From Tetmemena sp. SeJ-2015 (taxonomy: Eukaryota; Ciliophora; Spirotrichea; Sporadotrichida; Oxytrichidae), in NCBI GenBank assembly GCA_027382625.1, contig JAJKFJ010021784.1, positions 1 through 64,000 on the forward strand: DNA of 64,000 bases, written 5' to 3'. The first letter of the stretch is position 1, and every line of letters begins with the position of its first letter. Made by a program: the position numbers and the translations under genes. Positions 1 through 64,000 of the stretch are shown in pieces. The notes under the pieces were generated by a model, which saw only the letters and a program-made list of their open reading frames with translations, was not told the DNA's origin and did no database searches.

Positions 1-1430
1 AAAAAAAAAAGAAGAGAAATTAATATTTTTTATTTTTAAAACTAAAATATTTTAAAAAATTTGCGAAAAAAATATAACTAAAAGAGTAGCATATAATAAG
101 TCATCAAAGGGCATTACATGGAAGAAGGAAAACTTAATGGCAATCATCATTATCACGGGGTAAAAGCAATCCCAAAGGGCGCTCTCACATCTCAAGCTGA
201 GTAATGTGAATTGCATCTTGTGCGCGCACAAAATTTTTAAACGCGAAGATAGTAAAAGGCTAGCAAGCATATACCTTTATATACTTGTATTTACTCTATG
301 TCACTCTTATCCTATACACTCAAAATAGAAATGATGATTATATATTTATTGATAAAATAATGAAGAGTGAAATGCATTTTCCACTTAAATAGCGAAACTT
401 ATTTGAGTGCGCCAAGTGCGATATGTGCGCCGTAAAACCTTTGAATATGCATTGGCATTTGTTGCATATCGGAAAAGTAGGAGGAGGGGCTTGCACTAAA
501 ATGGATATGATTTTCACTCCCCCATACTTAATTTTTCACTTGTTTGCATTTGTTCGTAAGTACACACATGTTTGATGCGCATACTAGGATTTCATGTTTT
601 GCACATAAGTAAATTTTTGCATAGGAGAAATGATCAGTTCGCATATACAGATTGCAGAAAAAAAGTGCGCCGAATAAAATGGTTTTAGATCTCCCCCCTT
701 TATAATGATAAACCAATAATGCTTAACTTAATATCATATACTTATAATTTTATCATAACTTAATGTCATTTTTAAGGTGTGAGAACCTATCGCACTTTTA
801 CTCGACCATTTTTTACTGCAAACCTGTATATGCGAACTGCATCACGCTCCTGCATCAAACAACATTCATACATTAGTGCAAACATGAACACAGTATGCCA
901 CTCAAGCAGTTTACATTCGATAAAAGGGCAAAAAGTGCAAATTAATATGGGGGGTGAAAATACTATCGCACTTTTCAGTGCAACCTCTCCTCCTATTTTC
1001 CGATATGCAACAAGTGCCAAGTAGCATCATTCGGAGAGCGTTTCACGGCGCACATATCGAATTGAGGATAATAATTACGGTAAAATAAAATGCCCAATCT
1101 TTATTTTTATATAAGTATATAACATCATTTTTAACTTAGAGTGATGAAAAGTAGTGACAAAGAAAATAACAGTATATAAAGAGTAATGCTTGCTAGCTCT
1201 TCACATCTATCGCAGTTGAAATTTCGAGGGGCACAAAATCAATTCAGCATTTTAGCTTGAATGTAGAGCGCACTTGCGTATTGCTTCTAAGTGATAATGA
1301 TGCATTGAAACATTAAGTTTCCTTCATCGCATCCATGCTAAGAACCTTAATACTTATTAAGCTACTCTTATGTTATTTTTTTTCCCGAAATTTTAAAAAA
1401 AAATAAAATTTTTAATCAAGGGGGCCCCAA
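1..1430. repeat. 1.4 kb imperfect palindrome (fold-back element)
   Basis: The reverse complement of about 780-1425 aligns with about 40-710, leaving a central spacer of roughly 70 bp. Matching landmarks are the GAGTAGC block near 87 against GCTACTC near 1361, GCTAGCAAGCAT near 260 against ATGCTTGCTAGC near 1187, GTTGCATATCGG near 460 against its complement near 1000, and CAGTTCGCATATACAG near 637 against its complement near 825. Arms differ by substitutions and small indels, so this is an old inverted duplication. No protein is recognisable. The left end may run past the window edge. It could be a non-autonomous transposon or a fold-back derivative. Confidence 0.8.
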
Positions 1431-1922
1431 TTTGGGTTTTAAATACTCTTTTAAGCAAAAAACCTTAAAATTTTAAAAAAAATCACTTTTCCTTATTCAG
1501 AAATACCCAACAATTATCGGAATTTTTTTTTAAAATTTTTTTTTAGTCAGCGAAATGTTTGCGATCTTACAGTTAAACTTCGGAAAATTTAAAAGAATCA
1601 CTGTTTTCCTTTTTCCTTTTTATCTCCAGCCTTCGGTTTTAACAAAGGGGAAAATCAAAACTGGGTGTCAAAAATAACAGAGATTATTTGTATAGTTTAG
1701 CAAATTACAATGGTATAAATTGAGAAGGGAATAAGGAATAGACCTGATTTAATAGCTGATTTGATCAATGGTAACTCTAGCTAACTTAAACAAATTCTCA
1801 AGAATCCAAAAAGTGTAGAGGACTTCTCAAGTCAGTAATACTACAAAATGATCGGGAGATTCAAAAAGCTCAATAAATCCAGCGATTCAGTTTAAAAATT
1901 TTGCTTTGATATTCAGGAGAAT
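1431..1922. other. AT-rich spacer, nothing recognised
   Basis: Homopolymer-rich sequence between the palindrome and the SecA-like gene. No coding signal, RNA gene or repeat was recognised. Confidence 0.5.
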
Positions 1923-3662
1923 ATGGCCAAGCAGTCTGAGCATATTTCTACAATAGAAAACCTCCTCGGATTTAAATTAATGTCTTTGCAAAAGCTCTGC
2001 ATTAACTATATAATTTGGGAAAGCAAGCCATTTACATTTGTAAACTTTGGCATTGGAAATGGAAAGACTCTTATATGCGCTATACTTGCTATGACGCTAG
2101 CAAAAGAGTTGAATAAACCAGTTTTTATTATGGGGAAAAGCGATTATTTAGTACTGAGAGATGAAAAACGATTTCAGTCTCTAGCATTTAAATTAGGATT
2201 AAGTACTAACTACAACCAAATTGATGATAAAAAGGGGATCTATTTTTTGACTTAGCCTTACTTTGAGTAAGTAAGAGGAGAGAGAAAACTGCAAAGAATG
2301 ATCTAATCTGCTATTCTTATTATGGATGAATACGATTGGATTCTATTTGAGGGGAGCGCTTAAAAGATGCACGACTAGATATGCTATTTTAAATCGTTCA
2401 ATCGAGTTATTGGACTTACAGGGTCTTCTTTAAATTAGAAGGAAGAGTGTTGCCTGGACCTAGCTTTCAAGCTTAGTGAGATCAAATTCCCAACTCTTTC
2501 AATGCTCTCTAGCGATAGAAAAGTTCATCTCCAAGATAAACTTATGAATGGCAGTTAGTAGGAGTATTGCAAGTATCTCTACGAAGTATCTATGAAACAA
2601 ACTCTCTAAACTCCAGTTATTATTGTGGCAGGTGGTGCCTACGCGATGATAGAGACATATTTCAAAAAGTTTAAGGAGCTAGAGTTTTTCAGCCTTAAAG
2701 GGCTGAAAGGATTCTAAGTGGACGCTTAGATGGAGGGAAAATTTAATGTTAAAAACGCTTAAAAGAGATACGCAGTATATCTCTTATCAGAGCTTTAAGG
2801 AAGAGGCACTGATCTTTACTCTTCTAAAGAAATTGAGTCAAATGGAGGCAGTATCTAATTATTGCTGACATTTTTTCAAAAAGATCTATGACTTAGGTAG
2901 TTGGGAGAGTAGGCCGCTTAGATAAAAGAGGTTAATGGAGACATTTGCTTTTAATAAAAGGCTCCTAGGATACAGTGGAATAAGCGATTTAATGCCGTTA
3001 AGAATTCTTAGAGAGCGAAATCCATATAAAGTTTTATAAACTTCAGGCAATTTTGTCGTAAACTATTCCTCAAAAACTTGAAGAGAGCAATAAACTTGTT
3101 GATATTTTATCCTCTTTGGTCTGCGAGATTGATGAGGAAGTCAAGGAACCAGAAATGAAGTCAGACGGTTCATAGCTTGAAAAGACAAACTCCTCGCTTA
3201 GTGGGAAGTTAGAAAGATTTCACAAAACTCATCCCAACTCATGCTTGAAGAATGCAAGTTCTCCAAGCCTCCTGATTTTTCTCGCGTGAATACTGAGATC
3301 TAGATTTCTGAGAGTATCTGTAATTAATTGTATTTTTATTGATAAGGCTTTGTAGGAAAAATGAATGAAGAGCTAAATGAGGTAGAGTAGCCCTTTCCAA
3401 ATTTAGTTCAGTCTCAGATCAGCCTAGAGGATATGCCTTTGCAAAAGAAAAAGAGAGATGCAAAACGGTCAACAAAGGAGATCACCACACTCAAGAAAAG
3501 TGATGCGATTCCATCTTCTTCAAAAATGGTCGTTACCTCATAGAATAAGAAGGTCGAAGAGACTGTTAGCAAAAATGTAGTTCAGATTCCTTAAGGTATT
3601 CCTGCTGGCAAAAGCATTTTGCAGAAAAGAGTGACAAGATAGTAGCCAAGAGACTAGATATG
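1923..3662 (+). CDS. SecA-like DEAD-type ATPase, frame-broken
   Basis: With TAA/TAG as Gln the ATG at 1923 opens a SecA-type helicase core. A Walker A loop GIGNGKT lies at residues 43-49, then a KSDYLVLRDEKRF segment like the SecA NDYLAQRD motif, a Walker B-like DEYD near residue 135, VIGLTGSS (motif III-like), GRGTDLYSS, and the C-terminal arginine-finger block VVGRVGRLDKRG. The last block is in another frame: one base is missing in the A run near 2880. Further one-base breaks are needed near 3181, 3335 (T run) and 3357 (A run) to reach a basic tail ending at TGA 3660-3662. The Gln codons rule out bacterial contamination. Role in the ciliate is unknown. Either a decayed gene or a real gene with uncorrected indels. 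Confidence 0.65.
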
Positions 3663-4120
3663 ACGCGAGGTGAGGTTATTAAAACACTCTTAAAATCCTC
3701 GAATAACTCAAGGCACAAGTGTACTTAACTTACAAATAAAACATTAAACTTAAACTAATTTCCAAATTAAAGCCTGACAACTTCACTCCATTTAGTTGTT
3801 CATCTCTTGGAAATTCTGCTAGCTTGGTAATGGGTTCCCATCCTCGTTAATTATTCCAGCCTAATGAAGTTGCATTACCAAATTTTTGTAGTCGTGCAAT
3901 TCCTCTACTTAGTCTTATAGGTCTTTGACCTCTTGTCTGATTCTTTTATTTTACTCGAGATACTTTTGCTTCGAAGAGTTTAATTGGATCTCCTCTTCTT
4001 TTACCTCTTCAATCTGATTTTACTTTCTTTTCCTTTGAGCTCCTGGCTTAAGAAGAAAAGCTGATCTCCCCTTTTGTTCTTAAAATAAAATGAAAAGACG
4101 ATATATTTACAGCTGAACAT

Positions 4121-4445
4121 GAGAGTGTTATTTAAGGCTTGCACGAATTCTGGTTTCATTTATATCAATGAGTTGTTAGATTTATCAAACCTTCCCTTCC
4201 TCTGCTGCTTAGCATTTTAGACCATTCTACTAACTCCATCCCTATCCAGAGTCATTAGGACATCGCAAATCCATCTCTTATCTAAATGAAGCCAATCGCA
4301 TTAATCAGGGAGATAGCTCAGATGATTCTAGCTTCTAGATGCATAAGAAATAAAATCATCAGCAGTTAAACCCTCAATTTAAGGAATTGCAGAGATAACT
4401 ACAGGACTTCGTTTAATGTACTAAACAAGAATAAGCTCAAAAGGT
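4121..4445 (+). CDS. Q/N-rich coding-like segment, function unknown
   Basis: One frame without TGA from about 4121 encodes a coherent Ser/Gln/Asn-rich stretch containing YLNEANRINQGDSSDDSS and a coiled-coil-like piece LNPQFKELQRQLQDF. It ends at a GTAATT that could be a 5' splice site near 4442. An ATG lies near 4168. It may be the continuation of the SecA-like locus or a separate gene. The stretch 3663-4120 between them also has open frames but no clear product. Confidence 0.3.
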
Positions 4446-4802
4446 AATTTACATTTTTACTTCCATCTATTATGGACTTAAGAAAATATAAATTTGTGCA
4501 AGTTATTTTTGGAAGATAAGCGTTGCATTCTTAAGTGAGGAAGTCATAGAGCTCTTTTTTTAGACCCAATCTTTTGCCTTACTTCTTAGACATTAACATT
4601 CTAGAGGCTATTACTGCTTTCCATATGCTCTGATGATGGTGATTCAATGTACGAAAACTATTAATTAATAATAAACTATAAAATATTAATACTGATTAAA
4701 TAGGAAGGAGCTCTTCTATTCAAAACTAGAATAACTTTAACAGCAGCAGATTTCTCTATAAAAGATTCCACTTAGTTGAACATAATTTCCTACCAAAGCC
4801 TA

Positions 4803-4922
4803 AACATGCAAGCTTTTAAAAATATGAAAACCAAGATAACTGATTTCTTTTCATCTCAGCCATCTCGATTTTTAAAGCAAGATGCAAACCTTTCTAGCAG
4901 CAAGAAAAAATTTTAAAAATTT
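4803..4922 (+). CDS. Short ORF with PIP-box-like N-terminus, cut by MITE
   Basis: An ATG near 4807 opens a frame beginning MQAFKNMKTKITDFFSSQ. The KITDFF core resembles PCNA-interacting peptides, though the usual Gln is replaced by Lys. The frame runs straight into the terminal repeat of the MITE at 4923. Open sequence resumes after the MITE near 5553 in a Phe/Trp/Arg-rich frame, but continuity could not be shown. No family was recognised. Confidence 0.25.
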
Positions 4923-5550
4923 AAATTTTGGGGGGGGGCCTTTCCTCGACAGTAAAATTTTAAAAAATAAAAAAAGAAAGAAAAAAATATTTTAATAGGA
5001 TAATTTTCGCCCCTAAATCTGATTCTTTTAAAAAGAGGTATTCGAACACCCTAAGGCTTAAAATTTTTAAACCCAAAATTCAGTCAGTTAGAGGTCAGCT
5101 GCACCTAAAAAAAATCTATTTTTTAAGCTTTTTTTTTCTTTTATGTAAAAAAAACTTAAAGTGTAATTTTAAAAAAATGCAACATTTTTTGAATACTTAA
5201 CAAGCTTCAGTTATAAAAACCAAAAAAATTTTAGCTGGAAAATTGTGGGCATTCCCCCCTTAAGCAAAAATTTAAAATTTTGGTTATTTTAAAAATGTTG
5301 CATTATTTTAAAATTACACTTTAAGTTTTTTTTACAAAAGCGAAAAAAAAGCTAAAAATATAAAAATTTATTTAGGTGCAGCTGCCCCCTCCCGACTGAA
5401 TTTTGGATTAAAATTTGAGGCCCCAAGTTGTAGGCCTCTATTATTGAAAGAATCAGATTTAGGAGCGAAAATTTCCCCATAAACATATTTTTTACTTACT
5501 TTTTTCATTATAAAATTTTACTGTCGAGGAAGGCCCCCCCCCCAAAAATT
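4923..5550. mobile_element. MITE copy A, about 628 bp
   Basis: The ends are inverted: AAATTTTG plus a G run and GGCCTTTCCTCGACAG on the left, CTGTCGAGGAAGGCC plus a C run and AAAAATT on the right. The arms stay complementary inward, for example AATGCAACATTTTT near 5177 against AATGTTGCATT near 5295. The copy is thus almost wholly an inverted repeat about a centre near 5240. It encodes no transposase. A second diverged copy lies at 14545-15144. Confidence 0.8.
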
Positions 5551-6540
5551 GCATTAGGTTCAACACAATTTTATTTCCCTCAGTTAATCTAAAATATTCA
5601 AAAAGCCGGATTTTTCTTTAAATTCACTTTGGGTGATTTACCTAGTGGCCGTTTCATGATCTTTTGGAAATCATGGAAGGCGATTCGATGCTATGTTTGG
5701 CGAACACCAAGCTCAGTTGAATATCGAGGCAAGTACAGAATTTATAAGATGACCGAAAATAGGGTTGAGGTACTTATTTGAAGGCAGGATATCGAATTTA
5801 TTGAAGGGTTATTTCTCATAAAAGGTAACATTTTCTTTGTCTATCGAGTAATTCATCGGCAGATCAGCTTCCTGAACAAGAGAGGCCCCTTCATACAGAT
5901 CATTCATAAATAAAATGCAACTTAATGCTTAGAGTAATCCATCGCCCTTGAACAAAGGATCATGACTAACAGCTTATATATATATCAGATTTGGGCTTTT
6001 ACAATACCAAATTATGAAATGCAATTAATAAAAACAAATAAATTATGAAGATTACGAAGCAAAAGAATATCCCTACAAAACGAGTGGCTAAGATATAAGC
6101 TCCATTCCTGCAAGGAGGAAAAGAGGGAGCTGGACTCCTGTTTTAAAAATAAAATGTCTGTAGATGACTGATGCTCTCCAATTGCAGAAGAGGATCAGAA
6201 GATTAGAGATGAAAACTTTGAGTTTCAGAATAAACAATCTTACTAGTGAACTGACGAGAATATGAATAAGCACAGAATTGCTGTTCAAAATTAATGCTAT
6301 AGAAAGAGCTCCTCAGAGAGAAAGAAGAAAATCAAGCAAAAGGAAAGCAGCTATTGCCAAAGTAGAAGTATCATGCCTGTGAATTTTGTACTTGAACGAC
6401 ATCTTAGGAGTGCCTACTAATAACATGAAATTGTCTCACTCGAAAGAGGTGTATGAGAGTTTGTTAACTAATTTTTAAAAAGGGAACTTAAAATTATATT
6501 AAAAATGAAACCAACATACTAAAGACTAGGCAGGTGATAT
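5551..6540. other. Unassigned coding-like region
   Basis: Several frames look protein-like in pieces, such as a plus-strand frame with SGRFMIFWKSWKAIRCYVW near 5650. Every frame contains TGAs or breaks, and none matches a family I recognise. Because only TGA acts as a stop in this code, long open stretches occur by chance in AT-rich DNA. No gene is claimed. Confidence 0.3.
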
Positions 6541-7330
6541 TAAATTGTGAAGTCATCCGCTCGAGATGATCTCCCTACACAACAGAACCCGGCATTGTCA
6601 TTGCTGTCGATAATGTGTCTGCCGTGAAGCTGATCCACTAGGCCCTTATATTGAGTCAGTTCTTCGAGCTCCTCGTGCATTAGCTTTAATCTTTGAGATG
6701 CTTCTGCTAGTAGGCTCGAAGTTCTATACCCTCTTCCTTGACTTCCTCAAGCCCTGGGGGTCTTTCCATTGCAAGCTGTCCCTTACTTAATCAGGCGAGC
6801 AGATCTCCCAAATGAGCACTATCGTAGGTTACCTTAGTAGTTGACAGATCGTTAGAGAGCCTCAGCTAACTCGAGCTTCGTTTGGAGGAGAAGATTTTGC
6901 GAGGCTACGAGCCTCTCCATGTGCTTGATCTTTGGCAGTTGGATCAAACCATTAAAACAATCGGTATATCCAGTGTTGGGAATACGTCTCAGACACTCTA
7001 TTCATCAAAGAGTAGTCAATCGCACTGACCGGGCAAGTATCTGCGGATCAAAGGCTTAGTCTTGGAATAGTCAAGGACATGATTTGTAGTCTCTTAATCT
7101 GAGGCACAGCTGCGATCACTTCGTCTTTTTTCTTTAAGTACTATAAAAATAAGAAGACGTTTCATTTACCTCATTTGAGCAATCTTTGATACTACGCGTG
7201 AAGTAGGCAATCCAGCTACTGATCTTCTTCTCGACATAGTATATTTTAATGAGCGATCTATCAACGGTGATTAGTGGTGGGCAACAAAAACTCAACTTGG
7301 AGGAATAATATAGGATGCGGATAAATAGTA
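6541..7330 (-). CDS. Coiled-coil protein, unknown, frame-broken
   Basis: Reading right to left, a conserved-looking start region (CCPPLITVDRSLIKIYYVEK) is followed by a 29 nt GT-AG intron (GTAAATG...TTTATAG near 7133-7161). Next come DEVIAAVPQIKRLQIMSLTI, then a charged helical stretch (LPKIKHMERLVASQNLLL) and MHEELEELTQYKGLVDQLHG. Joining these needs about three single-base corrections, one at a T run near 6950. One in-frame TGA (near 6786) remains. No family recognised. The 5' end lies around 7330 and the 3' end beyond 6541 is unclear. Confidence 0.45.
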
Positions 7331-7831
7331 CTTAATAATAAATTAAAGAAGGATAAACAAATCCATTTCTTAACTAGCAGTTTTAGTTATAAAATAAATT
7401 AACCCCTTTTTAAATCAAATAACTTTCGACTAAAAGGATTGTTCAGAAGGAAAAAAGGCTCAGGTAAGCCACTATTGCAAGTTTCTTCTGAAAAAAAAAA
7501 CCTGGGAAGTATGACTTAGCAAACAAGAAGCAGTGTAAGGATGAGATGAGCGTCTCTCTCTATCTCTTTAAAAAAACTGGAATTTGTTTGTACTTTTCTC
7601 ATTGTCTTTAATGGAAATCAAGAGAGAAAAATTAATATGATATTATTATAGGATGAATACGATTAATGTATCGTCGATTGATTTTTCTTAGAGATGTTTA
7701 ATTATTGCATCCTTGCTGAGTGATTCATATTATATTTCGCTTTAATTAAAGAGTTTATTTAATTTAAATGTCTACCTCAACAACTACATCAACAACTTCA
7801 TGTACAACAACAAGCACAACCTCTAAAACTT

Positions 7832-8060
7832 GAAAGTGACTATCGACTAGGCAAGCGTCCAGGAAAAGGAAGGTATCCCTCCCGATCAACACAGACTTAT
7901 CTTGCCTAGCAATCTAAATGAGCAATAAAAGTATACTCGCATTTGCGTACTTTTGAACAACATCCAAGATCTTCAACAAGAGCAAGAAGAATCCTCACCG
8001 ACTACAACACTCAGAAGGAGTCTCCTCTCACCCTCAACACTTAACTGCTCATAGCGCTGA
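7832..8060 (+). pseudogene. Decayed ubiquitin copy
   Basis: Ubiquitin is readable in order but in shifting frames. VQEKEGIPPDQHRLIL near 7851-7903 matches the ubiquitin IQDKEGIPPDQQRLIF block, and RRILTDYNTQKESPLTL near 7992-8042 matches GRTLSDYNIQKESTLHL. The residues normally between them (AGKQLED) are replaced by about 75 bp carrying a 28 bp palindrome at 7927-7954. The terminal LRLRGG is not visible. The copy cannot give functional ubiquitin. It could be a germline-limited relic of a polyubiquitin gene. Confidence 0.8.
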
Positions 8061-8189
8061 CACAAAAGCTTAGAAGTGATTTGCTTAGAGATTTTCAAGT
8101 ATTTAGACTATAGTGCTACATTTACCACTTTCTCTTTAACTAAATCTTGATTAGGTTTTGCTTACCTCTGATCATGTAATCATATTTAC

Positions 8190-8880
8190 CCTATAATAAG
8201 GCAGCTTTTGTAGGAAAAGAAATATTGGAAGCTGAGGAAGATGTTGCATATGACCAAGACGAAAAGCAAAGACATCACATTCTATTATCAGTTAAATGGC
8301 TGAGAGAAGAGTGAGGAGTAATTACACTAAGAGATTTTCAATGATGCATCTATCAGAACAAGGCTTATTCAGCTTAAAATAATAAAAGGTTAATTTGCCG
8401 AAGAGCATCAATTGCTAAGAGATTTATTGTTCTTCTACAAGAGTAACGTGTAAATAACCTAGTGGGGACCTTATCTTGATACCACATTAACCAAGGGCTG
8501 ATGCCAAAATTTAAAATGGAAAAAAGACAGGAGGAAAAGTATGAGAGTGAAAGAGAGGAGCGAGCAAATTTAATTTTAAGACTTTTCATAGAAAAATTGT
8601 GGCAAGCTGGTCCTTAAATAGATATTTAAATAAGCATAATACAAGCTCTAGTCCAGATTCTAAAATAAGAAAGTTTCATCAAAGCCTAGCCAAAAGTGGG
8701 ATCGGGAAAAAATTTGTGGACTTTTGAATAAATTCTCATGGAGGATCTAGAGAGTCGTCAGTAAATTAATATCCACAGATCAGAGCAGTCTTCCCTAAGC
8801 TGATGTTTAGATCAGATGATGTCATCTGAGTCATATAGCAATGATGGAATTAAATTTTCACTCACAAAATATCTATATAC
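8190..8880 (+). CDS. Hypothetical coding-like segment
   Basis: Two overlapping frames look protein-like. One carries DITFYYQLNG, an in-frame TGA, then EEQLHQEIFNDASIRTRLIQ and HQLLRDLLFFYKSN. A later frame carries MEKRQEEKYESEREERANLI and SFIKAQPKVGSGKNLW. Joining them needs at least one indel near 8470-8500. The helical charged composition suggests a real, indel-affected gene of unknown function. Confidence 0.35.
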
Positions 8881-11585
8881 GTCGAAAACGAATTGATGAA
8901 TTAGAAATATAAACAATCTTAAAATAAACATAAGTAAATTACGTCTTTTTAAATACTAGCCAAAATACAAACGCAAGTGCAAGTTTGTATTGCGAATAAT
9001 TTACATAGAATGCAGTCAATTCACGTAATAATAATCTAATACTTTTATTATAGAAGTTGCAAAATTCAATGCGCAAACATGGCTATTTGATTGGCAATAG
9101 GCAAAGAAAAATTCTTTCAATGATTTTAAAGGAAGATTTTTCACAAATAAAGAGAAATATTTTTTATTGAGTGAGATCTAAGTGAACATCGACAGAATAC
9201 ATGTTTGGTTTTAGGTTTCATGTGTTTGCAATATATTTATTAAAGCATGAAAATCAGTGATCGCTGATTATAATTTGTTTAAATACACAAAAATTTATCC
9301 ACCTTGTACTTGAGAGGGATTTACTTTTAATAATTTTAATCCCATTTAGGAAATTATCACTTTCATTAGGCTTTCCATCTTGCACTCCTTTAAGTTTGGA
9401 CTTATTTTTGTTTGAATTACATTTATTTGGTTAGCTCTATTCATATTTTAATAAAAAGAGTTTATGACTTACTTTATTCTAGAGTTGTATTTCATGTTTC
9501 ATACGAGATGTGGAACTATTAGCAAACCTTTTTAGAATAGACATACAGTCCTTTAAGACAATTTTGCTTAATGTCAGGCCCTTATAGTATCACAAACATT
9601 TTAAAAGTTTATATCGTATCAGGAAGAAATTTAATTAAGCGCTAAACTAATTGCTAATACATATAATATATATTAGTGAGAAATGGTATTCTTACAATGG
9701 ATGTTGATATTTCTATTCTGGCTGCACTTAGGTATTGCGGTTGTCCTTTTGTATGTTTGAGTCATGACTTTCATTTTCTTTAATTAATTTATGAAAATAT
9801 TAATTTAGATAAATATAATGAGCTGTCTCTTGCTCTAGATATGAAAATGATAACATTCATCCTTCTAGAAAGAGTAAGAGTACTGTTCCTTATGTACTCA
9901 AAGCAATGCTTGAACTTGATAAATAAGACTGACTATGAAATTCAAGATATTTTAATTATCATTATTTCACTAATGGAACTTTATTCGAGTCAATAGCACA
10001 CGATCGAGCTAGAAATGAATTTCTTTAGATTGGATGAATCTGTCTAAGATAATTAAACCAAAATATACTCATGCAAATACGAAATAACGAAATCAATAAC
10101 TTTTATAAGTTAATAAAAGATAATTCTTTCTCATTAACTAAATCTAGCAACAACCTTAACAAATCAAAAGAAGTATAAAGCAGGATTAGAACGTCATTTA
10201 AACCTAATTGGAGAAAAGCTTTAATAAGCCTATGGGTAGAGTATTTTTGAAACCAAAAGATTTAATTCCAACAATCTTAATCCCTTCAGAAAACTACTTA
10301 ATTAATTATAAATAAGTCTTTTTATAATTGACATTAGCTCAGCAGAAATCAGAAAACAGAAAACGAACGGTCTTAATAAAAACTTTGAGTATTAAATAAA
10401 AGACTACCCTTGATCTCAAACTAGACTAAATTTGACATTTAATTTGCAGGACCAGACTAACCTAGAGAAATTAAAGAGTAATAAATGCATACTTATCTAA
10501 AAAAAAATATATGGAATAAAGACAAGCATATTCTATCTCCGAATCATCTGAAATTAAAAATAATAAAGAATACACAATTTCGTTAATGCAAACTTGGTTT
10601 ATTTTTTAGAATTAATATCTAAGTTTAATGTTTTGGGAAGAATAAATTTCCAAATTTGTAGGTATTTATACGGTTTTAAATAAATAATTTTTTTTTCTGA
10701 AAATAAAATAGGCCTTCAGATTTAATTAGCAGTAATAATATCAATAAATAGAAATAACCAATCAATTAAAAAACTGTTGATTAATTATGTAATTACAGTA
10801 ACTTTAGAATTCATATTAAAGCTTAATCAAGTCTGTTAACGTCTCAGATATTGAAAAAATCATAGCTCTCTTAATAATCTTATAAACATTATAAAAGAAA
10901 TCTTAAATTTTTTTTAATCATTCAGTTTCAATTATGTTTGATATCATGTTCACAAACTAATAAATTAATTTTTCTACCATACTTTTTAAAAATGAGTATT
11001 TAAAATGATTAAAAGTAAAACTAAAGTAAGCTTGGATTAAGTAAATTTATTTGTTAATTTATATTTAATATAAGATTATAGAGATGTTTATAGCCCAACT
11101 TCATTTAAAGTGATCAAACAAATAGGGAATCCTCATATGATTTGGAAAGTGAAAGTTGAATGGGAAAACTATGAAAACCAACAAATATCTAAGAATAAAT
11201 TGTCTAAGAATATATAATGAACAGAAAGTACAATCAGTTCCCTCCTGACGAAATTCAAAAGGTTAATTTTAAAAAGCACAAATTTGCAAAAAGCATTTAT
11301 GACTTGGAATTTTTTTTAGACGGCCATGAATACCTTATTTATTTCTTGTTGAGATTTGAAGATTTAGATTTATAGACGACCCTACAACTCGAATATACAT
11401 TTCTCACGCTAATTTCGAGGTAAAAGTAGAGAATATACTCACAAAATGCATTTAAAATATAAAAAGGACTAAGATTATCAAAGAATAAATTAAAGATTTT
11501 AAATCTTATTGCAACATTTCTAAAACATTATGTGAAGTACTATTCTGTCATAATATATTAGGATAAAACAAAATCTCGAACTTTT
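8881..11585. other. AT-rich germline filler, nothing recognised
   Basis: About 2.7 kb of very AT-rich sequence with no conserved protein, tRNA-like cloverleaf, tandem array or obvious inverted repeat that I could identify. Base composition contrasts with the genes from 15.3 kb onward. Probably eliminated DNA. Confidence 0.5.
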
Positions 11586-11773
11586 ATAGGTTAGATACAA
11601 ATAGGTGATCGTCGGGCATTTTTAAATTTCCCCTTTTGCCTGTAGGAGGGTCTTTTTTTAAAGGGGTTAATAAAGCGCTTTTTTTTTAGAATTATTCAAA
11701 TGGGAAATGATGGCACTTTAATTTCATTTCTCCATCTTCACCCCACCATTACCCCCCTCTATGATAACCCCAT

Positions 11774-11964
11774 GTGCCTCTCTCTCCCACTCCTCACCCC
11801 CTCCTCCCCTCCTCCTTAGCTGCTCGACTCTCTCACTGACCTCAGAGGAGGTCTTCTTTACTTTTCCCAAAGGTGAGAGAATAAAAAGTCGGGGAAGTTT
11901 GAGCCTCTGGCTCCAGCAAAGGGAAAGGGGGGAGGAGGAGGTGAGGAGTGGGAGAGAGAGGCAC
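11774..11964. repeat. GC-rich inverted repeat, 24 bp perfect arms
   Basis: Positions 11774-11797 (GTGCCTCTCTCTCCCACTCC...) are the exact reverse complement of 11941-11964, and similarity continues inward through C/T-rich and G/A-rich tracts. The arms enclose about 140 bp with CTCAGAGGAGG and GAGCCTCTGGCTCC blocks that are themselves partly palindromic. It is a pyrimidine/purine-asymmetric GC island in AT-rich DNA. An apparent plus-strand ORF here is low-complexity and is not called. Confidence 0.75.
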
Positions 11965-12172
11965 AGCTGGAGTTAGGTGCGGAGGTGAGAGGGGAGGTAG
12001 AGTGAAGTGGAGTGAGAGCAGTGGAGAAGGTAACCCAAACTTCTAACCACCAATTAATTTGAATAATTTAAATATAAAAGCCTATTATTAACCTTTTAAA
12101 GGAAAAACCCCTACACTAAAGCCCAACCTTGAATTGATAAATATTAAAAAGGAAATTCAAATTCTCCAAAAA

Positions 12173-12274
12173 CGATGTAAATTGAAATCTCAAGACATCT
12201 ATGTTCCTGGATGCCCACCAACAGCAGAAGCTTTACTTTACGGTTTAATTCAATTACAGGGAAAGATTGGTTTT
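12173..12274 (+). pseudogene. nad10: Fragment of NADH dehydrogenase subunit 10 (NuoB/PSST)
   Basis: The frame gives [20 protein letters not shown] followed by LQGKIG. This is the signature of the NuoB/NDUFS7 iron-sulfur subunit of complex I, including the Cys of the PGCPP motif, a cluster N2 ligand. Only this C-terminal block is present; the CxxC and the rest of the protein are absent. In ciliates nad10 is mitochondrially encoded, so this is most simply mitochondrial DNA inserted into germline DNA. A fragment of a nuclear copy is the alternative. Confidence 0.75.
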
Positions 12275-12310
12275 CTTTTTTCAGATTAAACCTATTTGTA
12301 TCTAACCTAT

Positions 12311-14544
12311 AATATAAAAAATCGCTCGAAAACTTATAGTTGAAATAAAATATAAATTAAATACATTTTGAGGAATTCCAAAGCTAAATATTTCCTCTAT
12401 ATTAATTTTATTGAAATGAGCAATAAAAAATAGTTAATATTTTTGGAGCATCTTGATATTGGAAAGCTTAATTTTATTAAGAATTGGACTGTAAGCTTAT
12501 TCCAAAGTATCCCGCTTCTATTTTTAAGGTATACTATAAAAAAAGTATGTCAAATTTATTAAATCAAAAATTTATTTTTTGCAAGATGCTTAGCAGTAGT
12601 TGTTATACTTCAAATTTTTTTAAACTATATTGCAGTAAAAGTCTTTAATTCCAAATTAATTAAGTCGTAATTTTAAACTTAAATAAGTAAAATGTAAATA
12701 AACAAATCTTGTTCAATAATAAAAATATTTGATATATTTGAAATCCATCCAAGTTCTTTTAATTTTAAATCCCCTCCTCAGGTAAAGCATTAATTTATAA
12801 AATATTGAGAATTAAATATAATTTATTCGTAAAATACTTTGAATGCTAAAGCAAAATATAATGAGATTAGGCGGTGTTGTTTATGATGTAGCTGACTGAA
12901 CTGTTTGGATACCTGCCTCATTAAACTAAAGCATAGAATATGAGATGACCATCATATATACCCCTTATTTACATAAGAACTTTACTTTGATAATTTAATA
13001 AGAGCTCCATGTTTTTATTTATTTATGACAAAATAGGTTTTAATTCTATTTATAGTAACTTTAGGTGAGGTTTTAATTTTAATTTTTAATTTAATTTAAA
13101 AATAACTAAAAAAAACGAAAAATATGGTTTTTGAATTTAAAGGGAATTTTTAAATTCATGAAAAAAAAATTGTTTTTTTTATAAAAATTTTAAAAAAAAA
13201 AATAATTAGGAAATATTTAAAAATATAAAAGGAATTGTATTTTCGAATAATCCTTGCCGAAGGGGGGGTTTAAAATGGGTTGGATGTAAAAAAAAATTTA
13301 CTCAATTCCCCCATGGTTAAATGCATGGAAACTATACACAAAGTTTAATTTTAATCAAAATAAATATCTTGCTTCTGAAAGAGTTAATATTCAGTATCTA
13401 TTAGAACCATTATAAATAATTTCTTCCTCATTTAAATTTGGATAATTAAAGAATTAATAAATTTAATCTTAAATTAATGCATAATTTTTATTTACTAATT
13501 TAATTTAAAATTTATTTTTTTTTTTTTAAAATTTGAATCTTAGATAAATAAAAAACTTTTATATACAAATTCTTTTCTTAAATATTTACTTAATAGGTAA
13601 ATACAATTTTTAATATTATTTTTGTTCAAATAATTTTGATATCTTGGCGGGAATTTTCTTTTTTTATTATTTCTTAATTCAAAAAATTAAAATTAAATTA
13701 ATGGAACTTGAATTTAAAAAAAAATTGTATTTAATTATTTTGGGAGAAAATTTTTTTTTTTAAATTCCCCTTAAATTGAGGATTATAATTGTTTATTTTT
13801 AGGATTAAAATTAAAAAAACCTATAATTTTATTAAAATAAAATAAAAAATTTTTTACAAAAAGAATAAAAAAAAAAAAATTTTTAAATTTTTAAAAATTT
13901 AATTATTTTTAAATAAAATTTTAAATCCGAAAAATTAAAAAAATTAAAAATTAAAAAAAATAAAAAAAAATATTTTTTTAAAATTTTTTTTTCTTTTTTT
14001 TTAAAAAACATTAAAACAAAAATAAGAAAATTTAAAATTGAAATTTTAAAAATTATTTTCTTTTATTTAAAAAAAATACCTCATTTTTAAGAAACACTAT
14101 CCCAATATAAAAAACTAAAACTAATAAATAAACTTTAAAATTTTAAAAAAGTATTAAAACCCTTTTAAAGCTAATAATAATGTCTCCAATTTTTAAAAGA
14201 TTCCTTTTAAAATAAAAAAATGAAATTAAAACATATATTTCTACTTGATTAAATAAATTGAATAGTTTTGTTTTAATCTTCTCGAATAAGTTCCTTATTA
14301 GAAAATGCTAATATGTTTTAAATTATTAGTTCTAAATATCTTTAATGTAATCAAATTAAGATGCAAGTAAATGGTCGTAAACTATGCAAACTAAATATTT
14401 AATTCCATCTCTCGAGTTAAGAGTATATATTTATTTCCAATTTAAAGTTAAAAAGTTAAATTCTTATGTTTTTTACTACATTTAAGAGAAGAAATTAACT
14501 TTTGATAATTAAAATATTTAATTTAAACCTAAACTTTAAAATTA
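12311..14544. other. Low-complexity AT-rich region
   Basis: Mostly A and T runs, extreme around 13070-14160, with no coding or RNA signal recognised. Short G runs (near 13261) are isolated. Probably eliminated germline DNA upstream of, or inside, the adaptin locus. Confidence 0.5.
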
Positions 14545-15144
14545 AAAAATTTTGGGGGGGGGTTTTTGCTAAATTTTTTAATAAAAAAAGAAAAAAAATG
14601 TTTTTTAAAATAATTTTTCCTCCCCGAATCTATTCTTTTCCAATTATAGAGGCCTACGAACATCTAAAGGGCCCCAAATTTTAATCCTAATTCAAAATTT
14701 TTGAGGGAAAAAAAAGCCCTAAAATAAAATATTTTTAAAGCTTTTTTTCCTTTTTTTTAAAAATAATTTAAAGGCTATTTTGAAAAATGCAATATTTTTT
14801 TAAAAAAATAGCATGCTTCAGCTATAAGCCCAAAGAAGTAGAAACTAAAAATTGTACATTAGAATTTATCATTAAAAATTGTGGGTTTAAAAAAATATTT
14901 GCACTATTTAAAACTAGCGCTTTAAATTTTTTTTACAATAGCGAAAAAATGCTTAAAATATATGTTTTTTTTAGGGGGGGTTTTCCTCTAAAAATCTGAA
15001 TTAGGGTTAAAATTTACCCTTGATGTTTGAATAGGCCTTATAATTGGAAAAATCAGATTCAGGGCGAAAAATTATCCTATAAACATTTTTTTTCTTCTTT
15101 TTTCATTATAAAATTTTATGTCAGGAAAGGGCCCCCCCCCAAAT
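14545..15144. mobile_element. MITE copy B, about 600 bp
   Basis: It has the same architecture and internal landmarks as copy A. A left end AAAAAATTTT plus G run and a right end GTCAGGAAAGGG plus C run and AAAT enclose TTGCACTATTTAAAACTAGC near 14898, AGCGAAAAAATGCTT near 14940 and ATCAGATTCAGGGCGAAAA near 15052. The corresponding blocks of copy A are at 5295, 5338 and 5451. It is more diverged than copy A and its arms pair less well. No coding capacity. Confidence 0.75.
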
Positions 15145-15365
15145 AATTTTAAATTTTTCCTAAATTAAAAGTTAGTAAAAGGTTTAAAAATTATTTAAAG
15201 TATTTAAATGATTTTTCTATAAAATTTTGTAAAGATTTATAAGTTTATTGATAATATTGTAAATTAAAAAAATTATTGTTTTAATATTTGATATAATTAT
15301 AGTTTAAATAAAGAAACGAACTTTAAATGAGTAATGCAAAATAATTAATGGATTATATGATTGAA

Positions 15366-18300
15366 TAACTATGCCAAAGTGAAGGCAGATTTGACAATTA
15401 TGGCAGTAAACTCATTCTAAAAGGATTCGAACGATTTGACAAGTCCGATGATGCGAGCACTAGCAGTAAGAACAATGGGTTGCATTAGAGTTGAGAGAAT
15501 AACGGAGTATCTCTGTGAGTCTATTAAAGCTAAGCTAAATGATCCTGATCCTTATGTCAAAAAAACTGCCGCTATTGGAGTAGCTAAATTATTCCAAACA
15601 AGCCCCAGACTAGTCAAGGATCATTCCCTAATCAAAATCTTGCAGCAGATGCTTTACGACGGAAATGCAAATATATAAATTTAATGTTTATGAAGAATTG
15701 GCGCTTTAATTCTATATGTGACATATTCAATTTAGAGTATTACTGGGAAGATTAGTATGAGTTCTTTCTGATTAATTATGAGACATTCATTCAATTAGTC
15801 CTCTTTAAAGGAACTTACTTAAATTATTTCTCAACAAATAATTTTGACGATAAAAATTTGAGTTAATCAATCAAAAATTTTCTATTTTCATTAATTTATC
15901 ATTCTATCTTTAAGATTTAAGATTAAAACAGAATATACGAGTTTTAAGAACAATTTTGAAGAAGTAATTTTGATTGTCCTTATTTATTTTTTACTATAAT
16001 TATGCAGTTGTAGTTTCAAATGCTTGTGCTTCGTTGTTAGAAATCTCTAGGGGGTCAGGCAAGAACTACCTGCGCCTTAAGAACGACCAAGTGCTTAACA
16101 AGTTACTAATAGCACTGAATGATTCAAACGAGTGGGGAAAGATATACATTTTGGAGGGGATCTCCAGCTCCTACGACACTGACGACTCAAAGGAGTCAGA
16201 AAACATTATTGAGAGAGTGCTCCCCATGCTTACTCACAACAACGCAGCAGTCATCCTCTCAGCAGTCAAGACTGTCCTAAAGTTCATGAACAACGTTAGC
16301 ACTCAGGACATGCTTAAGGGTATCATCAAAAAGCTTAGCGCACCTCTAATCACTCTGCTCAGCACGGAAGCAGAGATTTAGTACGTAGCTTTGAGGAACA
16401 TAAACTTTAATAAATTACTTTATTCTCCAAAGATATGCAAACCTATTTGAGCAGAACGTGCGAGTGTTTTTCTGCAAGTATAATGACCCTGTCTACGTGA
16501 AACTAGAGAAGATCGACATACTGGTCAAAGTGGCTGATGAAAAAAACAGCGACCCCATTTTGGCTGAGCTGAAGGAATACTCAGGAGATATAGACACTGA
16601 GCTAGTGAAGAGATCAGTGAGAGCCATTGGGCAGATAATTCTGAAAGTGGATAAGGCTTCAAGCAAGGCAGTGGAAATAATTGGGGAGATCGTGAAGGAG
16701 AGGAGTGAAATAGGAGTGCAAGAGGCAGTCATAGTGGCTAAGGATATCTTCAGGAAGTTCCCTGACAAGTATGAGTCACTCATCAAGCAACTTGTGCTTA
16801 AGTTAGACGATTACAACGAACCAGACTCCAAGGCTTCAATAACTTATTAAAATAAAATAAGTGTTTTAATAAGATGGTAGCAGAAATAAGATCAAGTTCA
16901 AAGTCTTAATTAGTGAAAAACCAGATAGTTTGATATATTAAGATGTCAGATTGGTAAATATTTAATCTCTCTAATATAGTTGGTTGTTAAATATTGATTA
17001 GGCTTAAAATTAATTTACGAATACTTGCTTCTCTTTTAAAGATCTTGATTAACCAATGGGCTGGCTAAATTAATTAAATCTTATTTTACCACTAATCTTT
17101 AAATATTATAATCCCCAATTTTACCTTTAAAGCCAGAAAACTTTCTTCTCGGGCATCTTTTTATCTGTAATTTCATTTAGATTATTATTTCTATAACCAT
17201 CAAAACACTTATTTGATTTTATATAATCAATAATTTGGATAATTGGGGAGTACGCTGAGAAAATTAACGAGTCAGAAATTCTGATTGAGAGATTCTTGGA
17301 GTAATTTATTGAAGATCACGACAAAGTGAAGCTTGCGTTGCTAACTGCATCTGTAAAGCTGTACCTTAAGAAGCCCGACGAGGGAGAAGCAATTATTCAG
17401 AAAGTGTTGAAGCTGGCTACTGAGGAGGCAGACAATCCAGACTTGAGAGACAGAGCCTACATCTACTGGAGAATGTTGAGCACTTCTCCCCAAAAGACAA
17501 AGCAAGTTGTGTTAGGTGAGAAGCCCAACATCAACGAGGACTCCTACAATCAATATGATGACAGTTTAATTGGATCCCTGATAGAGCAGATATCCTCCTT
17601 GAGTAGCATTTATCACAAGACCCCTGAGGATTTGGCAATAATGCAGAGAAGAACTGCTCCTGGATAGCCAGTGAGGAAGGAGGAAGTGAAGAAGGAAGCA
17701 GATGCTGCTCCTGATAGCGAAGAAAGATCCAAGAGCCCTCCTAAGAAAGGCAAAGCTAAGGCCAAGGGAGAATCAGAGGATGAAGAAGATGCAAAGAAGA
17801 AAAAGAAGGCCAAAGAAGAGACAAAGTTAGAGAAACCTAGGGACAAAAAGAAAAAGAAGGAGTCAGACGTTTAGGTAACACAAGTAGCTCAGTAGTAGCC
17901 TGTGTCCCAAGGAATAGACATCGATGACTTGCTTGGGCTTGGAAGCTCTACTCCAGCCACAGCACCCCCTCAAACCAATAATCAAATCAATAATGGATTA
18001 GGTGGACTTGATTATTTTTAATTTAATTATATCTATATGATTTACATTGAAATATATATGTTTGTAATTGATTTCGGATATCCTAGTCAACCCTAAAACT
18101 AACAGGTATAGCAAACTGGATTCTCAAGCTAAGATTTGTTTGGTGGTTCTAACGACAATAAAAATAATTTAAATTAATTTATTTATTTTGATGTTGATAT
18201 TTGATGAATGAAGGTGATGGAGCAGGTTGGGCAAACATGGATATGTTTGGATAGTAAAACGTTCAGAAGGAGTTGACTTTAGATTTTGCGTATCCTCCTC

Positions 18301-19092
18301 TGAAGGAAGCACTTAACTCAAGTACTAAAGGATAGAAGGGAGGTTCTGGCGTCTAAGTGAAGGCAGTTTTCAGAAAACAAGACAACGTTAGTCTAGTAGT
18401 GGACCTCGAAATCACTAATCATCAGTCTAACTAGCCTATTTCAGAATTAGATCTTCTATTTATTTAATCTGATGTTCAACAAGAATCCATTTGGCATCGC
18501 TGTCTATAATGCTGGCCAAGCATTTGCCCAAAAAACACAAGCCATTCTACCTGGTCAAACTGTTAGCTACTCTCTTCCTTGTGTAATTGACAAGAAGAAC
18601 TTAGACCCTAAGAATCCACCCAAGAGTCCTTTCATGGTGGAGTCAGCTCTAAAGAGCAATGTGGATGTGTTCTACTTCACTATCCACTGCATGCTGCACT
18701 GTTTGATCGACCAGTCTCAGCCAATGTCCAGAGATGACTTTAAGAAATTCTGGGAGATGATCCCCAAGACCAACGAGACTACTCTGACAGTTGATTCTTT
18801 ATATGGAGCCTATACTTAGAAGGGAGATGTGCCTACTGCTCTTATTGACGGACTTAAGAAGAATGGATTTGAAAATCTTGCGAAGGTAAACAAAAACGAT
18901 ACTCAGCAGACTATGCTGTACTTCGGCGCCTTCACTATAAATAAACTCCCACTATTATTTATATTGCTTGAAATCGGCAGCCCATTCAATGGGAACGAGT
19001 AAAGTGTGCAGGTATTGTTTAAAATCCCAGTAGTTCCTCTAAAGCCTCTTCTCACAGAAGCCATAGATTATATTTTATCAAGAAGAGACTGA
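15366..19092 (+). CDS. AP complex beta-adaptin, N-terminus missing
   Basis: Large beta subunit of a clathrin adaptor complex, acting in vesicle coat assembly. It begins abruptly at [18 protein letters not shown], after an in-frame TGA, and continues with the hallmark [13 protein letters not shown], the HEAT-like trunk ([22 protein letters not shown]), a K/E-rich hinge near 17690-17870, and the ear domain ([24 protein letters not shown]). Stop TGA is at 19090-19092. About 95 N-terminal residues expected of the family (up to VYLYLMNYAK) are not found upstream in the window. Six IESs (pointers ATGCA, ACTTTA, TT, TAT, AAT, TT) interrupt it; excising them gives one continuous frame without indels. 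AP-1, AP-2 and AP-4 types were not separated. Confidence 0.92.
15670..16006. other. IES in adaptin, 337 bp, pointer ATGCA
   Basis: ATGCA at 15665-15669 and 16002-16006. Excision joins GGA AAT GCA to GTT GTA GTT, giving [16 protein letters not shown] in frame. Confidence 0.9.
16410..16422. other. IES in adaptin, 13 bp, pointer ACTTTA
   Basis: ACTTTA at 16404-16409 and 16417-16422. Excision gives [16 protein letters not shown], matching the family. The insert is too short for a normal intron and lacks GT-AG. Confidence 0.9.
16846..17236. other. IES in adaptin, 391 bp, pointer TT
   Basis: Excision joins ATA ACT T to TGG ATA ATT, restoring [12 protein letters not shown], the conserved IWIVGEYAERI block. 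The pointer is only 2 bp and could be placed one base differently. Confidence 0.85.
18016..18081. other. IES in adaptin hinge, 66 bp, pointer TAT
   Basis: TAT at 18013-18015 and 18079-18081. Excision gives GLGGLDYPSQPQNQQ. The insert is a multiple of 3 and has no stop requirement, so this one rests on composition and the repeat. Confidence 0.7.
18166..18209. other. IES in adaptin, 44 bp, pointer AAT
   Basis: AAT at 18163-18165 and 18207-18209. Excision restores the frame into [13 protein letters not shown]. Confidence 0.8.
18461..18476. other. IES in adaptin ear, 16 bp, pointer TT
   Basis: Removing 16 bp gives [14 protein letters not shown], which aligns without gaps to the family MTDFAIQFNKNSFG block. 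An alternative 4 bp ATTT deletion also restores frame but adds two residues. Confidence 0.75.
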
Positions 19093-19457
19093 TCTAGCTA
19101 CTTTTGCAGTTTATCCTAATTGGATTAATCAATTATTTGTGCTCAAAATTTTAAAGTAAAATTTTATAGGTAGGATATGCTGAAATATTTCTTTTGTGTT
19201 TAATAGAATAAAAGCAGTATTTAAACACTTATTTTTTTTAATTTTAGTTAGGTAAATATGAGTTTAAAATTTTGAGAATAATAAAATATATTTGATATAA
19301 GATTGTATTTTCTCTTATTGATTTAAAATATTTTGGCTAATTATATTGATGGGGAATAGTAAAATATTGAATAAATTGTATGTAATTAATTTGAATAGTA
19401 GAAAGAATGACTTATATTGAGGATTCTTAAGTTAATGTTGCAAATGTAAGGAATTGA

Positions 19458-20985
<1,528 letters not shown>

Positions 20986-21174
20986 TTAAGGCTTCTGTAT
21001 TATCACAAAGTCATCAAATGAGTCGACTTAATAAATGATATCTTTAAGAATATAATGATTGTATCTGTACAAAATATATACAAATGAGCTCAAAGTATAG
21101 CTTTAAAATTCATAACTTAAAAAAATTAATTGATAGTGAGTATGAGATCCTATATAATTATAGACACAATTGAA

Positions 21175-21983
21175 TCAATAATTGATTAATTTAATATTTT
21201 GGTCTGTTTCAAATAAATTATTCATAGAATAGTACAAAATTCCTGATACTGTTTTCATTATGATGCAATTTATTTGTCTCTATATTTCATGCAATTAAGC
21301 AAATGGGTGATTTTAAAGAACTTCTTGGAGGTCATCTTGAGCATCTAGAGGCTCTTAAACTATAGTACCTCCTGCGCTTGTTCTCTGTTCCTTTATTAAG
21401 TCCTCTTCCCACATTCTAAAATCATTGTTGGGCATTCTGTGAATTCTTCTAAGCTAGTCTTTCTCCGAAGTGATGAAGTCTTTTAAGGACTTGGTAGCTA
21501 CTCCGAAAATCTTGAGGTTCTTTTTAGTTTGTTCATGATATCGCTTTTTCAAAACGTAGATAAGATCCCTCCGACTAAAAGCAACATCAGACATCAGTTT
21601 CAAAGGATTTGATGCAAATAGGAAATAACTTACTGTTCACAAATGAGTTCTTCGTCTGCTCTAGTGGAGAAATGCAAGATGAAGTTATTGTTTCCTTGAA
21701 TTAAACTGCGAGTGAAGCCGATAAGTTCGTCGATTCTGTTCCTCCTCTTAATTCTCTTTCTCTTTTTGTCAATAAAGTAAATGGTCTGGTTTGTGATTAG
21801 CAGGATCTTAAGTTTCTTGAAAATAACCAACTTAGGCTTGAACACTTCGCTTGAGAAGCATACGAATTCTAAAGTAGTTGTTTATTTATATTGGTTTAAG
21901 TTACCATCCTTTTTGAAATAGCTTTTAATCTGCTGTTCATACTTCAAGTTCAAATAGTCTCTATCTCTGTCTTCCTTAGACAT
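21175..21983 (-). CDS. Myosin-TH1-like (TH1 domain) protein
   Basis: Starts at ATG 21983 (MSKEDRDRDYLNLKYEQQ). The central region KILLITNQTIYFIDKKRKRI, then KRRNRIDELIGFTRSL and NFILHF follows the TH1 pattern of class I myosin tails, a lipid-binding fold like a PH domain. No myosin motor is present. A 56 nt GT-AG intron (GTAAGTT...TTTTAG) splits CE-HRRDLIYVLKKRYHEQT. The C-terminal end NDFRMWEEDLIKEQ is clear. The tail beyond about 21340 to TGA 21175 is less certain and could include 3' UTR or an IES. It could target a kinase or actin factor to membranes; function is inferred only. Confidence 0.65.
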
Positions 21984-22184
21984 CTCATTCGGCAATTATC
22001 ATAAACAAATATAATAATTAAACAAAAGATATAACTATTGAATAAAGAATAGTCAACCATGTTCTCAAATCTAAATTTATAAATAATTCTCAAAATAAAA
22101 GATAGATTAGGCAATTGGAGTGGCTGCTCAATTGAAAGGCGTATAATATTTTATAAATCATTGATTATAATTCCAAAAAATAAA

Positions 22185-22630
22185 ATGTAGATGCCTATGA
22201 TGCCTCCTGGTGCTGGGTAAGTAATTCCTCTCTTCGTGAATAGACACTCTCACAGATAGATATCTTAATTTGAAAAGACAATCCCATTTGCTAAAAGTGA
22301 ATTATAGTGCTCCCAAGAAGAAGGCCGAGCCCGTGGTTCCCAAGCTTATCCAGAACGATAGAAACAATAAAATTTACTAATTCATAAATAAGGGCTACGC
22401 TCTCGTCTTCATGGTGACTTCCTTCGGAAGGAAACTACTTTGGTTCGGATCTTGCAGTAAGTTAATTCTTTGTGATAATAGTGACTTTAGTGGCTTTCAT
22501 GTTTATCTTGCCAATGGGATTCGAGATTTTCAGCGAGCAGTCTAAGATCTTGGCCAAAATTTAAATGCAGATGATGAACGACTCAATGATGGGAGGTATG
22601 GACGCGCAACCCACCATGAGGCCATTCTGA
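22185..22630 (+). CDS. TOM22-like small mitochondrial membrane protein
   Basis: A short protein starting MQMPMMPPGAGAPKKKAEPV, with one hydrophobic segment GSCMTLVAFMFILPMGFEIF near residues 60-80 and a Met/Gln-rich tail ending at TGA 22628-22630. The pattern of a charged face, one TM containing LP and a following E fits the outer-membrane import receptor Tom22, but the match is short. Two GT-AG introns lie at 22217-22307 (91 nt) and 22457-22481 (25 nt); both are needed for a continuous frame. Other single-pass tail-anchored proteins remain possible. Confidence 0.5.
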
Positions 22631-23176
22631 GAGGAAATAGTAAATAATCTCAATTGAAACGAATTAAACTATGCACTTATTCATATACTTCTTATACTTC
22701 TTAGTCTCTAAAGTTATTCATTCATCTTTTTGTCTCACATCCTATCAAATTATAGCCGTCCATGTCAATATTAATCAATTTGTTATACATTTGTATTTCT
22801 TACATTATTATAGAATATCAGAGATAACTTAAATTATTTAAATTCATAATTTCTGATTTATTATCAGAAATAAAAGATTGAAGAAATTTAAAAGTTAAAA
22901 TCTCCATCCCTCATTTAATGCTGATTGTAAAAATGATGATTATATATTTTAGAATATCTTTTCATGATATATTTTTATTATATAGGTGAGATGGCAAATC
23001 TAAATAGATAGCAATAAGAATCCACATATCTATTTAAAGGGTAATTAGATAGTAAATTAATAAATTAGATATTGCATTATTAATTTACTTTTCTGATAAT
23101 TAAATTATTTAATTTCTTAATAAATAAAATTATTGCATTGAATAAAATATTTGCAATATTAGATTGCTTTTACTAG
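22631..23176. other. Intergenic, AT-rich, nothing recognised
   Basis: About 550 bp between two plus-strand genes. It presumably holds the HPPD promoter. No motif could be assigned. Confidence 0.5.
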
Positions 23177-24587
<1,411 letters not shown>

Positions 24588-24606
24588 GAAGCGATATCTC
24601 TAATAC

Positions 24607-24872
24607 AATCAAACCTAATAACAATTATTTTGGGCTAAAAAAGTTATAAAAAATTTGAATGTATTTTTTGGATTAAGTATAATGACGTATCTTCGGGCCT
24701 TGAATGAGTTTCGTCTTATCAAGGATCTATCAGCTTCAATCTTTCATATTAAAAGCTCAAAAATCAGTATATATTTTAAGTAAATTTTAACTTAATCTCA
24801 TCTTTTCTTTCACAATTTCGCCTTTTTTGAAATGAGTAGTTTGATTTTTGACTAAACTTTTCTTATCCATTA
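24607..24872 (-). CDS. Small hypothetical protein
   Basis: Minus-strand ATG near 24872 gives MDKKSLVKNQTTHFKKGEIV followed by KEKMRL. After a frame break of about 50 bp, probably an IES or intron near 24760, a basic segment DKTKLIQGPKIRHYTQS is readable. The 3' end is near 24607, about 20 bp from the HPPD stop, so the two genes converge. No family recognised. Confidence 0.35.
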
Positions 24873-25243
24873 TAGAAATGATTTTACATAATTTTGAATT
24901 AACAAATTTAATAAAGAAATAAAATAATTTAGTTATCTTATAGTCATATTATAAATAAAAAATAATAAAGATTATCTAATAATGATAAATTATTTTATGT
25001 GTTACTTTTTTCTTGATATTTTCTTGTTAAAATTTTAAAGAAGAGTGATTTCCTTATAAGATAGTTAATAGTTTAAACCATAATTTTAAATTTTTGATTT
25101 TCTTATAAGTTATTTTATAAAAATTAATATAAAATAATTGCAATAATTTATAAAGCTTACACTTTTTATGGGCATTATATTTTATTTTGAAATAGATATT
25201 TATTAATCTAATTATTGGAGAATCGAAGTATTAAAGAGCCTAA

Positions 25244-25447
25244 ATGGCCTTGCTTGCTCGATCACTCTTTCTCTCCTTGTAAGATTGTTAAGCTATAATG
25301 ACCTTCATATTTATAATGTAAACTCTATCAACTAACTAATTTAAAATATTTAGGACAAGTTTAAAGAACCTAGGAGGTTTGTTTTGTAGTATATTAGCTA
25401 GTTGTAGATTTACCTCTAAACTCAGATAATGGGCTATGAACCTTTGA
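25244..25447 (+). CDS. Short protein with one intron, possible mitochondrial presequence
   Basis: ATG 25244 gives MALLARSLFLSL, then a GT-AG intron at 25279-25353 (75 nt, with an ACTAACT branch-like site), then TSLKNLGGLFCSILASCRF and TSKLRQWAMNL ending at TGA 25445-25447. The 43-residue product is hydrophobic, with Arg/Ser in the N-terminal part and no acidic residues. This resembles organelle-targeted or membrane microproteins. It rests on one ATG, one intron and composition only. Confidence 0.35.
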
Positions 25448-26083
25448 ATCATGAACTCACTCTATTAAATATCCATGTCGAAATATTATATTCAAATTAC
25501 AAATACCATGTGATTTAGCGAATTTCTTCATACTTTAGAATTATTTAATTTTTATAGACCTAAAATCTTAATAGTAAATAAAATTAATTATTTGTCAATC
25601 AGTTAAATCTTGAAAATATAATTCTTAAAATTAAACTTTATTTACGAGACAAAAAAGGAAATATACAAGATTAAAAACAATAGGCATAAATTATTTAATA
25701 AATCATAAATTTATCATAAAATCCATAATTCTAAGAAGATTTATCATTTAAATTTTAATTAAAATTGTTTTTACTTTCTTGCATAGCACTTTAAAATGTT
25801 TTTATTTTTGATATTTAAAGATTTGTTATTTAATTTATTTGATAAGCTCAAAATTAGTTAAAGTTTTCCATTGTATTTTGAATTAATTGATTATAAATGC
25901 GTTATTTTTTTAATTAATGTGTGTTTGAGTTAAGTAATGCCTGAGGAATATATAAAGAATTAAATGTATTAAAGGAAAGAGCATGAAATACGTCATTCTC
26001 TATTTTGATTCATAGTTTATACTGATAAAAATTTATCAAATTTTAAATATCATTTCTCACAACAACTTAACCAAATTTAAATA
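25448..26083. other. AT-rich intergenic region, nothing recognised
   Basis: Very AT-rich upstream flank of RPN2 with no coding or repeat signal found. Confidence 0.5.
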
Positions 26084-29000
26084 ATGTCAGCATTCGACTC
26101 AGGCAGACAGGTATCTGCTGCAGCTTCCCTTGCCATGATCCAAGACTCAGAGAAAGACATTCAAGTCTATGGGCTACAGAAACTAGATCAAATTGTTCAC
26201 TACGCCTGGCATGAAATCTCAGACCACGTCTCAAGAATGTAAGTATCACACTCTACTGCTCACTAATTAATTGGTTAATCCTCCCATTACCACTTTCTTA
26301 ACTTGCTTATAGTGAATCGTTCTTCGATGATGCCAGTTTCCCTCAGAGAGAACTTGCAGCTTCAATTGCTTCCAAAGTGTTCTACTACCTAGAGGAGTAC
26401 GAAGAGTCTCTCCGTCTTGCACTTGAAGCAGGCCACAGATTCAACATCGATGAGGGCAACCAATACACTGAGACCCTTTTGCACAAGTGCATCGACAACT
26501 ACATCTAAAAGAGATAGCAAGCTTTCGAGCAAGGAGCGGATGCTCAGCCCATTCATATTGACAAGAAGATGGAGAACGTTGTCAATAGAATGCTTGAGAG
26601 GTGCGTCCAAGATAACCAAACTCATTCTTTCTTTAACTAATCAGGCTATTGGAATCGCCCTAGAAGCTAGAAGGATGGACGTCATTCAAGCAGCCATTGA
26701 GAAGGCATCTGATGTGGAGGAGAAATTAGCTTACACCTTCACTATCGCCTAAAACATAGTCAAGAACAAGGCATTTAGAAGTGAAATCCTAAAGCTACTT
26801 CTCTTATTAAACACGCGTTTTAACATGTCCACAAATTATATATAGTTATTGATTAGAATAATCTACGAGAAGAAGCAGGGTGGTAGATTTGACTACTACA
26901 AAATCGTGAAGTGCTAGTTCTTCTTGAGTATTCCCGAGTCAACATCAATTTATTAACTCAATCTTTAATTTTGTTGGGAAGAATCGCAAAGAGTGATGAC
27001 TACTTGGTTGCTTACCAAATCGCTTTCGATATCATTGATAACGAGAATCAACAGTTCAAAAAGAAAGTTCAAGAAAGCCTTGCTCTCCAAGAAGCTTCTG
27101 AGAGCTTGAACGAAAACGAGAAGAACAGACTCAAGCAACTTTAAAACATCTTGACTGGCGAAGTGAGGGACAGACTCACTCTCCAGTTCTTGAAGAAGAA
27201 CAACCACACTGACATGCTCCTTCTCCAGAAGATAAAAGAAAAGATTGGAGAGAGGAATTCAATCACCCACGGATCCTGCATCTGGGCAAATGGTATCATG
27301 AATGCTTTCACCACTAACGACTCTTTCTTGAGAGATAATCTCTCCTGGGCTGCAAAGGCAACCAACTGGAACAGATTCAACGCCACTGCTACCCTTGGAA
27401 TGATCCATATGGGCAACAAGAAGGAAGCCATGGCTATCTTGAATCCTTACTTCACTGGAGCAGCAGGCCCTGAGGGACAAGCTTCTCCTTTCTCAACTGC
27501 TGGAGCTTACTATGCTTACGGACTCATCCACGCAAATCAATACAACCAAGAGGTGTATCAATACCTTAAAGACGGCTACACCAATAGTGGGCAGAATGAA
27601 GCCATTCAGCATGGAATCAGTTTGGGAATCGGTCTCACAGCCATGGCCACTAATAATGATTAAGTTTATCAAGAGTTGAGAGACGTTCTCTTCAACAACG
27701 CAGACTCAGCCATTATAGTTTGAGTTAATGGCATTACTAAATTTTGTGTTTCATTAGTTTAGTAAAGTTATGCATAAATTATTAATAAAATTTTTAATAT
27801 CAGACAATAAAACCATGAATTAAGTAAAGTGAAATTGTTGGATTTTAAGCTGATATTTAAAATAGCTATAAATACAAGATAAATGAGTCTTTCTCAAAGG
27901 CCAAGGTACGCAGTATTTTAGCTCCTCTTAGAGCATATTTTGAAGATAGAACTGATATTCAATGTATTCGCTGTCCCAATTGTACATGAGTTCTCACTAT
28001 CTCTTCTCGATGAACTTGAGATAGCATAAGGGCTCTCTCATGTGAGGTCAAGCAACTTGTTGCATGTCTCTTCCTCTGCTTTTCTCTCTGAGATATTGTC
28101 AAATGACTGTGAATGCTGTTTATTTACTCCCCAACACTGTGGTCTCTGTCAGTAAGCTCCATGCTCGACTTCCATTCTTAATTTCTAAATTAATTATTAA
28201 AGAGAGTATCTTAATTATGCTTATTTATTTTGGCTTAAAATTAATTAAGAATAAGCAATAAGTAATTAAGTTTAGACTAAGTGTATTTAAGATAAATAGC
28301 TCATGATTTCTTTATAAATGAATCAGCTCCTAACTACATTAAGACGTTTTTCTTAAAAGTGAATTAATTTTTAAGTAATCTTAATTAATTTCAACCCTAA
28401 GACTATTAATGTAATTAAGTTATTCTGATTTATTATCATTTTAGTAAATAAACATGAAAGACAATAGTGGAGCAGACTGAGAATAACATCATTATTGGGG
28501 AAAGAAAAACAGCGAATTCTAAGTCAAATGGCAACCGCAATGAGAGAAAAGTAGATCAGAAGAATGTAGAATGTTCAAGGAGATTTCAGAGCTCTTCAGC
28601 TATACTATCTCGACTGTTCTGCAAAATGATAGCAAGAATTCCTTCGAAAATTGAAGATCAAACTCCATAAATATGACTTGAACTTGCAAAGAATGTGAAG
28701 TTGAGAGCCAAACCATAGTCTCATAAGAGCTTTGATGAAGTACTATTTCTCTTGTATTTAGAAAATAATTGTTTATCTGCTTAAAATTCAGAAATTCGTC
28801 TTTATGGTGCTTATAGTAATGATATATTCTTTTGAATTGAATTATTGAGTATAAAAAAAGAATAATCAAGTTCCAATCTCGAGATCAGGCTAAATTAAAC
28901 AACTCAAGCATTATAAATAGTATTTCAAGAGCAAGATTAGAGATTAGGAATTAGAGTGATTTATATTAATTCTGTTTTTACTATTTAATACTGATATATT

Positions 29001-30683
29001 CTTATTAAATACTCTTTAGAATTTTGTAAAGGATTGCAAATCTATAATTTTCAATATCAAATAATCACACAAAGTCAAAGTTTTACCTCAATTTCTAATG
29101 GCATGAACTTCTTTGTAGAAGCTGTACTTTATATAAATACAAATTTAGCATATTTGATCAAATTAATTTTATTCCTTCTGAAGTCTTAATTTAATTATAA
29201 TTTGATTCTTATAATCAATTGATTTCTTAAGTTAATTTAAATTATATTGGTGAGGCAGCAGCTTACTCTATGGGTCTTGTTATGCTAGGCTCTGCTAATG
29301 AGGAAGCTGTTTAAGAGATGCTGACTCACGCTGCTGATAGCAAGCATGAGAAAATCATTAGAGCACTGGCAATTTCTCTTGCCTTGATAATGTATGGAAA
29401 GGAGGAAAACGCAGACACTCTCATTGAACAAATGGTCAGAAGTAAGGACTCATTCATGAGATATGGAGCTATGTTCGCTATTGGATGTGCTTATGCAGGT
29501 ACTAACAATAACAAAGCAGTTAAGAAGCTCCTTCACTATGCAGTCTCAGATGTGAGTGATGATGTTAAGAGAGCTGCTCTCATGAACCTTGGATTCTTAT
29601 TGTTCCGCAAAGTACGAGAGAATCCCTGAGCTCGTGAAGCAACTTGCTGAGTCCTACAATCCTCATCTTAGATACGGAGCAGCATTTGCTGTTGGAATTG
29701 GTTGTGCAGGAACTGGATTACATGAGGCCATTAAGCTGCTTGCTCCATTAACAAATGATAACGTTGATTTCGTACGTCAAGGAGCTATGATCGCTCTATC
29801 TATGGTGTTCATGCAAATCACTGAAGCTCAAGAGCCTAAGGTAGCAACTATCAAAAAGCTATTGACTAAGACTGTGGAAGATAAGCATGAGGATATCTTA
29901 ACTAGAATGGGTGCTATTCTCTCCTAGGGTATTATAAACTCTGCTGGAAGAAATGCAACTATCTCCTTAACTACTAAGGATGGAAGTGTGAGATAAAATG
30001 CAGTGGTGGGTCTAGTGATGTTTATGTAGCACTGGTACTGGTATCCTCTGCTTAACTTCTTCTCCCTCTCTCTTACTCCAACTGCCTTGATTGGAGTTAG
30101 TGAGAACCTGAAGGTGCCTAAGTCATTCTCCTTTGTATCAAATGCTAAGCCCTCTACATTTAAATACCCTGACTTCTTAAAGAAGGATGAAGGCAAAGAG
30201 CTGAAAAAGGTAGAGACCGCAGTTCTCTCTACAACCGCAAAGGTAAAGGCAAGAGTTTCAAGAAAGAAGCAAAATGAAGGTGGTGCAACAGAATAACCAG
30301 CAGCTGAAACTACTGCAAAGCCTGATGAGGAAATGCTTACTGAGGAAGAGAAAAAGAAGAAAGAGGAAGAGGAGAAGGAAAAGCAAATTGCTGCACAACC
30401 AGAGCCCGATTCTCAGAACTTAAAGAACCCCTCAAGAGTGCTAAGAGCTTAGGAGAAGAAGATCCTTTATCAGCTGGCTGAGACAACTAGGTGGTACCCT
30501 GTACTTGAGGAGAGATTCAGTGGGTTCGTAGTCCTTAAAGATCTTTCTCCAGAGAGCTAAGAACAAGAACTGTACTACGATGACGAGGAGAGAGACCCAG
30601 ATGCTCCTAATCCTGACAAGATTAATGAAATAGATCTACCAGCTGAGTTTGAGTTTGACCCTGCCATCCAAAATGCTCAGTGA
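26084..30683 (+). CDS. RPN2: 26S proteasome regulatory subunit RPN2 (PSMD1)
   Basis: Largest non-ATPase subunit of the proteasome base. Start MSAFDSGRQVSAAASLAMIQ, stop TGA 30681-30683. The N-terminal helical region is followed by PC repeats (GMIHMGNKKEAMAILNPY, AYYAYGLIHAN, SMGLVMLGSANEEAVQ, LRYGAAFAVGIGCAGTG), then a K/E-rich insert near 30190-30400 and the C-terminal block TRWYPVLEERFSGFVVLKDL. Introns are at 26239-26312 and 26601-26644. Three IESs interrupt it, including one of 1,534 bp in the toroid. One base too many in AAA at 29609-29611 breaks LLFRKYERIPELVKQ, the only indel seen. It lies tail to tail with the channel gene, 134 bp between stops. Confidence 0.96.
26809..26850. other. 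IES in RPN2, 42 bp, pointer TTATT
   Basis: TTATT at 26804-26808 and 26846-26850. Excision gives ILKLLLLIRIIYEKKQGGRF. Confidence 0.85.
26952..26971. other. IES in RPN2, 20 bp, pointer AATTT
   Basis: AATTT at 26947-26951 and 26967-26971. Excision gives IPESTSILLGRIAKSDDYLV in frame. Confidence 0.93.
27870..28190 (-). CDS. ORF inside the RPN2 IES, unknown
   Basis: Reading right to left: MELTDRDHSVGEQINSIHSH, LTISQREKQRKRHATSCL, HERALMLSQVHREEIVRTH, then a one-base shift into MYNWDSEYIEYQFYLQNMLQ and EELKYCVPWPLRKTH. The composition is strongly protein-like with no low-complexity bias. No family recognised. Start and end are uncertain. A competing plus-strand frame starts at about 27883 but reads less naturally. 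Confidence 0.4.
28450..28740 (+). CDS. Second ORF inside the RPN2 IES, unknown
   Basis: A plus-strand frame near 28467 begins MEQTENNIIIGERKTANSKS. A shifted frame gives KEISELFSYTISTVLQNDSK and later CKECEVESQTIVS, broken by TGAs. It may be a decayed gene. No family recognised. Confidence 0.25.
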
Positions 30684-30816
30684 AATATAAAAGTATGAGG
30701 TGTATTAATGCTGTACATTTAAGTTTATTAAATCTGTTCTCAATATAAATATAAATCATGATCAAAAGGAACAAAATGTAACTGTGAAAAGAAAATGATA
30801 ATGCGACAGTATACTG

Positions 30817-33800
30817 TCACATCTTAGTGTTATTTCTGTTAGGAGCAGGAGCGTTGGAGGCCCCATTCTTCTGGTTAAGGAAGTAATTAAATAATAGTTA
30901 GTACTGCTCGTTCCTCTCTATCTTGAGTTTGACTAGCTCTAGGATATCCTTGACGTCGTTGAGGTTAGTGCGCTGGTTCATGAGCTTGTCCTTGACGTTC
31001 TGGACTCTCTCTCTGTTCTTGTCGTCGAAGTACTCGAAGGCGTTAACGATATCCAAGTTTTGGTAGGCGATAAGTGATTCCTGGAAGATGCGGAAATTAA
31101 ACATCTCAGTCTGATCAAGAGAGGTCTCAAGGATCTTGTTTGGAAGTGCCTTCAACATCAGCATTCACTTAATCTATAGAATAAAATTAAATTGTTAGAG
31201 AATTACATTTTGAATTATATCGAGATGCTCGTTCATGGAAGACTCAGAGACTATGGTGAATTTAGTGAGGAAATCGTCTACAATCTAGACATCTCTGTCG
31301 CTGATCTCGAAGTCACTCATGTCTACTATTTCCTCTAGCTAGTGGTTGACCGCGTTTCTTTTGAGTCTGTCCAAGAACACTACCTTAAGCTGGTTGGTAA
31401 GGTCTTTGGGTTTGTTTGGGTTCACTTTTAAAACAAATGACGAACTTTAGGAGCTGCTTATGAAGCTCTGTTATCTCCCCAAATGGAGCTCTTGTCCTAA
31501 CTTTGATTACTCTTGTTGGACTTCAAGTGGGCTGAGCTATTCTGCTGCTAGAGCTGCTTCTTGAACTTAAGAGCCATAACGCTTCCCAGGATCTGTGGAT
31601 TGGCTCCTACATTGTTCTTAGCAGCTATCCTGTTCCTTCTCTCAGTGAGTGTCTTGCGCTTCTTCCATTCATCTATGATGAGGGACTTTTTTACCACATA
31701 GAGGAAGTCTTCATTCATGTTCTCGTCGTCTGTAACTCTGAAGAAATCTATGTCTTCGTATTCTGCTTCATCGTCATCATCGTCTGGCTCTTCCTGGTTC
31801 ATGTGCTTCTGCAATCTCTTGTATAGCGATATGACAGTCAGCCTGGTCTCGTTAAATATAAGTTATATATTTGCATCTTCTGACTAGAGTCAACAGGGTC
31901 TTCTCCCAACTCATCCACTTTGCCAGCCTTGCAGCCTTCGTGGTGGCCCAGGATGTTCATGAGGTAGCCTACATCTTTCATCATCAGATACAGCATCATG
32001 AAGATTCCTATTAAAAGCCAGATCGTACAGTTAACGATTGTAAATTATAGTCTATAAGGCTAAAGCAATTTTAATGTAATATGTTGTTTATTGAGGACAC
32101 CCATGGAATTCTTGATTAGATTTATCCAGACCTTTGCATATGCGATAGGAGAAATGCACAACTCAAATACAAGGAAGGCCCCAATGAACAGAATATTTTC
32201 AATCCAGAACATCAGGTAAGAGAACCATTATAAAATAAAGAAATGCCATTTGCTGACATGCTGCATAGCCTTTCTACTAACAAGGAAAGGAGCCATAGCG
32301 ATACTGAGGTAACTGAGTGGAGGTGGGTGTAGTACAATTTCTCCATAACTTGGTTCAGCGAAGGCAGTCATGAATCGTTCACAGTACTGATAGAGGTTGA
32401 CTTTGTATCTGAAGATACCAGATTGCTTCATGTTCTCGTAGGTGGTGGAGAGAATGGCGATGAGGTAGTTCATGAGAATGATGTTTGCGAAGAAGACGTG
32501 GGAGATGAGGAGAATAGAGTAAGAGAGAACTCTTCCCTCCATGTTGTCGTAGTCGTACTAGCCAATAGTTGCATCGAAAAGAGTTCTGACTGTGAGAGCC
32601 AGTCCTCCAAACTTAACAGGGTTGGTGTCTTGATAGAGAGTGGTGAAGATGGAAGCCATAATAAGAATGAAACAACTCACAATGAACATGAAACTGAGAG
32701 TGTCACCAACCATAGCCATTAGTGTAAGAAGTAGCTTTGAAATGGATCTCACCACCAAAAAGTAAGCGAAGAAACGCAACCAAGATATGCACAACACGAA
32801 TATCATGAAATAGTCGATATAGTCCTTGGACTTTGTAAGATAAATGTCAGCAGGCACTCTCTGAATCACTTAAACAGCGACTATATTCAAAACTGCACTC
32901 AAGCTGTCCATGACTGTCCACTTGTCAAATCCGATCTTGTACTTTGAGCAAATGTTGAAAAGGATCTTAAGAGCTAGCTAGAAAAGGAGTGCAGCAGAGA
33001 AGAAAAGGGCGAAGAAGTTCCAGTTAACATAAGTCCTAATACTGGATATGATGTTGTTGATAAACTACTTAATTAGATGAGAGCATAATGATAATAAACT
33101 GTTGAGTTTAGTAGACTGTTCTGTTCCATCTCCATTTTTAATAGTGTTGTTGGAGAATAAGATGAGATACTAGTAGTTGATGTACTGGAATATCACAAGC
33201 ATAGCAAGAGCGCAAAAGAACTCCTTGTAGAAGTAGAAACTTATAGCCTTTGATCTATATCTGTACTAGAAACTGTAATCGAAATATAATAAAATTCAAT
33301 CGACCTTGAAGTTAGGAGTCTAACCCCAAATTTTTATATCAGAGCGGGAGATTAAAAAATAACGAGTGGTGAATAAATACTGAATAAGCTTAATAATTTA
33401 AATGCAATTAAGTACTCATTTATATGATTTAATTTTAATTATAGCCTCTCTTTAATTGCAAGAACGTGATTACGGATAAGATAACTTAATTTTTTCACTC
33501 AATTATAAAATTTTTAAATAAAATTTTAAGAAGTAATTTAAGAATTTATTAAATAATAATTATCTGCAGATTTATCCCACTTAGTTTTGAGTGTAGTAGT
33601 TAGTTATCATTTGAACGAGAGATTGATTCCTTCCTGATATTTTCTTAGCTCTTGTCATAATGATATGAGAGAGATTAGAGTAACCAAAGATGTTTCCATC
33701 GCATTTAGTTGCTTCTTTGCCATGCCATATCATCACCATCAAATTAATTATAGTAGAAGAACACTAATCAATAAATTTTCTGCTTTGGGGTCTTCTTCGT

Positions 33801-36203
33801 CCATAAGTGGTTCGAAAGTGTTTTAAGTAATGGTCTTGAGGACTGTTCTTCCCTTAAAGTCCACTCCCATGATTAGGCTTTCATAGTACTTCTCGTCTTC
33901 AATCTTCCTAGAGTACATCTTTCCTAACTCCAACAGTTGATTTTGGATCTTGTTACATTCATTTTCGAACTTCCTCCTAGAGTTGGCTACTTTATTGAGG
34001 ATCTCTGCTGCTAAGGCTATACTCATGAGTGGATTAGGGGAGAGCAGAAGTCTATTCTTGTCGTAGTTCTCTTCAACGTAATCGTTAATGATCTCTACCA
34101 GTTCCTTCAAGTGTTTATTTTTCCAGACAGATATGTCAATCAAGATGACGATATTAAGGAGGAAGTTGGTTCTGTAGCCCTAGCTCAGTATATCTAGGAT
34201 CTGGGAGATGACTGAGTCTTCTCTGAAAATCATCTTGTCAAAGGCAGCTAAGATCAGAGCCTTCTGCAAGAAGAAAGTATTTCCATGAGTCATGCAGTGA
34301 ATGAAGAGGTCTTTATCCAGGAAGTGAGAGTAGTAACCCATGTATTCAATTGCTAACTCATCAAAATGATGGATGAGAAGGGCTTGAAGGATGTTGTCTA
34401 AGGAAATAATCTTCCAGTCTAGCACGCATTTTATCATTTCTACTATCTTTTCTTTAGAGTTAGGTTTGCCTTGGTAGGTCTTTTGAATTAAGTCTAGTAA
34501 CTGGGAGTAGGTGATGAAGTGAGCGTCTTTCTTATTCTTATGGCCGATGTAGTTCTTTTCAAACGCCCACACAAATTAAAGCCATTCGTAATTCTCCTTG
34601 TTAAGTGCTCTTATATGATTCATAATTTAATGGAGCTAGATAAATGAGCTATAATAATATGTGATGCACATAAACAATAACTCATTTCTATAATAGCATT
34701 TTCAAAAGGAATTTAAAATGTTTCTTTTCATTTGAAAAATATGTTCTCCTTAACAAAGTTCCAAGAATCCAAAATTATTTTCTTGCTTCAAATTTACTTA
34801 ATTTAGAAAGCTCAGATTTATTATTTGTTGAGATTAGTAACTAAAATATTTAAGATTTTGCTTTTTCAAATTTCTATGTTTATTTTTATAAAGGAAATTA
34901 TTAAATAAACTTTGAAATTTTTTGTGGAGCAAGTTTTTCATTAATTAATTGGTATAATCATCTCTTCCTCGAGAGAGACTTCGTAGTAGGCAGTAATAAT
35001 GCAAGCAATCTTCTCTTCGTCTCTTTGAAGAGCCATTTTGAGCACATTGGACATCAGATTCACAAACTTGCCTCTAAAGATGGTCTTAACCTTGAGTAAC
35101 TCAGTGATATCCTTTAGTCTGGTATTGTTAATTACTTCTTCGGTGATTCCAATCATCTCCATTGCTTGAGCATTCTTAAGATGCTCTTCTTGACGTCGGC
35201 GCTCCTCGTCTTCAGCCTTTATTCTTCTAGCCTCGTTAAGTACTTAGGCTAGAGATGGAGGAGGCTAATGAGATTGATTTTGCCTAGGAGAAGGGGCGTT
35301 ATCAGTCTAGGGGTTGAGGAAGTCGTCTTCTTCTCCCTCATCTGGCCCGTTGTTGCGAGCTCTTTGGGGTTAGTTGGAATTAGCATTTGAATCTGGTTCG
35401 TCGTCTTCACTGAGGAACTCCTTGTCATCATCTTCCTCAGAGCCTCCTTCGTGCTAGTACCTATCATCTTGAGCTTCCGAAGGTGCTCCCTCTTTATCTC
35501 TTTGCTTTTCTTCCTCTGAGAGGTTTTCACTTTGGAAGGACTCGTTGGAGCCTCTGCCGCTGTTGTTTCCTTGCCACTCCTCTCCGTCCTCATCTTCATC
35601 CTCAGATTCCTCTCCTTCTCCTTATAAGTTACATACAATAAAATGAATCCTTTTTTGTTGATAATTGCGCAAGCGACTAGCTATTTAAGGATTTTATCAG
35701 ACTCAAGCAGTGTCTAGGCCATTCTCAAGTCCTCTAAGTGAAGTGCAAACCAAAACGCAAAAGTTAAGTCATGCTCGTAACTTTTAGGCCCCTCTTGCCT
35801 TCGGATGGTTTGCAATTCATCCAGCACAGCTTCCACATTTCGATTGAAAACTAAAATGCAATTACTATATATGTAAGTAACTGCCTAGTAGAGGGGCGTG
35901 TGGATGTCTGTCAGTCTTAGCCTATTTTAAATGGTTATTCAAAGTTAGGAAAATAAATAGCATTATCATCATCTTAAGTTATAAGAATATTTATGAAGAG
36001 CTGGCTACTCAAACCTAAGCATCAAAATATTTATCCCACCAAAGTTTAAGAGGTTAAACTAAATCTGAAACTTACATGGCATCTACTCTTTTTTGAGAAG
36101 TGAGAGTTTTAAGAATAGGGTGCTCCTCCAAGTGGGCTTTGGTCTTTCGTCCAGAGGGTGGGGGAGCTTGTTAGTTTTATAGTTTAGCCAATATACTACC
36201 CAT
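30817..36203 (-). CDS. TRP/polycystin-like cation channel
   Basis: Starts at ATG 36203 (MGSILAKLQNQQ), stop TGA 30819-30817. Order: ankyrin-like N-terminal region (TDIHTPLYQAVFNRNVEAVL, FAFWFALHLEDLRMAQTLLE), a long acidic linker (35270-35620), helical repeats with LNDILQ/ALLIHHFDELAIEY character, then an ion-transport core. S1-S6 include NWNFFALFFSAALLF, YFMIFVLCISWLRFFAYFLV, a pore-like FGGLALTVRTLFDATIG and S6 ANIILMNYLIAILSTTYENM. An acidic C-terminal tail holds DDDDDEAEYEDIDFF. A 154 nt intron lies at 35922-36075. At least three IESs are resolved; a further unresolved insert lies near 33290-33590. It could be ciliary or plasma membrane. The subtype is not resolved. Confidence 0.85.
34621..34946. 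other. IES in channel gene, 326 bp, pointer AAT
   Basis: Excision joins EEEMIIPIN to HIRALNKENYEWLQFVW. The repeat is ATT on the plus strand at 34618-34620 and 34944-34946. Confidence 0.8.
35624..35652. other. IES in channel gene, 29 bp, pointer AAGG
   Basis: CCTT (plus strand) at 35620-35623 and 35649-35652. Excision gives ACAIINKKGEGEESEDEDED in frame. Confidence 0.85.
35853..35882. other. IES in channel gene, 30 bp, pointer AGTT
   Basis: AACT (plus strand) at 35849-35852 and 35879-35882. Excision gives HTPLYQAVFNRNVEAVLDEL, an ankyrin-like repeat. Confidence 0.8.
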
Positions 36204-36356
36204 ATTATTTAATTTTAAGAACAATCGCACCCCAGAATCCAAAAATAGTTTCCATCTCTCTCTAAAAATATGCAATTTCATTCCACCCACCATACACTTC
36301 TCCAAAGTCAAAATCACTTGCAATTTTAAGAAATATATAAGTTAAAATCAAAAGTA

Positions 36357-38985
36357 ATGGAGAGCAGCAAGGATCACAACACTCAATAATTAAATGGAAG
36401 TGAGAAGAATCACTGGACTGAACAAAGAATAAAAGAACTAAATGACCACTCCAAATGGACTTACTACAACGAAGGCAACAACAATATTATACTATGATAC
36501 ACAGGCAAGGATTCTTGGCTGGCTGCTAAAATTCTCAGAATCAGAAAAAACAATAATCAAGAGTACTATAATGATCCCACACTCTTCCCTCTTGACGAGT
36601 ACAACAATATAACCTACCAAATTATTAAATACAGAGAGAGATTAATTTTTAAGTACAAACATATAAAGTAGTAAAAAAGGTTATTTTTATTTTTCATATA
36701 AGTATTTCGATTCTCTAAATTTGAACTTTAAAAAAAACTGAGTCTAATACACTCTTAACTAAATGAGTAAAGGCCTGAGAAAAATTTATTTGCAGTTTTA
36801 ATCGCTAATATTATTTGAAAGCATTAAAGCTCTTCTAAGAGCTATTTCTTTTTTCTATTTTTTTTATCTATTTAATTTTCTTTATTGAGGTGAGTTTTAT
36901 TTTATGAGTTATGATGATTCTTAGATTTAAATTTACTAGTTTGAGAATGATTGTTATTGTTATTCTCAGCCGTTTAAAGCGTGCTTCAATAAGCTATTTT
37001 TTCTATCATTAATTTTTAGTCTAAATAAAAATGTATTTTAAACTACAATTACTACTCCAAAAATTAAAAAATCAACATCACTCCCTTCAAAATATCGATC
37101 AAATATTTTAAATATGGATAATATCTATAATATTTTTGATTGATTTCTAAAAGAAAACTTTAAATTTTCCATTATCACTTCGTAAATTTCAAAGTGTCTT
37201 TAAGTGTTGAAAAAATATAAGTTTACTTTATTATAATTTGTTTAATCTGATTACTTAATTGATTTTGCTTAGAATTATTATATTTTGCTTATGCGTATGT
37301 GTGTTTGAATCTGTTTATCAACAAAGTTTTTATGACTCACCCCATTCTTAGCAAGTAAATTATAAATATGAAAGCTAATAATACTTAATTTACAAAATAA
37401 TTTATCTGCAGCAGTTTGAATACGTCAAGCTTTCTAATGAGTTTTTGGAAGCAATAGAAACCCAACTTTAATATCAAAGAACCAATCAATCTGAATAAAA
37501 TATTAATTATAAATTAAATAAATTGATAAAATTTAAGTTTAAGTAACTCATATAAGAAAAGCTCACTTTAAGTAAACTAGATGATACTAGATCTAGTTGT
37601 TAAAATTTAAAATACTGCTTAAGTGCTGATATAAATTTTCTATTTAGTTGGATAAATCATTCTTGCTTACTTAAAAAAAAAGTTAAAGCTTGATAGTATT
37701 TATATCGCAAAAATAAACTCCTCCCTTTTTTTAATTTAAGCCGACAGTTAAAGTTTAACAAATATTATCTTTATTTGGTGTTTTATGTTGGCAATAAATA
37801 TTTTTATAATTTGTTAATTTAGTTTATTTGAATAAAAGATTCATTTATTTTTCACAACAGCTCAAGCACTATAGATTTGTGCACTCCATCAGCCATGCTA
37901 GCCACAAACTATTCCTCCTAGTTTGAATCTTCTGAGGATCATCATACTCATAAAATACTAACATTCGAGGTTAAACCAAAATCAGGAGTAATAGAATATG
38001 TGCCAACTTCAGTTTAAATAAAAATGTATAGTTTTAAAAGATGCCTAAGACTTAGAAGAGAATACAATCTTCAGAAAAAATTAAGAATTATTTGAGCCTT
38101 TCATTTCAAACTGCTTCTCAAAATACCATGTAATGCAAGTTCTATTTATTATTTTAGTGAGCAGACTTTATAAAGGCAAGTTGAAGAGTCTTTCAAAATA
38201 CTCCCCTATTAGAATTCTTCAGCGATGAGAGTCTTGAGAAATCTTTGAGAGACTTAATTAATGATCACCAAATATATGGGAGAGTATTCATAAACGGAGA
38301 AGAATAGTTTGATCTTGATGACTACTCAATCAGATGATTTCTCATTTCTTATTGCAGTCTAAATTAAGAGAAGCGATTTTAGAATTGCAAAACTTCTCGC
38401 TACATTCAATGGAATATGTGACTGGCTGCTATAACTTAGTTGCTCCAAGATTGACGGATGAAAATTAAAGAACTCATCAGTTTGACATAATCAGGAGTAT
38501 TTTTGAGAACTTTGACTTTGATAAAACAAGAGAGCTATCTAATAAGTCGTTAAGCCAAGACGAATTAAATAGCTTAGAAGATTTGTAAATTGTTGATGAT
38601 TTAATTTATTTATGAGGAACTGCTACGGAATGTGTGGACGACTATTATAATTTATTATTAATTATAGGCTACTTGATCTCAGCTACAGTTAAGGATTTCA
38701 ATAAGCAAATATAATTGTACTTTCTTACTTGATTTCACAGTGATAATGAGAATAGTAGAAGACTTAAAAGGTTTGGAGAATATATAATCTTGTGGGCTTA
38801 GTAATGAGTAAATAATGGAATTCAAAGGCACTCTTTAAATTGATTATATTTTTCTTTACCGGGTGAGAATTGGTGTGATAGACCTGGAAGGCAAAATGTA
38901 CACCAAGTTACCTGTTTACTTAAGAGAAGCTGAAGAAGCTTATCTAAACTTTGTCAAGTAAACTTTAATACGAATAGCAAGTTGA
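36357..38985 (+). CDS. IPPK: Inositol-pentakisphosphate 2-kinase
   Basis: Makes InsP6 from InsP5. Family blocks appear in order: WTYYNEGNNNIIL-x-YTG and KILRIRKNN (N-lobe, EGxxN and RIRK motifs), ILTFEVKPKSGVIEYVP (EIKPK motif), LLEFFSDESLEKSL then RVFINGEEQFDLDD, GYLISATVKDFN (the ATAKDCS-like motif), and IGVIDLEGKMYTKLPVYL (the VDLDxKP motif). Start ATG 36357, likely stop TGA 38983-38985. An in-frame TGA sits at 36495 inside the N-lobe, and frame breaks near 38210 and 38340 suggest indels or unresolved IESs. Divergent from the channel gene, 153 bp between start codons. Confidence 0.8.
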
Positions 38986-39113
38986 AGGCTTAAAGTTAAT
39001 TGGTTTACCATAATAAATGAGGGATTGTTTATTTCTCTAACTTAATCTATTATTGGATTGATTAGCAGGATTAAAAGTGAGAGTGAGAGATAAAATTATT
39101 TAAATCTTAAGCA

Positions 39114-41843
39114 ATGAGCGAAGTTAAAAAGCGACAAGTATTTATTCAGCTTGACGATGACGACGAGGATGATCAGCAGCCCTCTTCACCCAACCATCCA
39201 TTTACCTAGCAAAGTTAATCACCACCTATTTTTAAGTGCTGAAAATGATAGAGAGTAAAATTTCCAAATGGACTCTGATAGGACAGAGTAGGAATACCAA
39301 AATTTCAATGACAATCTGGAGGCAAGAGAGAGCGGACTCCGGGGAAATATTGAAATCTTGGAGCAAGAGACTGTTGAGTTTAAACCCGATCAAATGTAAG
39401 GGGAGGTGGATGGATCACACCAAAATCATTTCCAAAATATTGACGCACTTCAATACTCTAGCAACAGAAGTTTAATTTAAATTTGATAGTTCGAATAGGA
39501 ATCTCCCATCTGCTGCTTAATCTCAAAGACCTTCGCTTTCAAGTGAGTTGGAGAGCTACAAAGCCTAGTTAGCTCAAAGCTAAACTACGTAGAGTCAGCA
39601 AATTATTTCCTCAAATCAACCTTTCAGTTAGTATCAACTAAATCCAGCTGATACTACCCACAATGACAGTCAATATAATTGTGTAATCTTATCTAATTAA
39701 GAATTGACAGAAGCAATATAGAGCTCACTCCTGATGCTAGCTAGCTTCATTTTTCTTAGAATCAGCATTAAGAAGACTAGAATTACCAGGACCAGACAGG
39801 TTTTCAAACTATGGATTTTTAAGCTCACAATAAAAGAGTAGATTTTTTTTTTGGTTGCTCAGGACTAGGAGTTGTTGGAGAGACTGCTTTAGCAAACTGT
39901 TGAAAGACAAGAGAACATAGTTTACGCAATAGGCGAGGATGCCTAATTCCCTTCCATAGAATCTTCCCATATTAATGTAACCACAATCCTTAGTCTTTTA
40001 CCTTTAACTATTTATAGACTTTTCAAGAGCTTAATGAAATCAATAATATGTTTTAGCTGTGTAGTGAATTGAACAGCTAACTCCAGTTTTTATTCGAGCA
40101 CTATGAAGACTTGCGCAAGAACAACCAACAGAAGTTCAATGCAAACTACTCTCAACGACAGCTCATCAGAGAAAAGGAAAATCTTAATACCCTCCTCAAA
40201 TAGCAAACTTATTTTAACTGACGAGAACAAGGACTTGCAAGTCAGGATCAAGCAGTACAATTCAGAGATAGAGGAGCTTCAAAAACTTATAAATAATTTA
40301 TTTAACGCATAAATCACATAAACATGGAAAACATTGAGAGGCAATCACTCATACTCAAACAGTCCTCTTCATCTTCTACTAATTTTAGTCATAATATTTT
40401 AAATTAGCAAACCTAACAAACTCAATCGAATTCAGGAAGACCCTCACTGCAAGGGAATGCAACAGCTACTCAAAATTAAAACCCTAGAACACCCAAACAT
40501 GTAATAAAGCAGTTCATTGACTTAGACGGCAGTCCAGGGGAGGAAGCACTCTCTAATCAATTAAACGCAGAGAGTACAACTTAGAGCAATCCAGACAATG
40601 ACAGCAGCGAGGACAAAGTTAGGAAGCTCACAGAGATCATAAAACAGCTGGAAAAATAAAACCAAGAGCTCAAAGAGTCAAAGGATAAAGAACCCCAAAC
40701 TAATAAGTCAGTGTCTGGGGAGTCTCACAAAATAAAGATATTAAGTTTTGTCTTCTAATTCAAAGACACTGATCAGACAGAAGTCAAGAGATAATTTCAA
40801 GTCCAAGTACTACTAGTTGTCACTCTCTAACATCGAAGAATCAGATCATGAGAGCAGCTTCACAACGAGGCAGTAGTCTCAGCTGATAGCTCAGTAGGAC
40901 TTTATATGGTCCAGGAAAATAGAGGAAAAGGATCTTACTATTCAGAGTCTGTAAGACAGAATAAGAATGCTCATGCAGGCTTCTCAAATCCAAGTAAACA
41001 TTATGAGCCAAGAGTCAACAGCCTAATCCATGTGCTTGGGCGGCTAACAAATTAATGCAAATCCAACTTCAATCTTTGACAATTATTGAATTTAATTCCT
41101 TAGCTCCTTCTCGAAGTGGCAGCTTCACTATGGCTGGAAATATGATGCAGGCAGCTGCTGCTCAAAATTACGGAGAGTCTTCCACTCCAACCAGTCAGCT
41201 CTTTAATATTTTAGCATGGTGTGCGCTAGAAATAGAGCTTGAGATTCCTGCCCAATTAGCAGAGCATGATTGATCCATCAGTGAATTAGAGCAACAGAGA
41301 CTTACTAGAGAGAAGTATCAGTTAGGCTAAGACTATCGAGGAGATGCTTATATCTCGCAGTACAGATAAAGAGCCAGGCTCAAAACCAAGTCTGAGGAAG
41401 CAAATAAGCAGGAAGGGGTCTTACACTTCAGTAAGTGGAGATTAAACAAAGGAAAGAAGGAAGACCAAGGATAGAGCTAAGGAGCAAGACAACTAACAGT
41501 TGGAGATAGATAAATTCAAAATGTAATTATATTGCTATCTATATATGCCATATGTATGTTTATTGCTAAGCTAGAGTCAAAAGTCGAAGACATTCAATCT
41601 AGGTATAATGAACTCCAGAAAGAGCACAAAGCCTTAATCAAGGAGAAGAACATCCTCATGAAGCTAATGAACGAAGTCACTCAAGTCAATTCCAATCTAG
41701 ACTAAGACTTTAAGGTTCTTTTCAAGTAATTGATTCAGAAGATATTAAGTATAGAGAATTCAACGTTGTTAAAAATATAGTTGTAGATTCATGATTTAGA
41801 TTGGTATTTAATTTTAGAATCATTGGTGGATAGATTGATTTGA
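39114..41843 (+). CDS. Coiled-coil Q-rich protein, unknown
   Basis: Starts MSEVKKRQVFIQLDDDDEDD. Long helical, Gln/Ser-rich segments follow: LEQETVEFKPDQ, FEHYEDLRKNNQQKFNAN, LILTDENKDLQVRIKQYNSE, KLTEIIKQLEKQNQELKESK, and a C-terminal coiled coil SKVEDIQSRYNELQKEHKAL and EKNILMKLMNEVTQVNSNLD. A 25 nt GT-AG intron (GTAGATTTT...GCTCAG) is likely near 39838. One-base frame breaks occur near 39233 (T run) and 40206. Its 3' end near 41843 overlaps the end of the next gene by about 50 bp unless an unseen splice ends it sooner. Probably cytoskeletal; not recognised. Confidence 0.6.
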
Positions 41844-42924
41844 TTTTTAGCAGCCTCTCCTATAAATAAGGAATCGTCTTCTTGAATCTCTTATTGAGAG
41901 GGGCTCTCTTTGTAGCCGTATCTCTTATGGCCGCTGTCTAGAAGTCCTTGATTAATCAATCATTATAATTATATGTTAATTTGATTAGTTGCAGTACTAT
42001 CTTGTTCTTCATCGTCAACTGTGCAGTCACTTAGGTGTGTTTGGTTTCTTTGCTGCTCATATAGTTTCTACTGAGCTGGAGTGAGATACTTTCTATTTCT
42101 GCATCTGGTTATTAGGAAGTAAATAAAGTGGAAGACTCCGTCCATTAATGGAAGGCAGAGCGCAATGGCCCAAGTCTTTACGCTATAAATAAATTGGCTA
42201 TCGAAGGTCAAAATTGGATAGACAGGCACGCCATTAATTTTAGTAACAGCGAGGTTCACGAATCCATAAAACAGCAGCACAGCCTGAGTCAATACCAATA
42301 GCCTCAATGACACAAACACTCTATTCTAAACTAGGTCTACTAAAAGCAGCACGATTGGAAGGATGTGGTCGAAGAAGGTTTCTATTATTCTCTTGGTCTA
42401 ACCAGGCAGGAAAACCATCTTGGGGTAGAGAGCCACCCAGAAAAATATTACTAGAATTGTCTCAAATACCAGTGTCTATACGTAGAAGTAGATCACCCAT
42501 TTGTAATATGAGCAAGGATATATAAAATAGTAGATTCTTAAGGATGTTTATGAGTCTTTCTGAAGTCAGTAGTCATCTATTTGTGATAACTTTTCTGAAA
42601 TCTGAATCTGAATTCATGGATGGTCAAAAGTATAAATGTGAGGGCGGAGAAGTAAATACCCCAGTGAGTGAAGAAAACTAGATTGTAAGGCTTGAATTCA
42701 TAGATAGCCATAAACGAAAGGAAGAGAGCAGATATCAGTCTAGTGATTAGCAGCACTGTTCTGTTAGCCCAATGCGCAGAAGAGAGTTAATCTTAGGCTA
42801 GTACTGGTGGATAAAAATATTAATAGTCCTTCCAGTAGAAGTTGTTGAATTTTTGCAAGCAACTAACTTTTCTGTTTTGAGAATCATAGTCTTATGTGCC
42901 ACTGGGTTCGTCTTGGCTTTCCAT
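41789..42924 (-). CDS. AIG1/FAR-17a-like multipass membrane protein
   Basis: Starts at ATG 42924 (MESQDEPSGTQDYDSQN). Hydrophobic helices include TVLLITRLISALFLSFMAIY, YNLVFFTHWGIYFSALTFIL, FETILVIFFWVALYPKMVF, FDHILPIVLLLVDLVQNRVF and WAIALCLPLMDGVFHFIYFL. The order FTHWGIY, then W...ALYP, then FDHILPIVLL fits the FAR-17a/AIG1/ADTRP family of serine/threonine-type hydrolases: the FTNW block, and the catalytic His of a HxxLP motif here as DHILP. The cytosolic tail ends near TGA 41789. Inserts near 42500 and 41950 are not resolved. Membrane lipid esterase activity is inferred from the family only. Confidence 0.6.
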
Positions 42925-43053
42925 TTCAGTTTATCACAAATATAATTTAGATAGTATCGCGTTTATCTATCCAATTATATAGAGGTTACTTTTCAAGCAA
43001 GTAAAGCAAATGTCTGAGAAACAGAGTACACAACAATAACTCTAGCTCCTATA

Positions 43054-46000
43054 ATGAGTGGAAATGATAAAAACAGTTACCTGTCACTCGCAGATTACCT
43101 CATTCCTAAACAAGATACTAACGCCTCCTAATCTTTGATAAATGCAAACTCTTAAGCTACTATCACCAATCATAAGAATCATCACTCACGCTATCAGTCG
43201 GAGATTAAAGTTACGGATATGGATCAAAATACAATTTTTTTAATGGAGGGCTTGATAGAATACATAGACAGTCTATTTAGAGAGAAGGACTACCTCAAAG
43301 CAGGTTCTCTTTGGCAAAAACTTAACTATGATGAATTAGCAGGCATCAAACTAGAAACTCAACAAGAATATCTCAAAATCCTATTGATAATAAAGGATCA
43401 AATGCTAAATGAAGCAGGTTTATCAGTTTAATTTTAAGATAACGAATCCCCCAAGAAGAGAATCACAATGAGGGAGTCTGTAGGCTTCTCTTATCACTAT
43501 AATCTGAAATCTGGATCTAGCTTTAGCAGAAGCAGAAGTCGCAGTCCAGAGAAGCAGATCTACCCCAAGCTTGATATTCTTCCCCAAAACTATCTGTAAT
43601 TTTGTAAACCAAAAGCTGAGTGCTTTAATAGACACTCACATGAAAAATAGGTAGAGTCGGTTAGTCACCCTTGAGCACTAAAACCAAAAGCTGATCTCAA
43701 AGATAGCTAAGATAGAAGAATAACTGGCACATGCTAACACCAAATTATTTAGTATAGGAGTTAGGTTATTAAATGTGAGCTGGCCCGCTAGGAGAGAGAG
43801 ATTCTCAAAGAAAGAAGCTAGAGAAGCTGAAATAAGAAATGGAGAAATCGAAGGACGAGCATAGAAAGTACAGATAAGAGTAGGAGAGGACTAAACTGGA
43901 AATGTAAGAGAGATATGAAAAGCTGATTGGCAAGGCCAGATAAGAGAGCAGGAGAGACAGTGGAATAAATGTAGGAGGTGGGCAGATTGCAAGCAGCAAG
44001 TAGACAAGTAAGCTTGATGGGAAGAGATTCATTACCTAGGGTGACGAAGATGATAGTCAAACAGATTTAAATGAGAAGCTGAATACCGACTACGACCGTG
44101 AAAGTATTGAGTCACCCCTTCACCCGTTGAAGAACAGCAATAAGCATACTAGCATTTAAACAGTCAACAGTAGAAGAACTTCTGATAATAGGTTTGAAGG
44201 CATTTCTAATACAAATTATTTTAATATACAGCAAGGATGTCTAACATGAGTTTCAAGGCTCCAACTAGCAATTAACCACCCAGGTTTAATAAAAGCAACA
44301 AAGACGAGAGTGACTTTGCTTAAAGTCCTTAGCTGAATCCTCAGAAATATAATCCAGATGGCTAAAACACTCTCACTGATAAGGAGATAGATGAGACTTT
44401 CAGGAAGCTGTACAGTCAGTTTTTCACAAGTGAGTACAAGCAAACTCAGGATAAGATTAGAAACAAGAACTAGATCTTCAAGGAGCTGTTTGAAATATCT
44501 TTTAACGAGATAGAGAAGTACTTGTGCTAGATCAGAGACTTAATAAAATGTATTGGAAATTTTTGACTTAAAGAGGAAGTTGAGAACCACTCAAGCTGAA
44601 AATCTCTCGATCAAGCAGAAAGAGCAGGAATAGACCACGTAAATCACAGCATCCCACTCTTCAATTTATTTGCTTCTCTTATGGGATAAAACTGATAAAA
44701 AGACTTTAGATTGATAAGACACTCAGCAAGGAACATCAACTTGACTTAGAAAGCTTAACTCTAATACAATTACTCAAGCAAGTTTCTTCAATGATAGAGC
44801 AGCTACAAAAAGCAGGAGTGCAGCAATAAGCCGAGGCCAAAGCTTAAGCATTAAAATCTCATCAGGACAAACTGGAAGTGAAAAGGAAGAGTCAGAAGCT
44901 ACTGGACTACAGTTAAGAGACAGCAGAGACTTACGAAGATTTTATTAAGCAACTCACCAAAGAGGAAATGCTTGACATGCTCAAAGAACTGCAAACAGAG
45001 AATGAATAGATGCAAACCAAGGTCACTCATATAAAACAGTAACTGAAGCAGACCTTAGAAGAGAACAAGCAATAGAAGCAAACAAACGAAGATATCGAAT
45101 TAGAAAACGCCAAGCTTAAAAGGTACTGCAGAAATATTAAGCCAAGAAATGATAGGGACAGTAAGCAATTCAACAGCTAAAATATCACTCCCTAGAGGAA
45201 CAACCTAACTCACAACTAGACTCAAAGTCATAACTCATAAAATAACAGTCACAATATAAGTGACCAAGGAACTCCACTTAGCGTCGCACAGCAAATATCT
45301 AATAAGAACTCACAGCATTAAAGTATGATCACAGAAAACAACACCAAGAAGCAAAGAGCTATGGAGTATTTATAAATTATAATAAAGAGTATTTAGTTAT
45401 TAAGAGTAAATAAAGCACTTTGATTCTAAGTCAACTATAGAAAATGTGGCAGTCAAAGATACCACTCATGATGAGGCTTTTAGAACTCCAACTATAAATG
45501 CTGCCTTTTAAAATAGACCAGACAATCAGGCTGTAAATTCCTCAAAGCCTCCCAGAGAACCAAATATCAATCTTTTTAAAACAGCTCTTCCTAAATCTAT
45601 CAACCCTAAACCAAATTCTAAAAAGCTATCTAGAGCATAACTTATTCTTGGTTTAATAAAAAGATTATGGACTAGAAGTAGTAGACAATTGTAAATCAAA
45701 ATCCTGTGAAGACTTAAATATCGTAGGAGATATTACCTTCCCAAGCCTATCACAGAGATCGAGGTTCAAATTCGTTTTACAGTATTCAGAAGGAGATAGG
45801 GAATATCTCAGCTAACTAGCTGAACGTCAATAATTACTTTGGTTGCACAGGTCCTCCTCAACACCCGTCTTAACTTAATCAGCTGAACTAGACTGCGCTG
45901 TCTTAGATCGTAAGTCATCAGCCTCCTTCTGCTACTTTGATGGCAGGACAGTTGACTCAAAACACTTCAGTAAACACAACCACTAACTTAGTAAATGCGT

Positions 46001-46867
46001 CTAGTATAATGACTAACTAGTACTACTCAGTTCCTCAAAGCATGACCCCTACTGAGAAAACAAATGAGTACTTTGTGGGGAAAGACACCCTCATCAATGA
46101 AAGACACATCCAAACTAATAAGAGCAGCTATCAAGACCTTCATCAAGAGCTCCCTTAGCAAAAGATAAGCACTCAGAGCAGATTACTGAACGAGCAGAGT
46201 AAGTTTGTCATTTAGAAAGCGCCAAAGAATATTTACAAAACTCAAAATCTCTCTCAAAACATATAGATAATATATTTGTAACATCAGCTAAGGATATAAG
46301 CAGCAACTTAGCAAATTTAAATTAGAGCATTATGTATTTTATTTTAATTCAGATCCCCAATTCAAGAAAACTAGAGTCCAAAACTTTTCTAAACAGAGCA
46401 CAGTCTGCTGGATCAAAGCTCTTCCTACCAAAAGGGGCAAAATCTGAGAGAAATGATTTCTGGAGTGGCCAAATAAACAACCTATCAAACTTAATAGAAG
46501 TTGCTTGATTAAGAGTATCAGATTTAGATTCTTCATTATTTTGTAGTATGGTCAGCTGTCAACTAAAAGCAAAACCCAAAACTATTCAGCAATGCCTGCA
46601 ACATAGAGAATCCACTCGGCCAATCAGTCGAGTATCATTGACAAGTCTAGTCCAGAAATCTCTTCTAAGAAGATAGTGGCTCTAAGACATCCAATACCAG
46701 TCAAGTCAAATGCTCCTAGCTTATAAATCAACTCAAATTTTACCTAATTATCTCACAGATTAATGGCTAACCCGCCATCGGTTAATGAAATCAGGAGTGC
46801 CTAACCTACTTATAATAACCTAGCCTCAAATAGAACTAATATAGATAACACCAAGAAGTATTTTTGA
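43054..46867 (+). CDS. Long coiled-coil and Ser/Gln/Asn-rich protein, unknown
   Basis: Starts MSGNDKNSYLSLADYLIPKQ. An N-terminal helical part (FLMEGLIEYIDSLFREKDYL) is followed by an RS-like patch (SFSRSRSRSPEKQ), a coiled coil (LVTLEHQNQKLISKIAKIEE, EKLKQEMEKSKDEHRKYREQ), a second helical block (DKEIDETFRKLYSQFF, LKRKLRTTQAENLSIKQKEQ) and a Q/N/S-rich C-terminal half ending NIDNTKKYF at TGA 46865-46867. Continuity needs single-base corrections near 43600, 43812, 44240 and 44560. The shift near 44240 could instead mark two genes, the second starting MSNMSFKAPTSN at 44238. Possibly a basal-body or centrosomal protein. Confidence 0.5.
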
Positions 46868-47168
46868 AAATATTTATTAAGTTTTTCCATATTCAAACTT
46901 AATGTTCAATTAATTTATCTCAACTATTTTATATTACGAGTATAATAAATTAAAACGTCAATAACGTTAGTATTCTTTTTGTTTTAATGCAAATATTAAA
47001 ATAATTAATATCTCCAGAACTATTTTTAAAATAAAAAGATTTTAAAATAAAAATCTATATACTAAATCCGACAGCATATTGCTCTTCCGACAATATCAAT
47101 TTATTTGAGATCTGTATCAGAATATACGATGTAAACATAATTTAAAATAATCTTAAATAGTATCATTG

Positions 47169-50100
47169 TCACTAAATGATTGAGAGTTCTTATTTGATTA
47201 GCTCTTGAGCATTTGATTTAGCATTTGAAATAATGTTTTCAATCTTGAGTAAGTATTCCACTTCCTTTGGACTTCTTTAATACCTCAGCTAGCTCTACAA
47301 ATCATCCACTAAAACAACAATAAAACTAAAGTTATTTCTTACATAGCTCTCTTGTTTCTCTCTCAAACTAGGTCTTCTTAATTAAATCAAATTTTAAATC
47401 TCACATAAATTACAGAATAATTTCAATCATAATTTTAAAATGCTGTCTTAGATTTAAAATGGTTTAAAAGTCATTCTCAAAAGCAGATACATTTATAAGT
47501 TAGATTGATTATAAATGGAGTATTTATTGTACTCGTTTAAGACTAGAGTTTTCACTGTTAACTTGGACTTTATAAATGTTAAATTTTCTAAATAGGTAAG
47601 TCTAGTTTTTCAAATTTATACTTCTTTCATAACGAAATTATAACATTTCTTAGATTGAGTTGTAAGTTATATTTATTGAAATAATTAAGATCAGTTTGTT
47701 TTAATTATTGAGAATTTTAAATAATGCTTTAATATTTAACAAAATTAGTTTCGATTTCTATTATGGGTTTTACAAAATGACTTTGTTTCTGAATGTCCAA
47801 AATATAAGTCAACTATAATTTCTAATTGAATGGATGATAGAGAACCAAATTCATCTTTAATTCATTAATAATAATTAAATCTGTTTACAATATGTTAAAT
47901 CTATATTAATATTTGATAATTTAACTTCTTAGGTTGTAGCTTTTATTCTTTAGTGTCTAGAATGGTATCTCCTATAGATTTCTAGTCGTTTAATATGGTG
48001 TGGAGATTGAATGGATCTATCCTGGCGTTATTTCTATTAGAGTTGTCTTCTCCTTGCTTTTGTGTTTTACCTGGAATGGCACTTGCTTCATTTATCTGGT
48101 TCTTGCTGAGGATATAGAGGGGTTTGTTATCAAAAGCAGATACTTTTATTGTTGAATGCTTTGTAGATACTACAGGCGTCATTATATTTGAAGCTATGTT
48201 TAGCATCCCTTTAGAGTTTTCTTTCCCAATCATTAAAATATAACATTTTAGGTGTTAATCATAGATGAGAAAGCGTCATCTCTGTTTATGAATTGCTGCT
48301 AATAGTCTTTGAACTTCTGAACAAGCTTGTATGGGTTTATCTCTTGTGCAAGTGTGGACTTAAGTTAGATCTTTTTTATTTGGTAAAATTCATTTGACTC
48401 TTCCAAGATAGGGGAACAAAATATCATAATATACAATCTTTGTTGAAAATCTTCACAAATTAGTCCAAGCACTACTTCGCCTCCTTTTCATTTGAAGGGT
48501 AAAAATATATAAGTTAAATGAATTTCTTTTAATGGATTGATAAGTTTATTTAATTTAGCGATGAAGTGACATCCTTTAATGACTCTGCACTTTACTCTCT
48601 ATGAGTCGACTACTTTTCAAGGCTGTCTGATCTATTTCAACTTCTTTCTTTGTGGCTCCAAGGCAATTTCTTAAATGCTTTCTTATAGGAGAAGGTTTTT
48701 ATGTAACGCTCTTATAATTGTAAGACCTCTTTGAAAATGTTTCCATTTGCTGATTAAACTATCCTTTCACCGGAGACATCAGAGAATATTATTTTAGAGT
48801 GTTATATCCTTCAGGTGAAATCATATACAAAAAATATTATACAATAAATAATTTGAGAAAAAATAAATTAAGTTCATCTCGAGAGTTCGGCGAATCACAA
48901 GATTCTTACTCATAGTCTTATTAATTTAAGCAAGACTTTTCTCCGTATTTGGTATTTTAATAATACTTTGAACTAAATATAAATGCAAGGATTAAATTAT
49001 CTGATTAAGTTCTCATTTTAATGAAGAAGATTTTTAGGATTAAATTTATTTGATGCGTAAGTTAATGTTCATTTAATATATTTCCAATCTTATTTAAATC
49101 ACTTGATGTTGATATTATAGTAAATTTCTGTCATTATTATAGATTAAAATTTATTTAAAAGAAAAATCAAGCTATCTATAAAACTAAATAGTTTAAGAGA
49201 TGCAGATTAAATCATCTAAATTCAAGTAATTAGTATCCATTCTATTAAGAATCAGTTCAAAATACTTTTATCCTTTCAGTTTTGTGTTGGAAACGCATAG
49301 CTCTAAGATATAAGAGACAAAAAAGGTATGATTATAAAAATGAATTAACTTTGCGAGCTTATAATCTTTCTGTTAGAGGATTTAATCAAAATATAGCTAG
49401 CTGGGTAACTAAGGATCTCAGTAATTATAATTGTAAAACTGCAATTCACTGTTTATAATTTCTTCCAATCATATATTATAATTAAATTTGATACAATAAT
49501 AGGTACAAGATGAAATTTTGTTATTGCACTTTGATTTAGCTCTTGGTTTGTTTTATCGCTAAAGCTATGCTTAACAGATTAAGTTATACTGTTCTTTCTC
49601 TTAAACTTGAAAGCTGGCTCAGCTGGTCTAATTGTATCGTAGAACTGATGCTGTATCTTTAATTGATCTTTGGGATTTTAAGCTCTTTAGGTTGTCATAT
49701 TAAGCAGGGTCCTCAGTTAAGAATTTATCGGATTGCTTAGCTTCTTCCTTGATCTATTTTAAATAGTTCTACCCTTATCATCTTTTTTATTGCTGATTTA
49801 GCTTTGTCTAAACTCAGTTATTTATTCTAGAGTGCTTAAATTTTTGAGTAGATTTATGTCTTCATTTTAATTTTGAGTGCCTGGGTTGAAGGGGCTGATG
49901 GAGAGAGTGCTGCTTTATTTTCTTTAGGGAGATTGTCTCTAACTTTAACTAATTTGCTTTACCGTTTCTATATTTGGTGTGAGTGAAGTTTACAGTTTCT
50001 ACTTTGCTTTAAGTAGTTTTTTAGCTGCAAATGTTGACTTTTACTTGATTCTGTTATTGAGTTGCTGTAAACCATCCACCACCCCCTTTACTAGTTTCTT

Positions 50101-53100
50101 TTACTCTAGCTAAAATAAAAATAAGAAATTTAAGCTCTTCCCCTGAGTGGAGATACTTCTCTCGTGTGTCTTGAGACCTTCTCTTTCTAAACCATTCAAT
50201 GGTGGACTTCTCTTAGAGTCTGTTTTGAGGCTGAAACTAGCCCACCTTTTGGTCAAACCAGTCAAAGTCGTAGGATTCGTAGTCTCTCTACTCTAAGTTT
50301 GAAAAGTCTAGGTTTTATTCAGCTGGCCTGTACTGGCTTTGATACTTAGTTGTAAAAGGTGTCAATTTATCTTTAATGGCTAGATTGGTATCAAAATAAA
50401 CAATATTTTATCTTGTTAGGGTTTGTAAAAATGATCAGTAGTTGTCTTATTTCTACGATCAAAGGTATACTCATTTACTTCAGGCAAGTTAATTTAATTT
50501 TCAAGGTAAGAGATGTCTCTCTTCTCATTAAATAATATGATAATTATATTGTAAAAATTTTTATTTTAGTAAAAGAAGATTAAATTATTAGAAGAAATAA
50601 AACAGATTTTTTAATTTTTAATTCAAAATAGATTTATTACAAATGCAAAAATGTTTGATCTACTTTCTCTAAATAAAATTATTTAAAATCTATTATCATC
50701 TTTATTTGTATTTTTCAGATATTAGATTCTGCTTATGCTTCTATAAATTTAGAAATAAGAAACTTGAGAAATCGAAGAATTAATTTATAATGGTGTCTAG
50801 AATCCTTATATAGACTTTTAATGAAGAATTTTATTTAAAATTAATTAGAATTTTAAGAATCTATAGATGATAAAGATCATCATAAAAGCAATTCAAATAG
50901 GTAACTTAGATTAGTCAATAAGTATATCTGTTTTAAAGATATGTATTCAATATGAATATAATTATCACTTGAACGAAAGTTATTATAGGTTGTTGATTCT
51001 TGAATAAAATTAATCCTAATAAGTTTAGTATAAAAACCGATTGAATTAAAATTTATTATATTATTTTAAAAGAGTTTAGATTATTCGTGATCAATTCTTA
51101 GCATAAATTATATTATTATCAATTTAAATGTAATATTAAATCTCACTGTACTTGTTGCTAATTTATTCTAAGTTTTAACTTTTGTTAGGTTGCTGTCTGA
51201 GACTATTCTTAGAATTTTAAAGTTCTTACTAAAATTTAGTGTCTGAGGATATCTATTTATTCTTCTTTTAGTAATCTCCTTGCTTTTAGTTGAACTTGAA
51301 TTCCTTAATATCTTCCCTCAGAGGAGATGAGTTTTAATTTGTGAAGAAATGAGGAGTAGGTCAGATACTAAATTTTTCCATTGGGTGAACTCAGATTCTA
51401 AGGAAACAAATCTATATTTGCAGATGAACCAACTTCCATAATTAATCAGCAATAAAGATCAAAATAAATATAAACTCTAAATTATTATCTGTTGATTACT
51501 ATCCCAGATCAAGTTCATTATTCATAAAATCATTGGAAAATTTAATTTATTTAAGGCTTGTCTCTGATTAAAAAAAATATGATAAACTAATTTATGAGCA
51601 TTAAGTTTTCAGAATTTAAATACTTTCAATTTTGGAGAAGCAAGAAATGAAATTTAATGTTAGATATTTAAAGATTCTGCAATTATGACTATAATTTGTT
51701 TAATTTTAAAATAATTCAAAGACTTTGCTTTGTAGTAAATTATAACTATATTTAACAGATCACTGATTTGAGCTTTATTCATTACTATATCCTAACACAA
51801 AAATCTATTTATTTTCTAATATACTTTCTTCTTGCAAAATAAATAATCCATAGTATTTAATTGACTTGATTTATTTGATTTCATTCTTTGATTTCATAGC
51901 TCCCTCCAGCGCTGTTATACTTAACTAGTCCCGGAACTTAATTCGCTGTATTTCTTATAAGTTGCTATTGGTCCATTAAGTTTGATGATTCTAATCCTTA
52001 AAGGGGGATCATAGGCCCTACTTGCTCCCTCACATCAGTGCTGTAGTTAATTCTGCTTTTCTTTATTATCTTCCTGTTTTCGTATTCATTAACTGACCTA
52101 TTTGGTTTCATCCCCTAGGCAAGCTGTTAACTTGAACTTGTAGGGCCAGAGTTATTAAGCTAAGCACCGTTTGAAGGCCTTCTTCCTTCAACATACTATC
52201 TCCTCTGCTAATCATCTTACTGGTAATTACTGCTGATCATGTTTTATTTGTACATTTGGATTTGCTCGTTAGGATTACTGGACTCAGGAGATAAGTTAAA
52301 GCCTGAATTCGCAGCAGCGTAAATGTTTCTAGCTTATCTTTAACTGTCTTCAACTGACTGAAGTATATCCTCATTTGCATGTAGTTATGGCTTGCTTCCA
52401 TATGAATTCAAGCCGTTTATTTATTATTGTAGAAGCCTCTGGTTCTGCTGATAATGAAGCTGCTATTGAATTATAAGTTAATGCTGTCGTTGCTAGTCTC
52501 TGGACTGCCTTCTGTTTTGTAGAAACTTTTATCCAAGAGTAGTTACCTTGCCCTCTGGCTTGGATTAGGCTCCACTCTAGCCCATGCTATCCAAGGAGGT
52601 GAAGCCCATAGATATGTGATTTTGAATAAAGTTCTTCACCTTCTACTACTCAATCTTAAATAATCAAAATTGAATTTTTCTTCTGGGAGGGAAGAACAGC
52701 TGCTGCTCTAACTTATCTATTGATGATACTTTGATTTTATTCAATAGTTTACTGAGCTGAGTGAATGAGGGCAGAGTTGTCTAGCTTCCTGAATTTGTCA
52801 TAATTGATCTAATGAGCGCCTCCACTGTTCAAGCTCTGATTAGCACTCATATTTTAGTTTGAGAAGGCCTTGGGATTTTTAACTGGACTGAGTGGAGAAG
52901 TCATATCATACTTTCCCCCAGAGGAAGTTACAAATTGGCTTTGGTTTTCCTATTATGCGGGGATAAGTTTAGTATTTCTCATTTCTCTTTGATGAGACCC
53001 TATTGAGCCGATATCTTGCTCGTTCAAATAATGTTAGACTGTAGGGTTTTGAGAATGATACCTCTCTTGAGCTTCAGCATGAATGCTCTTGGGACTGACT

Positions 53101-53360
53101 ACTGACCTCTTCTTTAAGCCTGAGTAGTATTTATGCTTGTGGCCTTGATACATTCCACTAACTAGGCTGCTCGGAATTTGCTGGTTCTTTTGCGATAGTG
53201 AATAAATAATATAATAAATATACTATAAAGAATCTTGTTGAACAGCCAGCATGTATTAAGGGTTGGCCATGAGGAGTTGAAGTTGCTGTTGCTAAAGATA
53301 GTATTGCTCCAATTTCTCCTCGAAAACTCGCTAGTGATCAGGTTTCTCTTCTCCTATCAT
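47169..53360 (-). CDS. Q/S-rich protein with C-terminal helix, unknown
   Basis: Starts at ATG 53360 (MIGEEKPDHQRVFEEKLEQY) and ends near TGA 47171-47169 after VDDLQSQLRYQRSPKEVEYL. The best-supported part, 53190-51895, has one indel-free frame of several hundred codons rich in Q, S and N (SGGKYDMTSPLSPVKNPKAF, MIPLQGLESSNLMDQQQL). Further coding blocks lie at 51440-51140, 50500-49860 (DYESYDFDWFDQKVGQFQP) and 48233-47930 (SKGMLNIASNIMTPVV), separated by AT-rich inserts, probably IESs, not all resolved. Its start lies 90 bp from that of the carboxypeptidase on the other strand. Confidence 0.55.
53204..53233. other. IES in Q/S-rich gene, 30 bp, pointer ATTC
   Basis: GAAT (plus strand) at 53200-53203 and 53230-53233. 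Excision joins MLAVQQDS to LSQKNQQIPSSLVSGMYQ. Confidence 0.75.
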
Positions 53361-53450
53361 TTGAGATCCCAACAATATATGTAAAATTCTTGTAGTCAGT
53401 AGAATAATTTTGTGAGCAGTTGTTAATTTATTAATTATAAAGCTGACTTA

Positions 53451-56400
53451 ATGTAGAAAAGACAAACAAGTCAATAACTGCAGCAAACTTCCTACTCAAA
53501 ATATGATCTCTATAACAGTGATCTAGAGAAAAAGTAATTCATAAATACATTCCATATCAATCTATCTTAAACTAAATTAATGATTTAAAATGATCTTAGT
53601 TCAAGTAAGGATGACTTGGGACTGTACTTGCAAATGGAGGAGAAAAGTAAAAACACTTGAGGGTTGCTTCTAAACAAGCAGCAAGACACTAAAAAACAGG
53701 AACCTCAATACCAACAATTTCAATATGCTCTACAAGTTGAACAGCATAAAAACGTAAATATCTATCCTCCATTTAGTCTCCTTACCTTTAACTTTCCTTC
53801 ATTTTAATTCCTTAATGAAAATTCAATTTCTAATAGTCAGCACACTCTTGAGCAGTAAACCAAGTAGAGCTTTCATATCGCAACGATTCTCATCCTCGGA
53901 AAACTTTATAGATGCAGTCACATAAAAAACTGAGTTCCAACTCTAACTACGAGCCCACTGAGAGAAGTAATTCACTTTCAAGAATTCTAATCTTAAAACT
54001 CATTCGTTTTCATAGAGCAGAGTAGGGTAAATTTTCCAGAGAGCACGAAGAGAGAAAAAAGTTCTGAGAAAAAGAAAATCAACAAAATTTATCCAGACAT
54101 GAATAGACAGCAACTATAAAGACAAATGGTGCCTTAGACAAATTAGGAGGACTCTGACTTTGAAGACAATGATGATGAAAATTAGAGTGATCATAATCAG
54201 CAACCGAATTCAACGAGAGAAGGGTTTCGCTTGCTCCACCCAAGCCTGAATAATAAAGTAAGGTAAAAAAGTTAACCATAAATGTCCATAGAATACTAGA
54301 GTAGATCAGAATTACTCTTAATTATATTTTACGAAGACGACTAGGGTTTCAGTAACTAAGGTTTGGAAGGTATTCAATCACCAGTAGACACTTAAAAAGA
54401 AAAAGCAACTCATTAAAAACCTCAAGTTTAAGAAAGTTGAATGTAACCCTAGGCTGAGTTTCTGCTGCCGCTAATTTAATCTGGAGTTTCAATGTCACCT
54501 GATATGAAATTCGGCTGGAAACCAAAGGAGGAAATTACTGGAGCCCCCATTCCACTTTACTATGACTTTGAGCAGTTTCAAATTCCCTTAAATCCCTTAA
54601 CTAACGAATACTACGATCCCCTTTATTTGGGTCCTAGATACAAGCACTCTTTAGCTTTGCATAAAGTATTTGCTAATCTTTAGGATCCACCTGGGCCTTA
54701 AGTCATGAATCAAAGCTATAACTTCAAAGTCCCACCGAATATTGGTATGATTGAATAAATAATTAAAAATACGCACCGTTAGGAAGAGCCAAGGGAGTTT
54801 CTTGGCATGAATCCTAAAATTGACCTGACACTCAACAACGAATTGTTTTTGACTCTAACTTTGAGTCAGGGAATCTAGACATAGTTTTGAAAACTAAAGA
54901 CCTAGAATACGATCTCTATATGTGCTTTAAATAACTTTAATATGAGAGTGGACACTAATACTCGAGGTCATCATCAATGGTTCTATTTCTCTGTTTAGTA
55001 ACCAGAAGCTTTTCATAAGCAGAAGGTGAAGTTTAACATAGTTAACTTCACTAAGAAGCACTCGCTCTATTCTCAAGGTATGAGGATTATAATAGGAAAG
55101 AAATCTCAGAGCTACAGGTGGCAAAGAGGTGGAGACGAAATTACATATGGGAATTCTAGAGTGGTGAAAAGAACAAGTAGCGATAAGGCTAAGGTGAGGT
55201 ACTACAGCATGCTGAGCTTCACTTACACTTTTACTGAGAAGGAGGACATAGTCTATTTCAGCTACTCATTTCCCTATTCCTTCAGTAAACTGGGCAATTT
55301 CCTTGCTGAGCAGAAGCTTTAAATCAAGAACCAAAACTTTGATTATCTAAAGGAGGAGATACTTTGCAAATCACTTGGTGGAGTTGACATTCCTTTGCTG
55401 ACTGTGTCAAGCAGACTCACCTCAGAGCCAGATAGCTACCATTTAGTAAACCTCAACGAATTCGATAATCTCTACAGTCAAGTATTATCCGATAGGATTC
55501 AATTTTAAATAGAGTTTAACCTTCGCTAAATTATTAAAATATAATATATATAAAATAAAATAAAGAATTAATTTTTGGCAAAATAGACATCTCTCTCTGT
55601 AAAAGATTGAGTAAGAAAATAAATAAAATTACTATCAAATTATAATTTATTTTTAAGCTACCTACTCATTTATAACTCAGAAGAATAAATTATAAAACTT
55701 TGAAAGGATTTTAAAAAATATTTTTAATTTCAACTTAGGTTAATGATATCTCTGCCGTTTTACAAGAGAAAGAAAATAATAATAATTACCGCTAGAGTTC
55801 ACCCAGGGGAGTCTAACTCTTCCTACATGATGCAGGGATTTTTAAAGTACATATTAAGTGACGCCTTTCAGTCTCAGGAACTGAGGAAGCGGTGCATCTT
55901 CAAGATCATCCCAATGATCAACGTAGATGGAGTGGTGGTGGGCAACTACAGGACCTCCATGTCTGGTAACGACCTCAATAGAAAGTACCACGCTCCAGAT
56001 GAGAAGCTGCACCCTGAAGTATGTGCTATCAAGCAACTGATATCTGGAATCACAACAGAAACCAAAACGAGTATGAGGAAAAGGAGGGCAATAATTCGCA
56101 GCAGTATGAAGATGAGGTGAGTACGTTTGTGGACATGCATGGCCACTCCAGAAAGAAGAACGTGTTCATCTACGGGCCTTACTACCCTCTCCACTCAGAC
56201 AAGTACCTCAAGATGAGGATCATCCCTAAGCTTCTCTCTGAGGAGACCACCAAGTTCAGGTACTTCTCTTGCAAGTTCAGAATCGAGAGATCCAAGGAGA
56301 AGGCAGCTAGGATTGTGCTATGGAGGGAGTTCAACATTGTCAACTGCTTCACCTTCGAAGCTTCTTTCCATGGCTATATCAATGACGACAGGTAGACTGA

Positions 56401-58735
56401 GGAGTTATAAGTATAATATCTAATGTAACTTTAAGAGTTCAACGACAAGACTTATGAGAAGATGGGAGAGCACTTGGTAAACTCCATCTACGAATACTTC
56501 TTGATCATTGAGGAGGAAGAGCGACAACGCAAGGTCAAGCAGCTCAACAAGAAAAAGAAAAAGAAGAACGCAGAGGACAAGTTAAAGAAGAAGAGCTAGA
56601 AGGACTCTAATGCAGATGCTCAAGGCAACAACTTAGTGGGAAATGAGTCACCAAGTAAGAAAACAAGTCCAAGGACTAAGACAAGCTTGGAGGAGAGCAA
56701 GGTGAGTCAGAGTTTTGGAGCTATGACCGAGAACAGAATGGCTAATCTGAGTCCAGCTGTAAGTAAGTAGGATGGGACTAATCCAAATGAGCCTCCTCTT
56801 GGAGACTTAACTTCACCTCATCAAAGATAAAGCCCTAGGAGGGTGATAGCAAGCACCTTTGGTGCAAGCCTGTTAACAAGAGGGATCAGATCGCTGAAGT
56901 AGATATTCAAGCAGCTGAAGAAAGATGAGAAGACCAGATCAAGGCTGGAGAGAATAGAGGATGAGGAGAATAAGGGTGACGACAGTGATGATGGCGAAGG
57001 AGGTGGTGGAGGATCTGGAAGTGACTCCGATCCCCAGGATGACGAACTGACTGGAGCTGATCAGAACGTGCTGATGGAGGACATTAAAGATGCTATCACT
57101 TAATTCAACGACTACTACAATGGTAATAAGAAGCCCATCAAACTTAAGAAACCCAAACCACAAATCTCCAATACATACATCTATAGAGTTTTAATAAGAA
57201 GGATTCTCTTGCAATGGCTTAGAAAAAGTAGCAGGAAGAGCTAGAATAGAAACTCAAAGCTCAGAATGCTCAAAACTAGATACAGAAAAAGAAGAAGACG
57301 AATTAGGAGGATTAGAGAAGACCTTCATTCTAGCCACACATGCTCAAGTCTAGGATAATTTAGAGTAACGCCGCAAACCAGATGCTTAACAAAGCAGCTG
57401 TGCCAATCTATGGAAAGCAGAACATCATGAACTCAGGCTACTACATCGTCACCAACAAAGGAAGCACTTCTGCAGGTATGGGAGAAAATCCCCTTATCAT
57501 CAACAAGATAGTCACCGATCTCAAAGGAATTGAGTACGTTAGCAAAGCCCCTCCTCCCAACAATCACATGAGGAACATCTAGAACCTCATAAACTAACAC
57601 TACCCGCCCATTAAGAAGCCTGCTCAGAATAAAATCTCTCATTCTTCAAACTCCCAATTTGAAGATTTACAGATTTTCAACAACTCAGCACTTGCTCAGA
57701 CTCAACACAACAAGCATTTCAGCAATAGCAGGGGACTCTCTTAAAAGAATTACGGGGCCGATGATCTCCAGGCTGTATACTAGGTGAATGGAATCCTCAA
57801 CCCCAGAGACTTTTAGATGCAGTTGATGGCTGTTCAAAGCCAACAAGAGAGATAGAAGGGTAGCCACTTGCAATAGCAGCAGCAGTTATTTTCAAATCAG
57901 CAGCTGCACCAAATCTATGACCAAAACCCTAAATCCCACAAGAAGAAGAGAGAGAACAGCACCAAGGATATGTTGTCCAGTAACTTGATTCAAGCATGGT
58001 GAAGAGGAAAGTCAAGAATAACACTCCAATAGTACAGAGGATGGATAATGATTTCTCCCCTCCTAATGATTACATTATAAACATATTTATTGATTCTTAG
58101 GGGACAGAACTGTTAAACCTGAACGGGTTTTCTATTAAAAACTAAGTGCAGTCCCAATTCAACTCTCTCTACTAAAAGTTCAATTAGGCAGACTTGATGA
58201 ACTTTTCGAACCAAAATTTGATGATGAACATGCAAAGCTAGATGCAAGCCTCTAAGCCCCACTTAAACCATCCTGCATATCAAAACAGAGCTGAGGTAAA
58301 TAAGACTAGTGCAAAGTAGCTAAATAGCAACTCTGGTATCTCTGGAATGCACCAACAGCAGCACTCGAAGCAAGAGCGCAGGAACTTAATGAGCACTTTC
58401 AACTAGATGGACCAGGCTGAGAAATTCTACTACGATCTCCACAACAAGACAGTTTCAAACTTCAACACCAATCATGATGCGTTCAATTCTGATCTCCAAC
58501 TAGTTCATTATTTTATGTTTTATTAGTGACAAAATAGTATAGAGACAGCTTTTTGGACTTGTCGGCTGATAAAAAGCTTAAGCATAAGTAAGCTTCTCAA
58601 GATTTCTCTTCTGATAAGGCACTCAAAGATAAAAAAGGAGAGCTGAGCTTTTTGGACTTCCAAGAGAGGTAAATGATTCTGAGGGATCTCAAATCTACTG
58701 CATTTAAGAAATGTCCTTAAAATTATAATTGTTGA
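53451..58735 (+). CDS. Cytosolic carboxypeptidase (AGBL/CCP, M14D)
   Basis: Removes glutamates from tubulin and other acidic tails. Start MQKRQTSQQLQQ, stop TGA 58733-58735. The N-domain has FESGNLDIVLKTKDLEYDLY and RGHHQWFYFSV. The catalytic domain has the zinc ligands H and E in TARVHPGESNSSYMM, NDLNRKY, the third ligand in FVDMHGHSRKKN, and the general base in FTFEASFHGY. A very long K/E-, Q- and N-rich tail follows (56480-58730). IESs include 54923-54944 and a larger one near 55505-55740. In-frame TGAs at 53658 and 54438 lie in stretches that could be a 15 nt or 27 nt GT-AG intron. Indels occur near 54850 and 58010. Confidence 0.85.
54923..54944. other. IES in carboxypeptidase, 22 bp, pointer ATATG
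   Basis: ATATG at 54918-54922 and 54940-54944. Excision gives EYDLYMRVDTNTRGHHQWFY, matching the family. Confidence 0.88.
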
Positions 58736-58794
58736 ATAAAAATGGTAAAAAATATAATCAAAGAGCTACTGGTTTTCTTATAGCTTATTTAGTT

Positions 58795-61700
58795 ATGTCT
58801 TTGCAGTAAAGAGTTAGAGTTTTAAATTCTCCTGAATTTAAACTTTCATTCAGATTTGAGTTCGATACACTAATCTCTTCCTTGGAGTAAATACCTGAAT
58901 TAAGATTAGGGATAGCTAATGTATATGACTTCAAAAAGAAATTTGAAAATGATCAACTGGAATCCTTGAATAAACAAAAATTGAAAACTCTATTTAACAA
59001 GCAAAGACTCTTCTTCACGAGTACGATAATAGATACAAGGATTATTTAAGAAATTTACTATGATGATCCATTAGAATTGCAGATTTAACTTCAGGCTTCG
59101 AATAAACTGTTGAAGGAAATATCTCAAGATCCGAAAGCTAAAATTACAACAATCATTCTTTAGGATATAAATACTAAGATCAATTAAGAGCTCATCTTTG
59201 AACTATCTTAAAATGGAATTGAAAATATCATAATTTAGGGAGGCGACTCTTTATAAAGTCTAGATCCATAAAGCTTTGCGTAGAAAATTCTCGAATACTA
59301 ATTGAGAGAGGATCAACCAAAAACATTTGGCAAGAATGATAAGGTCATAAATTTAATAAAAGTGCCACTAATAGATTCGGAAGTGAGATTTTCAAATATC
59401 ATATAAAAAATATGCGATAACGGAGTTCAACAATTCTAAATGTAATTCATTGAAATATTTGACAAATTTCAAGGAACTTAAAGTAAATCAATGAACAACA
59501 GTATCAAAAAGATAAATCTACCACTCATAATAAATATGAATTACTCTTTAGACTTTGTGGACAGAATTTAAACTTTTTAAAAGCAAGTTTAATAAGTACA
59601 GGAATGTATAAATTAAGACTAAGAAAATACTCAACTGCAAATATCTTTCAAGTTTCTAGAAGGCTCATCATAAGTTAAATTAATAATTATCATACTTATT
59701 TTGTACATAAGTATAAAAATTTGTTTAAGAATTTAATGATGCCTTCTTAGACGATTAAATCGATTCGTCAAGTTATCTTTACAATAAAAATCCTCTTCCT
59801 TTTGACATAAGCAAAGATTTTCTTCTTCACAGGCAAAAGTTAAGTTCACTTAAGAAATTCCAAGCGCTGTCTCTCCTATTATATGAAATTTATGGGCTAA
59901 GTTAGAATGAATAATAGTCTGAGTTCTTCCTCTAATTTAAAGAGATCTAAATTCCGAAAATGAAAACTTACACTAAGTTCAAAGCCTTGTCTCTAATAAC
60001 TTTACTGAAAGCAAGCTAATAATCTACAGAGAGTATGTCTAGATTTAAAATATAAAGCTGAAGGAAATGGAATAAGATATATCTATCCTTATAAATGATA
60101 CTATAAGCTTGGTTGTTTAATTTCTGGTAAAGGAGCTTAAACTAAATTTGAATCTGAAATAAAAATACATAAGAAAGCAGTAAGTAATGAGTGAGATCTC
60201 TGAACTTCAATAAGTATAGTTAGAGATGATCTATGTAGAAAATTTAGATACTGCTATTATAGAGGAAAGACTTTATAATTTTAAAGTTAGAAATGATTCA
60301 ATAGCAATTGTTCTTGACTCTAATCTAGAACCTGTAGAGAATAATTATATATTATAATCTATCGAAGAAGATGGCAACACTGCATTTAGCAAGCAATTGT
60401 AAATATTTTTATCTATCTTGATTAATTCACAGTTCTTTAGTTCAGCAATGACAAATATATAATTTACTAGTGAATTTAAATTTATTTTATTGATTGGAAC
60501 CTGTAGAGAGTTAGACTTTAGTTAATTTAGAGTTGAGTGAAGAAGATGAATTATATTTAATTGTAATTTATGGGGAAAGAGTTGAAACCATTTTCTTTGA
60601 ATACATTCACAGTTATTTATAAATGACAAAGACTGCTTATAATTTGTAAGGAGAATGGATTTCGATCACAGGTATTCTTAATGCAGAATATAAAGTGAAC
60701 AATTTAAAGAGGTTAAAGAACACTCTAAGACAAGTAGATAGTTTTATCGATAAAGTATCTTCAATGCAATAATTTCACCAGTCGAGATAATGGAGAATAA
60801 TTTCTACAAGCTTACTATAAATAAATTTAATTATTGATAAATGTTGAGGGAAATATTTAAGAAATTCTTTTGAAATAGAGCGAGGGCGAAAAGAATAAAA
60901 TCTCTAAAATTAGTTTCTCATATTACTTTAATGATAATGAAAAACAAAACCAACTCACTGGCATGAAAGTTATTCTTAGTTATAGAAATGAAGGCCAATT
61001 ATTAACTTGCTTAAGTTACTTTAAACGCTCTGATTTAAACTTAGAAACCAAATTAAATTTATTGTGAATCTAGAAATTAAATTATACTTGAGAATCAAAA
61101 AGAAAATAGATGATTAAATTTCCTAGAAATATAAGATGTCTGAGTTGTTGTAGTCTGTCCCTTAATATATTACGTTTAATTTAACATATCTCCTAATTTA
61201 AATGTGGAACTCAACAACTCTATCAATAGCAATAGCAACTTCACCCACTCTTACAAGAGAGCTCGCAGACACCATCGAGATCTTCAAGGCCACAAAGTTC
61301 AAAAACTGAAGGCTACCCTTTTGATTTACAGAGACTTATCTTTGCTGGCATGCAACTTGAAGAATTGAGATTAGACAAAATTTTGAATACTTTTGACAAC
61401 TCATTACTCAATTCAGATCTTCAAGACAATCAAAACCTTCTACCTAAACAACATCAAGAACGAAAACAACAAAAAAAAAGAAAAGAGAATTCGAAACTAA
61501 AATGGAATCAAAATTATAAAAACTACGTCTTGCCAGTGAGGATCTTGACGAAAATCTACATACCGCCTCCTTCACTCATTAATAATTAAAATTTAATATA
61601 TTTATGCTATCACTTATTATAAGTCACTTCCTACGGCACTTATATATCTTCATTTAAGTTTTTATCATCATCTATCACTTATTAAATTCTTCAGTATATT

Positions 61701-63311
61701 AGACGGCCTTCTCTTTGAGTAATCATTTTGCCTTTACAAAAGAGGGGAACGGTAAAAGGAAATCATTTTCAAAACCAAAGTCTTATACTCACGAGCTTTG
61801 GATTTATAACTAAGAATCAATTTTGGAACGAAATAGTTCTAGTAAAGGGATCACTTAGATTTTTATATAACCAGAGAAGAGTTCTCGTAGAAAATCTTTT
61901 CAGTTATTTTTTTAAATAAAATAAGATAGAGCTATAAGATTCAAGATAGCGAGAGTTAAAATATGAGACTTCTAAATTAATTAATAAATTCTCTAATAAA
62001 ATAGTATCATAAAAATATTTTATTTAAATTCATTAGATTTATTAAAAGTGTAAATAAAGATATATTCAAGATGTTAAATTATTGAAAAGTCATTATATAG
62101 GTTTCTATTATAATAAAAATAGCACTATATACTTATTTCTTTAGTTATTGAGTAAATTAAATGACTTCATAAATTATTGAGATGCTCTTCCTCTTTAATT
62201 GTTTATGACAATAATCGGAATCTCGCTACCTCAATCATAGTTTCCCAACCTATAAACGTCTAAATACTAGAAAATAACGAGATTGAGTTTAAATTAGAAA
62301 AGGATTTAGGTAATAGTGGATCTTGGGAAGCTGCAATTTTTATAGAAGAAGTAAAGGATATAGAATCAAGAGATCATTTCAATTATGAGTTAAGGTAATC
62401 AATTCAAAGATAAAGAACACCTCCCCTCGTGTTGAAAATAACTAACTTTTGATTTTTATGTTAAGAAGAGATGTATCTTTTTAAGAGTTCCTTAGTTTGT
62501 AAATAGAGGATTTAACATTACCATTAAATCTCAATACTCTTTAAGAAATAGACGATTTGTAGATTATAGATGTTCATGCTTTTGATCCTAATAAGTCAGT
62601 AGACTTCATTAATTTATTTCTTTGTTCATAGTTCAGAATTCAAATCCCTCTGATATACTTAAGATAAGAACAAGTCAAATATATCCTTTTACTATCAAAT
62701 AGAAGACTTATAATCAACCATCATATACTAAAATTAAACAAACAGACTATCAATTCAACGAACCTTAGGATGGGAAAAATGAACGAAATAAATATTTTGA
62801 AACCATGTTCCAAAAAGAATAAGAGACAAATAGTTAGGATTAAATAGATATCTCACTATTGGATGAAATTTGGAAGAACAGCTTGAGCTCAAATATAGTA
62901 TCTTTAAAAGATTAGGAGCTTGAACTAAAACCTTTTTAGAAAGCTATAATCAGCTTAAGAATGAATGATGCCTACAATTAGAGTTCTTATTTATAGCAGA
63001 GTGAAATAAGATCGACAATTTTAACTCAGAGTAAGCTATCTAAATACAGAACTAGCATCTAAGATTTAAGATAGCTTGAAAACTATCGAAGGGCGGTTAG
63101 GGAGTATGAAATAGCTATTGAGAAATACATTTAGTAGAATTATTCTTGCTTTTAATCAACATACTTGGCTTTTACTGCAATCATTTTTCTTCTACTCTCA
63201 ACTTCATTCCTAATCTACAGCAAAAAGAAAAATCATGAAAGATTCAAGACCTTTCATGACTAAATCAATAAATAAGAAAACAATTAAAGCAATAAATCCA
63301 AGTGTGAGTGA
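58795..63311 (+). CDS. Large protein with C-terminal transmembrane anchor, unknown
   Basis: Starts MSLQQRVRVLNSPEFKLSFR, 59 bp after the carboxypeptidase stop. Readable blocks include IQEIYYDDPLELQIQLQASN, EYQLREDQPKTFGKNDKV, KFQALSLLLYEIYGLSQNE, TLVNLELSEEDELYLIVIYG and SFSYYFNDNEKQNQLTGMKV. The C-terminus is REYEIAIEKYIQQ, a single TM STYLAFTAIIFLLLSTSFLI and a basic tail ending at TGA 63309-63311. Frame changes near 60500, 60850 and 61080 and a ubiquitin-like relic at 61262-61370 show that the region 61.1-61.9 kb is not simple coding sequence. It may be two genes. No family recognised. Confidence 0.45.
61262..61370 (+). pseudogene. Second decayed ubiquitin fragment
   Basis: DNA reads as ubiquitin from the DTIE block to QLED: ADTIEIFKATKF, then after a one-base shift EGYPFDLQRLIFAGMQLEE. 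The stretch CAGAGACTTATCTTTGCTGG matches QRLIFAG exactly. Upstream β-strands are only faintly recognisable, and the DYNIQKES end is lost. It lies in the AT-rich middle of the membrane-anchor gene, so it may sit in an IES. Confidence 0.7.
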
Positions 63312-63518
63312 ATATATTCGTTGATTACATTTTTCTTAATTTTTAATTATTTCCATTATGAAAATAGAAGCAGATTCTTACCTAAGCAAAATTAATTGAT
63401 AAATAATATCCGAATGTCTGCTCTCCTTTTAGTTTTGAATACTGAGCTTTATGTTTTTGCTTACGATGATGACTTAACAATTATTAACTTATTTTGGAAA
63501 GTGGATAATAATTAACGC

Positions 63519-64000
63519 TCAGCAGCATTTTTTCTTTCCCTTATCTACTTTAGTTCTTCTGCCGTCTAGCTTAAGATTTGCATTAGGATTGAATGAGTCA
63601 AGGCCATCTACTTTGAGTGCACCTCTGGTGTTCCCTATTTTGTTGGGGAGCTCAACTGTAGTTGATCCATTTAGTTAATTGTGAATTATCCCTGTAGAAA
63701 AAATTAGGACAGTGTTATCTCCAATGAAGAAAAATATTGAATTTCAGCACTTACTTCTTGCAAGTTCAGTGAAGAGCTCATTTACTCCGTTGCCTGTTTT
63801 TGCGCTGGTTGCGTAATACGAGCTATTATGAGTCTTCGCATATTACTATGCCATCTCCTCTTTTATTTATAAAGGGAAGTTAAGTATTTCTAATATAAAG
63901 TAGAAAAAATCGATATTTAATTGATTCCTAATAAAATACTGATGCTTTCTAATAATTTTGCTATTTCAAAAGTGAATTAGAAAAGTTCACCCCTCTTAAA
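63519..64000 (-). CDS. Rab-family small GTPase, C-terminal part
   Basis: Reads right to left from the window edge. KEEMAQQYAKTHNSSYYATS and AKTGNGVNELFTELARR contain the G5 motif SAK, and the variable C-terminus ends GRRTKVDKGKKKCC, a typical double-cysteine prenylation signal, at TGA 63521-63519. A GT-AG intron lies at 63692-63754. The nucleotide-binding P-loop and switches lie beyond the window or behind an IES near 63870. Works in vesicle targeting; Rab number not resolved. Confidence 0.88.

Follow-up and report, generated by a model that had tools for sequence, protein, structure and literature searches.

The window, that is, the whole stretch of 64,000 nucleotides analysed here, carries genes for beta-adaptin, an AGC-type kinase, HPPD and RPN2, whose coding sequences are interrupted by short AT-rich inserts flanked by direct repeats (pointers). 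All 17 verified inserts lie within these four genes with clear homologs, fewer than the more than 20 counted in the first-pass annotation, and four GT-AG introns of 35–74 bp lie alongside them in HPPD and RPN2. The inserts and introns are as follows, with pointers in coding orientation.

15665..16001, + strand: adaptin insert, pointer ATGCA, second copy at 16002 (aligner and curation)
16404..16416, + strand: 13-bp adaptin insert, pointer ACTTTA repeated at 16417 (aligner and curation)
16836..17226, + strand: adaptin insert, pointer TCAATAA, second copy at 17227 (aligner and curation)
18008..18067, + strand: adaptin insert, pointer TTGATT, second copy at 18068 (curation)
18166..18206, + strand: adaptin insert, pointer AAT, second copy at 18207 (curation)
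18451..18466, + strand: adaptin insert, pointer ATCT, second copy at 18467 (curation)
19942..20014, - strand: kinase insert of 73 bp, pointer TTT (+ strand 19939-19941 and 20012-20014; curation)
20182..20301, - strand: kinase insert of 120 bp, pointer TAGATT (20182-20187 and 20302-20307), removal restoring FAVDWWTFG (curation)
20368..20381, - strand: kinase insert of 14 bp, pointer TTCT (20368-20371 and 20382-20385), removal restoring a stretch of 14 residues (curation)
23207..23273, + strand: HPPD GT-AG intron 1 (aligner)
23324..23343, + strand: 20-bp HPPD insert, pointer AAAT repeated at 23344 (aligner and curation)
23408..23454, + strand: HPPD GT-AG intron 2
23499..23528, + strand: 30-bp HPPD insert, pointer GAAT repeated at 23529 (curation)
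23539..23573, + strand: HPPD GT-AG intron 3, 35 bp
23832..23881, + strand: 50-bp HPPD insert, pointer AAT repeated at 23882 (aligner and curation)
24405..24420, + strand: 16-bp HPPD insert, pointer ATGA repeated at 24421 (aligner and curation)
26239..26312, + strand: RPN2 GT-AG intron (aligner)
26619..26634, + strand: 16-bp RPN2 insert, pointer AACT repeated at 26635 (aligner and curation)
26804..26845, + strand: 42-bp RPN2 insert, pointer TTATT repeated at 26846 (curation)
26947..26966, + strand: 20-bp RPN2 insert, pointer AATTT repeated at 26967 (curation)
27714..29244, + strand: 1531-bp RPN2 insert, pointer TAT repeated at 29245 (aligner and curation)

An Ion_trans/PKD_channel domain also occurs in the window, and a Pfam search of four further reading frames recognised the kinase and placed three in no family.

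The inserts range from 13 to 1531 bp, their GC content is 24% compared with 41% in the 60-bp flanks, and 13 of the 17 have lengths not divisible by three. GT-AG ends are found in none of them at any equivalent placement, which bears out, for these four genes, the earlier description of the inserts as A/T-rich and devoid of GT-AG. Direct repeats of 3–7 bp (previously given as 2–6 bp) flank every curated insert, and excision of the insert together with one repeat copy brings back the frame and the conserved protein in 17 of 17 cases, as had been proposed. Restored HPPD comprises 381 aa and aligns without gaps to two hypotrich proteins (84 and 85%, the latter from Stylonychia). In RPN2, a one-base frameshift near 29603 is explained by no pointer.

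The pointers are diverse, with 16 different sequences among the 17 inserts. TA is contained in 5 and absent from 12, and TTAA occurs in none, so that excision restricted to TA or TTAA is excluded, in agreement with the first-pass annotation. Eleven of the 19 pointers listed there recur in our set, while AAGG, AGTT, ATTA, ATTC, ATATG, TTA, ATT and TT were left unconfirmed. Among random junctions placed no more than 30 bp from these sites, 7.0% show a repeat of 3 bp or longer and 2.6% one of 4 bp or longer, a comparison biased in favour of the 17 inserts because these were curated. A less biased test used a spliced aligner with no preference for splice signals or repeats on HPPD, RPN2 and adaptin. 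It returned 22 inserts, comprising three GT-AG introns, six multiples of three and 13 that are neither, and the junction repeats of these 13 are longer than those of shuffled inserts (Fisher p = 3.3e-6). Single-junction p-values range from 0.0075 to 0.40, and most junctions are therefore weak when taken alone. Three of these 13 need qualification: the 65-bp insert in HPPD is an insert and an intron merged, the 10-bp insert in RPN2 more likely reflects a one-base frameshift instead, and the 107-bp insert in adaptin falls in a poorly aligned stretch. Among the six multiples of three left out of the test, two overlap curated inserts (TTATT and TTGATT) and the other four look like protein length variation.

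Dispersed repeats are present inside two of the 17 inserts. The adaptin insert with pointer TCAATAA contains a MITE-like repeat (16848-17223), with the pointer a few bases outside the repeat ends, and the 1531-bp RPN2 insert contains two dispersed repeats, an inverted-repeat element at 27825-28804 and one of 160 bp at 28832-28991. A third case is one of two probable inserts at the 5' end of adaptin, which lies farther left than the boundary at 15366 assumed earlier, in poorly assembled sequence.

13208..13340, + strand: N-terminal (5') coding piece of adaptin, in sequence riddled with deletions, by alignment to the intact N-terminus of contig C514
13341..13538, + strand: probable insert of about 0.2 kb, missing in C514; sequence poor (C514 comparison)
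13539..13571, + strand: 41-bp piece of adaptin coding sequence, in a degraded copy (score significance against controls)
13572..15365, + strand: probable insert of about 1.8 kb that is missing in C514 and includes a roughly 600-bp repeat at about 14550-15140; sequence poor (C514 comparison)

The score at 13539-13571 was reached by none of the 300 block shuffles, 55 other blocks of the window or 500 query shuffles; under laxer scoring the 41-bp piece falls short of significance (score 45, with shuffles reaching up to 49.5). A scrambled 5' end had been considered when the N-terminus seemed missing from the window, and was rejected because the 5' pieces lie in order, though deletion-ridden, at about 13208-13340 and 13539-13571.

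The genetic code, telomere repeats and transposases point to the source of this DNA. TAA and TAG encode Q: TAR codons fall on a homolog Q at 6 of 8 aligned positions of HPPD and at 13 of 34 of RPN2, compared with 20 of 22 and 49 of 99 for CAR codons. TGA is a stop, as HPPD terminates in TGA and restored RPN2 has no in-frame TGA; a few kinase matches run across a TGA. A search for telomere repeats of the C4A4 type gave 67 exact matches of the 20-mer, nine of them forming the first 20 bases of a contig, and at least 150 matches to DDE_3 transposase domains were obtained (150 of 921 candidates scored). In addition, contig C1815 carries a 6.5-kb insert that opens with C4A4 repeats and is missing from C298, a TBE candidate. 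The search for PiggyBac-type genes was empty and was run without a positive control, and it therefore lends no support to a transposase assignment. Telomere-capped contigs were tried as somatic controls; four were partly read, and C298 and C586 were compared with other contigs, yielding no clean somatic/germline pair. Very probably, judged from its sequence, the window is germline DNA from the micronucleus of a spirotrich ciliate, most likely a hypotrich, and its inserts represent internal eliminated sequences (IESs). The proposal of germline ciliate DNA with pointer-flanked IESs in coding genes thus gains support from Q-coding TAA and TAG, introns beside the inserts, HPPD, the C4A4 repeats, the DDE_3 domains and a site in C514 described below.

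Our comparison within the assembly reveals a second copy of part of the window. Only two full copies of adaptin and of HPPD were found, on contigs C2852 and C514, and a search of the assembly for insert-free copies of either gene found none. C514 is co-linear with the window over three genes and about 10 kb at 97.6%, and all 13 IESs that it covers are present there with equal length and both pointers. For 26800-36400, no partner contig was found in the assembly, repeats alone being matched. The two copies differ at one further site.

18909..18914, + strand: GACTAT empty site in the window; C514 has a 28-bp insert between two GACTAT copies

Removal of the 28-bp insert and one GACTAT from C514 gives the window sequence exactly. 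The window form encodes a stretch of 10 residues in agreement with homolog P0125 up to TMLYF, and the frame of C514 is broken. Copy-specific inserts thus comprise the 28 bp in C514 only and about 0.2 and 1.8 kb in the window only, the latter two in poor sequence. If these two co-linear germline copies with different IES sets are alleles of one strain, IES gain or loss would be under way now, a proposition that we regard as evenly poised. Filled and empty sites would then segregate together, and somatic development would have to cut two alleles differently. Having one IES both filled and empty within the same assembly fixes its boundaries exactly, and would make IES turnover testable. A weak sample of four other co-linear contig pairs (4 of 19 groups, 4 kb each) yielded one indel of 73 bp, AT-rich and with a 2-bp repeat, in DNA whose coding status is unclear, and one of 12 bp that lacks a repeat, at a poorly aligned spot; indels of at least 8 bp were absent from two of the four pairs.

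It is possible, if on the unlikely side, that the difference at 18909 reflects somatic, IES-free sequence brought into the window contig by polishing or chimeric assembly. The nine contigs that start with exactly 20 bases of C4A4 repeat suggest somatic molecules in the assembly, and somatic DNA far exceeds germline DNA in such cells, as stated by Feng et al. (2022, PMC9797194), but the window keeps six neighbouring adaptin IESs. This reading bears on the polymorphism only and leaves the IES identification untouched. Recent segmental duplication in place of allelism is improbable: divergence is patchy (4 substitutions in 15366-20365 versus 73 in 24616-25289), as duplicates might show, whereas just two full copies each of adaptin and HPPD were found and co-linearity extends across the three genes.

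Two readings of the inserts themselves carry very little weight. Spliceosomal introns with unusual ends, removed from RNA, would likewise be AT-rich, break coding frames and share genes with GT-AG introns, but such an origin is most improbable given the lack of GT-AG throughout, several lengths of merely 13–20 bp, and direct repeats around each insert compared with 0, 1 and 2 bp at the three aligner-found introns. Decaying pseudogenes, or sequencing and assembly errors, might account for the poor sequence at 13060-15365 and about 11640-12170 and for the RPN2 frameshift, but are scarcely credible where C514 repeats every covered IES, the coding pieces between inserts are open and conserved throughout, and the inserts are consistently AT-rich and repeat-flanked.

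Eliminated DNA thus being the preferred reading, the IESs would be excised from DNA between their pointers as the new somatic nucleus forms, and retention of one pointer copy would restore the reading frame; the GT-AG introns would be taken out later, at the RNA level. Published work on Oxytricha and relatives suggests that this DNA-level excision would occur during sexual development, that TBE/Tc1-type transposases may do the cutting and that RNA of the old somatic nucleus may guide it, the last because pointers of 3–7 bp are too short and too varied to specify the cuts. Some IESs may originally have been transposon or MITE insertions whose edges drifted afterwards. The IES phenomenon itself is textbook knowledge, familiar from hypotrich-like ciliates. 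Our analysis establishes the insert anatomy, frame restoration, pointer excess and diversity, and one filled/empty site pair, and what it adds is one insert both present and absent within one assembly. Homology and a second copy suffice to recognise IESs in this assembly, whose contigs reach at least 470 kb, with no need of a somatic genome.

Blepharisma uses TGA as sense, whereas TGA is a stop here. As here, a MITE-like repeat lies within an IES in Blepharisma (PMC9942856), but, unlike in the MITE-bearing IESs described there, the repeat ends in our window are not the IES ends. Paramecium and Euplotes vannus likewise have short repeats around inserts within genes; their IESs are TA-bounded according to Lyu et al. 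(2024, PMC10901763), whereas 12 of 17 pointers here lack TA. Closer likeness is seen with Oxytricha trifallax and Tetmemena, for which Feng et al. (2022, PMC9797194) apply ciliate code 6 and report nonscrambled IESs that are pointer-flanked within coding DNA, as well as transposons inside IESs whose boundaries no longer match the transposon ends, as here. Their germline assemblies amount to 496 and 237 Mb, respectively, compared with 146 Mb here, and, in contrast to those species, scrambling was not seen in the gene parts read here. HPPD differs by about 15% from that of Stylonychia and Oxytricha. For Halteria grandinella and Strombidium cf. sulcatum, Lyu et al. (PMC10901763) describe partial germline assemblies (225 and 135 Mb) from amplified single cells, and a somatic GC of about 51% for Strombidium. 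Median IES lengths for Halteria and Oxytricha are 104 and 73 bp, respectively (PMC10901763), compared with 41 bp in our small sample. As in the window, pointers in Halteria and Strombidium are varied, AT-rich and shorter than 10 bp, and an ANT motif is given for 42–51% of pointers (PMC10901763), compared with 11 of 17 here.

Insert anatomy, restoration of the reading frame, an excess of junction repeats and one filled/empty pair are established here for genes of the window, which is bases 1–64000 of contig C2852 in an assembly of 146.2 Mb and 5213 contigs. Four genes with homologs were chosen for the insert check, and curation, with the protein match judged by eye wherever the aligner was imprecise, gave 17 inserts: six in beta-adaptin, three in an AGC-type kinase, four in HPPD and four in RPN2. 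They span 13–1531 bp (median 41 bp), and in 13 of the 17 the length is not divisible by three. The first-pass annotation had described them as A/T-rich and without GT-AG; consistent with this, the GC fraction is 0.24 in the inserts versus 0.41 in the flanks, and GT-AG occurs in none of the 17. The pointers, short direct repeats at both insert edges, measure 3–7 bp (mean 4.5 bp) and contain an ANT motif in 11 of 17 cases. TA is found in five and TTAA in none, so the earlier claim that pointers are not restricted to TA or TTAA also holds. The kinase junctions come from outside the aligner set; once joined, the three restore protein stretches of 23 and 14 letters. The nearest solved relatives of this kinase are SGK1 and RSK, whose match stops at THSF, the start of the 14-bp insert.

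For HPPD, RPN2 and adaptin, a spliced aligner placed inserts freely, with GT-AG and repeats unweighted, and returned 22: three GT-AG introns, six inserts whose length is divisible by three, and 13 of neither kind. Two of the six overlap the curated internal eliminated sequences (IESs) with pointers TTATT (RPN2) and TTGATT (adaptin), and the other four (27, 33, 18 and 18 bp) resemble the usual variation in protein length. The longest junction repeat over near-equivalent placements was compared with shuffled inserts, and repeats were longer in the 13 observed ones (Fisher p = 3.3e-6; per-insert p-values 0.0075 to 0.40), three of which are not clean: a 65-bp HPPD insert merges an IES and an intron, a 107-bp adaptin insert sits in a poorly aligned stretch, and a 10-bp RPN2 insert is more likely a one-base frameshift. 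At window position 29603, outside second-copy coverage, RPN2 carries a one-base frameshift, probably an assembly error; once one A is dropped, the frame stays free of TGA through to the end.

A second copy is provided by C514, a 16.6-kb contig of the same assembly that is co-linear with window 15366–25289 at 97.6% identity. All 13 IESs of this interval are also present in C514, with equal length and both pointers. At window position 18909, C514 has 28 additional bases flanked by two GACTAT copies, and once these bases and one GACTAT are removed, C514 and the window agree at every one of the 81 bases compared. In C514 the reading frame is lost there, and the 11-residue stretch of the window is close to that of the homologous protein P0125. 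In terms of the pointer model, the window shows the empty site. The difference may be allelic, or somatic sequence may have been built into the window contig; either reading supports excision, and only the allelic one supports IES turnover. Divergence between the two copies is patchy (4 substitutions in 15366–20365, 73 in 24616–25289), perhaps through gene conversion or assembly mixing. Window 25290–25604, noncoding and between two aligned blocks, is about 255 bp longer than the corresponding stretch of C514.

The start of adaptin lies to the left of 15366. Its N-terminus is uninterrupted in C514, and comparison with that coding DNA places two pieces in the window:

about 13208–13340, adaptin 5' coding DNA, deletion-ridden
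13539–13571, 41-bp adaptin coding piece, deletion-ridden

Two inserts, roughly 0.2 and 1.8 kb long, separate the pieces, and AACTA occurs at the outer edges. Runs of at least five equal bases number 33–38 per kb in 13060–15366, 12–15 per kb in 11640–13060 and 36700–38000, and 3–5 per kb in 15366–20000; the first block is therefore probably weak consensus sequence. Compared with C514, many single bases are missing from 11640–12170 and 13060–15365, again probably weak consensus, and other findings there need care. The 1.8-kb insert contains a roughly 600-bp repeat that recurs at 39 other places (40 scored) and is therefore probably more than noise; its pointers can be read only tentatively.

Two long IESs contain dispersed repeats. 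The 391-bp adaptin IES includes a 376-bp element whose ends are TA and whose termini are inverted in all seven aligned copies; the element recurs at 38 other sites (40 scored) with 75–86% identity. Because TCAATAA, the pointer, is set a few bases beyond the element, IES and element are not simply one and the same. According to Feng et al. 2022 (PMC9797194), after pointers have changed, boundaries may cease to coincide with transposon ends. Within the 1531-bp RPN2 IES lie a 160-bp repeat and an inverted-repeat element spanning about 980 bp; among the matches listed, each of the two is dispersed. Elsewhere in the assembly, C1815 29965–36471 is a 6.5-kb insert that starts with C4A4 repeats, lies at a short ATT/ATTA repeat and is missing at C298 2352; it may be a TBE-like element whose empty site is in C298. 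In a hydrolase-like gene of C298 (about 2550–2730), an in-frame stretch of 39 bp flanked by CATGA repeats looks like an IES despite the telomere-capped contig, as judged by eye against the usual length of the family. The co-linear contigs C5148 and C3321 differ near 631 by the presence or absence of 73 AT-rich bases, with only a 2-bp repeat.

The restored HPPD (381 aa) shows end-to-end alignment with P0001 (84%), presumably from Oxytricha trifallax by its database number, and with P0002 (85%) from Stylonychia lemnae. These two share 86% identity, suggesting that the protein is about as distant from either as they are from each other. TAA and TAG codons fall at glutamine positions. The C4A4 repeat has 67 exact 20-mer matches in the assembly, a count whose control is uninformative because the pattern is identical read backwards; nine of these matches occupy bases 1–20 of a contig. 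Those contigs (C298, C586, C672, C739, C770, C1030, C1301, C4311 and C4966) begin with exactly CCCCAAAACCCCAAAACCCC; beyond the repeat start of C298 and C586 other contigs run on, which resembles telomere addition at that point. DDE_3 domains gave at least 150 matches (150 of 921 candidates scored), and PiggyBac-type domains were not found in a domain search run without a positive control. HPPD, TAA/TAG as glutamine, the C4A4 repeats and the DDE_3 domains together point to a spirotrich ciliate and probably to a hypotrich.

From published work, the inserts would be cut from DNA in the developing somatic nucleus, probably by a transposase. RNA guidance of excision is known from Oxytricha and relatives, and the excision here may be RNA-guided as well. 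The gene portions read, which include the kinase downstream of its 5' part, showed no scrambling. The same kind of IES is described for other spirotrichs by Feng et al. 2022 (PMC9797194) and Lyu et al. 2024 (PMC10901763).
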